From: Anodontia alba
Lineage: Eukaryota > Mollusca > Bivalvia > Lucinida > Lucinidae
Length of the DNA: 64,000 bases
Assembly (NCBI GenBank): GCA_964016985.1
Contig: OZ024830.1
Location: 21,042,387 to 21,106,386 of the forward strand
Direction: 5' to 3'
Part shown: piece after piece, positions 1 through 64,000 of the stretch
Position numbering within the stretch: position 1 is the stretch's first letter
Layout: every line of letters starts with the position of its first letter
Notes under the pieces: generated by a model
Databases searched by the model: none
What the model was told of the DNA's origin: nothing
The model's input: only the letters and a program-made list of their open reading frames with translations
Position numbers and translations under genes: made by a program

Positions 1-215
1 GGATTATTACTGTAATTTATCAGCAACAAATCATATATCAAAGACGCTGATCAGAGAGCACTCATTTCGCATCTCATTTTTTATGACATATATAGTCAAC
101 ATTGAGTGGAAAAATATCTTCGGGACATATTATGCTTGCTGTCTGGGCTGAGATCATCCTGCAGATTCACACAGTCTGTCGCTTAAATGGAATGTAAATG
201 TTCATTGAACAATTA
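1..215. other. No gene seen; AT-rich flank
   Basis: No ORF with protein-like composition and no recognised repeat border before 216. If the minus-strand gene that starts at 4898 continues leftwards, this would be intron or intergenic sequence. Confidence 0.4.
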
Positions 216-422
216 CAGTGATTTTTTTACCTGCGCATCCCGAGTCCCGTACTCACCTTTTTGCTTTGGGACTCGCATTTTAAATCTCAGTGAATCCCAG
301 GACGCACAAAGTTATAGTGGAAAATTCTGTAATGGACACAATGATTTTCTAGTAGGACTCACTTTATATAGCCCAAAGCGAGTCCTGGGACGCATAAGTA
401 TAAAATTGTAAATAAATCACTG
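216..422. mobile_element. Short TIR element (MITE) with 6-bp TSD
   Basis: The left end CAGTGATTTTTTTAC (216-230) is matched by the reverse complement of the right end, CAGTGATTTATTTAC (408-422), 14 of 15 bases. CAATTA lies immediately outside both ends (210-215 and 423-428), which looks like a target-site duplication. The interior holds GAGTCC and GGACGC motifs also seen at 39560-39640 and in 47993-49639, so these may share a family. The superfamily is unassigned: CAGTG termini suggest hAT, but 6 bp is not the hAT duplication length. There is no coding content. Confidence 0.6.
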
Positions 423-499
423 CAATTATAACATTTAGAATGTACATGTACACATGCATGAACGGTCAAGTACCTTGAATAATGAAGCTTTTAGTTTAC

Positions 500-1038
500 T
501 ACTCCATCTCTACGTTGTTAATTCCTGACTACATTGGTGATTTAGGCAATTTCCATGGTGATTTCAGTGATTTCTCAATCCACCCCCTCTGTATATCGCT
601 GATTTCATCAATTTCTATAACCTACCCCTATCTTCAATGGTGATTTCTGTGACTACTCTACCCTACCCATCTCTACATTAGTGATTTCGGTGTTCCATAC
701 CCAAACCCTCTGTACATTGGTGATTTCAACAATTTCTATACCCTACTCCTATCTACAATGGTGATTTCAGTGACTACTCTACTCTACCAATCTCTACATT
801 GGTGATTTCGGTGATTTCCATATCCTATCCCTATCTATTTTGGTGATTTCCGTGATTTTCACAATGATTTCTCAATGCAACCTCTCTGTACGTCAGTGAT
901 TTCAACAATTTCTTTACCCTACCCATATCTACAATGGTGATTTTTGGTGACTACTCTACCATACCGATCTCTACATTGCTGATTTCGGTGATTTCCATAC
1001 CCTATCTATTTTGGTGATTTAGGTGATTTCTCAATGTA
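500..1038. repeat. GTGATTTC minisatellite, left part
   Basis: Irregular tandem repeats built from ATTGGTGATTTC, CTACCCTATCCCTATCTA and CTCAATCCAACCCTCTGTA blocks. Spacing of equivalent blocks varies from about 125 to 175 bp. The array continues at 4304 after the inserted transposon. Confidence 0.75.
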
Positions 1039-1588
1039 CGGTAAATGTCCTAAAATTTTGAACACCCTAAAATTTCGAACACCTAATATTTTTGCCCAAA
1101 ATAATTTCTAGAAATGTCCTAAAATCTCGAACAGTAGCAGTTTTGCAAAAAGAGGATTTCTAAAATTTCGAACACAGCTTGCTTCAAGTAATCTTTTATC
1201 GGCACATTCGAATTTCGGTAACTTTTTTTTTTTTCGCTACGGAACCGGAAATAAAAGTAGCGGTGTTGAAAGCCGCAAAACGTAAATGCACACAGCAGTG
1301 TCATAATGAATTTTATGAACATAAATGGCACAGGAACCATATTTTAATTTTATACAAACCCAGGAGATACTGACTGAAAATTCACAAGAAAAAAAAAAAA
1401 AGAAAAAAAAAAAGAGAGAGACTCCCATCACAATGTTAGCTATTTCCACGTGACAGTCACGTCCGCGTGATAAGGGTTAGATTATGCACAGGCGATCTAG
1501 AACTGCTGTTACCTTGTGGCAGACATGGTAAATATTTTTAATAATTGTGAAAATACAGAAAATGCAGTCAAATTCCCTTGTTCCGCAT

Positions 1589-1806
1589 GTAGAAACCGCG
1601 TGCTCGTAACAGTAACGTCACGAGAAATCGTGGCGGAAACCGCTAAGAGGGAAAACACACAATTATAGAGCATTTTCTCGTCAGAAATGCATATGAAATT
1701 GGTAGGTATTAAAATAGAACCTAAGTATTGACACAGATAGGCCTATGCAAACTGTAGACTGAGATCAGACGCCGCAGAGAAAGAGGGAATGAAACTAGTT
1801 AGGGGG
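1589..1806 (+). repeat. Dispersed repeat R240, copy A
   Basis: About 220 bp beginning GAAACCGCGTGCTCGTAAC and ending GGGAATGAAACTAGTT. It is closely similar to 2367-2612 (copy B) and, over its first half, to 48766-48925 (copy C). All copies share a CGTGGCGG block and an AAATGCATA block. Copies A and B lie inside the TA element. Confidence 0.6.
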
Positions 1807-2366
1807 TACAGGGAACATGGAAATTCGGAAAACACTTTTAGGACAATAAGACGTGCGACCAGTGAAGACACCGATCATCTTCCGATGCAAAGGCCATCAA
1901 ATTTTGCCGTTTGTGGTAACAAATAGGCATGTAAACTCCAGTTCTTGGAGAGATTCCAAATCTTTGGTTAAATACATCACCGTTTCAGTGAAGGTTTTAC
2001 ATGCGTTCTGTGGCGTCTGATCTGGGTCTACACTGTTTGCTCAGGCCTGTCTGTCCGGATACGTAGAGTAAAAACGGAAATTCGATCAAATCGAATCCCT
2101 TCAGAAATCATCCTAGATCCGCCCCTGATTCATAAAAAATGCTGGGTCCGACTCGTAAAATTCATCATCAAGGCATAGGCAGTTAGCTCCCTTTAATCAG
2201 TACATGAGGACCTTACTCCGCATTTACCAGGATGTAAATAAATAAATATAAATACTGTAATTCTTTTACAGTATGTATATATTGAGAACATCATAATTAT
2301 TAAAATACCCAGAAACTGAACAGTCACAAAGCAACATTTTCTGAGAACATTTCTCTTGCCCCCAAT

Positions 2367-2612
2367 TAAGAAACCACGTGCTCGTAGCGATACGTCACAT
2401 GAAATCGTGGCGGGAAACCTGTTCGGGAGAAAAACAAACTTATTTTATAGAGCCTTTTCTCCGTCAGAAATGCATACAAAACTGACATGTATTAAAAAAT
2501 TTAAAAAAAACAACTAAATATTGGAACAGATAGGACTATGCAAACAGCGTAGATCCAGATCAGACGCCGCAGAGAACAAGGGAATGGAACTAATTTGGGG
2601 GCTTTTCAAGAT
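2367..2612 (+). repeat. Dispersed repeat R240, copy B
   Basis: Second copy of the repeat at 1589-1806, in the same orientation. It includes a hairpin-arm sequence GTAGATCCAGATCAGACG (around 2548) that recurs in many other elements of the window. Confidence 0.6.
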
Positions 2613-4303
2613 CGTCCTTCGAGTATATTCGTTTCTTAATTAAAGCCAGTATTGGTGTCTTCACAGGAATTTGTCTTCACAGGAATTCCTGTATTTTTCA
2701 TGGGTATTCCGGTAGTATTCTGGTATTTCGGTAAGTCGTGTGACCACGTACTAAACCAGAATTCCAAAGTTGATCTGATCATTTCTGCAAAGCGTGACGT
2801 GCATGCGATAGTAAGAAAGCGCTACACGCAAAATTGTAAATTAGCATGTGCATCCGCGCATTCTGATCTGGGTCGTTCCTGCTCATCCGTACACTGTGTC
2901 CTTCGATAATATCTTCCACTAATATTTAAATTTAGCGTGCCAAAGGTTTCATTAAGCACGCCGAAAACGTTTTGGTCGTGGGGATTAACGTTAGCCTCCA
3001 GCAAAATTTTTCCTGTCTGATCGCGTGATTGTCATGATATGCTCAGTGCAACCTATTTGAACAGGAAATGGTCCCAACAGAGATGATAGGTCCCAACAAG
3101 CCAAAACGAACCTTATCATTTGTTACAAATGTGATCAGTCTGTGCACTTGCTGGAGACTCCAACTGTATTACAGTGTTTTTATACCAATGACCTATTCAG
3201 CGAATTGAGTGGACATCATCATGCACTAGACTGCGTCCCGCATTCTGATCTGACACACATATACACAAAGGGACATTTTCGCCTGAAAGGATTAATATTG
3301 GTGACAGATAATTCTTGCAATAAGTTTCATTACCGAATTCTAAACGACAATACAGCTTTTTTTTTTTTTGAACGAAAGAAATATTGCTAAAAACGATAAT
3401 GGCAGTTCACAGGTTTGGCATACCTAGTTCAGTTTGGGGTAGAGCTAAAATCTTTGATCTAGATCAAGCTGCATTCAGATCTGGTTGTCCGCACTGTTCG
3501 TTTATGTATGAGGCCTTTCCAAGAGAAACGACCTCATGACATTTGAGACCAGCATAGACAGGATCAGCATGCGCATCCGCGCAGTCTATGTATCGGGGCA
3601 GTCTGATCTTGGTTTACGCATATCGCCAACAGAATGCATTGTCAGCCTCAGATGTCTGCAAGCAGTGTGAATACTGCGCTTCAAAACGGCGGAAATTGTA
3701 ATCTGTCTGCGCTTTTCACATATAAGCTCGATACACTTCACCTTTGAGGAAAGGGACTTTTGTGTGTCTGTAGTGGCTCAAACAAGAACAAACGTGCGGT
3801 AACCTTTTGGAGTATTTTTTTGGTCAGCTTGTGTATCTCAGTGCGGTAAAGTGAAGAGGGTTGTTACGTAAGAAGACAGTGGACTAAGCCAGTCTAGTTT
3901 AAGAAAGTGACACATTCCCGGAGTGCCGAACAAACGTATCTGGCGATTAATTAGTGTACCGGATAACTAATTGTTTTGTTATGAGAAACATTATTCGACA
4001 TGGAATTAATCGGATGGAATTCAAAACAAACATCAATGTGGTATTTATTTATTTGTTCATACAATTTCACATTCAGTTTACCAATCACACATAGCAAATA
4101 AGAAAACACTTTCGTCGTGTAGGTCCTTTTATGTTGTTTCGGGTGTCCGAAAGCGTCCGATAGCCAGGTCAATTTTGGCTGTAAGTGAATCTGTCCTAAA
4201 ATTTCGAACAGTAAATTTTTTAGAAAATCATAATTTCTAAAATTTCGAACAGCAAGAACTGAAATTATTTAATTTTGTTCGAAACTTTAGGACATTTACC
4301 GTA

Positions 4304-4600
4304 ACTACACTGTCAGTGATTTCAACAATTTCTTTATCCTATCCCTATCTTCAAAGGTGATTTCGGTGACTATCCTACCTATCTCTACATTGGTGATTTC
4401 CAGACCCTATCCCAATTTATTTTGGTCATTTCGGTGATTTCTCAATCCAAACCCTCTGTATATCGTTGATTTCAACAATTTTCATACTCGATCCCTCTCT
4501 ACATTAGTGAGTTCGGTAACTTCTCTACCCTACACATGTCTACATTGGTGATTTTCATACCCTATCCCTATCTATTTTGGTGATTTCGGTTTATCGTGGT
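4304..4600. repeat. GTGATTTC minisatellite, right part
   Basis: Continuation of the array at 500-1038, with the same GTGATTTC, CTACCC and CTCAATCC blocks, displaced by the 3.3-kb insertion. Confidence 0.7.
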
Positions 4601-4798
4601 AAAGAAGCCTACAGACAGTTTCTTCCCCCATCCTAATCAGTGTCATCTGTGTCCTCCTAAGAAGATGTAATGGAAGAAAGAAGGAAAGATAACTATATAT
4701 TGCCTACAAACAGAGCTGCATCGTCAGTGTCGGAAATGAAAATCTGTACGAATACACGTACAGTTCAATGGAAATCATTTTTAATTTATGAGACAAAC

Positions 4799-4898
4799 CT
4801 TCGTCAGAATATTCTCTGTCCGTAAAATCATTGCTATCAAGATCGTCAAATTCGTTGTCATTATACTCTCTAGGCGAAGAATTGAAGCTAGAAGCCAT
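4799..4898 (-). CDS. First coding exon of an unidentified divergent gene
   Basis: A minus-strand ATG at 4898 opens 33 codons rich in Asp, Glu, Asn and Ser (begins MASSFNSSPREYNDNEFDD). They run to a possible donor, GACGAAG|GTTTGT, with GT at 4798-4797, leaving a phase-1 end. Reading on past that point gives an ordinary, non-acidic tail before a stop, which favours splicing. The ATG lies 306 bp from the Derlin-2 ATG on the opposite strand, as in a divergent gene pair. I do not recognise the protein and found no second exon in 1-4798. A fortuitous ORF in Derlin-2 upstream sequence is the alternative. Confidence 0.4.
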
Positions 4899-5204
4899 AT
4901 CTTCAAATTTAATCTTATTATGCGAGGTGTCCTCGCCTTAAAATTGGAGCTTTTCGTAAACAGTCGTCTGGTTACCGGCCACCTGGCCTTGCCCATTGAA
5001 ATTCTTTGCAGAAGGAAACCACGAAGACAAAATTGGGGAACCCTCTTCCGGGTTAGTTATGATTATATTTAGAAACCGATGAGTGCGCTTGCGCATTACT
5101 AACGAGGCATTTCCATCTTCCGGTTACAAAATAGACTACACAAACAGATTCAGTACTAAAATTTCGAGAGAATCAGTGAATTTGAAGAAAATCTAGGCTA
5201 AAAC
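4899..5204. promoter_or_regulatory. Probable bidirectional promoter / Derlin-2 5' region
   Basis: This is the only stretch between the two divergent start codons. It contains TGCGCTTGCGCA (5084-5095), close to the NRF1 palindrome, and two CTTCCGG cores (near 5046 and 5114), which are ETS-type sites when read on the minus strand. There is no TATA box at a convincing distance. Such motifs are typical of housekeeping bidirectional promoters; the promoter role is inferred. Transcription start sites cannot be placed. Confidence 0.5.
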
Positions 5205-5294
5205 ATGGCTCAGACGTTCCAGCAGGAATACATGCAGATGCCTGCAATGACGAGGACGTACACAACTGCATGTGTACTGACAACATTAGCTGTG
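5205..5294 (+). CDS. DERL2: Derlin-2 exon 1 (residues 1-30)
   Basis: Begins at ATG 5205 in the context AAACATGG and encodes the cytosolic N-terminus and the start of the first membrane segment (MAQTFQQEYMQMPAMTRTYT, then ACVLTTLAV). The segment R-x-YTTACVLTT is strongly conserved in Derlin-2 and Derlin-3. The donor is GTG|GTAACG at 5295, phase 0. No upstream in-frame ATG is needed to match family length. This exon was found by reading homology, since it is too short and too isolated to stand out as an ORF. Confidence 0.93.
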
Positions 5295-5474
5295 GTAACG
5301 TGTTTTATTTTTGTGTTTATGGTCCAGTCTATGTAGGCTTACCCCAATATGTGAAGATACCCAGGAAATGTCATGAATCACAGCCTTCCCGAGGCAACAG
5401 AATAATGAGAAAGCAAATGCCATAAATGAAAATCACTGACACAAAAAAAAAAGAACTGCAACAGAGTGCAGTAA

Positions 5475-7275
5475 AGTGTGGTAGCTCGGTGGTGAGCGCA
5501 AGGTTGGGCGGTCAAAACCAGGGGCGGTTTTAACCTAGGGTTTTAACCCGTTAAAACCGCCCCGGTCAATACTCCCATAGTGGTCAATACTGGTCGATTG
5601 AAATATTGAGTGGTCAATTGAATGTTTTTAGTGGTCAGCTGGAGATTATGGTGGTCAGTTGGTTGATTGATTATGGCAGATTACAGGCATAGAACAGTCT
5701 AGCAATTTGTTCATCTAACTGCTTCCACATACTACACTCTGTTGAAACGACAAACCTACTGAAACTAGTCTTCTGAGTTTTGGTCTCTTTGCTAGTGGCT
5801 GATCATTCGATAGAGTTTCAAGTTCAGATGTTATTTCTTCAAGTGGCTGCTTGGCAATACTTTCTGGCTTTTTAGCCCTAGACATGTTTGTCTACGAGTC
5901 TTCAGTCTTAAGACCTTAGCACTAACTTAATATTACAGTCTTTGCACCTTGCACTGTTTTTTTTTTTTTGTTATCTTCCAAAATAGTGAAGAAGTTCCAA
6001 ATTGGGTCTTTAGGCTTCATTTTTGACACCTTCAGCTTAATGATAAGATAAGATACTATCTAGATTGCATATAACTCAAAATTTCACACATTAGGAATAA
6101 AGCCTGGTGTCAGTGTATAATACAGGTATAATATCAGGGACATGTGATTGATAACTTTGGCAATTAGATCTATGTCACACCCACTGCAGTGGCATGGGGC
6201 AGCTTTTACACCTTTTAATCTGTTTCGACAGCAATTTACAGGTGTTGCAGATACTTAAATATACTTACAGACATTAGTGAATCTTCAGACATTGTTTGGT
6301 TAATTAATTACAGCCTTTTACAGATGTACTACTTCACAGGCCTAAAGATTAATGACAGGTGTATTTCACACATTTACAATATGTGACAATTTTCTGCAAT
6401 AACATCAAAATTATATGTTAGCTGCTTTTTTATGTAACCTTGTGTGGTACAATCTGGTACAACATTTTTTTTCTGTCAAACAAAATAGGACCTTTCATAA
6501 ATCCTTTAAAGTCCATGATAAAATCAGCTTATTTATATTCCTGTAAATCAAAATATGAACAATTAATCTAACCTTTAAAGGATAATATAATAATAAAGAG
6601 TGTTTGGTTGAAAAGAAAGACCTGTCTATAATTCAGTGAGTCAATCCAATCAACCTCTTCAGCTGACCAGTAATTATGCCTTTTGACTTATGATTAAAAA
6701 AAAAAAAAGGACCTCAGATAATTACTGTTACATGTATTGATAAAAATATTTATCTTGTTCACTGATGAAAATATAGTCTAACCTCATGTACATGATGTAG
6801 GGGGAATGCTTTTAAGACTAGTTTATCAACAGGGCAGAGGCATATACGCTAGTGATTTAATCAACCCAACTGACCACCAATCGACCACCAATCGACCAAA
6901 AATGACCGGTTAAAACAGGTTTTAACCACCGGCCCGGTCAATACTCATATTGACCGGCTTTTTGCCAACCTTGGGTGAGCGCACTAGCTCCTAGAGCTAT
7001 AGGTACCGGGATCAATCCCAGGCTTAGACAAGGGAATTTTCGGTGTCCAAACACGCTTTCATTTGTGTCATTTGCAGGCATGACAGGAATACATTGCGCC
7101 GTCCTTCGGATAGGACATTAACTGGAAGCCAATCACACCCTGCGCAGTTTAAAGAACCTTATGGTAATTCCAAATGGTTACTTGTAGGCCTTTATTCTGC
7201 AATCCAGTGTACAAGGTTACACCTGCCTAGACTGTCTGAGAGGGCATATGGCAGTATATAGAGAAAGAAAGAGCT
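5475..7275 (+). mobile_element. tRNA-derived SINE, split by a hAT element
   Basis: Left piece 5475-5498 carries an A-box-like GTAGCTCGGTGGTGAGCG. The right piece resumes at 6974 and carries the B-box-like GGGATCAATCCC and a tRNA-unrelated body up to about 7275. The 8 bases GGTGAGCG occur at both junctions as the target duplication of the insert. The right piece is repeated in the two further tandem copies (around 9220-9520 and 11158-11460). It is a SINE remnant, not a functional tRNA. Confidence 0.65.
5499..6973. mobile_element. hAT-type DNA transposon, non-autonomous, 1475 bp
   Basis: The left end CAAGGTTGG (5499) and right end CCAACCTTG (ending 6973) are perfect inverted repeats, followed inward by further inverted GGTCAATAC and ACCGGG-type blocks. 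The flanks are identical 8-mers GGTGAGCG at 5491-5498 and 6974-6981. An 8-bp duplication with short TIRs is the hAT signature. There is no transposase ORF; the interior is AT-rich noncoding sequence. Its right part, from 5641, belongs to the 1.94-kb tandemly triplicated unit, so copies 2 and 3 lack the left terminus. Confidence 0.8.
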
Positions 7276-7579
7276 ATAGAATTAATGGTCATTAGAAAAA
7301 CTACTCAGAAAATGGTAGTTTCCAAAGAGGTTTTTTTTTTTTTTATTTCTCTCGCGTGCTACAAGTTGCATACTCCATGCTGACACACTTTGATAAGCAA
7401 ACATGGTTAACATTAAAACACAACTTGATCAGTCCATACATCCGTGAGACCGATACATTGAACAGCATATTCCCAGCTGATCTAGACATAATTCGAATTT
7501 GCAATAAGATAATTAACTGGTATTCTTTGATCCCAAAACTCACGCCATTAATAGATTTGTTTGTTGTATGACTAGCCGT
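5641..7579 (+). repeat. 1.94-kb tandem unit, copy 1
   Basis: Starts GGAGATTATGGTGGTCAG. It contains the hAT interior and right end, the SINE right part, a poly-T tract near 7330 and a 71-codon ORF (7356-7571), and ends ACTAGCCGT before the same start sequence recurs. It is nearly identical to 7580-9824 and 9825-11763, differing by scattered substitutions and homopolymer length. Confidence 0.9.
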
Positions 7580-9824
7580 GGAGATTATGGTGGTCAGTTG
7601 GTTGATTGATTATGGCAGATTACAGGCATAGAACAGTCTAGCAATTTGTTCATCTAACTGCTTCCACATACTACACTCTGTTGAAACGACAAACCTACTG
7701 AAACTAGTCTTCTGAGTTTTGGTCTCTTTGCTAGTGGCTGATCATTCGATAGTTTCAGGTTCAGATGTTATTTCTTCAAGTGGCTGCTTGGCAATACTTT
7801 CTGGCTTTTTAGCCCTAGACATGTTTGTCTACGAGTCTTCAGTCTTAAGACCTTAGCACTAACTTAATATTACAGTCTTTGCACCTTGCACTGTTTTTTT
7901 TTTTTTTGTTATCTTCCAAAATAGTGAAGAAGTTCCAAATTGGGTCTTTAGGCTTCATTTTTGACACCTTCAGCTTAATGATAAGATAAGATACTATCTA
8001 GATTGCATATAACTCAAAATTTCACACATTAGGAATAAAGCCTGGTGTCAGTGTATAATACAGGTATAATATCAGGGACATGTGATTGATAACTTTGGCA
8101 ATTAGATCTATGTCACACCCACTGCAGTGGCATGGGGCAGCTTTTACACCTTTTAATCTGTTTCGACAGCAATTTACAGGTGTTGCAGATACTTAAATAT
8201 ACTTACAGACATTAGTGAATCTTCAGACATTGTTTGGTTAATTAATTACAGCCTTTTACAGATGTACTACTTCACAGGCCTAAAGATTAATGGGGGGTGG
8301 TCGGGTGGTGCGAAGGTGCTGTGTATCTTACATCACTGGGGCGTCCAACTGATATTGGCTTACAGTTGGGCAAGGCCTGCTATCCTTGTAGTGGGTAAGG
8401 GTAGAGGGGGAATGTTTTTATTTCTTCTGTTCTTCACTTTCTTCACTTTCATTCCTGTTCCTCTTTCTTCCCTGTCCCTCTCTTTTATCTCCTCTACTCT
8501 CTCTTCTATCTCTTTTCTCCCTTTCTCTGGGAGACGACACAAAATGACCCTCATGGGTTGACGTGTTGTTAAACCCCAACACAATCAAATTAAAGATTAA
8601 TGACAGGTGTATTTCACACATTTACAATATGTGACAATTTTCTGCAATAACATCAAAATTATATGTTAGCTGCTTTTTTATGTAACCTTGTGTGGTACAA
8701 TCTGGTACAACATTTTTTTTCTGTCAAACAAAATAGGACCTTTCATAAATCCTTTAAAGTCCATGATAAAATCAGCTTATTTATATTCCTGTAAATCAAA
8801 ATATGAACAATTAATCTAACCTTTAAAGGATAATATAATAATAAAGAGTGTTTGGTTGAAAAGAAAGACCTGTCCATAATTCAGTAAGTCAATCCAATCA
8901 ACCTCTTCAGCTGACCAGTAATTATGCCTTTTGACTTATGATTAAAAAAAAAAAGGACCTCAGATAATTACTGTTACATGTATTGATAAAAATATTTGTC
9001 TTGTTCACTGATGAAAATATAGTCTAACCTCATGTACATGATGTAGGGGGAATGCTTTTAAGACTAGTTTATCAACAGGGCAGAGGCATATACGCTAGTG
9101 ATTTAATCAACCCAATTGACCACCAATCGACCACCAATCGACCAAAAATGACCGGTTAAAACAGGTTTTAACCACCGGCCCGGTCAATACTCATATTGAC
9201 CGGCTTTTTGCCAACCTTGGGTGAGCGCACTAGCTCCTAGAGCTATAGGTACCGGGATCGATCCCAGGCTTAGACAAGGGAATTTTCGGTGTCCGAACAC
9301 GCTTTCATTTGTGTCATTTGCAGGCATGACAGGAATACATTGCGCTGTCCTTCGGATAGGACATTAACTGGAAGCCAATCACACCCTGCGCAGTTTAAAG
9401 AACCTTATGGTAATTCCAAATGGTTACTTGTAGGCCTTTATTCTGCAATCCAGTGTACAAGGTTACACCTGCCTAGACTGTCTGAGAGGGCATATGGCAG
9501 TATATAGAGAAAGAAAGAGCTATAGAATTAATGGTCATTAGAAAAACTACTCAGAAAATGGTAGTTTCCAAAGAGTTTTTTTTTTTTTTATTTCTCTCGC
9601 GTGCTACAAGTTGCATACTCCATGCTGACACACTTTGATAAGCAAACATGGTTAACATTAAAACACAACTTGATCAGTCCATACATCCGTGAGACCGATA
9701 CACTGAACAGCATATTCCCAGCTGATCTAGACATAATTCGAATTTGCAATAAGATAATTAACTGGTATTCTTTGATCCCAAAACTCACGCCATTAATAGA
9801 TTTGTTTGTTGTATGACTAGCCGT
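7580..9824 (+). repeat. 1.94-kb tandem unit, copy 2 (with SINE insertion)
   Basis: Same unit as copy 1 but about 306 bp longer because of a SINE insertion at 8293-8590. Outside the insert it aligns with copies 1 and 3 throughout. Confidence 0.9.
8293..8590 (+). mobile_element. SINE family S1, copy 1, with 12-bp TSD
   Basis: A 298-bp element beginning GGGGTGGTCGGGTGGTG, with a pyrimidine-rich middle and a tail ending AAACCCCAACACAATCAA. The duplication TAAAGATTAATG is present at 8281-8292 and 8591-8602. Tandem copies 1 and 3 carry the same site empty (near 6352 and 10530). Sister copies are at 34488-34775 (same strand) and 56032-56320 (opposite strand). The Arg/Glu-rich ORFs in it are products of the pyrimidine tract. 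Confidence 0.9.
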
Positions 9825-11763
9825 GGAGATTATGGTGGTCAGTTGGTTGATTGATTATGGCAGATTACAGGCATAGAACAGTCTAGCAATTTGTTCATCT
9901 AACTGCTTCCACATACTACACTCTGTTGAAACGACAAACCTACTGAAACTAGTCTTCTGAGTTTTGGTCTCTTTGCTAGTGGCTGATCATTCGATAGTTT
10001 CAGGTTCAGATGTTATTTCTTCAAGTGGCTGCTTGGCAATACTTTCTGGCTTTTTAGCCCTAGACATGTTTGTCTACGAGTCTTCAGTCTTAAGACTTTA
10101 GCACTAACTTAATATTACAGTCTTTGCACCTTGCACTGTTTTTTTTTTTTTTTTTGTTATCTTCCAAAATAGTGAAGAAGTTCCAAATTGGGTCTTTAGG
10201 CTTCATTTTTGACACCTTCAGCTTAATGATAAGATAAGCTACTATCTAGATTGCATATAACTCAAAATTTCACACATTAGGAATAAAGCCTGGTGTCAGT
10301 GTATAATACAGGTATAATATCAGGGACATGTGATTGAAAACTTTGGCAATTAGATCTATGTCACACCCACTGCAGTGGCATGGGGCAGCTTTTACACCTT
10401 TTAATCTGTTTCGACAGCAATTTACAGGTGTTGCAGATACTTAAATATACTTACAGACATTAGTGAATCTTCAGACATTGTTTGGTTAATTAATTACAGC
10501 CTTTTACAGATGTACTACTTCACAGGCCTAAAGATTAATGACAGGTGTATTTCACACATTTACAATATGTGACAATTTTCTGCAATAACATCAAAATTAT
10601 ATGTTAGCTGCTTTTTTATGTAACCTTGTGTGGTACAATCTGGTACAACATTTTTTTCTGTCAAACAAAATAGGACCTTTCATAAATCCTTTAAAGTCCA
10701 TGATAAAATCAGCTTATTTATATTCCTGTAAATCAAAATATGAACAATTAATCTAACCTTTAAAGGATAATATAATAATAAAGAGTGTTTGGTTGAAAAG
10801 AAAGACCTGTCCATAATTCAGTGAGTCAATCCAATCAACCTCTTCAGCTGACCAGTAATTATGCCTTTTGACTTATGATTAAAAAAAAAAAAGGACCTCA
10901 GATAATTACTGTTACATGTATTGATAGAAATATTTGTCTTGTTCACTGATGAAAATATAGTCTAACCTCATGTACATGATGTAGGGGGAATGCTTTTAAG
11001 ACTAGTTTATCAACAGGGCAGAGGCATATACGCTAGTGATTTAATCAACCCAATTGACCACCAATCGACCACCAATCGACCAAAAATGACCGGTTAAAAC
11101 AGGTTTTAACCACCGGCCCGGTCAAAACTCATATTGACCGGCTTTTTGCCAACCTTGGGTGAGCGCACTAGCTCCTAGAGCTATAGGTACCGGGATCGAT
11201 CCCAGGCTTAGACAAGGGAATTTTCGGTGTCCGAACACGCTTTCATTTGTGTCATTTGCAGGCATGACAGGAATACATTGCGCCGTCCTTCGGATAGGAC
11301 ATTAACTGGAAGCCAATCACACCCTGCGCAGTTTAAAGAACCTTATGGTAATTCCAAATGGTTACTTGTAGGCCTTTATTCTGCAATCCAGTGTACAAGG
11401 TTACACCTGACTAGACTGTCTGAGAGGGCATATGGCAGTATATAGAGAAAGAAAGAGCTATAGAATTAATGGTCATTAGAAAAACTACTCAGAAAATGGT
11501 AGTTTCCAAAGAGTTTTTTTTTTTTTTATTTCTCTCGCGTGCTACAAGTTGCATACTCCATGCTGACACACTTTGATAAGCAAACATGGTTAACATTAAA
11601 ACACAACTTGATCAGTCCATACATCCGTGAGACCGATACACTGAACAGCATATTCCCAGCTGATCTAGACATAATTCGAATTTGCAATAAGATAATTAAC
11701 TGGTATTCTTTGATCCCAAAACTCACGCCATTAATAGATTTGTTTGTTGTATGACTAGCCGTG
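9825..11763 (+). repeat. 1.94-kb tandem unit, copy 3
   Basis: Third copy of the unit, without the SINE seen in copy 2. It ends at ACTAGCCGTG, where sequence becomes unique (ACAAGTAACATGG). Confidence 0.9.
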
Positions 11764-12439
11764 ACAAGTAACATGGTACCTTATAATTTTTGTGTATTTT
11801 TTGCTCATCAAAATGATTGTTTCTTTAGACCAGATACAATTTCTAAACCCACAAGAATCTATCCAGCAAACTGTAGCATCTAACCAGAATGTACACATGC
11901 ACTGGTGCAGTCCTTGGCTATTCGAATATGCATTGAATTATATACAAATTTTCACTTGTTCCCGCATGGACAATCATTGTGATGATAAAGGTAACGTGCC
12001 TTATGAGAAAAACAATCTTATTATATTGTTGGGATGATGTTAAATTGACAGCACTGTGCATGCAACTCGCCATCTTCATTAAAGTCATAGCTCTAGAAAA
12101 GTAAATTTAACACTGAGATGACCGCTTGTTTATTCTATTGTCCATTCTCATTGAAAGTAACTGAAAAATTGTGACAGTATGAGGCCTGTTAGTAAGCCTT
12201 GCTGAGACACTTCAACTGAGTACCCATAATGTGTGTTTTGGTGGAGGAATAAGAAAAATATCTGTAGACTCGTCTTATCTGGGGCTATACTTTGTTATCA
12301 TTCACATTGGTTTGACTCTTTACCAGTCAAATTTAGCAAAACTTTCTGCATGTACCAGGTATTGAAAAAACAAAACAAAAACTTTTTAAATGATATGCAT
12401 CTGTCACAAGTCTAAGATTTTGACCCTTAACCACTCAAT
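11764..12439. other. Derlin-2 intron 1, unclassified sequence
   Basis: AT-rich intron with no recognised gene or terminal repeat. Short ORFs at 11792-12037 and 12233-12415 have no protein-like features. Confidence 0.5.
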
Positions 12440-12520
12440 GGGCAATTTCAGCAGGTGACAAATGGATGATATTTTTTAATTTTTCTCCAGAAAATAGGCT
12501 TTGACATTTCATGTTAACTT
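12440..12520. mobile_element. P4 hairpin MITE, left half (split by the LINE)
   Basis: CAGCAGGTGACAAATGG, TTTCTCCAGAAAATAGG and GACATTTCATG blocks match the left arm of the P4 family seen whole at 41840-41965. The right arm (ATGAAATGTCAAACC, TGTCTGCTGAAATTTT) resumes at about 16850-16925, on the other side of the LINE. Confidence 0.55.
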
Positions 12521-12620
12521 TATCATACCTTCATACCGCTCCGTTGAAGTAAAGTAAGCCTGAAAAGGCTTGTCAACTTCTTCTTTAATGTCATCTCATC
12601 TAAATACCCACTTCCGGTCG

Positions 12621-15600
12621 CTAATATACTTGGTCTGTATCAAATCTCCTCCTGCTCCATATTTTGTCGATTCTAGTTTTGAACTGTATTACTGTTTCGC
12701 TCTCAACCACATCATCGGTTAATGAGTTCCAGTCGTCAATGCAACCTATGGGAAAAGTCTGACTTCTGAATGTTTTGTTACACCTTGGTTTTTGAAGCTT
12801 GAAGATATGTCCTCTTGTAGCATTGTCATAGAAAGATAGACCAAACTTATCTACACTTGTATCCTCAATGTTGGCCACAATTCTAAAAAGCTGAATCATG
12901 TCATATCTTTTCCGACGATAATACAATGACGGTAAATTTAATGCTTTCAGTCTTTCATGATAAGTCCTTTAGTTCTGGGACTATTTTCGTTGCCCGTCGC
13001 TGCACATTTTCTAGCATTTGTCTATACTTCTTTGTGGACGGATTCCAAACTGGAGATCCATAATCGAGGACAGAACATATTAAAGTCTTATATACAACAA
13101 GGAATATTTCCTTATTCATGAACGAAAATGTCCTTTTTACCATTCCGAGTAGTCTGTTTGCCTTGTTTATTGTCACTGTTGTATGTTTGTTGAACTTGAG
13201 GTTTTCCTCGAAGATAATACCTAAATCTTTCTCTTCTACGTCTTTAGTTAATGTTTTCAATTCACTTTCTTTATTTATCATTTTATTGTGAAAGTCATAT
13301 TTAACATTTCTGTATTGGATATATTTACATTTGTTTATATTGTGCTCCAATAACCATTCTTGTCCCCAGTATCATGAATCAATCAGATCACTTTGTAATT
13401 CTTCTTGGTCTGAACGCTCACCAATAGCGGAATAAATCTTCGCATCGTCAGCGAAGATTTTACAGAATTTCCTCAACTGATCAGGCATGTCATTTACATA
13501 AATGATGAATAGTACAGGCCCCAGGACTGAGCCCTGGGGCACTCCGGATACAACGTTTCTCCAATCCGAACTTTCACCATTTAGCATTACTCTTTGACGT
13601 CTGTCACTTAGAAAGTCTCTGACCCATTCTAATACTTCTCCCTGAATACCATATCCTTCTAATTTCTGCAGCAGCCTTCTATGTGGTATCGAATTGAACG
13701 ATTTACGTATATCCAAATATACAGCATCCACCTGTTTACCTTCATCCAAAGATTTTGTCCAATAGTCTAATACTTCCAATAATTGCAGCAGACAACTACG
13801 CTTGTCCTGCAGTCTCTTTCGATAGACGCGGATGACAGTTGTCGGGTCCCATAGATTTTGATGTTTTCAATGATTTCAGTCTTTTACATATTTTGTCTGT
13901 TGATGTGACTAACTTTGACACTGGCTCATCATTATATCGTAAGTGAAATACTGGCAATGGTCCTGTCGGTTCATCTACAAATACTGATGCAAAGAAGTCA
14001 TTTAACAAATTTGCTTTTGCCTCATTTTCTTGAACTATATGTCCTACTTAGTCTTTTAAGTCAGAAACACCTGCTTTACATTTAGTTTTTTGACATACAT
14101 ATGCCCAAAAGTCCTTTTGGTTATCCTTCATGTTCATGACAATGTTTTTCTCGTATTTTCTCTTTGATGTCCTAGTAGTCCTTGTACATGCATTCCTCAC
14201 CTTGCAGTAATCAAAATAATCTATCTGGTTTTGTGTATGTAAATATCTGTTCCAAGCTCTGTGTTTTTTCCTTACAGCATCAAGGTATTTACTGTCCATC
14301 CATTTTTGTTTCTTTTTAGATTGTCGTCTTAATGGGATATGCTTTTGTATAGAGTCTTGTAACTTATCCTGGAAAAATTTCCAGCTCTCTTTTACGTCTA
14401 AGTTTTCCATTTGACCCCAATTAATGGCCTGAAGCTCTGAGTTTATAGCTACATAATCTCCCCTGTGAAAGTTATATTTCATGTACTTGAATTCTTAAGT
14501 TCTGGGTTACAAATCAAACACATGCTAAATGAGATATGGTCACTGGCCCCTAAGCCACTACTGTACTGTATATTGTCTACTATTTCATTTCTATCCACCA
14601 ATACTAAGTCTAAAATATTTGCAGTCTGTCCTGTTCTATATCTTGTAGGTCTCACAATCTCCTGAGATAAAAAATTGTCTCTAAGACATTCAATGAACTG
14701 AAATTCCGCATGTGTTTCATTGTGTTCGATACTCCAATCATTCCAGTTTATACCTGGGTAGTTAAAATCACCCATAATAACTGTATAGTTAGACTTGACA
14801 CTAACAGCTGAAGATATAAGTTGATTCAATCTCACATTATTGGCAAGGCCACTACCTGGACTCCTCTAAATAGCACCAGTCAACAAAGTTTCATTGTTTT
14901 TCATTTTCAATTCACACCAGCAAGATTCTTTAAAGGGTTTATTATTTAAAGCAGAACATTCTGTATACATGTATGACAGTTTTTTATGTATGTATATTCC
15001 GACGCCTCTGCATTTGTCTTCAATTCTACTTGTACACAAATTATAGCTGTCTAACTGAAATTCAACTATATTCAAGTCTGTTGCTTTCACTGTCTTAGGA
15101 AATAACTCTGTAATTACAATAACATCAGGTCTATTTAGTTCTATTTCAGCTAACATTTCCTCTCTCTTATTCAAATTGCTATCTGCATTTGTATACCAAA
15201 TTTTTATCCCTTCATTTTGGTTCTGCATATTGTCTGTGTTTGATGTTGATGATGACCTACTATACAAAATAGTACTTTCAGAGTTTATTGTACTTTCATC
15301 ATCTGAGCTCTGAACAAAGGAAAATTCACTGTCTGTATCATTTGAGTCAAAATCACTGTCACTTTCAGTGTCTGCATTATCTGAGTTTGAATTGCTGTAT
15401 AATATTGTACTGTTTGTGCTCAAATTTAATAAATTAGATTCTGAGTCACCATACAATACAGTATCTTCAGAACAAACGGAACTGTCTGACAAATTATTGT
15501 TATCTTCATGTATACAGTTTTCAACAATATTCAAATTAACGGCTGGACGATCCTCATCGTTATTAATTAATGGTTGACCTTCTGAACTTTGAACTTCTAA

Positions 15601-15660
15601 CAAAGGATGAACATCTGAACTAGGAACATTTGAACAAGAACAATTTGAACTTATATACAT
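12621..15660 (-). pseudogene. LINE ORF2 (endonuclease-reverse transcriptase), broken
   Basis: Endonuclease motifs are visible: IKIWYTNADSNLNK near the domain start, GDFNYPGINW around 14760, and SDH around 14535. RT motifs include AVYLDIRKSFNSIPH, SGVPQGSVLGPVLF and the catalytic FADD (around 13445), followed by the CR1-type thumb and C-terminal DWNSLTDDVV region. The frame is broken by in-frame stops near 14866, 14048 and 13372 and by frame changes near 14480, 13790 and 12950. An Asp/Ser-rich, low-complexity N-terminal stretch (15240-15560) precedes the endonuclease. It could not make active enzyme as it stands. Confidence 0.85.
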
Positions 15661-15679
15661 TTCACCATCATTACTACAG

Positions 15680-16639
15680 TTAGGTTCTTCGAAAAGTTTG
15701 CCCCCTAGGGCCCTGGCCCCTCAGGGTTCCACCTTCAACTTGTGCTTTTGCCGCAGATCTTGAAGCCCTCTTAGCTTTCACCATTTCTCTCTGTTTCCAT
15801 GTCAGGTCGTGATGGAAAAAGACATACTTATACTTTCCTCCCTTTGCAGCATTTATAGTTTCATGTAATGATTCCAAGACATGCCTTTTCTTTTCTATAT
15901 CATTGAAAGTCAATCTTAATGGTCTAGTTTTCCTCTTCCTGTTCTGACTTAAATTTTCATTCAGACTAGCTGGGTCTTCAAGTAATGACTGACTCTGGCT
16001 AGAAGTATGACCAAATGCTCCCTGCACTAACTCGGCAGGCCCTTCATCCTCACTATTGTCATTTTGAATAGGTCTTCCAATCCACGTAATCTTAGCTATA
16101 CCAAACTCTTCCTCCTCCCCCATTACCTCTTTTAGGATGCCATACAGTTTATGCTCATCTTCTTGTCTTCTATTCTCAATGTTCATGTCTTTGCTTTCTG
16201 CTAAACCGAAACACATCACATTCAATTTTCGTTCATCTATTTTCTTTTGTTCCTCCATTTCATCCCTAATCATACTTTCAATTTCTTGCTTCTGTACACC
16301 CTGGACTGCATCTCTATTCTTTAATTCTTGAACATCTGCAAGTTTTTCTTTCTGTGTTTTTTCTAGCTGACTAACTTTGTTTATTATCTTAGTGACTCCA
16401 TTGAAGCTAATTCTACAGTGTGTGCAGAACCATTGCAAGCCCTCATCCTGACTTTTAAACAGAGCCTCATATGACTTTGACGAAACTTTTGTGCATTTGA
16501 AACAATACCAATTATCACAGAAGTCACATTGCAAAGCTCTATCAGTTTCTTTAAGGCCAGTTTTACAATCTACACGCTGCTCATCGTCTTCATGTGCATC
16601 AGGCATGGTTTCGTTAGCACCCGATTTTGGGCGACCCAT
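15680..16639 (-). CDS. LINE ORF1, PHD-finger protein, 319 aa, intact
   Basis: ATG at 16639, stop at 15680. Cys38, Cys41, Cys46 and Cys49 followed by the WFCTHCR pair (around residues 70-76) form a PHD-type zinc finger. A coiled-coil-like Lys/Glu/Gln segment follows (about 85-140), then a region around LNVMCFGLAES resembling an RNA-binding fold of LINE ORF1 proteins, and a basic C-terminus. PHD fingers in ORF1 are known from CR1-clade elements. ORF1 ends 20 bp before the first ATG of ORF2 and lies in a different frame. The frame is intact although ORF2 is dead. Confidence 0.8.
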   Translation of the reverse strand: MGRPKSGANETMPDAHEDDEQRVDCKTGLKETDRALQCDFCDNWYCFKCTKVSSKSYEALFKSQDEGLQWFCTHCRISFNGVTKIINKVSQLEKTQKEKLADVQELKNRDAVQGVQKQEIESMIRDEMEEQKKIDERKLNVMCFGLAESKDMNIENRRQEDEHKLYGILKEVMGEEEEFGIAKITWIGRPIQNDNSEDEGPAELVQGAFGHTSSQSQSLLEDPASLNENLSQNRKRKTRPLRLTFNDIEKKRHVLESLHETINAAKGGKYKYVFFHHDLTWKQREMVKAKRASRSAAKAQVEGGTLRGQGPRGQTFRRT

Positions 16640-16990
16640 GATGTTCTGTGATTTCGATCTAACCGGGTAATTTCACAAAAATAAGTATTCAACAGGGAAA
16701 TCTGGACACTAAAGTATCTTTCTGCAAGATTTCTTGAAACTGCATCGATGATTCACGTAGATGTTCTTGAATTCATTTCTCAAGATTTATCTTCTTGTTT
16801 TCCCGCGACCGGAAGCGGAATCTTCTTTTATCCTGATGAGACAGTTTGTATGAAATGTCAAACCTTTTTTTAATGAAAAAAAAAAAAAAAATTACAAAAA
16901 GTTGTCTGCTGAAATTTTTACCAAGCTTGCTAAATGTTACATTTTCCCCTTAATTTCCTTTCTCACCTTTACATACTTGTTTCTTTCCAG

Positions 16991-17056
16991 CAACTAGATG
17001 TTATCACACCATTCCAGATCTACTTCAATCCGGATCTGATCTTCAAGCATTACCAG
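16991..17056 (+). CDS. DERL2: Derlin-2 exon 2 (residues 31-52)
   Basis: The acceptor TTCTTTCCAG ends at 16990 and the donor GTAACT begins at 17057. The 22 codons ([20 protein letters not shown] then YQ) match the conserved Derlin lumenal loop after the first membrane segment. Phase 0 at both ends. Confidence 0.95.
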
Positions 17057-17142
17057 GTAACTGTTTTGTGAGGTGCATTGCCCAGCTGAGATTCGTATGT
17101 AGTCTGTTTGGACATCTGAAGTCCTTACCTTATCAGAGGACT

Positions 17143-17354
17143 TTACCCTTGTATTGCTGAATAAATTAAATTGCCATGCCCGCTTCTAATTTTCAGCCAA
17201 TCGGATTACTTGATCCGGATTGTTGCTATAAATTCACGTACTTAATGGCATATAGTGCAGATCCAGATCAGTTGGCTTCTGAAGAAGCCAACTGATCTGG
17301 ATCTACACTGTTTGCAATGACAGGGTATATATGGTTCAGCATGACAGGGGTTAA
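17143..17354. mobile_element. P1 palindromic MITE (TTAA-type), copy 1
   Basis: Ends are TTACCCTTGTATTGCTGAA and its inverse TTCAGCATGACAGGGGTTAA. The centre is a hairpin, GATCAGTTGGCTTC / GAAGCCAACTGATC, at about 17265-17310. Seven sister copies occur in the window. TTAA targets and CCCTTG ends suggest piggyBac-type mobilisation; no transposase is present. Confidence 0.75.
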
Positions 17355-17394
17355 GAAGGAGAATTTGGTGATCATTCTGGGATAATATTCTTAT

Positions 17395-17475
17395 TGCTCC
17401 ATAAAACATATGTTGAGAATGCTCATTAGAATGCCTCTGCAAGGCTGTTCTGATGGGTACCCACAAAATATTGTG
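17395..17475. mobile_element. P2 hairpin MITE, degenerate copy
   Basis: ACATATGTTGAGAATGCTC...GCCTCTGCAAGGCTG...TGATGGGTACCCACAAAATA resembles the P2 family (whole copy at 62642-62836), but the arms have diverged. Confidence 0.4.
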
Positions 17476-17795
17476 TTATTTAAGTAAAAGGAGAAATTGA
17501 GAAAATTATCTCAGAATTATTGTTGTCATACTCAGTAACAATTCCTAGATGCATACTTATCCTAAAATTTGAACATGCTCATTTTACTAACTATCAATGT
17601 ATCTAATAGTTACTGTATGACAGGATAACAGTGTAGACTCTGATCAGATGATATGTTCTGTGGTGTCTGATCTGGGCCTACACAGTTTTCCCAGGTCTAC
17701 CTACAATTTGTTACAGTGGTTAAATAAGAAAAAAAAAATAAATAAAATACTCCTCTTATCTGGAGCCTTGATATTGTCACATAAATATTTTTGTT

Positions 17796-18004
17796 TTAAC
17801 CCTTGCTGAATAAATTAAGATGCCACACCCACTTCTAATTTTCAGCCAATCAGATTACTTGATACAGGTTGTTGAAACAAATTCACATTCTAAATGACAA
17901 ACAGTGTAGATCCAGATCAGTTAGCTTCTTCAGAAGCCAACTGATCTGGATCTACACTGTTTGCAAAGGCAGGGTATATCCGGGATCAACAGGACCAGTG
18001 TTAA
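17796..18004. mobile_element. P1 palindromic MITE (TTAA-type), copy 2
   Basis: Flanked by TTAA at 17796-17799 and 18001-18004, with central hairpin CAGTTAGCTTC/GAAGCCAACTG near 17919-17945. Same orientation as copy 1, with the long AT-rich arm first. Confidence 0.75.
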
Positions 18005-18229
18005 TTTACCATGAAAACATACCAAACCACTGGCTATTGTGTGAGAGGATGGAAACCAAACCTTTTGTGGATTGTACTCGAAAAAAAGTACCATATTTAC
18101 CTACCCATACCAAAAAAAAGTACAAAATAAGCACATTTTTGGGGTACAAAATAAGCACAAAATAAGTATACCTTTTTTGTATAGAAATGGCCCACTATCT
18201 GAAACATGGGCCAAATTGATACAAAATAG

Positions 18230-18930
18230 GTACATCTATAGAATATACCTATTTTGTACTTTAAGCTTTTTATATCTTTACATGTACCTAAAAAGTACTC
18301 TATGTGCCTAGAATGTACCCGGTGTACCAGCAGTGCCTATAATGTACCTGAGACTGTACCTGGTGTACCCTGTATGTACCCACAGTACCTAAAATGTACC
18401 TGAAATACCTAAAATGTGTCTGGGTACCTATTTACCAACAGTACCTAAAACGTACCTGTAGTACTCTGAAATACCTATAGTACCTAAAATATACCTGAAA
18501 TTCCTAAAATGTGCCTGGGTACCCAGAATGTACCTGGTGTACCCTGTATGTACCTGCAGTACCTAAAATGTACCTGGTATATCCTGAATGTGCCTGGGGT
18601 ACCCAAAATGTACCTTAGATACCTAAAATGTGCCTGGGTACGTAGAATGTACCTGGTATACCCTGTATGTACCTACAGTACCTAAAGTGTACCTGGTGTA
18701 CCCTTAATATACCTTTAGTACCAAAAATGTACCTGAAATATCTAAAATGTGCCTGGGTACCTAAAATGTACCCATACTTCACTGTACATGTACTTACAAT
18801 CATATGTACCTTAAATGTACTCCATGTGCCTAATATGTGCCAAAGGTACCTAATATGTGCTCCAAGTGCCTAATATGTACCCAGAAGTACATTTTTGGTA
18901 CACAGTTTCAGGTACATTTTAAGCACTCTA
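18230..18930. repeat. GTACCTAAAATGTACC short-period array
   Basis: Over about 700 bp the pentamer GTACC or its variants recurs roughly every 10-20 bp, mostly as GTACCTAAAATGTACCTG. The same motif in inverted form fills 21160-21540 near the other end of the same element. Confidence 0.8.
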
Positions 18931-20708
18931 TAAAATGTGCCTAAAATGAACCCGAGACTGATAGATAACATGACTATTGACCAATCACATTTCACCTACC
19001 TGATGTTAGCAGGTGCATTATGGGCACCTACTTGCCTCATAATTATTGGAATTATGTTGAAGGGCTGTAAAAACCAAACTGATGCAGATGAAAGGAACAA
19101 AAAGTTGTCCCCTTTTGAAATTACTTACTTATTTTATTTTGTTTTTTGGCTGATTGGGTTCAAACTGCTTCATTACAAATGGATAATATGATACACTGAA
19201 CTGCGTGTGACATTATGAGTTGTTGTGCAAGACACAGTCTTTTTTTGCTATATTTATATTCCAACTGTTCTTTACCTTTCACTATTTTTATAGTGAGGCC
19301 TGCTGGCTTAGTCAGCTACAGATTGGATTCCTATCGTGGCAAGGAAGAGGTTGCAAAATTGATGCCTGTCATGGCCACATATCATTGAAATAATTTCTAA
19401 ACCAATTCTGTGTATAAAACGATATTTTTATGCGCAAACTAGTTCTGGATATCAAAAACTGAATTATGGACATTTATTATAATAATAAAAATAAAACATG
19501 AATTATGGATTTACTCTACTGACCATTCTAAGGCAGTTGTCCAGGTGTTAGTCTTACTCTTTGTTGCTTTGTGGTTTATTCTACAAGGCAATTTGTTCTA
19601 CATCTTGCCTTGTGTTATTTTATTCTTGTGTTTTTCAGTCATTTTAGCATTGTGATTACCTCGCTTGGGGAAGAGAGAGCTAATCTTAGTGCTTTTCATA
19701 TGTATGTTCAATTTGCACTTGTATGGTTTTGTCTGTTTCCTCTTACTCTTGGTGTCTGGAAAGGGCTGTGACTTGTGATTGTGGCACTCCCTGGACTTCT
19801 CTTACCTTTTTTGGACTAAATATTTGCTGAGAACACCATATATACATGTATAGGAAATTATTTTGGGTGTCTGAGACAAGCATTTTCAACTCCTCAATAC
19901 ATCTTGCCACTAGACATCATAATCATATCCTATTTGAATTCAATGAAAGACTTTTGAAAGCACTGCAAATTTAAACATACATGTATACACATCATGTATT
20001 AAGACTCGCATACTTGACTTTTATTCCTTGAAATTAAAACATCCAATCTTTAATTTAGTTCACAAGCATGATAGAGGACTTCAATATTATTAAGGGGCTT
20101 ATCATAAACCAATATAATGCAGTTTACTTACAATTTCTAAACAGACAGTCTGACTGCTGACATTTTCAGTCACAGATCCATGGAAAATGAAATATACACT
20201 TGAACAAATGTCACAGAGTGGAAAATGCAATGAAAGTAGTAGCACCTGTACAAACTTGTATATGAATGCTTCTTTAAACGTAGTAAAAATAAATTCTCCT
20301 TACCTTAATACATGACCTTACATATTATATTAAGTTAAATCCTTCACATATTCTACATGTTTACTGCTCTATCTCTGTCTCTAAAATGGGCATTTCGGCA
20401 CTGATCCAGATTTATTTGGTCCAAGTATGTGGTCATAAATCTGATTTTCCTCAGAAAAATGTGGTACTGATTTAGAAGGAACATTATAAAATCATTATAA
20501 TCCTTCAAGTGGTTCATAGGCACATTATTGGTACATTGGTTATGTCACCAAGATAAGACAAAATAAAACAGTCTTTGTGTTGCTTCATACTTAATAACAT
20601 TATAACATGTCATAATAATTAATTAAATAAAAATCTACAAGTTAAGTTTGATACATTTGTAGTTTACTCTAAGAAACATAAATTTGGAAAAGTTAGAAAA
20701 TATAACAA

Positions 20709-20709
20709 A

Positions 20710-20742
<33 letters not shown>

Positions 20743-20745
20743 AAA
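20709..20745 (+). repeat. (CAA)n microsatellite
   Basis: About ten or more consecutive CAA units in Derlin-2 intron 2. Confidence 0.9.
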
Positions 20746-21599
20746 AATCAAGGGTATTATTATGCAAAGTCCTATTTGTTTTTTGGACCAGAATGATATA
20801 CATTTTCTATAGCATTTTCTATATTTGTTAAAAGAAAAAGAAAAAAAAAAACAACTACAAAAAGCATATTTTCCTTGTCATTTTAACTACAGCTTTCTGA
20901 AAAGTACAGCATTATGTATAAAATTAAATTAGATTGCCATTTTAACCTCATAATCTTAACATGATGAACATATATGAGTGTTTGGGCTTCCTGGCTATTT
21001 TCTGATTGCCCTTCAAAATCATACTTTTTACAGATAAAATGTGTAAAGGAGTATTATGTAGGAAATGCATTTCCATACATTTGTCCTTTTTTGACAGTAC
21101 ACTTAATACTAAATTTTTGTTTAGTTATTATTAAAGGGCTTCATTCTTCAAAAAAATGCTAAGACCACATAAAAGCACAAAAAAGGCACACATAAAAATG
21201 ACTAAGTTCTTTTGAGTAGCAATCTGAATTTCAAAGTTCTCAAAAGCCACATAATAGATACACTGCAAAAATCTAAGTTCTCATAAGTACATAAAAGGCA
21301 CATCAAAAAATGACAAAGTCCAGATCAGGTACACAATAAGCACACTGGAAATTTTTTTAAGTTTTTATGGGCACATGACAGGCACAATGAAAAATGACTA
21401 AGTCTGAATAAGCACAAAAAAGGCATGTTAAAAATTTCTAAGTTCTCAGTCAGGTACAAAATAAGTATACCTATTGTGTGCCTAAATCCTAAAGGCACAT
21501 AATAAGTACAAAATAGGTACATATTTATGTACCTATTTTGTACCTAATTTTGGTATGGGTAATTACTGCACTATGTGCTCAGGGTTTTAAAAAATATTT

Positions 21600-21910
21600 G
21601 GAAAACGTGGTAAAATATGTACCTACCTATACTAAGGGTAGACTTTAATAAAGAAAAAAGATTAGTGAAGGACTCATCAAATGATGCTTATATAATGTAT
21701 TTGTGTTTTTTTTTCTTCTGATTTTCTTTATAAAAGCAAATGTTGTGGGTACTCAAGTCAATGCAATTCAAATGGGTACCAACTACATATACCTTTATAA
21801 AGGAGCAGACAGAAAGTACACAGAATGTAGTCTGAAGATAATGGAATGGCTTGACTGTGCACTTACAGGGGTATGTGTGGTAAGTACATGTATGGTGAAT
21901 ATGGTACTTT
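21600..21910. mobile_element. P5 MITE, partial copy
   Basis: Matches the inside of the MITE at 26717-27080: AAAGATTAGTGAAGGACTCATC, GATTTTCTTTATAAAAGCA, GTGGGTACTCAAG and GCTTGACTGTGCACTTACAGG blocks are in the same order. The left terminus is separated from it by the 3.5-kb insertion ending at 21561. Confidence 0.55.
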
Positions 21911-21929
21911 CATTTCTGTACTTTTAATT

Positions 21930-22844
21930 TTTGTGTATCAGAACTGATAGAATAATTAGGTGTCATGTGTTCAAATTCATTAGTAAACTGCTGAAGTAAT
22001 TGTAATAAAACCTCACAGCATATATTTCAATATTGCTAATTTAAGGTGACTACATACATTTTCAGGGCAGGCAACTCTGTAAAAAAATGCTTCGCCTCCT
22101 ATCTGAAAGGGGATCTACTCTAAAAGGAAGGAATATTACCCCAGTGGCAGTGAATTCTTCCCTTTTAACCCATTTAAGACTGAATAAACTCCCCCACTAT
22201 ATATTGGAAGAGTCCATTTTCGATTTTAGGTATGTCAGGCTATATGATGTAAATATTCCTTAAGAAAAATGATCAAACTACATGTATTTGCAAACAGTGG
22301 AGACCCTGATCAGATGCCGCATTCCACAGTGTCTGATCTGGGTTTGCTGTGTTTGCCAGTTACCCATTTAGGGGTCTCCAGTCTTCAATGGGTTGAAGTA
22401 GACCATTTTCAGAAGGGGGTTGGTGTGCATGGAAAGTAAACAGCAAGTAAAAATTGTCTCCCTTGTAAAAATTAGAAGGAAAGGTAGTACATGTATTGTG
22501 CCAAATTGTATCCAGCCCCATTAATTAAAAAAACTCTGAAGACCTGTGATGTCTAGTAAGGTAATACTCAACAAGTTAACATGAAAGACCCAGATTAACC
22601 TGTGTCTATAGAGTATGTTATTTATCATTACCTCCACAGATTCTGAATGTAGTAAAGTCAAACCTGTGTTAAGCAAGCGCCTAAGGGAAAACTAAAACTT
22701 GATTGCTTAAGACAGGTGCTTGCTTAATACAGGTAAATTTACACTTATTTTCCTTCTTTGGGACCTCAAAAATTGTCCTTTAAATACAGGTGATTGCTTA
22801 ATACCGGTGGCCTTCAAGACTGTATATGTATAGAGGTAAACATA
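21930..22844. other. Derlin-2 intron 2, old repeats, no gene
   Basis: Contains a diverged P3-type hairpin (22283-22346: GTGGAGACCCTGATCAGATG / CTGATCTGGGTTTGCTGTG) and an old AAGCAATC/TGCTTAATAC repeat (22655-22820), relatives of which lie at 43560-43735. No coding signal. Confidence 0.5.
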
Positions 22845-22854
22845 TGTTTTGTAG

Positions 22855-23167
22855 GGAGCCGGCCTCAGTGGCTCAGTTGGATGCGCCGTCCAAATGGAGA
22901 CCAGGAGGTCGCGGGTTCAACCCCCGCCGAGATCGGTAACATTCTTTCGTGGAGATTGATCATGAAATATTTTCTACGGTTATTCTCTCCCTTCCCCTGA
23001 TTCAAGAAGGGCAGTTGTTAGTTTCTGGCGAAAGAATGTGCACAATACTGGTTAAACGCTTAGAGGACTAAGCCTGCCCAGTAAAAGTGTGGTTAGGTAA
23101 ACTGACTGCGCTCGACATGACCCCATTGGGTTGACTGGGCCGTAAAACCTCAACACAAACAAACAAC
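22855..23167 (+). mobile_element. tRNA-SINE family S2, intact copy with TSD
   Basis: A 313-bp element with A-box-like TGGCTCAGTTGG and B-box-like GGTTCAACCCCCG in its head, a conserved body (GATTGATCATGAA, CGGTTATTCTCTCCC, AGAAGGGCAGTTGTT, AGAGGACTAAGCC) and tail AACACAAACAAACAAC. TGTTTTGTAG duplicates flank it (22845-22854 and 23168-23177). It landed inside a P2-like palindrome. Older relatives are at 44510-44810 and 46263-47035. Confidence 0.9.
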
Positions 23168-23610
23168 TGTTTTGTAGAGAAATAAGAAAAACAAATATTA
23201 TCTGGAGCTATGACAGAGACTGAATGATATCTCTTGATAAGGTACCTTTTTTTTAGCCAAGAAAACTGTACGAGTCAGTGCAAGACAAAACCTACAATAA
23301 GACCTGTATCACTGTGACCAGCAAAGACTCAGATCAGCCTGTACATCCACCAAGTATGGCAAGGGTTCTGGTTCATCGTTCGTTGGGTAGCCCGGAGGCT
23401 GTAGAAGGCGCATGCATACATGCCATACCTCACACTGTGAGATAAAATCTCACAGAATTTTGGCCCATCTGGAAGGCAATTCCCATAAAAAATTCAAATC
23501 TCACAGAATTTTGTTAAATCTCCCTTAAAATTTTGTCTTATCCACAGCTTATTGCATGTATGCACATGCAATCAGGGATCAGTGTAGACTGATCAGACTG
23601 TGTTGATGTC

Positions 23611-23721
23611 CAAAACCTACAATAAGACTTGTATGACAGTCAAAGACTCAGATCAGACAGGACAGTCTGTCCTGTCTGATCTGAGTCTTTGGCTGTCATA
23701 CAAGTCTTATTGTAGGTTTTG
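23611..23721. repeat. 111-bp near-perfect palindrome
   Basis: Two 55-nt arms separated by a single base, with one mismatch (T against C, which would be a G-U pair in RNA). The arm begins CAAAACCTACAATAAGACTT and ends CAGATCAGACAGGACAG. A diverged third copy of one arm is at about 23288-23340. It is in Derlin-2 intron 2, so it would be present in pre-mRNA as a long hairpin. Confidence 0.95.
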
Positions 23722-23893
23722 TCATGCCTTGGCTCATTGGTGTGGATACAGATAAGAAAAATCCAATTTGTAGAAGACCATTTTTTTTTATGACACAGCT
23801 GATTCGTTATACCTCATGAAGAAAGAAAGTACATGTATATATAATTTGCCTTATGTTCTGAAAGCTCACCAAGTTGTTTTAATCTCGTTTTAG

Positions 23894-24061
23894 CTTTGGC
23901 GACTCTTCACCAACTTCCTGTACTTTGGACCAATAGGCTTTAACTTCTTGTTCAATGTGATCTTTACATATCGATACTGTCGGATGTTAGAAGAAGGATC
24001 CTTCAGAGGGAGATTAGCAGACTTCTTCTTTATGTTTGTTTTTGGAGGGACAATAATGACT
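23894..24061 (+). CDS. DERL2: Derlin-2 exon 3 (residues 53-108)
   Basis: The acceptor CTCGTTTTAG ends at 23893 and the donor is ACT|GTATCC at 24062. The 56 codons begin [20 protein letters not shown] and include [14 protein letters not shown]. Trp54-Arg55 is the WR pair of the rhomboid-like L1 loop. Two membrane segments flank the conserved loop. Phase 0 at both ends. Confidence 0.96.
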
Positions 24062-24089
24062 GTATCCTTTAATTTTTATCTTTCTTTGG

Positions 24090-24378
24090 GCAAATTCAGC
24101 AGACGATAAATTGATGATATTTTCTCGTTTTCCCAGAAATGTAAAGCCTGCTTTCTGGAAAAATAAGAAAATGATTTAAAAAATGCTGAAACTTTTGACA
24201 CTATGCTTAACCCTTAAATTATACTAAACCCTCATATCTGCAGCAGACATTTTTTTTTTTTTTTATTTTCTGAGGAAATAAGGCTTGACATTGTCTGCTA
24301 TGCAAACAATTCTCACAAAATGTCAAGTTTTATTTTCTCTGAAAAAAAAAAAATAAAAAAAAATAGAATGTCGTCTGC
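24090..24378. mobile_element. P4 hairpin MITEs, two adjacent diverged copies
   Basis: 24090-24232 and 24235-24378 each carry CAGCAGAC, TTCTCAGAAAATAAGGC-type and GTCAAG arms characteristic of P4, with poly-T or poly-A tracts. Confidence 0.5.
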
Positions 24379-24520
24379 TGCTGTTTTGCTATGGGTTTTA
24401 AGAGTTAATCTCTATTCAGGGAAGTTAGCATTTTTTGCAACTGCAAATACAAAATGTAGTATAAATATATACATAGCACTAGTTAAGGCGCTTTTTTTTC
24501 AATCCAAAAGTATTGATAGT

Positions 24521-24665
24521 TTTCTTATTTCTCCATCATAAAAACCTATGTTCTGGTACTCATTAGAAGCACCTCACCGAGGTGCTTCTAATGAGTACCC
24601 ACAATATACGTTTTCATGGAGAAATGAGAAAAATATTTACCGGATACTCTCCCTTATCTAGACCT
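24521..24665. mobile_element. P2 hairpin MITE, copy
   Basis: Central palindrome TACTCATTAGAAGCACCTC / GAGGTGCTTCTAATGAGTA with outer TTTCTCCAT / ATGGAGAAA arms, about 120 bp of self-complementary sequence. Confidence 0.75.
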
Positions 24666-25065
24666 ATGTATATATAATCTGTTTGATGATTTTATTTGAT
24701 TTATATCATACATATGCATACAGCAAACGCCTAGATCAGCCTTTGTGTCTGACTAAAGTGTTTGCTGCTCACCAAAAGATGTTTATACCCCTGGCATTCT
24801 TATACACTGAGGTGTACACAGTTTTCCCTTTTCCATTAATTCCTGCATACCTATGTTCGTTTGTCCTTCTGTAGCATTAGTGGACATCTGCATCTAAAAG
24901 TTTGTTAAGACATTATATTATCAAGGCCTATTGATGTTCTCACTGGCCAGGGGTTTACATGTCCCACTGGTCATTTTGTCTAGTATAGTAACCATATATG
25001 TATGTTGCAGCTCATTGCTTATACTATTCACAGTCAGTTATCTTATTTCCTTAACTATTTCAAAG

Positions 25066-25261
25066 ATAGTAGCACTATTTGTTAATCTAGTGTTTCTAGG
25101 TAGTGCCTTCACTATTATGTTAGTATATGTTTGGAGCAGGAGAAATCCCTACGTTAGAATGAACTTCTTCGGACTTATGAACTTTCAAGCACCATATTTA
25201 CCGTGGGTGCTGCTAGGATTCTCATTGTTGTTAGGAAATTCAATTATAGTTGATATTATGG
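25066..25261 (+). CDS. DERL2: Derlin-2 exon 4 (residues 109-174)
   Basis: The acceptor TATTTCAAAG ends at 25065 and the donor is ATGG|GTAAGT at 25262. It encodes [20 protein letters not shown] then [20 protein letters not shown] and [14 protein letters not shown], the most conserved part of Derlins (YVWSRRNP motif and the following membrane segments). The open frame extends upstream to 24931 but that part is intronic. The end is phase 1, splitting Gly174. Confidence 0.96.
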
Positions 25262-25348
25262 GTAAGTATTCTTATCTAGATTGTGATATAATGTATAGTT
25301 AACCCATTGTAGTCGTGAAACCCGTAAAGGGTAATTGGCAAAAAGTAT

Positions 25349-25393
25349 AGACCCAGATCAGACGCCGCAGAATGCGGCGTCTGATCAGGGTCT
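25349..25393. repeat. P3 hairpin
   Basis: AGACCCAGATCAGACGCCGC and GCGGCGTCTGATCAGGGTCT pair as a stem with a small loop; the outer GTATAG/CTCCACTGTTTGC extends it partly. It lies 87 bp after the exon 4 donor. Confidence 0.85.
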
Positions 25394-25779
25394 CCACTGT
25401 TTGCAAATAGTTTAGCCATTTTTCTCTAGGAATATGTAAATCTCATAGCTGGACTTACCTAAAATTGAAATTGGACTGGACTGTTCCAATATATAGTGTG
25501 GGAGAGTGTTAAGACCTCCACTTAGAATGTCAGTTTTCAGGTTTTGACGACCGCATGGTTTTTTATAGTATGTCAGTGGTGACATTGAAGTGGTTGTCTT
25601 AGCAGAAAACAATGGCCCTGAAATAGACAAATTTCAATGGCTCAAACATCTTTGGGACAATGGAAATTTATTCAAGATATACATGTAGGTAGTTTGATCC
25701 TCTGAGGGTTCATGTTGCCAGGTCAGATAGTAAATGAGGATAATTTAGGGAAATCTTTTCGATCTTCTACATAATAAAG

Positions 25780-25865
25780 GTATGAGTGTACTTACTAGAA
25801 TCACTTCAATGAGGCACTTCTAATGAGTACACACAATGTACAATTATATGATAAAATAAGAAAAT
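25780..25865. mobile_element. P2 hairpin MITE, diverged copy
   Basis: TACTTACTAGAATCACTTC...GAGGCACTTCTAATGAGTAC is a shortened and partly mismatched P2 palindrome. Confidence 0.6.
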
Positions 25866-25875
25866 TTCCCTAAAT

Positions 25876-26213
25876 ACAGTCAACTTTCATTATCTCGACT
25901 TCCCTTATCTTGAATTACCGCTTATCTCGAAATGAAAATCTCATCCCTGTTTTAACATGAAAATCTAACAACAGTATTAAACAAAATATTGTGGAAAAGA
26001 GGAGAAAATGCTCCTAAGGAGCAATGTCTCTCCTTTTCCACAATATTTTCAATATATGTCTAACTTCAGGAGTCAAATTACATATTCATTTGTGAAATGT
26101 GGTTGCTCGATTTATTTTTTCCTGAATTCTGAAAATCTGATTTGTGGAGGTACGGATATCTCAAAGTATTCCAGAGAGTCCCTTGGACTTCAAGTTAACT
26201 AGAGTCGACTGTA
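25876..26213. mobile_element. TA-flanked MITE with TACAGTCAAC ends, copy 1
   Basis: Begins TACAGTCAACTTTC and ends GAGTCGACTGTA, with TA at each border and an internal hairpin GGAAAAGAGGAGAAAATGC / GAGCAATGTCTCTCCTTTTCC. A second copy in the opposite orientation is at 58318-58655. Ends and TA target are Tc1/mariner-like. Confidence 0.7.
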
Positions 26214-26386
26214 TTTGTTTTCTTAAGCTATCAGAAGAATTTCGTAGGGGCTGAAAATGAGTTTGAATTAGCCATGGTAAAGGAGCCGTTAGTGTTCGAG
26301 CTGTTGAGGTTTGACTGTAGTAAAGAAGATATTCAGAAGTACCACAGTCACAGAACATAGTCTACAAGTGACACCAACAGGCAGAG

Positions 26387-26540
26387 TACGGTAAATGTCC
26401 TAAAATTTCGTACACCAAAGTTCCTGACATAATAGTGTATGCAGACAGTGCAGACCAAGATCAGACTGCTCCTTCTAGAGGAAATCAATTTTATTGTGCA
26501 AGAAAGTAAAAGTAGAACATCTACCAGAATTTTCATAGTG
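26387..26540 (+). mobile_element. Fragment related to the 1039-4301 TA element
   Basis: TACGGTAAATGTCCTAAAAT at 26387 matches the terminus of 1039-4301 and of 53541-53763, followed by GTGCAGACCAAGATCAGACTG, the same inner hairpin arm as in 53541-53763. The right terminus was not found. Confidence 0.5.
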
Positions 26541-26611
26541 TCTAATACAATGTTGAATATTTGTGCAGTAGACTATACAAATAACTAATTTTTACTCCAT
26601 CTCTATTTAAG

Positions 26612-26702
26612 GTATTGCAGTAGGACATGTATATTATTTTCTAGAAGATGTGTTTCCTCAACAGCCAGGAGGATTCAAAATCTTAAGAACACCAGGTTTT
26701 CT
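26612..26702 (+). CDS. DERL2: Derlin-2 exon 5 (residues 174-204)
   Basis: The acceptor CTATTTAAG ends at 26611 and the donor is CT|GTAAGT at 26703. It encodes [20 protein letters not shown] then FKILRTPGF. The [12 protein letters not shown] stretch is a Derlin hallmark in the last membrane segment and its cytosolic exit. It enters in phase 1 and leaves in phase 2. A MITE starts 14 bp past the donor. Confidence 0.95.
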
Positions 26703-26716
26703 GTAAGTATTTCACT

Positions 26717-27080
26717 TACCGTATTCGACTTAATTACCACACTGTGCACTTAGGTTTTTCAAAATTACTGGAAAAACTTGCAGTAAAATATCCACCTAAA
26801 AAGGGCACACTTTATAGAAAGATCAGCAGAGGACTTCATAAGGAGAGCATATAATGATGCTTATGCGTTATTATTTTCTGATTTTCTTTATAAAAACATA
26901 TGTTGTGGGTTCTCATTTGAATTGCCTCGACTTGTCGAGGCAATTCAAAGGAGTACCCATAACATATGTTTTTATAAAGCAGTATATAAAAGTACACTGG
27001 TTGCAATAATCTAAAGCCTACTAAATTGCTTGACTGTGCGCTTATAGGAGCATGTGCGGTAATTAGGTCGAATACAGTAG
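26717..27080. mobile_element. P5 MITE, complete copy
   Basis: Ends TACCGTATTCGACTTAATTA and the inverse of TAATTAGGTCGAATACAGTA, with a central hairpin TTTGAATTGCCTCGACTTG / CGAGGCAATTCAAAGG and P2-like ACATATGTTGTGGG arms. The interior and size match 21600-21910. Confidence 0.75.
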
Positions 27081-27199
27081 ATTATGCATAACTCCAGATA
27101 TGAAGGTTTTTTGTTTTTTTTTAATTTTTTTTTTTCAACAAAAAAGTACTGATATATTTTTATTTCTCTGTGAAATTATATGTTGTGGTAGTTATTAGA

Positions 27200-27413
27200 T
27201 TAACTCTTGTCCTGCTGAACCCGGATATATCCTGTTTATGCAAACAGTGTAGATCCAGATCAGTTGGCTTCTGAAGAAGCCAACTGATCTGGATCTGCAC
27301 TGATTGCCATTCAGTATGTGAATTTATATCAACAATCTGGATCAAGTAATCTGATTGGCTGAAAATTAGAAATGGGTGTGGCATCTTTATTTATTCAGCA
27401 TGACAAGGGTTAA
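27200..27413. mobile_element. P1 palindromic MITE, copy 3, nested in P2 remnant
   Basis: TTAA on both sides (27200-27203, 27410-27413), ends CTCTTGTCCTGCTGAA / TTCAGCATGACAAGGG, and hairpin GATCCAGATCAGTTGGCTTC / GAAGCCAACTGATCTGGATC. The sequence outside (TATATGTTGTGGTAGTTATTAGA ... TGAGTATTCACAAGATATGG) is a P2 palindrome opened at its loop. Confidence 0.85.
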
Positions 27414-27419
27414 TGAGTA

Positions 27420-29264
27420 TTCACAAGATATGGAGAAGTAAGAAAAATATCGTGGGTACCCCTTCTTATATGGAGTCATGATAATGATTCATATTGCCGG
27501 GCTGCAACAAATAACAATTGGTTTCAGTGCATATTACAACAAGAAAGGCCCAGTTCAGCAAACATTCAGGGCTTTTGATATCGTAAGTAGGTTTCTGAAA
27601 GATAAGATATTACTTTGGAAATACAGGCGGACCTCATTGGCAACCAATGGCTCATTTACCCTGGCTAATTCAAAGTCGTGTTTGATTCCTACAAAATTCT
27701 TCCAAAAGCTCAAGAAAACAAATATATAGGGAAATTTTCTTATTTTATCAAGAAATCACATGACGTGTGTACTCATTAGAATCACATCATCGAGTTGATT
27801 CTAATGACTACACTCAACATATTATTGTGTAGAAGATGGAAAAGATTTACCTAAGTTATTGCCATTTGCTTTCTGACCTGGAACCATGATTAACCCTCAG
27901 TGGCTCCATCTACCCATATACATGTATCTAGAACAAATTTCCATGGTCCCAAAGATGTTTGAGCCATTAAGGTTTGACTGTAAAATATCAATATTCTCTA
28001 CATTCCTACACAAAACAAGTCTATAATATTATGGTTAAGGTCCATGGAATTGCATTTCTTGCATACTGGTTAAGGATTTCTGCAAATTACACCGGTGCTA
28101 GCAAATCTTATCTCTCAAACCCTTATCTGTCCTGTAGGAAAGATAAAATCAAGAATTTTCATGTGTTTGATATACACTGGCTGTATAGGCCGTTATGGTA
28201 CGCCATTGTTAAGGTTGACGTCACTGAACTTAATGATGTCACTAAATGTCACGGTATTGTCATCACAATATGGGGGATGTCTGCAATCAAAGTGACTGCA
28301 TTATCAAAAATCCACTTTCAAAAATGAAAGGTATGCAAGAAAAAGAATCTGTCATAGAAAAATTCATCCCTCTGGATCACAGTCTGACATCATTCGGCAA
28401 ACCTTGTGATACCAGACAGTAACCCTCAGTATGGATTTTTCTATCTACCCCTCACGCCCATGATAGATTCTAATAATCATGATAAAATAAGAAAAATTCC
28501 CGAAATAGTTGTTTTCTCGAGTTATTAGAATTTCTTATGGACTCAAAAACTAGTTCAAATTAGCCATGGTAGACAAGCCATCTGTGTTCGAGCTATTGAG
28601 GTTTGATTGTATTCAGATGATAATCTTTTGTTATATGTCCACCAGAACATACCTTGCAGGTACTCTCCAGGGATTGTGCTTTGAGTGACTGGGGCAACAT
28701 CTTTTCCCATTGACTATAATCACCCTGCCAAGCCTGACAATCAAAACTAACTTTGCCTTCAGTTTTCTGGTATTTTCCCCAGCTAAACCTCTCAGGATTA
28801 CACAGGCAAGATCTGTTCAGATCAAATGCTTGCTAGAGTAGGGCATCATAATCTGTTACTCGCTTTCATGCTTGAAGTCTGTAAAGGCATTATAGCCAGT
28901 TTCCTGAGAGTTAAAATGACACTTTGTTTACATCTCTTATTTTTGGCAAAAAGATCTATTTCTGGAATAATTCAAAAGGAATATTTTGTAATCCCTTGCT
29001 TTATGGAAAGCCACCTTCATGTGCCTATGTGTGAATAAATGTAGATGGGACATAATACTTTCCATGTTAAATAAAAATGTCAGCAGATGACATATAGGAA
29101 TACTTATTTGTCCAAGAAAATATAACTTGACATTTTGTGTGAGATGGATCACATGAAATGTAAAGTCTTATTCTCTAGGAAAAACAAGAAAATGTCACTG
29201 ACATTTGTCATCTGCTGAACTCTCCCAGTGTACAGGGGTTAAGTTCTCATGACCATCTCAGTTT
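27420..29264. other. Derlin-2 intron 5, old repeats, no gene
   Basis: Holds a P2-like palindrome (27750-27830), two fragments with TTGAGGTTTGACTGTA-type ends (27900-27985, 28495-28612) and a P4 copy (29040-29215). ORFs at 27478-27729, 27974-28327 and 28826-29038 show no family resemblance. Confidence 0.5.
29040..29215. mobile_element. P4 hairpin MITE, copy
   Basis: TGTCAGCAGATGACATAT and its inverse ATTTGTCATCTGCTGAA lie at the two ends, with AAGAAAATATAACTTGACATT / AATGTAAAGTCTTATTCTC arms inside. Confidence 0.6.
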
Positions 29265-29268
29265 ACTG

Positions 29269-29860
29269 TGTTATGAGCCAGGCGTAACGAGAAAGAAATG
29301 AAAGTGAAACCAGCAACAAGCTTTAATTATTAACAATATTTATTCACAAAAAAATGAGACACGATTCAAAACAAAAGAATGTAAGTAGACAGTACCTTTC
29401 AAGTTTATGTCACAAAGTCCCTCTGAAATAATCCACGAGAATTTATAAAACAAATCCTTTGAATATCAGTTTCTGATCCCACAATTTAATGTTCCTGAAT
29501 TCAGAATTTAAGTCCAGAATGAATAAAATAGTAAAGTAATCCAGTATAGAATAATTTCCAGTGAAAATATACAAAGATGCCCAGATGAAAATCTGTACTC
29601 CTTATATAATATCAAAGAAGGTTCTAGAAAAAGAATTTACTACAAGCATCTCTTATTTTCTAGTTCCAATCAAGAAACTTCTAAATCTTCCATGACATTC
29701 CAAAAACAACTCAGTCCAGAATCAAGGCCGTAAACATCATGTTATTGTAAACATGTTGAACATTCCAGAAAGTTATTTTTGGAAACATAGTAAATAAAGC
29801 TATTTATGGAAACATAGTAAACATGTTGTTTAAAACAATTGAACACCCTGTTATATAACA
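29269..29860 (-). repeat. 3' LTR, 592 bp
   Basis: In element orientation it runs TGTTATATAACAGGG (at 29860) to GGCTCATAACA (at 29269). Read against the other LTR by eye, differences are at about 29274, 29648 and 29728, all transitions. The palindromic end TGTTATATAACA is notable. Confidence 0.93.
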
Positions 29861-29873
29861 CTTCCCCTCTTCA
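29861..29873 (-). other. Polypurine tract
   Basis: On the minus strand the bases just before the 3' LTR read GAAGAGGGGAAG, a purine run where plus-strand synthesis would be primed. Confidence 0.8.
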
Positions 29874-29996
29874 GGGAAAAGAAAGATTTATGTAATAAAG
29901 CTTTCTTTTGCCATAAAATTATCATAAAATAAAATACTGATAAAGGCAATTATTATCTTATATACAGCAAGTTACAGGAAACCACAGATCAAGACA

Positions 29997-32933
29997 TCAT
30001 GCTCTGGACAAGGCATCAGGAATAATATTATCTTTTCCCCTGATATACCTGATGTCAAGATTGTGTTCCTGTAACAACAGGCTCCATCTGAGCAACCTCT
30101 GATTCTTGTTTTTCATCTTATGGATGAAAGTTAGTGGATTGTGATCACTGAAAACAACAATAGGTGAGGACGAAGAAGTCAGATAAACTTCAAAATGTTG
30201 AAGAGCAAGAATGAGAGACAAACATTCTTTCTCTACTGTAGAATAATTCTTATGATGTTTGTTAAACTTTTTCGAAAAGTAACAAACTGGATGATCCACA
30301 CCATTGTCATCCTCTTGCAGTAATACACCACCTGCACCAACATCACTCGCATCTACTGCTAACTTGAATTCTTTATTAAAATTTGGTGCCAAGAGAACCG
30401 GCTCACTTCTCAGTATGGCTTTCAGTTTATCAAAGGCATTCTGACAATCACTGGTCCACTTAAACCTCATTCTTTTACTAAGTAAATTAGTCAGTGGCTC
30501 AGCAATGACAGAAAAATTATTACAGAATTTTCTGTAATAACCGGCCATACCAAGAAACCTCATCAGTTGTCTTTTGCATGTGGGCACCGGAAAATTTGAA
30601 ATAGCTTCAACTTTAGCCTCTATAGGTTTAACCTGACCATGACCCACAACATGTCCTAGAAATGTTAAAGTTGCATGACAGAATTCACTTTTAGCAAGGT
30701 TTATTGTCAATTTTGCTTCACTTAGTTTATCAAAGAATGCTTTGATAGTTCCAAGATGGTGATTCCATTCATCACTGTATATGATGGCATCATCGATGTA
30801 AGCATCGCAATGCTCGAATCCAGCTATTATGGTGTTGATTAAGCGTTGAAATGTTGCTGGAGAGTTTTTCATTCCGAAAGGCATTACTTTATAGTGATAT
30901 AATCCATCAGGAGTAACAAATGCTGAGACCTCTTTGGCTCTTTCTGTGAGAGCAATTTGCCAAAATCCTTTCAGAAGATCAAATTTAGTTATATATTTTG
31001 AATTTCCAACTTTGTCAATACAGTCATCCATTCTTGGTATGGGAAAAGTATCTGTTTTACTCAAATTATTGACCTTCCTGTAATCGGTGCACATCCGATA
31101 TGTTCCATCAGGTTTTGGCACAAGAATGCAAGGTGAACTCCATTCACTTTGACTTGGTTCAATAAAATCATTGTCCAGCAAATACTGAATTTCCTCCTTA
31201 AGATATTTTTGTTTTGTTGGGTTCATTCTATATGGATGTTGTTTGACAGGTTGTGAGTCCTCAACATTCACATCATGATAAATTTTGTCAGTCCTTGTAG
31301 GAATGTCCGGAAATAAGTGTTCATATTGATAAATTAACTGTTTCAGTTCTTTTCTTTGGACTGGATCTAGGTGTGAAAGTTTCTGGTCGAGATCCTTTAG
31401 AATGTCAGAATTCTGAAGTTTTGAAGAAGCAGGATCAGATTTGGTGAATTTCATGTCTTCAGAGTTCATTTCACTTTGTTCCTGAGGGACTGAACTAACA
31501 ACACTAATTGATGTAACAGAAGAGCTATCCCTATCTATGTATTGTTTAAGCATGTTAACATGACATAACTGTTTTTGTTTGCGTCTCCCAGGAGTGTTAA
31601 CAATGTAATTAACATCACTAATCTGTTTATCTACAGTGTAAGGGCCGTAATATCTGGCTTGCAGTGGTTTGCCAGGAATAGGCAAAAGAGCAAGTACCCT
31701 GTCTCCAGGCATGAATTGTCTTTCTTTTGCATTTTCATCATACCAACGTTTCATTTTCCTTTGTGCTGACTTAAGATTGGTCCGAGCAGCTTCACAAGCT
31801 TTAGACAGCCGGTCTTTAAAATCTGATACATACTGAAGTAAGTTCAGAGAACTGTCATCATTTGAGAGAAATTTCTCTTTCAAAAGTTTCAAAGGTCCAC
31901 GCACAGTGTGGCCAAATACCAGCTCATATGGGCTGAAACCAAGAGATTCCTGAACAGATTCTCTAACGGCAAACAACAACAAATGAATGCCTTCATCCCA
32001 ATCTTTTTCAGTGTCAAAGCAGTATGACCTGATCATATTTTTCAGTGTCTGATGAAATCTTTCAAGGGCACCTTGACTTTCAGGATGGTAAGGCGATGAC
32101 TTATATTGAGTAATGCCCAACTCATGCATGACCTGCTGAAAAATTCCTGACATGAAATTTGAGCCCTGATCCGACTGAACAGACTTTGGAAGGCCTACAA
32201 ATGTGAAAAACTTTACCAAAGCCTTAACAGTATTCTTTGTTTTAATATTCCGAAGTGGAATGGCTTCTGGGAAACGTGTAGAAGCACACATTATAGTGAG
32301 AAGATATTCATTACCTGACTTAGTTTTAGGCAAGGGACCAACACAGTCAATAATTATTCTGCTAAAAGGTTCATCAAAAGCAGGTATGGGCTGTAAATGA
32401 GCTTTTGGTATTGTCTGGTTGGGTTTTCCTACCATCTGACAAGTATGGCAAGATTTACAAAATCGAGAAACGTCAGATTTTAACCCTGGCCAGTAAAAAT
32501 GGTTAAGAATTTTATGATAGGTCTTATTTATACCTAAATGACCTGACATGGGAGTGTCACGAGCCAAGTTCAAAATTTCAGGGCGATAAACCCTAGGAAC
32601 CACTATTTGGTGGTTAACAGTCCACTCGTCTTCTGCTGAGACATCAGGAGGACGCCATTTTCTCATTAAAATGCCATTTTTGACATAAAAACAGACTGGG
32701 ACTTGATCTATTTCTTTCTCATCTAAAGCCCTTTCAAGCAAAGGCAAAATTTCAGGATCATTATGCTGTTCCTTACAAAGCTGGGACCTTGACACCAAGT
32801 CATGACCTTGACCTTGGTCATTTAATATTGCAGAGTAATGACTGGACTCTGACTTGTTATGTAACTCCGTCTGTTTGTCAGACAGGCTGGATGAAAGAGA
32901 ATTTGTAATCTCATGTTTAAAAGACTGACCCAA
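29997..32933 (-). CDS. Retrotransposon pol ORF: integrase, RT, RNase H (978 aa)
   Basis: An uninterrupted ORF. Integrase comes first: HHCC zinc site (His132, His140, Cys162, Cys165) and a D-D-35-E core (Asp196, Asp255, Glu291), then a basic C-terminal domain (about 395-465). Reverse transcriptase follows (about 560-760) with LVPKPDGTYRMCTDYRKVN, VMPFGMKNSPATFQ and catalytic YIDD (712-715). RNase H (about 850-978) has Asp861, Glu901/903 and Asp930 and ends at PDALSRA. Integrase before RT is the reverse of ordinary Gypsy pol and is the arrangement known from Gmr1-like elements. It starts in a different frame from gag-protease, overlapping it by 17 nt. Confidence 0.93.
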   Translation of the reverse strand: MGQSFKHEITNSLSSSLSDKQTELHNKSESSHYSAILNDQGQGHDLVSRSQLCKEQHNDPEILPLLERALDEKEIDQVPVCFYVKNGILMRKWRPPDVSAEDEWTVNHQIVVPRVYRPEILNLARDTPMSGHLGINKTYHKILNHFYWPGLKSDVSRFCKSCHTCQMVGKPNQTIPKAHLQPIPAFDEPFSRIIIDCVGPLPKTKSGNEYLLTIMCASTRFPEAIPLRNIKTKNTVKALVKFFTFVGLPKSVQSDQGSNFMSGIFQQVMHELGITQYKSSPYHPESQGALERFHQTLKNMIRSYCFDTEKDWDEGIHLLLFAVRESVQESLGFSPYELVFGHTVRGPLKLLKEKFLSNDDSSLNLLQYVSDFKDRLSKACEAARTNLKSAQRKMKRWYDENAKERQFMPGDRVLALLPIPGKPLQARYYGPYTVDKQISDVNYIVNTPGRRKQKQLCHVNMLKQYIDRDSSSVTSISVVSSVPQEQSEMNSEDMKFTKSDPASSKLQNSDILKDLDQKLSHLDPVQRKELKQLIYQYEHLFPDIPTRTDKIYHDVNVEDSQPVKQHPYRMNPTKQKYLKEEIQYLLDNDFIEPSQSEWSSPCILVPKPDGTYRMCTDYRKVNNLSKTDTFPIPRMDDCIDKVGNSKYITKFDLLKGFWQIALTERAKEVSAFVTPDGLYHYKVMPFGMKNSPATFQRLINTIIAGFEHCDAYIDDAIIYSDEWNHHLGTIKAFFDKLSEAKLTINLAKSEFCHATLTFLGHVVGHGQVKPIEAKVEAISNFPVPTCKRQLMRFLGMAGYYRKFCNNFSVIAEPLTNLLSKRMRFKWTSDCQNAFDKLKAILRSEPVLLAPNFNKEFKLAVDASDVGAGGVLLQEDDNGVDHPVCYFSKKFNKHHKNYSTVEKECLSLILALQHFEVYLTSSSSPIVVFSDHNPLTFIHKMKNKNQRLLRWSLLLQEHNLDIRYIRGKDNIIPDALSRA

Positions 32934-35101
32934 AAGTATCAGTTAAATCAATGTCCCCATCATTCTGTTTTGCTTTCTTTGCCATGGCCCTTGTAACGGC
33001 ACAAGATGGGTAAAGATCAGGGATTTCCTGTTCAATGGGATCAGGTGGCTGATCAATACAAGGTATGTCAGTCAAAAGTGGGTTTACCACAACCTTATCT
33101 CCTGCTAAGTCATTGCCTAACAGTAAGTGAACACCTTTAAAAGGTAAAGAAGGTCGAATACCAACAGCCACTAAACCAGTTACCAAGTCTGAGGATAAAT
33201 AAATGTTATGAAGAGGAACATTAACAAATCCACACTCTACACCCTGAATAAGGACACTTGTCCCAGAAGAAGTCTTCTCAGAAAAAGGCAGAGTATCTGC
33301 TAAAATAAGGGATTGAGAAGCTCCAGTATCTCGTAAGATTTTAATTGGGGTAGACTGGGCATAGTCACTATTTAGTGACACAAAACCATCTGATAAGAAT
33401 GGTTCATAAATCTCCATAACAGAATCAGTCTCAGGCCTTTCGGTCTGGATAGGATCTTCCTCCTTAACACATGACTGTGGTTTTGACCGTAAAGAGGTAA
33501 GGCCAGTAGGTTTAAGCCCCTCTTGTTTTTCTTTCTTTCTTTTCAGATGTAAACATTCAGATATAATATGACCTGTCCTTTTGCAATAATTGCAAATTGG
33601 TTGAGATAAGGGATTTTGATCTTTATTTTCACCAGAAGGTTTGGGTTTGGGAGTAATTGTTTGGCTATGACTGCCAGGTGGATTACTAGGACTATGTTTG
33701 GATCCTGAATGTGGGAAAAATGGTCTTCTAGAGGGATTTGACTTATTAATAAAGGAAACTTTATGTGTTAAAGCATAATCATCTGCAAGTCGAGCTGCAG
33801 CTTCCAAAGTTTCAACCTGTTTCTCATCTAAAAAGGACTTAATGTCTGAATTTATGCACCTTTTGAACTCCTCTACAAGCATGAGCTGCCTAAGTTTTTC
33901 ATGATTAGAGCCAATTTTCTTTGAAGAGCACCACCTGTCAAATAGCTGTTCTTTAGTTCTGGCAAATTCTACATGGATCTGCTCATTTTCTTTCTTACAG
34001 TTCCTAAATTTTTGCCTGTAAGCCTCAGGGACCAACTCATAAGCCTTAAGAATTAATTCCTTTACAGTATCATAACTGGAGCTCTGCTGGACAGTCAGCT
34101 GAGTATAAATTTCTCGAGCCTTCCCAATTATAACACTTTGCAAAAGCAAGGTCCAGTGCTCCTTTGGCCATTTTAAATTTTCTGCTACTTTTTCAAAATG
34201 AAGAAAATATTTGTCAACCTCTTTTTCTTGAAAAGGGGGAACTAATCTGATGTGTTTGGTAATGTCAAAATGAACGCCAGACTCTAAAGGTTGCCGTTTT
34301 ACCGTCATATTTTGCATTTCTAATTCTTTCATTCTTAATTCTGTATCAAATTTTATTTTTTCCCTTTCTATCTGAATTTGTCTTTCTTTTTCTTTCTCTC
34401 TCTCTTCCATTTCCATTCTTTCTTTCTGCATTTGTCTTTCCTTTTCTTTCTCCCTCTCTTCCATTTCCATTCTTTCTTTCTGCACTCGGGGGTGGTCGGG
34501 TGGTGCGAAGGTGCTGTGTATCTTACATCACTGGGGCGTCCAACTGATATTGGCTTACAGTTGCGCAAGGCCTGCTATCCTTGTAGTGGGTAAGGTTAGA
34601 GGGGGAATGTTTTTATTTCTTCTGTTTCTTCACTTTCATTCCTGTTCCTCTTTCTTCCCTGTCCCTCTCTTTCATCTCCTCTACTCTCTCTTCTATCTCT
34701 TTTCTCCCTTTCTCTGGGAGACGACACAAAATGACCCTCAAGGGTTGAAGTGTCGTTAAACCCCAACACAATCAATCTTTCTGCACTCTTTCTTCCATTT
34801 CCATTCTAAGTTTTTCTTGCTCTAATCTTAATTTTTCTAACTCAATTTGCTTCTGAATCTCAAGCTCTCGCATTTGCAAACCTGTCTGTGTAACAAGAAC
34901 AAGAGACAAAGCAGAAGAATCAAGAATTTCCTTATCAACCAAAAATTGGACCAAAATATTTTTTATTTCCTGTTTTAACATGGACTTGTTGACGGTAGTC
35001 AATTCATAGTGAGCAGCAATATCCAACAAATCAGACTTTTTGGCCAAATCTAACAGCTCCTGCGTAGGCGCAGTGATAAAAGCTTGAAGGTCAAATGACA
35101 T
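32917..35101 (-). pseudogene. gag-protease ORF, interrupted by a SINE
   Basis: Read from 35101 down. The N-terminal part (109 codons, 35101-34772) is helical and Lys/Glu-rich. A SINE (34488-34775) then breaks it, and the remainder is open from 34485 to 32917 (522 codons). This remainder has a repeated KERMEMEEREKEK coiled coil, a retroviral-type capsid region (about 110-250), a CCHC zinc knuckle CNYCKRTGHIISEC, and an aspartic protease motif with DTGAS (around 33335). The two pieces lie in the same frame once the insertion with one duplicate is discounted (301 bp), so the interruption is the only visible lesion. As it stands no complete Gag is made from one start. Confidence 0.85.
34488..34775 (+). 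mobile_element. SINE family S1, copy 2, inside gag
   Basis: Same sequence as 8293-8590 (GGGGTGGTCGGGTGGTG head, AACACAATCAA tail). Target duplication TCTTTCTGCACTC at 34475-34487 and 34776-34788 (13 bp). It is opposite in strand to the retrotransposon. Confidence 0.93.
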
Positions 35102-35372
35102 GATTGCTTTTTGCTGGTTTTATCAAGTAAATTTATCAGAGTTTATTTATTGATATTTTTCAAAAGTCAATACTTGCTTTTTTATTATTTACTTATATTT
35201 TTTGAAAGTCAATACTTGTTTTTTATAAAACAAAGATTTTTATAATTACTGAAATTTTTTTGAAAGTCAGTACTTGTTTTATAGCAAACAAATATTTCTT
35301 TTTTTTTCTTTAAAAATCAATATTTGTTTTCTTTAAAAAGCTCAAACTTGTTTTAGCTCAAGAAAATGTTCG

Positions 35373-35390
35373 ATCGCGGACGAGCCCCCA
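35373..35390 (-). other. Primer-binding site, tRNA-Pro type
   Basis: Minus strand reads TGGGGGCTCGTCCGCGAT, five bases after the 5' LTR ends. This differs at one position from the well-known proline-tRNA primer-binding site of gammaretroviruses (TGGGGGCTCGTCCGGGAT). Confidence 0.8.
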
Positions 35391-35395
35391 ATTTC

Positions 35396-35784
35396 TGTTA
35401 CGAGCCAGGCGTAACGAGAAAGAAATGAAAGTGAAACCAGCAACAAGCTTTAATTATTAACAATATTTATTCACAAAAAAATGAGACACGATTCAAAACA
35501 AAAGAATGTAAGTAGACAGTACCTTTCAAGTTTATGTCACAAAGTCCCTCTGAAATAATCCACGAGAATTTATAAAACAAATCCTTTGAATATCAGTTTC
35601 TGATCCCACAATTTAATGTTCCTGAATTCAGAATTTAAGTCCAGAATGAATAAAATAGTAAAGTAATCCAGTATAGAATAATTTCCAGTGAAAATATACA
35701 AAGATGCCCAGATGAAAATCTGTACTCCTTATATAATATCAAAGAAGGTTCTAGAAAAAGAATTTACTACAAGCATTTCTTATT
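35396..35784 (-). repeat. 5' LTR, first piece
   Basis: Identical by eye to 29269-29652 apart from about two transitions. It is cut after TTTCTTATT by the Helitron-like insertion; the rest is at 41410-41612. Confidence 0.9.
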
Positions 35785-36049
35785 AGCTCACCTGAGCCAA
35801 AGGCTCAAGGTGATATATTGTGATCACTCACCGTCCGTCGTCGTCGTCGTCGTCCGTCCGTCCGTCCGTCAGTCCGTTCACAATCTTTAAACAACATCTC
35901 CTCCTAAACCACTGATTGGATTTTGACCAAATTTCACAGGAATGATCCTTGGTTGATCCTCTTTCAAAGTTATTCAAATGGTTCCGGTCCATTGAATATC
36001 TAGGTCAGAGGAGCTAAAAATAGATTTTTTAACTAAAAACTCAAAAATG

Positions 36050-39000
36050 TTTCTTTGGTAATCCTCTACCAAGATTGTTCAAGCCATTTGGATTTGTCAA
36101 AAAAACATGGCCGCCAGGGGGCAGGGCTTATTTTCCCTATATATCTGTATAGAAAACTTTAAAAATCTTCTTGTCAGAAACCACTAGACCGATTTCAATA
36201 TAATGTTGCAGAAATGTTTCTTTGGTGATCCTCTACCAAGATTGTTCGAGACATTTGGATTCGTCAAAAAACATGGCCGGCAGGGGGCGGGGCTTATTTT
36301 CCCTATATATCTATATAGAAAACTTTAAAAATCTTCTCGTCAGAAACCACTGGACCAGTTTCAATATTATTTTGCAGAAATGTTCCTTTGGTAATCCTCT
36401 ACCAAGATTGTTCAAGCCATTTGGATTGGTCAAAAAACATGTCCGCCAGGGGGCGGGGCTTATTTTCCCTATATATCTATATAGAAAACTTTAAAAATCT
36501 TCTTGTCCGAAACCACTGGACCGATTTCAATATAATTTTGCAGAAATGTTCCTTTGGTAATCCTCTACCAAGATTGTTCAAGCCATTTGGATTCATCAAA
36601 AAACATAGCCGCCAGGGGGCGGGGCCTATTTTCCCTATATATCTATATAGAAATCTTTAAAAATTTTCTTGTCAGATACCACTAGACTGATTTCAATATA
36701 ATTTTGCAGAAATGTTCCTTTGGTTATCCTCTACCAAGATTTTTCAAGCCATTTGGATTCGTCAAAAAACATGGCCGCCAGGGGGCGGGGCTTATTTTCC
36801 CTATATATCTATATAGAAAAGTTTAAAAATCTTCTTGTCCGAAACCACTGGGCCGATTTCAATATAATTTTGCAAAAATGTTCCTTTGGTGATCCTCTAG
36901 GAAGATTGTTTAAGCCATTTGGATTCGTCAAAAAACATGGCCGCCAGGGGGCGGGGCTTAGTTTCCCTATATATCTATATAGAAAAGTTTAAAAATCTTC
37001 TTGTCCGAAACCACTGGACCGATTTCAATATAATTTTGCAAAAATGTTCCTTTGGTGATGCTCTACCAAGATTGTTCGAGACATTTAGATTCGTCAAAAA
37101 ATATGGCCACCAGGGGGCAGCGCTTATTTTCCCTATATATCTATATAGAAAACTTCAAAAATCTACTTGTCCGAAACCATTGGACCGATTTCAATATAAT
37201 TTTGCAGAAACCTTCCTTTTGCGATCCTCTACCAAGATTGTTCAAGCCATTTGGATTCGTCAAAAAACATGGCCGCCAGGCTTATTTTCCCTATATATCT
37301 ATATAAAAAACTTTAAAAATCTTCTTGTCCGAAACCACTGGACCGATTTCCATATAATTTTGCAAAATGTTCCTTTGGTGATCCTGTTACAAGATTGTTC
37401 AAGCCATTTGGATTCGTCAAAAAACATGGACGCCAGGGGGCGGGCCTTATTTTCCCTTTATAATCTATATAGAAAACTTTAAAAATCTTCTTGTCCAAAC
37501 CACTGGACCGATTTCAATATAATTTTGCAAAAATGTTCCTTTGGTGATCCTCTACCAAGATTGTTCAAGCCATTTGGATTCATCAAAAAAACATGGCCAC
37601 CAGGGGGCTTGGCTTATTTTCCCTATATATCTATATAGAAAAGTTTAAAAATCTTCTTGTCCGAAACCACTGGACCGATTTCAATATAATTTTGCAAAAA
37701 TGTTCCTTTGGTGATCCTGTTGCAAGATTGTTCAAGCCATTTGGATTCGTCAAAAAACATGGACACCAGGGGGCGGGGCTTATTTTCCCTATATATCTAT
37801 ATAGAAAAGTTTAAAAATCTTCTTGTCCGAAACCACTGGACCGATTTCCATATAATTTTGCAGAAATGTTCCTTTGGTGATCCTCTACCAAGATTGTTCA
37901 AGCCATTTGGATTTGTCAAAAAACATGGCCGCCAGGGGGCGGGGCTTATATATCTATATAGAAAATTTTGATAGTCTTTTCAGAAACCACTTGACCGATT
38001 TCAATGTAACATTGCAGGAATGTTTCTTATGTAACCCTCTATCAAGATTGTTCAAGCCGTCATGATTCGTCAAAAAACATGGCCGCCAGGAGTCAGGGCT
38101 TATTTTCCTTATATATCTATAGAAAACTTTAAAACTCTTCTTGTCAGAAACCACTGAACTGATTTCATTATAACTTTGCAGAAATGTTTCCTTGGTGACC
38201 CTCTACTAAGATTGTTCAAGTAATCATGATTTGTCAAAAAACATGGCTGCCGGGGGCAGGGCTTATTTTCCCTATATATCTATATATAAAACTTTAAAAA
38301 TCTTCTTTTCAGAAACCAATGGACCGATTTCAATACAACTTGGCAGGAATGTTTCTTTGGTGACCCTCTACAAAGATTATACAAGCCGTCATGATTCATC
38401 AAAAAACATGGCCGCTAGGGGGCGGAGCTTATTTTCCCTGTATATCTATATAGAAAACTTTAAAAATCTTCTCGTAAGAAACAGTTGGACCGAGTTCAAT
38501 GTAACTTGGCAGGAATGTTGCTTTGGTGACCTTCTACCAAGATTGTTCAAGCCTTCATGATATGTCAAAAGCCATGGCCCCCAGGGGGGTGGGGGGGGGG
38601 GGGGGCGGGGCTTATTTTTAGTCTATATCTGCATAGAAAATTTTAAAATTCTTATTGTCACATACCCCATGACCGATTTCAATATTACTTGGCTGTAATA
38701 TTGCTTTGATGAACCTCTATCAAGATTGTACAAGCAGTCATGATTCGTCAAAAAACATGGCTGCCATGGGGTGGGGCTTATTTTCCCAATATATCTAAAT
38801 AGAAAACTTTAAAAATCTTCTTGTCAGAAACCACTGAACAGATTTCAATATAACTTGGCAGGAATGTTCCTTTGGTGACCCTCTCCCAAGTTTGTTCAAG
38901 CTTTCATGATTCGTCAAAAAACATGGCCGTTAGGGCGTAGGGCTTTATAGCTATATAAAACTTTTTAAACCACTGGACCAATTTCAATATAACTTGGCAG

Positions 39001-39130
39001 AAATGTTCCTTTGGTGACCCTCTTTTAAGATTCAGTTCAAGTCGTCAAGATTTGTAAAAAAACATGGCCGGGGGTGTGGTGGAGGGGGGTGGTGGTGGTT
39101 AGTGCTATAAAGTTTATACAAAAATCCTAG
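36050..39130 (+). repeat. 166-bp tandem array, first block
   Basis: About 18 monomers with constant 166-bp spacing in the left half, for example CCTTTGGTGATCCTCTACC, TTCAAGCCATTTGGATTCG, CAAAAAACATGGCCGCC, AGGGGGCGGGGCTTATTTTC and CCTATATATCTATATAG in order. Monomers diverge more towards the right (after 38000). The ORFs of about 90 codons here are repeat periodicity, not genes. Confidence 0.95.
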
Positions 39131-39217
39131 AGCAGTGAACTTGGCTGAAACTTCAACAGTAAATATGCAAATCTGTTTGGTCAGGTGAGCAATATAGGAC
39201 CATCATGGTCCTCTTGT

Positions 39218-39655
39218 CTTTTAGGGTGCATCTTTTTCTTCTTTCAAAAAAAAAAAAAAAAAGAAAAGAAAAAAGAAACAAAAGATCGCTGTTTCCTGTT
39301 GACAATTGCAAGGTCAAACGGTGTTACGATAAAAGATCTCATCAGACTAAAAACCAATACTTAAGTATCCGCTACGGTTTCCTCCGATACTGGACAACTT
39401 GGTATTGATTATTTGACTCTATAGGTAAAATCGGTGTACCGTAGAGATACGACGCCTTTCAGTACTGGCTTTTACCAAATACTGTACTGAAACACCGCTT
39501 GCGCATTCGCTTTTTCCAAAAATGAAAGTAGACTTCAGGCGTACATTCGAGATTTTTTATGAGTCCACGGGACTCACCGAGGCTAATGTTTTGAGTCCTC
39601 TGGCGAAATTATGCGTACAGGACGCAGGACGCACGCCTAAAAAAATCACTGACAT
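39218..39655. other. Unique insert between two repeat blocks
   Basis: Lies between an internal Helitron-like terminus (ending 39217) and the second block. It ends CCTAAAAAAATCACTGA and carries GAGTCCACGGGACTCACCGAGG and GGACGCAGGACGC motifs as in 216-422, so part of it may be a relative of that MITE. It also has a long A-rich tract near 39246. Confidence 0.5.
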
Positions 39656-41290
39656 AGAAAAGTTTAAAAATCTTCTTGTCAGAAACCACTGGACCGATTT
39701 CATTAATACTTGGCAGAAATCTTTCCTTGTTGACCCTCTACCAAGATTGTTCAAGTTATCATGATTCATCGAAAAACATGGCCGCCTGGGGGGAGTGGGG
39801 GGGGGGGGGGGGCTTATTCCCTCTATATCTATATAGAAAAGTTTAAAAATCTTCTTGTCAGAAACCAATAGACCAATTTCAATATAACTTGGCAGGAATG
39901 TTGCTTTGGTGACCCTCTACCAAGATTGTTCAAGCCGTCATGATTCATCAAAAAACATGGCCGCTAGGGGGCGGGGCATATTTTCCCTATATATCTATAT
40001 AGAAAAGTTTAAAAATCTTCTTGTAAGAAACAGTTGGCTCGAGTTCAATGTGACAGGAATGTTGTTTTGGTGACCCTGTACCAAGATTGTTCAAGCTGTC
40101 ATGATTCGTCAAAAAACGTGGCCGCTAGGGGGTGGGGCTTATTTTCGCTATATATCTATATAGAAAACTTTAAAAATCTTCTTGTCAGAAACCACTAGAC
40201 CGATTTCATTATAACTTGGTAGAAATCTTTCCTTGTTGACCCTCTACCAAAATTGTTTAAGTTATCATGATTCGTCAAAAAACATGGCCGCCACGGGGAG
40301 GGGCTTATTTTCTCAATATATCTATATAGAAAAGTTTAAAAATCTTCTTGTCAGAAACCAATGGACCGATTTCAATATAACTTGGCAGGAATGTTTCTTT
40401 GGTGACCCTCTACCAAGATTGTTCAAGCCGTCATGATTCGTCAAAAAACATGGCTGCCAGGGGGAGGGGCTTATTTTCCCAATATATCTATATAGACAAG
40501 TTTAAAAATCTTCTTGTCAGAAACCAATGGACTGATTTCAATATAACTTGGCAGGAATGCTTCTTTGGTGACCCTCTACCAAGACTGTTCAGGCCGTCAT
40601 GATTCATCAAAAAACATGGCCGCTAGGAGGCGGGGCATATTTTCCCTATATATCTATATAGAAAAGTTTAAAAATCTTCTCGTAAGAAACCGTTGGATTG
40701 AGTTCAATGTAACTTGACAGGAATGTTGCTTTGGCGACCTTCTACCAAGATTGCGCCCTCATGATACGTAAAAAAACATGGCCGTCAGGGGGCGAGGCTT
40801 ATTTTCCGTGTATATCTGTATAGAAAACTTTAAAATTCTTCTTGTCAGAAACCACCTGACTGATTTCAATATTACTTGGCAGGAATGTTGCTTTGGTGAC
40901 CCTCTACCAAGATTGTTCAAGCAATCATGATTCGTCAAAAAACATGGTTGCTAGGAGTGGGGCTTATTTTCCCTATATATCTAAATAGAAAATTTTAAAA
41001 ATCTTCTTGTCAGAAACCACTGAACCGATTTCAGTATAACTTTGCAGGATTTTTCCTTTGGTGACCCTCTACCAAGTTTATTCAAGTTGTCATGATTTGT
41101 CAAAAAACATGGCTGTTAGGGTGTGGGGCTTAATTTCCCTATATATCTATATAAGACATTTTAAAAATCTTCTTGTCAGAAACCACTGGACCAATTTCAG
41201 TATAACGGCAGAATTGTTCCTTTGGTGACCCTCTTTCAATATTCAGTTCAAGCCATCATGATGCATGAAAAAAACATGGCCGCTGGGGTG
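39656..41290 (+). repeat. 166-bp tandem array, second block
   Basis: About ten monomers of the same family as 36050-39130, with CTTGGCAGGAATGTT in place of TTTTGCAGAAATGTT. Followed by a common terminal region (AGAGCAGTGAACTTGGCTGA) also present before 39217. Confidence 0.92.
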
Positions 41291-41409
41291 CAGGGCTATA
41301 AAATTTATACAAAAATCTTAGAGCAGTGAACTTGGCTGAAACTTCAACAGTAAGTATGTAAAGCTGTTTGCTCAGGTGAGCGATATAGGACGATCATGGT
41401 CCTCTTGTT

Positions 41410-41612
41410 TTCTAGTTCCAATCAAGAAACTTCTAAATCTTCCATGACATTCCAAAAACAACTCAGTCCAGAATCAAGGCTGTAAACATCATGTTATTGT
41501 AAACATGTTGAACATTCCAGAAAGTTATTTTTGGAAACATAGTAAATAAAGCTATTTATGGAAACATAGTAAACATGTTGTTTAAAACAATTGAACACCC
41601 TGTTATATAACA
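41410..41612 (-). repeat. 5' LTR, second piece
   Basis: TTCTAGTTCCAATCAAGAAAC to TGTTATATAACA, matching 29653-29860 with one transition seen. Confidence 0.92.
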
Positions 41613-41661
41613 ACTGCAATAAAGAAACTATATTTTATAGATTTTTCTTTTTCTTTTTTAG

Positions 41662-41779
41662 AAAATATATATTAGAAACTCCAGAGCAAGATTCAAACTA
41701 TGAACCACTGCCAGAAGAGAGACCTGGTGGGTTTGACTGGGGGCAGGGAGCAAGGCTAGGTGATGAAGACCAGCAGTGA
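41662..41779 (+). CDS. DERL2: Derlin-2 exon 6 (residues 204-242 and stop)
   Basis: The acceptor TTCTTTTTTAG ends at 41661 and TGA is at 41777-41779. It encodes the cytosolic tail: [20 protein letters not shown] then [18 protein letters not shown]. The segment [10 protein letters not shown] (228-237) is the SHP-type box by which Derlins bind the p97/VCP N-domain. Phase 2 entry joins CT|A as Leu204. The upstream part of the open frame (41591-41661) is intron. Confidence 0.95.
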
Positions 41780-41839
41780 ACAAGGATATCAACCCTTAAA
41801 GCACCTGGTACAACAGCAGCAGACCAAGTTCTAAAGTTG

Positions 41840-41965
41840 TTTTTTTTTTCTGAGAAAATAAGGCTTGACATTTCATGTGAATCATCAGTAGATGATTCAC
41901 ACGAAATGTCAAGCCTTAGTTTCTTAGAAAAAAAATTTAGAATGTCATCTGCTGATATTTTGAAT
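41840..41965. mobile_element. P4 hairpin MITE, well-preserved copy
   Basis: AAGGCTTGACATTTCATGTG, AATCATC / GATGATT, and CACACGAAATGTCAAGCCTT form a hairpin of more than 60 bp; outer TTCTGAGAAAA / TTCTTAGAAAA arms extend it. If the 3' UTR extends this far it would be in the Derlin-2 mRNA. Confidence 0.75.
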
Positions 41966-42153
41966 GGTACTGTTTAGTGGTTAAGTTTGAGGTCTGCAGA
42001 TAAAAATGATAGTCAAAAATATTTTTTGTTATTTTTGCATGGAAATATATGTTGTGGTTACTTTTTAGAATCACCTCAGTGAGACAGTACTGATTTTGCA
42101 GAAATTACAAAAATATCCTGAATTATCTAGCACTCTGAAAATGGCTCAGATCT

Positions 42154-42159
42154 AATAAA
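42154..42159 (+). terminator. Candidate poly(A) signal for Derlin-2
   Basis: AATAAA, the first such hexamer after the stop codon that I noticed (375 bp downstream). No supporting evidence besides position. Confidence 0.25.
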
Positions 42160-42708
42160 TGTCAGTGGAATTGAAGATCATTGATTTGGGAACTTGGTCA
42201 GAAATTTGTTATACATGTAGCAGTATTGTGAGAAACATGTAAAACTCTCATGAACTGAGTCAGTGAAAGTGAGCTCATATCACAAGATCAGATCACAATT
42301 ATTCTGTAAGTGTAGATCAGATATTCCTTGTGAAGTCTTTATTGTGTGGATGTCTACTGCTAAGAAATGAATTTGTAAGAAATGGTAGTGCAGTAATTCT
42401 TTAAACATAATATTGTTTATGATGATGGAGATGGTGATGATCAACTATGACATCAGCATGGGCATGAGGTGAGCTAATGAAGAGCCATATTTGTTTGGAG
42501 AGGATGTGAGGAGATGGAAGTAATTTTAGGAAGAATATCATACCAATAGACTTTGCCAATTATTATTTGGGCCATGCCAAGTGAAAATGTGTCCTCGAAC
42601 ATGTGAAAAATGCACAGACTCAGGTGCATCCCACGCAAGTGCAAAGTCTCATCCTGGCATTTGGTCTCAATTGATACATTCAATAGTGTTCGATGGTTTT
42701 GTTAGTGG

Positions 42709-42766
42709 ACAGCAAGGGCCCAGATCAGACTGTGCAGCTGCGCAGTCTGATCTGGGCCTTTGCTGT
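42709..42766. repeat. P3-type hairpin
   Basis: ACAGCAAGGGCCCAGATCAG and CTGATCTGGGCCTTTGCTGT pair with few mismatches around ACTGTGCAGCTGCGCAGT. Confidence 0.85.
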
Positions 42767-42959
42767 CGGCATATGCTCAAAGACACATTTGTGCATGGCG
42801 TATGCTCAAAGACACATTTGTGCATTTATTGTATTTATGTGACCCAATACATTACTGGTGATGGGGATTTCCTGATCTCATGATTAATTAAGTTTCTTGT
42901 TTTTAGTAGGTTTGGATACTTATTTAGCCTATACCACTCTCGAGCAAAGTTGTCAGACA

Positions 42960-43085
42960 GCTTGATATTTTAATTCATTTTTCTAATTTTCCCCAGAAAA
43001 CAGGATTTGCATGAAATGTCAAAGCCTGTTTTCTGGGAAAACTAAGAAAATATTTCAAAATGTCATCTGCTAAAATTTTACCCAG
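42960..43085. mobile_element. P4 hairpin MITE, copy
   Basis: CCAGAAAACAGGATTTGC / GCCTGTTTTCTGGG arms with the characteristic TGTCATCTGCTAAAATTTTA end. Confidence 0.6.
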
Positions 43086-43402
43086 CTTGCTAAAGCATTA
43101 AATCTTTTTCTTGTTACTAGGATTGGTTATTTCTTGACAACTATGTATGAGAAACTACCTGTTTGAGCATACTGGCATACATTTGCTTTTGCTGTTCATT
43201 CTATGACATTCTGGTTCAGTAAGGACCCCCACCCCCCACACACCCACCCCTCGACTATGTGATGCACAGTATAGGAAAATTGCTCTTATGACTTATGTAA
43301 CTGGTGAAAGGTAAGATCAGTCGGTGCATCTGCATATTCTGATGAGAATCTTCCCTATTCGTTATACATGTATTCTGCTGTATCCATCAATTCAGTAATG
43401 GA

Positions 43403-43460
43403 GCAACCAAGGCCGTGATCAGACTGCACATATGTGCAGTCTGATCAGGGCCTTTGTTGC
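43403..43460. repeat. P3-type hairpin
   Basis: GCAACCAAGGCCGTGATCAG and CTGATCAGGGCCTTTGTTGC flank ACTGCACATATGTGCAGT, a nearly perfect palindrome of 58 bp. Confidence 0.85.
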
Positions 43461-43898
43461 CCTCTTATGGCATAATGTCTCTTTACTGTGCTGCCCATTA
43501 TATGTACTAGTATGTGTTGGTGTTTGCCCATGAGACATACAATTTTTCTTACCCAAAGTAGTCAGACCTGTCTTAAAGGCCACATGTATAAAGCAATCAC
43601 CTGTTCATGGTCATTATATCAGATCCCTTTAAATGCAAATAAATGCAAATTTGTCTGTGTTAAATAAGCACTTGTCTTAAGCAACCACTTGTTTGCTTTT
43701 CCAAAGGTGCTTGCTAAACCTACAGGTTTCACAATATTGGAACAGGCGTGAGTAAACTGTAGACCCAGATATGATGCAGCAGAAAACTGCATCTGATTAG
43801 GGTCTACTCCATTTGACACTCCTGCAGCAATTTTGGACACATCAACAGGTAGTAAATACATGCAGACTTGTTCAAGTTTAAGGATAATATAGTGGGAG

Positions 43899-44112
43899 TT
43901 AACCCTTGTCCTGCTGAACCCAGATATACCCTGTCTTTGCAAACAGTGTAGATCCAGATCAGTTGGCTTCTGAAGAAGCCAACTGATCTGGATCTGCACT
44001 GTTTATCATTAAGTATTTGAATTTGTATGAACAACTTGGATCAAGTAATCTGATTGGCCGAAAATTAGAAGTAGGTGTGGCATCTTAATTTATTCAGTAG
44101 GACAAGGGTTAA
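43899..44112. mobile_element. P1 palindromic MITE, copy 4 (best TTAA copy)
   Basis: TTAA at 43899-43902 and 44109-44112. TIRs CCCTTGTCCTGCTGAA and TTCAGTAGGACAAGGG. Central hairpin GATCCAGATCAGTTGGCTTC / GAAGCCAACTGATCTGGATC. Confidence 0.9.
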
Positions 44113-44509
44113 AATGTTGTGAAGCATCCTTATTGTTGAGTAACTTCAGATCACATGGTCTTTGGTTTGAATCCCGCTGAAGACAGAATTCGGCTCATGG
44201 CTGTATGGTGCTTCATTGCAAAGAGCCTTTCATTATCACCCTTCTATCATCTCAATATGACATAAATAATGTTAAAGGGGATGTAAAATATATAACCATC
44301 ACCAGTTAAGGTGTCTCAATATTGAGTGTAAATACAGTAGGTGCTGTTCTATAGTACCGTACACCAGAAAGCAATCCTAATACATGTATAAATTATTCTT
44401 TTACGCAGGACTGTACACATGTACATGAGTAGTTTGGTCTTGCCAAACTATGTCATGTGACTAGTAAGCTATATTATGCAGTATGTAGATAGTGAAGATG
44501 CCATGCCCC

Positions 44510-44810
44510 ATATTGCAATTGGTAGCACACCTGACTGCAGATACAGGTAGTTTATAGTTGAATCCCAGTTCAACCACATAACTTTCATAGAGATTGATCA
44601 TGAACTAATTTTTATGGTCATTCTCCTCCTTTCCCCGATTTAAGAAGGGCATTTGTTAATTACTGGCAAAAGTATGTGAACAAACTGCTGGTTAATCATT
44701 TAAAAGGACTAAACCTACTTGGGAAAAATGTGACTAGGTTAACTGACCAACTAAACAGTGTTGACTGGGATGAAGAACTCCAAATCAAATCAAATAAAAC
44801 AGATAGCAAA
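44510..44810 (+). mobile_element. tRNA-SINE family S2, diverged copy
   Basis: Body blocks GAGATTGATCATGAA, AGAAGGGCATTTGTTAATTAC, AAAAGGACTAAACCTAC and GTTGACTGGG match the intact copy at 22855-23167. The head is poorly conserved. Confidence 0.7.
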
Positions 44811-44834
44811 GAAACAGATCAGCTTTTTTTTTTT

Positions 44835-46011
44835 AGCTCACCTCAGCACAAAGTGCTGAAGGTGAGCTATTGTGATCACCTTGTGTTCGACATCCGTCAT
44901 GCGTCATCAACAATTTCTTCAAATTACATCTCCTCCTAGGCCAATGGCTTGATTTCAAAATAATTACACAGAAATGTTCCTTGGTTGGCCCTCTATCAGA
45001 ATTGCTAAAGTAGTTCTGCTTTGCTGAACAAAATGGCCACCAGAGCTAAGAATAGAAAAACCTTTTAACAACATCTCCTCCTAGGCCAACGACCGATATC
45101 AAAATAATTTCATTGAAATGTTCCTTGGTTGACCCTCTACCTAAATTGCTAAAATGGTTCCACTCCACTGAACAAAATTGCCACCAGAGCTAAAAATAGA
45201 TAAACCTTTAAACGACATCTCCCCCTAGGCCAGTGACCAATTTCAAAATAATTTCACTGAAATGTTTCTTGGGTGACCGTCTACCGAATTGCTAAAATGG
45301 TTCCGCTCCACTGAACAAAATGGCTATCAAAGCTAAAAATAGAAAAACCTTTAAACGAGATCAGTTCCTAGGCCAATGGCCTGATTTCAAAATAATTTCA
45401 CAGAAATGTTACTTGGGTGACCCTCTACCTAAATTGCTAAAATGGTTCCACTCCACAGAACAAAATGGCCACTAGAGCTAAAAATAGAAAAACCTTTAAA
45501 TGACATCTCCCCCTAGGCCATTGACCAATTTCAAAATAACACAGAAATGTTTCTTGGGTGACTGTCTACCAAATTGCTTAAATGGTTCCGCTCCACTGAA
45601 CAAAATGACTATCAAAGCTAAAAATAGAAAAACCTTTAAACGAGATCTGTTCCTAGGCCAATGGCCTGATTTCAGAATAATTTCACAGAAATGTTACTTG
45701 GGTGACCCTCTACCAAAATTGCTAAAATGGTTCCATTCTGCTGAACAGAATGGCCTCCAGAACTCCTTGGTATTCCAGTATCTTCTTTATTGTGAGTTAC
45801 TAATACTACTTACAGTGAATGGCTTCACATTCAGTGGTGCCAAGTCTTTCAAAAAGGTTTTTTTTTTAGCGCTGCAGAGCCAAAGGCCCTGAAGACCACT
45901 GCTAAAACACAAAAACCTTTAATCCGCATCTCTCATGCTCTTCACACCATCACTTTCACGGCTAATCTTAGCTCAGGTGAGCGATTCAGGGCCATCATAG
46001 CCCCCCTTGTT
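44835..46011 (-). mobile_element. Helitron-like element with about 145-bp repeats
   Basis: The left border AGCTCACCTCAGCACAAAGTG / CTGAAGGTGAGCT is the 3' hairpin on the minus strand; the right border is GGTGAGCGATTCAGGGCC...CCTTGT. About six monomers (44905-45770), containing AAACCTTTAAACGACATCTC, AATGTTACTTGGGTGACC and AAAATGGCCACCAGAGC. The monomers resemble the head of the large element (35880-36060). Confidence 0.75.
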
Positions 46012-46317
46012 CTTCACATCCAGATTTGAATTTTCCACGTCATAACAAACATTAGCCACTATTTTATTTTGGTGTAAACTGTATTTGTCCAAAAATTCTG
46101 TACTCCAGCATTTCTGATAAAATGCATATGCAAGCAAGAAGACCAAGATCTGAAGCAGTTTGATCAGGGTCGGCACTGTCTGCTATTCCAGTAGGTTTTT
46201 GGTGAATCGAATAAAAAAAAATCAGAATTTAGGCAAAAAAGTATGGAATAAAGATTTTTCCTTTAGTTGGTCTCCATGGCACAGTAGGTAGCAAATCTGA
46301 TGGCTGATCCAGGGGTC

Positions 46318-46522
46318 TTAACCCTTTTCCTGCTGAACCCGGGTATGTCCTGCCTTTGCAAACAGTGTAGATCCAGATCAGTTGGCAGAAGCCAACTGAT
46401 CTGGATCTGCACTGTTTGCCATTAAGTATGTGAGTTTGTCAACAATCTGGATCAAGTAATCTGATTGGCTGAAAGTAGAAATGGGCATGTCATCTTAATT
46501 TATTCAGCAGGACATGGGTTAG
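46318..46522. mobile_element. P1 palindromic MITE, copy 5
   Basis: TTAA at left, TTAG at right, TIRs CCCTTTTCCTGCTGAA / TTCAGCAGGACATGGG. The loop is shorter than in other copies (GTTGGCAGAAGCCAAC). Confidence 0.85.
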
Positions 46523-46554
46523 TTCCAGTTCCCAGCTCGGCTACATACATTTTT

Positions 46555-46825
46555 AGCTCAGCTGTTTTCGAAGAAAACGACGAGGTATTGTCATAGCTCT
46601 GGCACCGTATGCGTCGTCTGTGTCGTGCAAAAATTTGGACATTTTGTAATATCTCTGTCATTACTGAAGATATTTACTTGAAACTCGGACTAGTTGTTCA
46701 TTATGAAAAGGGGAACTCATACCAATAGGGGAGGTAACCCTCAAAATATTTTTGGCATAGTTATGCCCCTTTTTCGACTAAGAATTTGTAGCCGAGCGTT
46801 GGCACCCACATGCGGTGCTCTTGTT
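46555..46825 (-). mobile_element. Helitron-like element, 271 bp, without tandem array
   Basis: AGCTCAGCTGTTTTCGAAGAAAACGACGAGG border hairpin at the left and GCGGTGCTCTTGTT at the right. The site is T-rich and no target duplication is seen. Confidence 0.6.
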
Positions 46826-47148
46826 AACTTTTGTGGTGATTGATCATGAAATCATTCTACGGTCATTCTATCCCTTCCATTAATTCAAGAAGGGCAATTG
46901 TCAGTTACTGATGAAAGTGTGCACAAGTACTGGTTAACCACTTAGAGGACTAAGCCTACCCAGGAAAACTGTGAGTAGGTTATCTGACCAGCACAACATG
47001 ACCTTAAGTGTTGACTGGGCAGTAAAACACACACACAAACATATTTTTGTGTATTCAGACACAGCAATGCCTTACCATACTTGCCCCAAAATTTGAACAA
47101 GTCCTTTTCAGTATCTGTTGATGTGTCTAGAAATTGCTGGATGAATGG

Positions 47149-47213
47149 CAAACAGTGCAGACCCTGATCAGATGCCACATTATGTGGCATCTGATCTGGG
47201 TCTACACTGTATG
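47149..47213. repeat. P3 hairpin
   Basis: AACAGTGCAGACCCTGATCA / TGATCTGGGTCTACACTGT arms around GATGCCACATTATGTGGCATC, a nearly perfect stem. Confidence 0.85.
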
Positions 47214-47508
47214 CTCAGGTCTGCCTGTCCTATTGCAAATTTATTAGGATGAAATGGGAATGGCTTTGTATTCATTTAAAGTGTAGATAACATATATGGT
47301 AATGACAGAAATATTAGGAATATTTTCATAAACAGATTTTGTTGTTTATATGAAAATATTGATAGAGTAAATCCTGTATTTATGAATATGTGTATATGTA
47401 AATATCAGAAATGTTTGTTCTATTTTCATAAATAAAGGGAAATGTGCAATGTACGTAAATTAGTTTTGTTTTCATTATCAGGCATATGGATCCTAATGCT
47501 CAGTTTGT

Positions 47509-47844
47509 TTTTGTTTGATTTGGGCTTAACGTCGCTTTCAACAATCTTTCAGTCATATCGCGACGGTGTCTGGATGTGACAGGGAGCTCAATGCTCACTT
47601 TTAGAGTGCTGCCTCACTGAAATATCATGCTCCAGACACTTTGACATGATATTCCACCCAGTCACATTATACTGACACTGAGCTGACCAGTTCCGATTCC
47701 TAGCTCTACTTTCTTAATGCTGAGCGCCAAGCGAAAGAGCAGCTAGTACCATTTTTAAAGTCTTTGGTATGACCCAGCCGGGGATCGAACCCGCAACCTC
47801 CCGGTCACAAAGCGGACGCTCTACCACTGAACCACTGTGCCGGT
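47509..47844 (-). mobile_element. tRNA-SINE family S3, copy 1, with 12-bp TSD
   Basis: The tRNA-like head is at the right end: read on the minus strand, GTGGTTCAGTGGTAGAGCG (A box) and GGTTCGATCCCCG (B box) are clear. The tail at the left reads GACGTTAAGCCCAAATCAAA on the minus strand. TGCTCAGTTTGT duplicates flank it (47497-47508, 47845-47856). Confidence 0.93.
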
Positions 47845-47992
47845 TGCTCAGTTTGTAATAATCAATACCGTTATGCCAGCCAAAAAAGTTCCAGACTGAC
47901 TTACGCATGTATCAGTATTGAAATGCATACATTGAAGTGTCCACTCCTGTTTTATATGGCTTTGGCTGATTAAATTCAATACATGGGTACAC

Positions 47993-49639
47993 AGGGTTCT
48001 CGGGGACGCAGAATCCTGCGTCCCAGGACGCATAAATCATGGTCCGGACTCCTAAAAATTTCCAAAGCCGAGTCCGCCGGACGCATGTTTTTTCCCGTGG
48101 GACTACTACTAATTATGATCGGATTATTTGACTGAAGTCTAAAGTCCGCCACGTGTTATTCGTACCGTCGGTAGCATCTTAAAAGAACAGTAGTAATCCG
48201 CCGCGTGCTTTTCACACCTGCGACAAGTACCGTTATTTGCTAAGCAAGCGGTAGTTAAACAGGTGTTGGCAGTTCACACATCAGCGATTGAGTAATTAAA
48301 GCATGCAACTGACACCGGTATGCGACCCTTCCTTCGCTGTGTATTGCTTGCACCGACGACTGATTCATCGAAAACGCACACGCAGGTGTCATGCTTGAGG
48401 CTGGCGGGTTTTTTTTTTGTTTTTTTTTGTTATTAAGAGATTTTTTTTCCATTTCAAAATTTTCGGACGCTGAATTTTCATCACTAACATAAAAAAAAAA
48501 AAACGCTTACTGTTTTCAGTTAAAAGCCGACAAATGTACCTTATCCCTTGGCGAGATAACAGTCTGCGCATCTAAACGGTTATTCCTGCTTGTCACTGAA
48601 AAAAAAAAAAAAAAAAAATTCTAAGTCCCATCGAATCTATCCCGTAAGCCCTGTGAGTCTAATAATAACCCAGAGTCTAATAGGACAGCTCAGATGCACC
48701 CCGGACGACGGTATACAATTTGGGACTGTTCTAGTATAAGTTACATTTTCCATTGCGTCCGCATGAAGAAAGCGCGTGCTCCTAAGGGTAACGTCATTTG
48801 ACAGCATGGCGGGAAACCTTTTTGGGAGAAAACTGAACTATTTCCATGTTGCATTGTAGAGCATTTTCTTGTAAGAAATGCATATGAATCAGACACATAT
48901 TTAAAAACAAAACTAAATTATCAAGACTTTTACGGCAAATCAAAGCAGCAGATCGAAATTTCAGCTGGTGAAGAAGTCCCGGACATTTTTTTCGTAGCAT
49001 GTATTGATCGCAGCACGGTGCAAATGTAAACATTGAAATGACGTTTTGCGGGACGCTCAAAAGAGGTGTCCATGATCAGAATGTGCGGATAGATTGCATA
49101 TATAAGTTTGCGATAGAATATAACGGAGCTTTCGTTGGTTTTGATTAAAATATTTTTCACTCAGAACACTCGAGATCACCTAACAGACAGCGACGAACGG
49201 TGGGGTATTGAATTTAAGTGCGACGATCTTTATCATGCAAGTAAAACAGGATTGTCATGTCTCCCTGATCTGCAAAGGTGTCTTTAGTTCCCCATGAGGG
49301 AGATATGACGTCATCCTAATTTCTGGGCCAACCCCGTTGAATTAACAACATCAGGATGTGTGATAAGACTACCAGTTAGTTACATGCATTGCTCGGAATA
49401 ATACATAATGCAAAGCATCATAAAAAAGTATATGAAAATAAGGAAATTGATTCTCCATCAGGTATTTATAGAATGAAGTTACCGGGGACATGCTCACTAT
49501 CAAAGGAGAGTCATGAAAAAAAAAAAAAAATGGGACTCCTGTTTTGGGGGAGTGGGACTCCTACTTTTTGGCTGGGACTCCTACTTTTTACAAAAAGGGA
49601 GTCCCGGACTCCTACTTTTAAAATCCTAGTGAGAACCCT
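47993..49639. mobile_element. TIR element with AGGGTTCTC ends, hAT-like
   Basis: Perfect 9-bp inverted ends AGGGTTCTC / GAGAACCCT. The flanking 8-mers GGGTACAC and GAGTACAT agree at 6 of 8 positions, compatible with an aged 8-bp hAT duplication. The interior includes GGGACGC/GGACTCC motifs near both ends and copy C of repeat R240 (48766-48925). No transposase ORF. Confidence 0.55.
48766..48925 (+). repeat. Dispersed repeat R240, copy C (partial)
   Basis: GCGCGTGCTCCTAAGGGTAA, GCATGGCGGGAAACC, GAGAAAACTGAACTA and AGAAATGCATATGAA follow the order of copies A and B at 1589 and 2367. Confidence 0.6.
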
Positions 49640-50190
49640 GAGTACATCAAGTGAATACATAATGGTCATTGTGACATGTTGACTTCTAATCTATTTTAAA
49701 GAAAAAAAAATATCTGTCATATATCTCTAGTACTAATGGCCTGGGGTTACTAAATTCTGTGTGTGGTTACCTCTAGTGAAGACACCACATGTAGGTCACT
49801 GTAAATCTTGTCTAATGTTTGGCCTAGGCAGACAAAACTTTGTGAATGTTGTTATGGATACAGTTAATGATATCATTTTGCAATACTGTAACAAGATCAC
49901 TAAGACCTATATAGTGACCTCTGACCTACATTGTCTTGTACAGAAAAAAAAACAAACAAAGAAACAGCCACGTTTACTGTATGGCCTATATTACCAACTT
50001 TGGTGTGTGGTTCATCAACTGGTGTATGGGTTCATCAACTAAAGCTTTTTGCATACCAAAAGAAAGTCACTGACAGAGAAACTATTTAAATGCTTTTCAG
50101 TTAAATTTCAGTGACAAGCAAAATTATAGCAGCCAACATTCTACACTGTGCTCAAAATGAGCTTTTGTGATTGGCCAGTTGTGCAGCATT
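49640..50190. other. No gene or repeat recognised
   Basis: AT-rich sequence; the 93-codon ORF at 49761-50042 shows no motif. Confidence 0.5.
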
Positions 50191-50435
50191 TCGAGGGTTG
50201 AGCGCAAGACTGGCGTAAGTCAGATGGTTGTTTTTCCCCAAACCTAATCTCCTCACCATGAAGGCGTTATGAAGATTACAACATTTCTTTCTGTAAACAA
50301 TGAAAATTTAGGTGCCATTGCTCGTATGAGCAATGGCACCTAAATTTGCATTGTTTACAAAGGGGTCCAAGTTGCCCCTAAACAAGGGTTTCAAAAATAT
50401 GTTTGAGTTACTATAGTCTTGCGCTCAACCCTCGA
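50191..50435. mobile_element. MITE with 20-bp perfect TIRs and central hairpin
   Basis: TCGAGGGTTGAGCGCAAGAC (50191-50210) is exactly inverted at 50416-50435. Inside, 50292-50360 is a second palindrome with arms TAGGTGCCATTGCTC / GAGCAATGGCACCTA. Single copy in this window; superfamily unassigned. Confidence 0.85.
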
Positions 50436-51278
50436 TTTGACATCTGTTATTGTCCATCTGTCATCATATATCTCCTAAACCACTTAGCCAATTTTGACCA
50501 AATTTCACAGGAGATATCAAGTTTTAAAAGAAATGGAATCCAAATAGAATTCCATTTGTCATGGCAACCAAATGGAATGTTTAAATGTTTAAAAGTTAAT
50601 GTAATGAAATATTTCAAGTGTGATGCAATAAAAGTTTTTCAAGCCATCTGGTTTCACATTTTACATTTCACGTTGGAAAAAAAAAAAAAAAAAAAAATTA
50701 TCTGCTGCAGTTGCGATTGGAACTTTAAGGGTTAATGCAAATTGCTAATCATGGCAAAGAGTGCAGGTCCTAATCTGTGGCATCTGATGTCTACATTGTT
50801 TGCAAAGGTCCATTTATTAAGATGCTAAGCATTAATGGGCATTCAGTCTGTTTCAGTTTGGTAACAAAAGACAAACCAAAAGTTATGTAATTTTTTACAT
50901 TTTTTATTTTTTGTACAGATCATAACATTATTTAACATTTTGATCAATATATAAAACCAATATGATCAAAGGTACTTTAACAAAACAGTAACAAAAACAA
51001 TGTTAAAAATAAAAATTCTATACAGAAATCTACATTATTACACAGACAATCAACTGTACCTTTGTACATGTGTGCCCAGTGCATCTGCACATCAGGAAAA
51101 CATTCCTATATAATTTTGACCCCCTTAAACCCACTTTTATATACCGTGAACACTCGTTACAATGATAGCATTTGTTGCCAAGGATGTTGCCATTAAAATG
51201 AATTTGCTGTTGTAAAGAATCCTTAATGGACAGAATGATATGTAAGAAAGACCTTGTTTTATTCTTATTTCTTCACAG
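50436..51278. other. No gene; weak repeat relatives
   Basis: 50450-50520 resembles a Helitron-array monomer (TATCTCCTAAACCACTTAGCC, TTTGACCAAATTTCACAGG). A poly-A tract lies near 50680. Confidence 0.45.
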
Positions 51279-51332
51279 AACATATGTTTTGGATATTTGT
51301 TAGAATTCTAACAAATATCCAAAACATATGTT
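51279..51332. repeat. 54-bp perfect palindrome
   Basis: AACATATGTTTTGGATATTT with GTTAGAA, followed directly by its exact reverse complement; no loop. Related to the outer arms of the P2 and P5 families. Confidence 0.95.
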
Positions 51333-51546
51333 ACTTGAAGTTTTAATACAATATTCTTGCATAATTTCTCATTAACTGTCAGCTTTTCAGCAAAGGTTTT
51401 GTGAAAGTCAAATTGTCATTATAACAAATTTTGAAGTTGTATCGAGTGTTGGAAAAAGAGGGTTGACTGAAGTAAAAACTGGGGTTTACAGGGGTATACA
51501 TTATTTTTCTTATTTCTGCTTAAAACACAGCTTGTGGGTACTTGTT

Positions 51547-53374
51547 AGCTCACCTGAGCACGAAGTGCTCATGGTGAGCTATTGTGGTCAGTCAATGTCC
51601 GTCGTGTGTCGTCCGTCGTGCGGCGTCACCAATTGCTTTAAAAGCCTACTCCTCCTACACCCCTGGGTCAATTGACTTGATACTTGGTAGGAAGCATCGG
51701 GGTGACTTGTAGATCAAAAATAGCTAAAATCGTTCCGATCTGAAATCCAAGATGGCCGCCATCTTGAAAATCTATTTTTCGCTTCTCCTGAACCGAAAGG
51801 CCAATTGACTCCAAACTTGCTAGGAACCATCAGGGTGACTTGTAGATCAAAAATAGCTAAAATCATGCCGATCGAAAATCCAAGATGGCCGCCATCTTGA
51901 ATATCTATTTTTTGCTTCTTCTCCTGAACCGAAAGGCCAGTTGACTCCAAACTTGCTAGGAAGCATCAGGGTGACTTGTAGATCAAAAGTAGCTAAAGTA
52001 GTGCCGATCGGAAATCCAAGATGGCCGACATGGCCGCCATCTTGAAAATCTATTTTTCGCTTCTTCTCCTGAACCGAAAGGCCAATTGACTCCAAACTTG
52101 CTAGGAAACATCAGGGTGACTTGTAGATCAAAAGTAGCTAAAATCGTGCCGATCGGAAATCCAAGATGGCCGCCATGGTGGCCATAATGAAAATCTATTG
52201 TTTGCTTCTTCTCCTGAACCGAAAGGCCAATTGACTCCAAACTTGCTAGGAAGCATCAGGATGACTTGTAGATCAAAAATAGCTAAAATCGTGCCGATCT
52301 GAAATCCAAGATGTCCGCCATCTTGAAAATCTATTTTTCGCTTCTACTCCTAAACCCAAAAGCCAATTGACTCCAAACTTGGTAGGAGGCATTGGGGTGA
52401 CTTATAGATCAAAAATAGCTAAAATCGTGCCTATCGGAAATCCAAGATGGCCGCCATGGCAGCCATCTTGAAAATCTATTTTTCGCTTTTTCTCCTGAAC
52501 CGAAAGGCCAGTTGACTCCAAACTTGGTAGGAAGCATCGGGGTGACTTGTAGATCAAAAATAGCTAAAATCGTGCCGATCGTAAAACCATGATGGGCGCC
52601 ATGGCAGCCATCTTGAAAGTCTATTTTTCGCTTCTTCTCCTGAACCGAAAGGCCAGTTGACTCGAAACTTGGTAGGAAGCATCAGGGTGACTTGTAGATC
52701 AAAAATAGCTAAAATAATGCCGATCGTAAATCCAAGATGGCCGCCATGGCGGCTATCTTGAAAATCTATTTTTCGCTTCTTTCTCCTAAACCCAAGTCAC
52801 TTGACTCGAAACTTAGTAGGAAGCATCAGGGTGACTTGTAGATCAAATATAGCTAAAATCGTTCTGATCAGAAATCCCAGATGACCACCATGGCCGCCAT
52901 CTTGGAAATCTATATTTAGCTTCTTCTCCTGCACCGAAAGGCCAATTGACTCCAAACTTCGTAGGAGACATTGGGGTGACAAAGATCAAAAATAGCTAAA
53001 ATCATGCCAATCGGATATCCAAGATGGCCGCCATGGCAGCCATCTTGAAAATCTATTTTTCGCCTCTTCTCCTGAACTGAAAGGCCAGTTTACTCGAAAC
53101 TTGGTAGGAAGCATTGGGGTGACTCGTAGATCAAAAATAGCTAAAATCGTGCCGATCGTAAATCCAAGCTGGCTGCCATTTAGAGTTTGTTCAAATGATC
53201 ACACTCAATTGACTGGCATGCCATATATCTTCTTCTTCAAAATAAAGAACTGCTTAAATGATGATCTTTTCATTAGTTGCGATGACAGGATTGGAAAAAT
53301 GTTGCATAACATCTGCATATCTGCAGTGGCTATGTCACTCAGGTGAGCGACCCGTGGCCCGTGGGCCTCTTGTT
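51547..53374 (-). mobile_element. Helitron-like element with about 142-bp repeats
   Basis: The left border hairpin AGCTCACCTGAGCACGAAG / TGCTCATGGTGAGCT and right border GGTGAGCGACC...GGCCTCTTGTT match the other Helitron-like copies. About eleven monomers (51640-53165), each with GGGTGACTTGTAGATCAAAA, TAGCTAAAATCGTGCCGATC, AAATCCAAGATGGCCGCC, ATCTTGAAAATCTATTTTTC and CTCCTGAACCGAAAGGCC. It sits inside a P5 MITE, whose halves (GCTTGTGGGTACTTGTT and AGAACTGCCTCTGTGAGG) flank it. Confidence 0.8.
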
Positions 53375-53470
53375 AGAACTGCCTCTGTGAGGCTGTAATC
53401 TGAATACTATGAAATTGCTTGACTGTGTGCTTATAAGGGTATGAGCAGTAATTCGGTTGAATACTTTATT
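53375..53470. mobile_element. P5 MITE, right half
   Basis: AGAACTGCCTCTGTGAGGCTG, GCTTGACTGTGTGCTTATAAG and GTAATTCGGTTGAATAC match the right half of 26717-27080. The left half lies before 51547. Confidence 0.65.
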
Positions 53471-53540
53471 TCAGGAGTTAATTTTCAAATTCAAGACTGC
53501 AATTATACTAATCAAAATGTTTTTCACCTTTTTATTACAA

Positions 53541-53763
53541 TATGGTAAATGTCCTAAAATTTAGTACACAAAAGTGACTGACAAAATGGCATATGTGAAC
53601 AGTGCAGACCCAGATCAGACTGAAGGAGCAGTCTGATCTGAGTCTACAGTCTACACTATTTGCCATTCCACTAAGTATTTTAAGAAAGAATTGCATAAAA
53701 AAGCAAAATTTAGGCGAAAACAGAATGGAATTAAGTGTTCGAAATTTTAGGACATTTACTGTA
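53541..53763. mobile_element. TA-flanked MITE related to 1039-4301
   Basis: Ends TATGGTAAATGTCCTAAAAT and the inverse of ATTTTAGGACATTTACTGTA. The interior is a P3-type hairpin with arms CAGACCCAGATCAGACTG / CAGTCTGATCTGAGTCT. Confidence 0.8.
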
Positions 53764-53861
53764 CTGAAATGCATCAGGCCAACTACATGTACAGTATTTC
53801 ACATGCAACCTGCTTATCCATGCAGTCTGGTCAGTGTTTGCTATCTGCACCAAAGCACTGT

Positions 53862-54055
53862 CAGAGGTCCAGATAAGGGAGGGTATCTGGTAAATATATT
53901 TATTTCTCCACAAAAACATATGTTGTGGTACTCATTAGAAGCGCCTTGGCAAGGCACTTCTAATGAGTACCCACAACATATGTTTTCATGGAGAAATAAG
54001 AAAAATACCAATAATTTTGGATTGAAAAAAGCGCCTTTAGTGCTAAACACTGTGT
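53862..54055. mobile_element. P2 hairpin MITE, copy
   Basis: GGTCCAGATAAGGGAGGGTATC at the left; central TACTCATTAGAAGCGCCTTG / CAAGGCACTTCTAATGAGTA; right ACATATGTTTTCATGGAGAA. Confidence 0.85.
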
Positions 54056-54174
54056 AGGTGAACAGTGACTAAGATAAAACATAGCTCCTTATAAGAAGAG
54101 AATATAGCTACAGATAAGAGGAAGATCTAGGCAAACATTTATCTCCATGCTTAAGCAATCAGGATATTGTGAAT

Positions 54175-54430
54175 GCCTTTGTCTGTCCATCACGCTATCT
54201 CCCTGTAAACCACTGGGCAGAATTTAATCAAACTTGCTACACGACTTCCCCATGTGGTAAGGGTGTGTGAGAAAAACATTACTTTTCCATCTGTCCGTCC
54301 ATCTGTGTATCATACTATCTCCTTCTAAACCACTGGGCGGAATTAAACCAAACTTTCTACATGACATCCCCATATGGTAAGGGTGTGCGAGAGCAACATT
54401 ATTTTTCCATCCAATCGTCCGCCTGTCTAT
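54175..54430 (+). repeat. Two tandem units of about 123 bp
   Basis: CTATCTCC, TAAACCACTGGGCAGAATT, CCCCATGTGGTAAGGGTGTG and AACATTACTTTTCCATC blocks occur twice. They resemble Helitron-array monomers in wording (CTCC...AAACCACTGG) but no Helitron borders were seen. Confidence 0.65.
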
Positions 54431-55060
54431 CAAAACTATTAGCAATATCAGCACTGAGCATTGGGATTTTGCGATGGCATTCCATCTACTGCGCAATCTA
54501 GTTTTTCTTATTTTTCCATGAAGGCATCTGCTCAGGTCTGCACTCTCAATCATCTAGCAGTTTCTAGACACATTAACAGGAGATATCAAGGACTTCTTCA
54601 AATTTTTAGATAAGTATGGAGTTAATATTTCCACATATTTAGAGTAAATAAGGCAGAGAGCATGAATATGCCAGCCAGTTGTAGGAGCAGAATAAATTCA
54701 TAGTCTGTAAAACCCTGTCAACAAATAAGGCACATGAACCAGATAAGTGGGGTAGCCAGATAAATATTTGTGCCTGTCACTTTGATTCACTGCTGTATCT
54801 CTGACATAAGATTTCATAGCTCTTGATAAGAGGGATATCAGTAAATATTTTTATTTCTCACTTCTAATGAGTATCCACAACATATGTTTTTGTGGACAAA
54901 TAAGAAAAAATATTAGCTTATCTAGGGCTATGTAATTTGGCAAACGACCAAGGCCCTGAACAGCCTTTGAATCTCGACAACGCCTTTGATGTTCAGTGTT
55001 AGTGACTGGTGAAGGGCCTTGTCCCAAGGTTTTAAAACTTTTTTCATGCTCAACTCAGCT

Positions 55061-55148
55061 GAGCATGAAATTTTCTCTGCTAATAAATATGAAAATGCCA
55101 ACAATAGTTGGCATTTTCATATTTCTTAGCAGAGAAATTTTCATGCTC
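55061..55148. repeat. 88-bp palindrome with outer GAGCATGAAA repeats
   Basis: GAGCATGAAATTTTCTCTGC...AATATGAAAATGCCAAC pairs with its complement up to 55148. Further copies of GAGCATGAAA and its inverse are at 55043, 55211 and 55230. Confidence 0.85.
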
Positions 55149-55363
55149 GGCTATATTTAGTAAGAAAGTATTTGCAATTGTTGGTAATTTAAGATTTATC
55201 AGCAGGACAAATTTCATGCTCAGCTGTGTTGAGCATGAAAAACGTTTTGTAACCTTGGGTTCTGAGTGCACTATGCAAATGCTGATGTCCAGAAAAAACT
55301 TTTCTCCTGGTGAGGCTAAAGACAGTGGTACAAAGATATTTGTTTTAGGTAGCATACCATATT

Positions 55364-55558
55364 CATAGGTCTAGATAAGAGTGGGTATCAGGTAAATATT
55401 TTTCTTATTTCTCCAAGAAAACATATGTTGTGGGAACTCATTAGAAACATCTCGCCAAGGCACTTCTAATGAGTACCCACAACATATGTTTTTGTACAGA
55501 AATAAGAAAATATCAATACTTTTGGAGTGAAAAAAGTATCTTATCAAGAGCTATGAAT
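55364..55558. mobile_element. P2 hairpin MITE, copy
   Basis: CATAGGTCTAGATAAG / CTTATCAAGAGCTATG ends with the ACATATGTTGTGGG ... CCCACAACATATGT central arms. Confidence 0.85.
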
Positions 55559-55689
55559 ATTTAATCTTTGTATTAGGACATCCCAACTTCATATCATATT
55601 TGTACTAAAATTTCAACAAGTCTTTTTCTTAAAAAAAGATATTCAACCTAAAATGACCAACTCTGCACAATAACCAAATGTTCAGTTTT

Positions 55690-55935
55690 ATTCAGAATAT
55701 GAGGCCCAGCTGTCCATAGAATCTTTAGCTTGTAGATGTTGAGATGATGTTAGAGTTGATGTTAGGTATCGTTACACAAACTTTGTACATACATTTGTCT
55801 TATGGTCAATAAAAATGTGAAACGACGATACCCCGCCATTATCATGTCACAGGCAAATAACTGTCAAAAACAGACAAAATTTGTCTACTAGCAATCCCAA
55901 ATCAGATCTCCACAATATCAATGCTCATATCAAAT
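55690..55935. repeat. Tandem repeat T140, fragment left of an insertion
   Basis: AGGCAAATAACTGTCAAAAAC, AATTTGTCTACTAGCAATCCC and CAATATCAATGCTCATATCAA match the array at 56925-57475. The array resumes after the element at 55936-56921. Confidence 0.7.
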
Positions 55936-56921
55936 AAACCGTAGAAGGCCGAGCACTAGCAGCTTTTAAGTACTAACCGCACCCTGATTTTTCGACCAAA
56001 ATTCGGGGGAAAAAATGAAGTAGATCGTATAATTGATTGTGTTGGGGTTTAACGACACGTCAACCCTTGAGGGTCATTTTGTGTCGTCTCCCAGAGAAAG
56101 GGAGAAAAGAGATAGAAGAGAGAGTAGAGGAGATGAAAGAGAGGGACAGGGAAGAAAGAGGAACAGGAATGAAAGTGAAGAAACAGAAGAAATAAAAACA
56201 TTCCCCCTCTACCCTTACCCACTACAAGGATAGCAGGCCTTGCCCAACTGTAAGCCAATATCAGTTGGACGCCCCAGTGATGTAAGATACACAGCACCTT
56301 CACACCACCCGACCACCCCCGTAGATCGTATAAAACTCACCCAAAAATCATCAGGCAAAGATGCTCTCCTGAATCGTTTCATAGAATCAAAAACGAAAGT
56401 AGAGACTCCAGATTGAAGAGCTTCAATGCGGTCACACGATATACCGCGAGGTAAACTGTTCCTCAGTTCGGATTCGGCTTTGGCAATACACACTTTTGAT
56501 AGCAACCCTGTCGCGGGCCTCAAAATCAATCATATTTTTGTTAGCCGATCAAATGCGCGTTCCAGATTGTGACTACCGGAAATGAATCAGACAATCCAAT
56601 GGTGGAAAATGCTAATCGAAATTGTCATTTTGGCTGATAAAAACAGCTTGATGTCTGATAAATCGAAAACAATGGATGAAATACAGAATTGATACACCGC
56701 TTGTGTGTAAGTATGGCCCACAAATAGTAGATCATGTGCCGATTATGCTCTGAACTTCGCCGAAATTTGGCGAGGATCGGTTGATTTTGAGATTTCATGC
56801 TAAAAATTTTGAAGAAAAAAAATGGTCAAAAATATTCTAGAATGTATTAACCGCACCCTTATCCCAAATTTACAGTTTTGGGGTAAGAAAGTGCGGGTTG
56901 TACTAGGTCTTATACGGTAGT
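55936..56921. mobile_element. Unclassified TIR-like element carrying a SINE
   Basis: The left CCGTAGAAGGCCGAGCACTAG and inverse right CCGTATAAGACCTAGTAC are imperfect inverted repeats. CTAACCGCACCCTGA (left) and TTAACCGCACCCTTAT (right) repeat inside. It interrupts repeat T140. The S1 SINE at 56032-56320 sits within it. An open minus-strand frame at 56341-56529 is unassigned. Confidence 0.5.
56032..56320 (-). mobile_element. SINE family S1, copy 3, with 12-bp TSD
   Basis: Reverse orientation relative to 8293-8590: tail at left (TTGATTGTGTTGGGGTTTAA), head at right. Target duplication GTAGATCGTATA at 56020-56031 and 56321-56332. Confidence 0.93.
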
Positions 56922-57475
56922 GAAAATCCATTGAGATTTACTCAACTTATTGTCCTGAAACTAAAATACACATCTATTGCGGGCAGATAACTGTCAAAAA
57001 TTGATGAAATTTGTCCATCAGCAATCCCAAACCAGATCTCCGCAATATCAATGCACTTATCAAGTTTGGTGAAAATCCATTGATATTTACTAAATTATTG
57101 TCTGTAAATACGGATGTGCTGCGGGCAGATAACTCTGTCAAAAAGTGACGAAATTTGCTCATCAGCAATCCCAAACCAGATCTCCACAATATCAATGCAC
57201 ATACCAAGTTTGATGAAAATCCATCGATATTTACTTAAGTTATCATCTGAAAATAAACAGATGTGTTGCGGGCAGATAACTGTCAAAAACTGACAAAATT
57301 TGCCCATTAGAAATCCCAAACAAGATCTCCATAATATGTATGCACACACTAAGTTCGGTGAAAATCCACTGACATTTACTCAAGTTATCATCCGGAATTG
57401 GAAATGTGGACAGATGGATGTACAGCAGACAACCAATGTGATACCATAATACCCCACTGTAGTGTGGCAGGGTAT
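56922..57475. repeat. Tandem repeat T140
   Basis: About four units of 135-140 bp: GCGGGCAGATAACTGTCAAA, GAAATTTGTCCATCAGC, AATCCCAAACCAGATCTCC, CAATATCAATGCAC and GGTGAAAATCCATTGATATT. It ends in a common tail (GACAACCAATGTGATACC, ATAATACCCCAC). A shorter, older copy is at 60510-60770. Confidence 0.85.
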
Positions 57476-57919
57476 AAAAACATGTTAGCAGCTTTTTCCT
57501 GTGCAATTTATTAGTGTGGTTGATTTCTTATATAAACACATTAAATGTTTATGTAAAGAGCTGAAGGGGACTTGATTTTGTATATGGGAGACATCTTTTG
57601 TAACTTCATGTTTGCTTTCCTATAAATCAATCCCCTTCAGAAAAAGGGTCTACTCTAAAAAGGAAAGAGTTTGCTCTTTGTAGAGTATACCCACTTTCTG
57701 AAAAGGGTAAAAAAAATGACAGAATTACCCCTTTACAGCCACCTCTGAAAAGTGCATCAATTTCTTTTTTAGCTACTGAGGCTTTGAATGACCAAGCCCT
57801 GAACTATAAATTAAACCAAAACTGGAAATACAAGCATATATACAATTTTTCATAAAAATATAACATATATGACTTCTAAATAAATCACAAGTGGGATACA
57901 CAACTCTAGATTAGGTGCT
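57476..57919. other. No gene or repeat border recognised
   Basis: AT-rich; contains GGTCTACTCTAAAAAGGAAAG / CTTTCTGAAAAGGG blocks seen also near 22100 and 61270, an old dispersed repeat. Confidence 0.45.
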
Positions 57920-58092
57920 TTATTCAACCAGACCATATCGATATTTTTGTTATTTCTCTGCGAAAACATGTTGTGGGTATTCATCAGAAGTGCCTCGCTG
58001 AGGCACTTCTGATGATTACCCACAACATGTTTTTTGCTGTCATGGGGAAATAAGAAACTTTTTACCTGAATACCCTCCAATCAACAGCTATG
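57920..58092. mobile_element. P2 hairpin MITE, copy
   Basis: AACATGTTGTGGGTATTCAT / ATGATTACCCACAACATGTT with centre CAGAAGTGCCTCGCTGAGGC; ends less well kept. Confidence 0.8.
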
Positions 58093-58317
58093 AGGGAAAT
58101 ACTTCAAAGGTTACTGCAGACATTAAATCAACATTTTCCTTCTTTGTGGCAATTGATCTGGGTCTATACTGTTTGCTTTGTCATGTCTGTCAGAATACTT
58201 AGTGTGAATTTAAGTCAACTGTCATGGATAAAATATTTTAACATGTAGCATGCTGGGTAAAAATTTCAACAGAAAATAGTCTGAAATATTTTTTAATTTC
58301 TTTTTTCTTCTTCAGAA

Positions 58318-58655
58318 TACAGTCAACTTGTTATCTCCAGGTCCAAGGGACTTTCTGAAATACTTCGAGATATCCGTACCTTGAAATATCATATTTGCAG
58401 AATTGAGGAAAAAATAAATTGATCAAACCAAATTTAATAAATGAATATGTAATTTGACTCCTGAAGTTGGAGATATATTGAAAATACATGTATTGTGGAA
58501 AAGAGGAGAACTTGCTTCTTAGGAGCAATTTCTCCTCTATCCCACAGTATTTTACCTGTTGTTAGATTTCCATGTTAAAACAGGAACCAGATTTTCACTT
58601 TGAGATAAGCAGTTCTTTGAGATAAGCTAAGCTGAGATAATGAGAGTCTGCTGTA
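58318..58655. mobile_element. TA-flanked MITE with TACAGTCAAC ends, copy 2
   Basis: Inverse orientation of 25876-26213: GGACTTTCTGAAATACTTCG, TGAATATGTAATTTGACTCC, TTGTGGAAAAGAGGAGAAC and the end GAGAGTCTGCTGTA. Confidence 0.7.
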
Positions 58656-59120
58656 TAAGTTTTGACATGTCATGCAAACTAACTCTCCTAAGGAGGTAAT
58701 TTGCATAAAATGTCAGACCCTATTTTCTGAGAGAAAAAAATCATTAGTTTGTTTGCTCACTTTGTCCAGAGAGAGCTAAGGCTAAAAGTACAAATGGTCA
58801 GTGTCTGATATCATGGAGCATAATGCAAAATACATGTACACAGATTCAGCTCATTCTGTATATTTACAGTCACATGAGGGTCTTAGTTGTCATTGTTTTA
58901 CAGTAATGAATCTATAAGCAGGCAGCAGTGGTCATGTTTAGCCAGTACAGATGTGTAGGCTGTTCTAGACTTTTGATGTTCACATATGCCCAAAAGACAT
59001 CTTTTTACACAGTGCAACCCTAGTACATGTACAAAACAAACCTGATATCATGAAAGTTTACTTGGTAGAGAACACTATGATATTAATATAGCTAAAAGCT
59101 TGGTTTCAGACCCAATTATG
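58656..59120. other. P4 fragment and unclassified sequence
   Basis: 58656-58745 is a P4 copy (GACATGTCATGCAAACTAAC, CCTAAGGAGG, TGCATAAAATGTCAGACCC). The rest shows no gene. Confidence 0.5.
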
Positions 59121-59315
59121 CTAACCTGGTCCTGCTGAACCCAGACATGTCCTGCCTTTGCAAACAGTGTAGATCCAGATCAGTTGGCTTCTGAAGAAGC
59201 CACTTATCTGGATCTGCACTGCTTTTCATTTGGTATGTGAATTTGTATCAAGCAATCTAATTGGCAGACAATTAGAAGTGGGCTTGGCATCTTAATTAAG
59301 CATGACAAGGGTTAA
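59121..59315. mobile_element. P1 palindromic MITE, copy 6
   Basis: CTAA...TTAA borders, CCTGGTCCTGCTGAA / GCATGACAAGGG ends, and the standard central hairpin with a small deletion in the right arm. Confidence 0.8.
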
Positions 59316-59490
59316 TAAGACAGCATCCTATCACAAATAAAACTACCATATTTACAATATATATTCAGACCAGAATGCCCATGCAAACACTGCAGAACCT
59401 GATCAAACAGTTCATAAAAGGAAGTTTGATGTAAGATGCCACTGTTCAGCATTCATTCACTCTTTACACACTTGGCCAGTTGGCATAACT

Positions 59491-59682
59491 CCAGATAAGA
59501 GAGGGTATCAGGTAATACATGTATTTTCTTATTTCTTCCTGAAAACATATATTGTGGGTACTCATTAGAAGTGCCTTGCTGAGGCACTTATAATGAGTAT
59601 CCATAATATATGCTTTTGTGGAGAAATAAGAAAAATATCAATACTTTTCGGTTGAAAAAAGTGCTTTATCTGGAGTTATGAG
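59491..59682. mobile_element. P2 hairpin MITE, copy
   Basis: CATAACTCCAGATAAG / CTTTATCTGGAGTTATG ends make this one of the clearest P2 copies; centre TACTCATTAGAAGTGCCTTG / GAGGCACTTATAATGAGTA. Confidence 0.88.
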
Positions 59683-60046
59683 GTAGTCAACTGGACTTTT
59701 TCAAATTTTAGATAAGTATTTTTTTATAATACAGCATTTAACTATAAAAATAGTCTGATGGCAAACATTTTTTTTTGTCATTATTATATTTCAGAAAATA
59801 GAGTTTAACATTCAAATCTAAAGGTGACAAAATAAATGCCATGTTCAGCTCTATTTTCCAGTGACATAAAATCATTTTACAATAGTGTCAGCAAATCTTT
59901 AAATTCAGCAGTCTAAAAGTGGAAGATGACATTGTGTACATGAATGAAAAAGTAGAATGAATATTTCTCCTATTCATATCATTATCTTGCCAGCTCCACT
60001 GCATTTCTGAATACCTAGAAATAGGAGTTCTAAAAAATACAGTGAA

Positions 60047-60372
60047 TTTGTTTGATTTGGGCTTAACGTCGCTTTCAGCAATCTTTTATATCGCGACAGT
60101 GTCTGGATGTGGCAGGGAGCTCAATGCTCACTTTTAGAGTGCTGCCTCACTGAAATATCATGCCCCAGACACTTTGACATGATATTTCACCCAGTCAAAT
60201 TATACTGATACTGAGCTGACCAGTTCTAGCTCTACTTTCTTAATGCTGAGGGCCAAGCGAAAGAGCAGCTAGTATCATTTTTAAAGTCTTTGATATGACC
60301 CTGCTGGGGATCGAACCCACAACCTCCTGGTCACAAAGCAAACGCTCTACCACTAAGCCACTGTGGTGCTAT
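60047..60372 (-). mobile_element. tRNA-SINE family S3, copy 2, with 13-bp TSD
   Basis: Same family as 47509-47844, with the head at the right (minus-strand GTGGCTTAGTGGTAGAGCG, GGTTCGATCCCCAG). Target duplication AAAATACAGTGAA at 60034-60046 and 60373-60385. Confidence 0.93.
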
Positions 60373-60509
60373 AAAATACAGTGAAACAAAACTGTTTTTC
60401 TATCCACTTTTTCATCACTGTCTTATTTTGAGTTGATCTGCAAAATTATACAGATTAGCCTACTTCAATGAAAAAAAAAAAAAAAAAAAAATGAACTGAA
60501 AATACCCCA

Positions 60510-60770
60510 CAACTATTGTGTAGTGGGCAGATAACTGTCAAAAATTGAAGAAATCTGCCTTAGAAACCCATACCAGATCACAAACCATAATATCAATGCA
60601 CATATCAAGTTTGGTGGACATCAAGTTACTGTTTGGAAATAAAAATATGGACAGTTGTCCTAGACATATAATAGATGGATGAACAGACAGACTGACACAC
60701 AGATGACCAACATGAAACCATAATACCCAACCATCTGACAACAACGACCTGGTACACTGTCATGCATTGT
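60510..60770. repeat. Tandem repeat T140, partial copy
   Basis: GTGGGCAGATAACTGTCAAA, AATATCAATGCACATATCAA, GTTTGGTGGACATCAAG and the tail ACATGAAACCATAATACCC match 56922-57475. Confidence 0.7.
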
Positions 60771-60778
60771 TTTATAAC

Positions 60779-60983
60779 TTAATCCTAGTCCTACTGAACT
60801 CGAATATACCCCACCCTTACAAACAGTGTAGATCCAGATCAGTTGGCTTCTGAAGATGCCAACTGATCTGGGTCTGCACTGTTTGCCATTAAGTATGTGT
60901 ATATCAACAATCTGGATCAAGTAACCTGATTGGCAGAAAATTAGAAGTAGGTGTGGCATCTTTATTCAGCATGACAAGGGTAA
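60779..60983. mobile_element. P1 palindromic MITE, copy 7
   Basis: TTAA at left; right end GGTAAA (worn). TIRs TCCTAGTCCTACTGAA / TTCAGCATGACAAGGG and the central hairpin are kept. Confidence 0.82.
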
Positions 60984-61012
60984 AGGAGACTAGATACACC
61001 TGGTATCCACCA

Positions 61013-61206
61013 GGGCCCAGTTGTTTAAAACTAATGATGTTGCTAGTTAATGTATTGTTAAAACTTTGATCATTAAATATGGCACATATGCTACTATTTT
61101 TGCTGAAAAAAAAAGCTGTGAATTAGATATTGTGCTTACTAGAACAGTTAACATTTTGACCATTAATGAGCTTGTTAAGCTAATGATGCTTTGAACAACT
61201 GGGCCC
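61013..61206. mobile_element. P6 MITE with GGGCCCAGTTGTTC ends
   Basis: GGGCCCAGTTGTTTAAA and the inverse TTTGAACAACTGGGCCC at the ends; GTTAAAACTTTGATCATTAA and ACATTTTGACCATTAATGAG are inside. Related copies at 63530-63740 and 63735-63960. Confidence 0.85.
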
Positions 61207-62010
61207 AGTTTTACAAGCCAGACAGCTTTTTGGACCTCCCATTGCTTTTCTGCATACCAAGACTCTTTTTGAAAAAAGCTTCTATTCTAAAGGGAAAGAG
61301 TTTGCTCCATTTGGGACTAAATTCTTTCCTTTTAGACCAGACTCCTTTTCAAAAGGGAGGCAGAAACAACTTTTGGCAACAGTTGTCTCCCCTGAAAGTG
61401 TATCAATTCTTCTTAAGGTTTAAATTTAAGATTCAAGTTTGTGCAGTTACTGAAAAAGGTCTGACACCGGTTTTCAAAATGAATACAGGAATGGTGATAA
61501 TGATATGATGGTTTACCCTGGTCAGGGTAAACCCAGTAACAGCCCCGTTATCTTCTCTTTCCCCTCCCTCTACCCGATTTCCACCCCGCCCCCACCCCCC
61601 CACCACCACACACAATCACACCAACAACACACACACACAACTTTTATCAAGCTGGGTATAAATATACACATTAAGACCTTTTCATTTCAAGCTAGAAGTA
61701 CAACTGATATACTGACCATGAAGCCACAGTGATTACTGCCTACAATGAATATTTGAGGACCATAAAAATATATTGGAGATCAGCTCTATCACAATGTTAT
61801 CTAGAAAAATAATGTTTGTTAGAAATTAGTAGAAATATATGTCCCTAGCAAGTTCAAACTAATTTGGTTATGCTGTATTTGAATCACCCAAATAACCCTT
61901 TCCCCATAACATTCTTTATGGATCCATTATTTAAAAAGGGGTGTTTAATCTTTAACCCTCTCTGTGCAAATCAAAATTACTCAGTACAGGACAAATTAGC
62001 GAATTTTTTA
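61207..62010. other. No gene; simple repeats
   Basis: Contains a C-rich and CA-rich tract (61580-61640) and the old GGGAAAGAGTTTGCTCC repeat (61285). The 105-codon ORF 61191-61508 begins inside the P6 MITE end and is not supported as a gene. Confidence 0.5.
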
Positions 62011-62029
62011 TTTTTTATTTTTCAAAAAA

Positions 62030-62211
62030 ACAAAAAAAAACAACAACAACAAAAAAAAAAACAAAAAAAAAAAAACAGGGTTTGACATCTCATGCAAACT
62101 GTCTTCTAAGGAGACAATTAGCATGAAATTTCAAATCCTATTTTCTAAGAAAAAGTAAGAACAAAATTTCTAAATGTTGTCTACAGAAATTTTTACCAAA
62201 CATGCTAAGCA
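62030..62211. mobile_element. P4 hairpin MITE, copy, abutting P1 copy 8
   Basis: A-rich tract, then GGGTTTGACATCTCATGC, CTTCTAAGGAGAC, GCATGAAATTTCAAATCC and ATTTTTACCAAACATGC. P1 copy 8 follows directly. Confidence 0.6.
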
Positions 62212-62425
62212 TTAACCCTTGTCCTACTGAATAAATTAAGAAGCCACACCCATTTCTAATTTTCAGCCAATCAGATTACTTGATCAAGGTTGTTGATATA
62301 GATTCACATACTTAATGGCAAACGGTGCAGATCCAGATCAGTTGGCTTCTTCAGAAGCCAATTGATCTTGATCTACACTGTTTGAAAAGGCAGGGCATAT
62401 CGGGGTTCAGCAGGACAAGGGTTAA
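62212..62425. mobile_element. P1 palindromic MITE, copy 8
   Basis: TTAA at 62212-62215 and 62422-62425. TIRs CCCTTGTCCTACTGAA / TTCAGCAGGACAAGGG and central hairpin CAGTTGGCTTC / GAAGCCAATTG. Orientation opposite to copies 3-7. Confidence 0.9.
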
Positions 62426-62641
62426 CAGTATTATAAACAGAATGGCAAACAGTTAAGATCCCTATGATTATGATGGCTCATTTTGAGCAAGCTCTTCTGG
62501 ATCTACTCTGTAGATGCTGGTCTGTGGATCTGAAAGGGCTAAATTTATATTCTCAACCAGTTATAATTAACAGATAGCTGCATTTAGCCTGCTATGTTTG
62601 ACAATAACAGAAGTTGGTGGTATATCTTTCAACACACAAGG

Positions 62642-62836
62642 CATAGCTACAGATAAGAGGGGGTATCCACATATTATTTTTCTTATTTCTCCACGAAAAC
62701 ATATGTTGTGGGTACTCATTAGAAGCACCTCAGCGAGGCGCTTCTAATGAGCACCCACAACATATGTTTTCATGGAGAAATAAGAAAGATATCAGCATTT
62801 TTTGGATGAAAAAAGTGCCTTATCTGTTGCTATGAC
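62642..62836. mobile_element. P2 hairpin MITE, best copy
   Basis: CATAGCTACAGATAAG / CTTATCTGTTGCTATG ends, then TTATTTCTCCACGAAAACAT and its inverse, centre TACTCATTAGAAGCACCTCA / GAGGCGCTTCTAATGAGCA. Most of the 195 bp is self-complementary. Confidence 0.9.
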
Positions 62837-63529
62837 AAGGTCTCAGTGATCTACTTTTGGTTGTATAAGGCTTGGAACAGTGATTTCAGCGATAAAATTT
62901 CAGGACCCTGAAAACTTACACATGACATGTTCTCGTAGCAGGCAACATTGTGTGCTGTGAAAAATACTCTGATAAAGTTTTAAAAGCCTGCGGTGACTTA
63001 TGCAACCAATCACAAACACTTAACTAGTGATACATTTCAGCAGAAGCAGGTGCAGTGACCCACATTGTGCTTGGTAATCTGAAGTTGTGTTGTGCATGCA
63101 CTGATCAAGCTGCAAGAGTCAGGGACCAGTGGAAGCTGAGACATGCATCTAACCTACAACACTTTTATGGCAAAAACATTTTGGCAGGTCTTATTGGTAC
63201 CAATTAGAATATTTCAGTGCAAAATTACTAAAATAGCTTGAATACCCTTTTTACTGAAGAGTTAATGACAATCACTATAATTTTTATATCATAAAACTGA
63301 TGATCAATCATTTACAGTAATATAATTCCAATTCAATAGGCTAACACTTATATAGTGCAATCTGATTGGTCTAGAGCAATTTGACAGCAACATTTATACT
63401 TCGATAAATCCATTGAGCAGAAATCTTAGAATTATTTTCTTCGCATAAATTTAAAAAATGAACCATTTTACCCATATTTTCAACATACATGACCTACTAG
63501 GGAATTATAAGAAATGAATTTACTTTTCT
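62837..63529. other. No gene or repeat recognised
   Basis: AT-rich sequence without ORFs of interest or inverted-repeat borders. Confidence 0.5.
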
Positions 63530-63740
63530 GGGCATAGTTGTTCAAAACATCGTAAGCTTAACGAGCTCGTAAGTGGTCAAAATGTCCTTGTAAGTACAAT
63601 AACTAATTCACTGGTATTTTTGGTAAAAAAACAATGAGAGTAGCTGTTGCAAAAATATTAGCATATATGCCGATATTTAATGATCATAATTTTAACGATA
63701 TGTGAACTAACAACATTATTAGTTTTGAACAACTGGGCCC
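63530..63740. mobile_element. P6 MITE, diverged copy
   Basis: GGGCATAGTTGTTCAAAAC at the left, TAGTTTTGAACAACTGGGCCC at the right; interior AAGCTTAACGAGCTCGTAAG and GTGGTCAAAATGTCC. Confidence 0.75.
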
Positions 63741-63960
63741 AGTTGTTCAAAACTAACGACATCGTTAGTTAACGTATTGTTAAAACTTTAATATGGCATA
63801 CACACTAAAATTTTTGCTGAAAAAATGTGAGTAGCTTCTGCAATACTCACATTTTTTCAGCAAAAATACATGTGAATTAGATATTGTGCTTACTAGAACA
63901 GTTAACATTTTGACCACTAACGAGCTTGTTAAGCTAACAATGCTTAGAACAACTGGACCC
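63735..63960. mobile_element. P6 MITE, second copy sharing GGGCCC with the first
   Basis: GGGCCCAGTTGTTCAAAACT at the left and CTTAGAACAACTGGACCC at the right; interior hairpin AATTTTTGCTGAAAAAATG / ACATTTTTTCAGCAAAAAT. It begins with the last six bases of the neighbouring copy. Confidence 0.8.
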
Positions 63961-64000
63961 TGGATTTTAATTATGTGCAAATGTTGACAAACAATAAAAC

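What the first reader, a model, noticed from the sequence alone, without database searches (positions are those of the whole stretch)
36050..41290. Helitron-borne 166-bp array repeating a CTCF-like core site
Seen: most early monomers carry TGGCCGCCAGGGGGCGGGG or close variants (near 36112, 36276, 36442, 36608, 36774, 36940, 37428, 37761, 37927); two carry TGGCCACCAGGGGGC (near 37106 and 37596, the second less close downstream). Known: the animal CTCF core is CCASYAGRKGGC, and transposons such as rodent SINE B2 have spread CTCF sites. Inference: the array may be a dense cluster of CTCF sites at about one per nucleosome, all in the same orientation, inside Derlin-2 intron 5. The motif degrades in the second block.
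Basis: partly seen in the sequence, partly recalled or inferred. Interest (0 to 1): 0.75.

Follow-up and report, generated by a model that had tools for sequence, protein, structure and literature searches.

The report
CTCF-like sites in transposon-borne tandem repeats
A mobile element in a clam-like genome carries a repeated DNA sequence that closely matches the docking site of the chromatin-folding protein CTCF; thousands of copies are spread through the genome, but the site decays much like ordinary DNA, so it looks like an accidental, probably mostly silent reservoir of docking sites rather than a maintained control region.

Summary
The 166-bp array (36045-41297) has 16 CTCF-type sites of at least 16.4 bits (p about 1e-6), all on the + strand, against a mean of 0.01 in 200 shuffles; 11 of 12 first-block monomers and 5 of the other 17 are strong. 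It lies in a HINE (non-autonomous Helentron) in Derlin-2 intron 5 of a bivalve, nested in one LTR of a retrotransposon whose other LTR is the empty site. The consensus 19-mer occurs 13,152 times in the genome, reversed control 0; by extrapolation there are about 42,000-54,000 strong sites. The host has a CTCF with fingers 3-5 matching human at 12 of 12 contact positions, finger 6 at 1 of 4. Against function: over 322 monomers from 25 loci, changes in the motif are not biased to what CTCF tolerates (P = 0.55) and its CpGs decay like others, though non-CpG C/G columns are slightly better kept. Most likely a passively amplified, methylation-gated latent CTCF site. Occupancy and methylation are untested.

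The parts
35785..41407 (+). HINE (non-autonomous Helentron) insertion; exact ends ambiguous by up to two T
   Evidence: Absent from the other LTR copy: 29269-29657 and 29650-29860 (one continuous stretch) align to 35396-35784 and 41402-41612 at 99.5 and 99.1%; end letters
35785..35877 (+). left end: 5' subTIR CTCACCTGAGCC (35787-35798), its inverted repeat (35802-35813), CCGT-type microsatellite (35831-35877)
   Evidence: sequence; microsatellite; left end found in 19 of 20 other loci; layout as described for Cg_HINE (PMC7492417)
36045..39100 (+). array block 1, 19 anchored monomers of about 166 bp
37104..37122 (+). best CTCF-type core, TGGCCACCAGGGGGCAGCG, 29.3 bits
36772..36790 (+). consensus CTCF-type core TGGCCGCCAGGGGGCGGGG, 25.6 bits (also at 36938 and 37926)
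   Evidence: 13,152 exact copies in the genome
39101..39224 (+). internal copy of the right end (perfect palindrome GGACCATCATGGTCC), 91% identical to 41292-41415
   Evidence: D7
39225..39654 (.). about 430 bp of unrelated DNA between the two array blocks; 0 of 20 other HINE loci have it
39655..41291 (+). array block 2, 10 anchored monomers, more diverged; 4 of 10 strong CTCF scores
41292..41407 (+). right end: 3' subTIR GCTCAGGTGAGC (41370-41381) and palindrome GGACGATCATGGTCC (41388-41402, one mismatch); found in 18 of 20 other loci
29269..29860 (-). LTR of an LTR retrotransposon, unfilled: the empty site of the HINE
35396..41612 (-). second LTR of the same retrotransposon, holding the HINE; ACTG flanks the whole element on both sides
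26703..41661 (+). intron 5 (last intron) of Derlin-2
   Evidence: exons matched by tblastn; protein 84-87% identical to three named clam Derlin-2 proteins
44835..46011 (+). second HINE (bounds approximate) with a 144-bp array; best-kept box AAAATGGCCACCAGAGCT (no GGGGGC); comparison element
51547..53373 (+). third HINE (bounds approximate) with a 145-bp array; box AAGATGGCCGCCAT in 6 of 11 copies (no GGGGGC); comparison element

Best explanation
This is a HINE whose 166-bp monomer by accident holds a CTCF-grade core. The half ATGGCC(G/A)CCA is a box also seen, in varying states of decay, in two other HINE monomer families of this window; in this family GGGGGCGGGG completes the core (that the half is the older part is inferred). 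Rolling-circle transposition and tandem duplication then copied it tens of thousands of times (shown: 13,152 exact copies, orientation, spacing; extrapolated: total). The host CTCF could probably read the AGGGGGC half (inferred from identical finger 3-5 contacts). Most copies are probably not bound in normal tissue, because the CCG form puts a CpG on the cytosine whose methylation blocks CTCF, and the decay of the monomer's CpGs points to germline methylation (inferred). Deamination then either breaks the site (CTG) or turns it into a methylation-proof CCA site, as seen at 37104, 37594 and 37760. The array reached Derlin-2 recently and already diversified, so no Derlin-2-specific role is expected.
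For: Match far beyond chance. 13,152 exact copies, control 0; CCA form 2,118, CTG form 1,533, controls 0. In 25 loci, 193 strong sites lie in 389 monomer hits, all 193 on the monomer strand, 0 in the rest of the 186 kb. No CTCF-shaped constraint: 337 inferred changes, mean score change -3.65 against -3.63 expected, P = 0.55; damaging changes 1.19 times expectation; CpG steps per column 36.2 in the motif, 34.8 outside. For a 20-locus version with 255 events, simulated power was 0.95 to see 40% of middle and damaging changes removed and 0.42 for 20%. Half-site in HINE B and C. Host CTCF. Methylation of C at core position 2 inhibits binding in vitro (PMC8084297, passages); oyster helitrons and tandem repeats have about twice background methylation (PMC4378273, passages). 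Recent insertion: LTR flanks differ at about 3 of 592 bases, whereas first-block monomers differ from their consensus by 6% on average.
Against: Non-CpG C/G columns are slightly more often intact in the motif (0.918 against 0.878, locus bootstrap +0.027 to +0.051), though inferred changes per column are similar (15.8 and 17.0). In this array's first block the 10 distinct changes are CTCF-tolerant (P = 0.006), the opposite of the remaining monomers (P = 0.994; all together P = 0.68). CCA exceeds CTG 2,118 to 1,533, which could be read as favouring bound sites; the matched control counts could not be obtained. The half-site in HINE B is exact in only 1 of 5 boxes found. Methylation was not measured.
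Confidence: 0.6

Rival explanations
1. The arrays are working CTCF clusters: CTCF binds many monomers, and the one-way array stops cohesin or insulates, here inside Derlin-2 intron 5.
For: Near-consensus cores in one orientation, a host CTCF with 12 of 12 finger 3-5 contacts, a CCCTC-like motif enriched at domain boundaries in a squid (PMC9023564, passages), and first-block tolerance P = 0.006.
Against: No CTCF-shaped constraint over 25 loci; a methylation-sensitive CpG in the core; the insertion is recent; tens of thousands of sites would outnumber the genome's other CTCF-type cores of one tested form (265 matches to CCNNNAGRTGGCGC against 71 for the reversed control).
Confidence: 0.17
2. The host CTCF does not read this sequence at all; the match to the vertebrate matrix is irrelevant, because fingers 6 and 7 differ.
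For: Finger 6 contacts 1 of 4 and finger 7 2 of 4 identical to human; no constraint.
Against: Fingers 3-5 are unchanged at the contact positions, and an Asp in finger 7 and a Glu in finger 3 are kept. AGRTGGCGC cores with 5' CC are 3.7 times their reversed control in this genome, though some of these look like repeats.
Confidence: 0.13
3. The GC-rich island is a promoter part (GC box GGGGCGGGGC followed by a TATA-like CTATATATCTATATAG) used by SP/KLF factors.
For: Both lie in the consensus monomer; the TATA-like stretch lies among the most conserved windows.
Against: GGGCGG is kept in 11 of 29 monomers, GGGGCGGGGC in 9, the TATA-like 16-mer in 11, against 16 strong CTCF scores. No expression data.
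Confidence: 0.05
4. The ATGGCC(G/A)CCA box is kept for the element itself (replication, array expansion or capture), and CTCF-likeness is a by-product.
For: The box recurs in three HINE families of this window; two conserved segments are shared among dissimilar oyster HINE monomers (PMC7492417, section text; letters not seen).
Against: The 19-bp motif that contains it is not better kept than the rest of the monomer; families A and B also share another segment around GAAATGTTCCTT...CTCTACCAA, so the box is not special. I know of no element protein that binds it.
Confidence: 0.05

Closest known systems
Cg_HINE elements of the Pacific oyster (Helentron-borne arrays, several related to the 166-bp Cg170/HindIII satellites; PMC7492417)
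   Same: Left end with subTIR, inverted repeat and GTCC-type microsatellite, array of about 166-bp monomers, right end with subTIR and palindrome.
   Different: Long array here (31.5 copies; the oyster cluster averages are at most about 5, its longest 29.3) and a CTCF-type core; the paper's main text does not mention CTCF (0 occurrences). Monomer letters of the oyster families were not seen.
TE-dispersed CTCF sites of mammals, such as rodent SINE B2 (B2 from the finding and recall; PMC6598467 passages cite up to 25% of CTCF, NANOG and OCT4 sites of human and mouse embedded in TEs)
   Same: A mobile element carries and disperses a CTCF-grade core.
   Different: Helentron instead of SINE, many sites per element in a tandem array, no occupancy data, and no sign of CTCF-shaped selection.
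ISX Helitron of Drosophila miranda, which dispersed the binding motif of the dosage-compensation complex (PMC6598467, passages)
   Same: A Helitron family disperses a protein-binding motif.
   Different: There binding and function are reported; here no constraint was found and binding is unknown.
DXZ4 macrosatellite (tandem repeat bound by CTCF on the inactive X; PMC3491370 and PMC3218863, starts of abstracts only)
   Same: A tandem array with CTCF sites whose binding depends on chromatin state.
   Different: 3-kb units at one X-linked locus with shown binding; here 166-bp units in mobile elements across the genome.

Membership tests
HINE (non-autonomous Helentron) | 5' subTIR with adjacent complementary inverted repeat | tested here: met
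   CTCACCTGAGCC at 35787-35798 and GGCTCAAGGTGA at 35802-35813; left end in 19 of 20 other loci
HINE (non-autonomous Helentron) | microsatellite after the left end, then tandem repeats | tested here: met
   CCGT-type microsatellite 35831-35877 and the 166-bp array
HINE (non-autonomous Helentron) | 3' subTIR followed by a palindrome | tested here: met
   GCTCAGGTGAGC 41370-41381 and GGACGATCATGGTCC 41388-41402, one mismatch; right end in 18 of 20 loci
HINE (non-autonomous Helentron) | insertion at T|T without target-site duplication (rule recalled) | tested here: inconclusive
   filled and empty LTR compared: insertion inside a T run; no duplication longer than TT, but TT itself cannot be told from element letters
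HINE (non-autonomous Helentron) | mobilised by an autonomous Helentron | not tested
   no search for Rep/helicase partners was made
CTCF binding site | match to the vertebrate CTCF matrix beyond chance | tested here: met
   matrix counts recalled
CTCF binding site | a CTCF in the host able to read it | tested here: inconclusive
   CTCF present on C7; fingers 3-5 12 of 12 contacts identical, finger 6 1 of 4, finger 7 2 of 4
CTCF binding site | occupancy in chromatin | not testable with these tools
   no ChIP-seq or CUT&RUN held
selected (exapted) TE-borne CTCF site | core more conserved, or changed more tolerantly, than the rest of the element | tested here: not met
   P = 0.55, damaging changes 1.19 times expectation, 97 of 147 windows more conserved; small excess at non-CpG C/G columns noted there

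The most novel reading that the evidence does not exclude
A Helentron family has seeded a bivalve genome with tens of thousands of one-way, nucleosome-spaced CTCF cores that are locked by methylation of a CpG in the core; methylation decay unlocks a fraction as methylation-proof CCA sites, so element ageing itself creates new CTCF sites, and loss of methylation would expose a huge CTCF sink.
Probability: 0.15. Interest if true: 0.8.

Novelty: new variant of a known kind. Interest (0 to 1): 0.5.

Why it matters
CTCF use outside vertebrates and flies is an open question, and spiralians including molluscs have very few data (reviews PMC10658181 and PMC10658182, passages). A natural set of tens of thousands of related sites differing by single bases and by CpG state would let one CUT&RUN plus methylation experiment measure the clam CTCF preference and its methylation dependence in vivo. 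It also warns that CTCF motif scans of genomes with such HINEs could be dominated by their arrays. I saw no report of CTCF sites in Helentron arrays or bivalve satellites in the listings of my searches (one search listed 15 of 17 papers, 25 of 38; open-licence PMC papers only).

Tried and rejected
Rejected: chance match; growth of the array at Derlin-2 after insertion as the source of its diversity (6% from consensus against about 0.5% between LTRs); a motif kept by CTCF-shaped selection; block-A tolerance as evidence for function (P = 0.006 is reversed in the rest of the array and absent over other loci).

Led nowhere: 30- and 29-base pieces of the monomer in viral contigs and genome contigs gave 0 exact matches. 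The homology search with human CTCF fingers listed mainly vertebrate proteins and no named mollusc among the 120 shown, probably because full-length CTCF exceeds its length limit. Control counts for CpG decay outside the motif (GGATTCATC..., GGATTTGTC...) and for CCRSYAGGGGGC did not complete. In one search I indexed helix position -1 wrongly; one search is the corrected table, while the power figures do not depend on it.

Rows dropped: one search used 27 of 29 monomers (without 39065 and 41277); one search used 23 of 29 monomers (without 37270, 38244, 38575, 39065, 39779 and 40945, which have indels in the motif or its surroundings); of 389 monomer hits, 67 covering fewer than 140 of 165 columns were dropped. 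Sampling: 20 loci (L025-L044) came from the exact-motif list, a bias; I then added the 5 loci (L045-L049) that the motif-blind list shows in C1:0-10.82 Mb but the exact-motif list does not. All 20 first loci are also in the motif-blind list.
Full report
What is there. The window is from a bivalve, probably a heterodont (taxonomy recalled): the spliced Derlin-2 (six exons, 242 aa, GT-AG introns) has its best named relatives in Ruditapes (87%), Mercenaria (87%) and Mactra (84%), with one unnamed sequence at 95%. Intron 5 (26703-41661) holds a tandem array at 36045-41297 (period 166, 31.5 copies). I anchored 29 monomers.

The carrier. The array lies in an element with the layout of HINEs as described for the Pacific oyster (PMC7492417, part of the text and passages): left subTIR with inverted repeat, GTCC-type microsatellite, array, right subTIR and palindrome. 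The clinching fact is an empty site: 35396-35784 and 41402-41612 match one continuous stretch at 29269-29860 at 99.5 and 99.1%, broken at the element (ends). The matching stretches begin with TGTTA and end with TAACA, are flanked outside by the same ACTG, and enclose two long minus-strand frames of 978 and 522 aa with integrase/RT/RNase-H-like and gag-like sequence (domain names by eye, no profile search), so they are read as the two LTRs of one retrotransposon. The HINE then entered one LTR after the retrotransposon had landed in the intron. LTR parts differ at about 3 of 592 bases (two in the left piece, one in the right; the second right-hand mismatch is the junction itself), whereas first-block monomers differ from their consensus by 6% on average and the others by 12%, gaps counted. 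The array therefore most likely arrived already diversified. It has two right ends (39101-39224 and 41292-41415, 91%) with about 430 bp of unrelated DNA between blocks, which none of 20 other loci has; read-through past the first end is a plausible cause (inference).

The motif. With the vertebrate CTCF matrix (MA0139.1, counts recalled) the array has 16 sites at or above 16.4 bits against a mean of 0.01 in 200 dinucleotide shuffles. The consensus scores 25.6 of 31.2 bits; 0 of 5,000 shuffled monomers, 0 of 20,000 shuffles of the GC-rich island (each of two kinds) and 0 of 20,000 column-permuted matrices reach that. The best site, 37104, has 29.3 bits. Sites at or above 16.4 bits are all on the + strand. 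Strong sites: 11 of 12 monomers in 36108-37926, 5 of the other 17.

Origin of the motif. Two more HINEs lie in the window (about 44835-46011, 144-bp monomers; about 51547-53373, 145-bp monomers). Their monomers carry, at the corresponding place, forms of ATGGCCACCAGAGCT (exact in 1 of 5 boxes found) and AAGATGGCCGCCAT (exact in 6 of 11): the first half of the CTCF core without GGGGGC, with CTCF scores of at most 5.0 and at most -5.6. Families A and B also share another segment. The half is thus probably older than the CTCF-likeness; of the three, only this family completes the core.

Genome-wide. In the window's own assembly (1,862,613,979 bases) the consensus 19-mer occurs 6,743 + 6,409 = 13,152 times, reversed control 0. 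The CCA form occurs 2,118 times and the CTG form 1,533, controls 0. A 22-mer from another part of the monomer, without CpG, occurs 20,580 times. In 25 loci (186 kb) there are 193 strong sites within 389 monomer hits, all on the monomer's strand, and none in the rest; scaling by the 19-mer or the 22-mer gives about 42,000 or 54,000 strong sites. These are rough: the loci come from the first 11 Mb of one contig.

Is it kept? No, as far as these tests reach. In this array 102 of 147 other 19-bp windows are more conserved than the motif (138 of 147 in the first block). A test of whether changes in the motif are those CTCF tolerates gave P = 0.006 for the first block, P = 0.994 for the rest and 0.68 together. 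For independent copies I took 20 loci from the exact-motif list and 5 that only the motif-blind list shows. On a tree built from columns outside the motif, 337 inferred changes have a mean score change of -3.65 against -3.63 expected from the change spectrum outside (P = 0.55); tolerated, middle and damaging changes are 0.95, 0.95 and 1.19 times expectation; steps per column are 15.8 and 17.0 (non-CpG C/G, motif and outside) and 36.2 and 34.8 (CpG). Against this, simple identity at non-CpG C/G columns is a little higher in the motif (0.918 and 0.878; interval of the difference 0.027-0.051) (all). The 20-locus versions gave P = 0.54 (with 328 locus-level changes against 412 expected, a uniform deficit over tolerance classes) and 0.73. 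A power run for 255 events gave 0.95 for loss of 40% of middle and damaging changes, 0.42 for 20%, so weak constraint is not excluded. Gene conversion between monomers would violate the tree model.

Can the host read it? The genome has a CTCF on C7 in three finger exons; spliced, its best relative among solved structures is CTCF (7w1m chain H, 349 bits). At helix positions -1, 2, 3 and 6 (convention recalled), fingers 3, 4 and 5 agree with human at 12 of 12, finger 6 at 1 of 4, finger 7 at 2 of 4. Fingers 3-7 read the core; the cytosine at core position 2 is read by an aspartate that prefers the unmethylated base, and the one at position 12 by a glutamate (PMC8084297, passages). An Asp in finger 7 and a Glu in finger 3 are kept here; that these are the two residues meant is recalled. 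In the HINE core position 2 is in a CpG (CCG), unlike the usual CCA.

Why silent, and why gated. CpG columns of the monomer change about twice as often as other C/G columns, in and out of the motif alike, the mark of germline methylation (inference); oyster helitrons have about twice background methylation (PMC4378273, passages). So most CCG copies are expected to be methylated and closed to CTCF. Decay on one strand breaks the site; decay on the other makes CCA, which scores 2.7 bits higher and has no CpG at position 2. Three of the 29 monomers here are of this kind (37104, 37594, 37760). Genome-wide CCA exceeds CTG by 1.38, but inferred changes at the control CpGs also scatter (C>T to G>A 26:18 and 18:24; motif 18:27 and 19:26), so no preference is claimed.

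Prior knowledge. TE-borne CTCF sites and Helitron-borne binding sites are known kinds (PMC6598467, passages), as are tandem CTCF arrays (DXZ4; starts of abstracts) and HINE arrays in oysters. I saw no report of CTCF cores in Helentron arrays or bivalve satellites in the listings (open-licence PMC papers only). In molluscs a CCCTC-like motif is reported at squid domain boundaries (PMC9023564, passages), and echinoderm work questions orientation-dependent loops outside vertebrates (PMC13317027, passages), which weakens any inference from the shared orientation.

Noticed in passing
51547-53373: A HINE with a 145-bp array: 6 of 11 boxes read AAGATGGCCGCCAT and 8 of 11 are followed by GCCATCTTG, a near-palindromic pair resembling the YY1 site (YY1 consensus recalled).
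   Followed up: partly
29269-41612: LTR retrotransposon on the minus strand with near-identical LTRs, ACTG on both outer sides, and a pol frame in which integrase-like sequence precedes reverse transcriptase (reminiscent of GmR1-type Gypsy, recalled).
   Followed up: partly
39101-39654: Internal right end of the HINE followed by about 430 bp of unrelated DNA not seen in 20 other loci: possible read-through capture by a Helentron.
   Followed up: partly
G000 C7 about 60804388-60809942, minus strand (in L022): Host CTCF: finger 6 helix QSNSLKA instead of human QSGTMKM, so the 5' half of the clam CTCF motif may differ from the vertebrate one.
   Followed up: partly
G000, pattern CCNNNAGRTGGCGC: 265 matches against 71 for the reversed control; CCCAAAGGTGGCGC recurs many times among the 100 listed and looks like a repeat family.
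   Followed up: no
41842-41961 and 29074-29197: Inverted-repeat sequence (TTGACATTTCATGTGAATCATC...) just outside both ends of the retrotransposon, 69-73% alike.
   Followed up: no
G000 whole genome: 106 places match the CTCF fingers at E below 1e-20, some several per gene: many multi-finger C2H2 stretches, several in clusters (C6, C15, C18).
   Followed up: no
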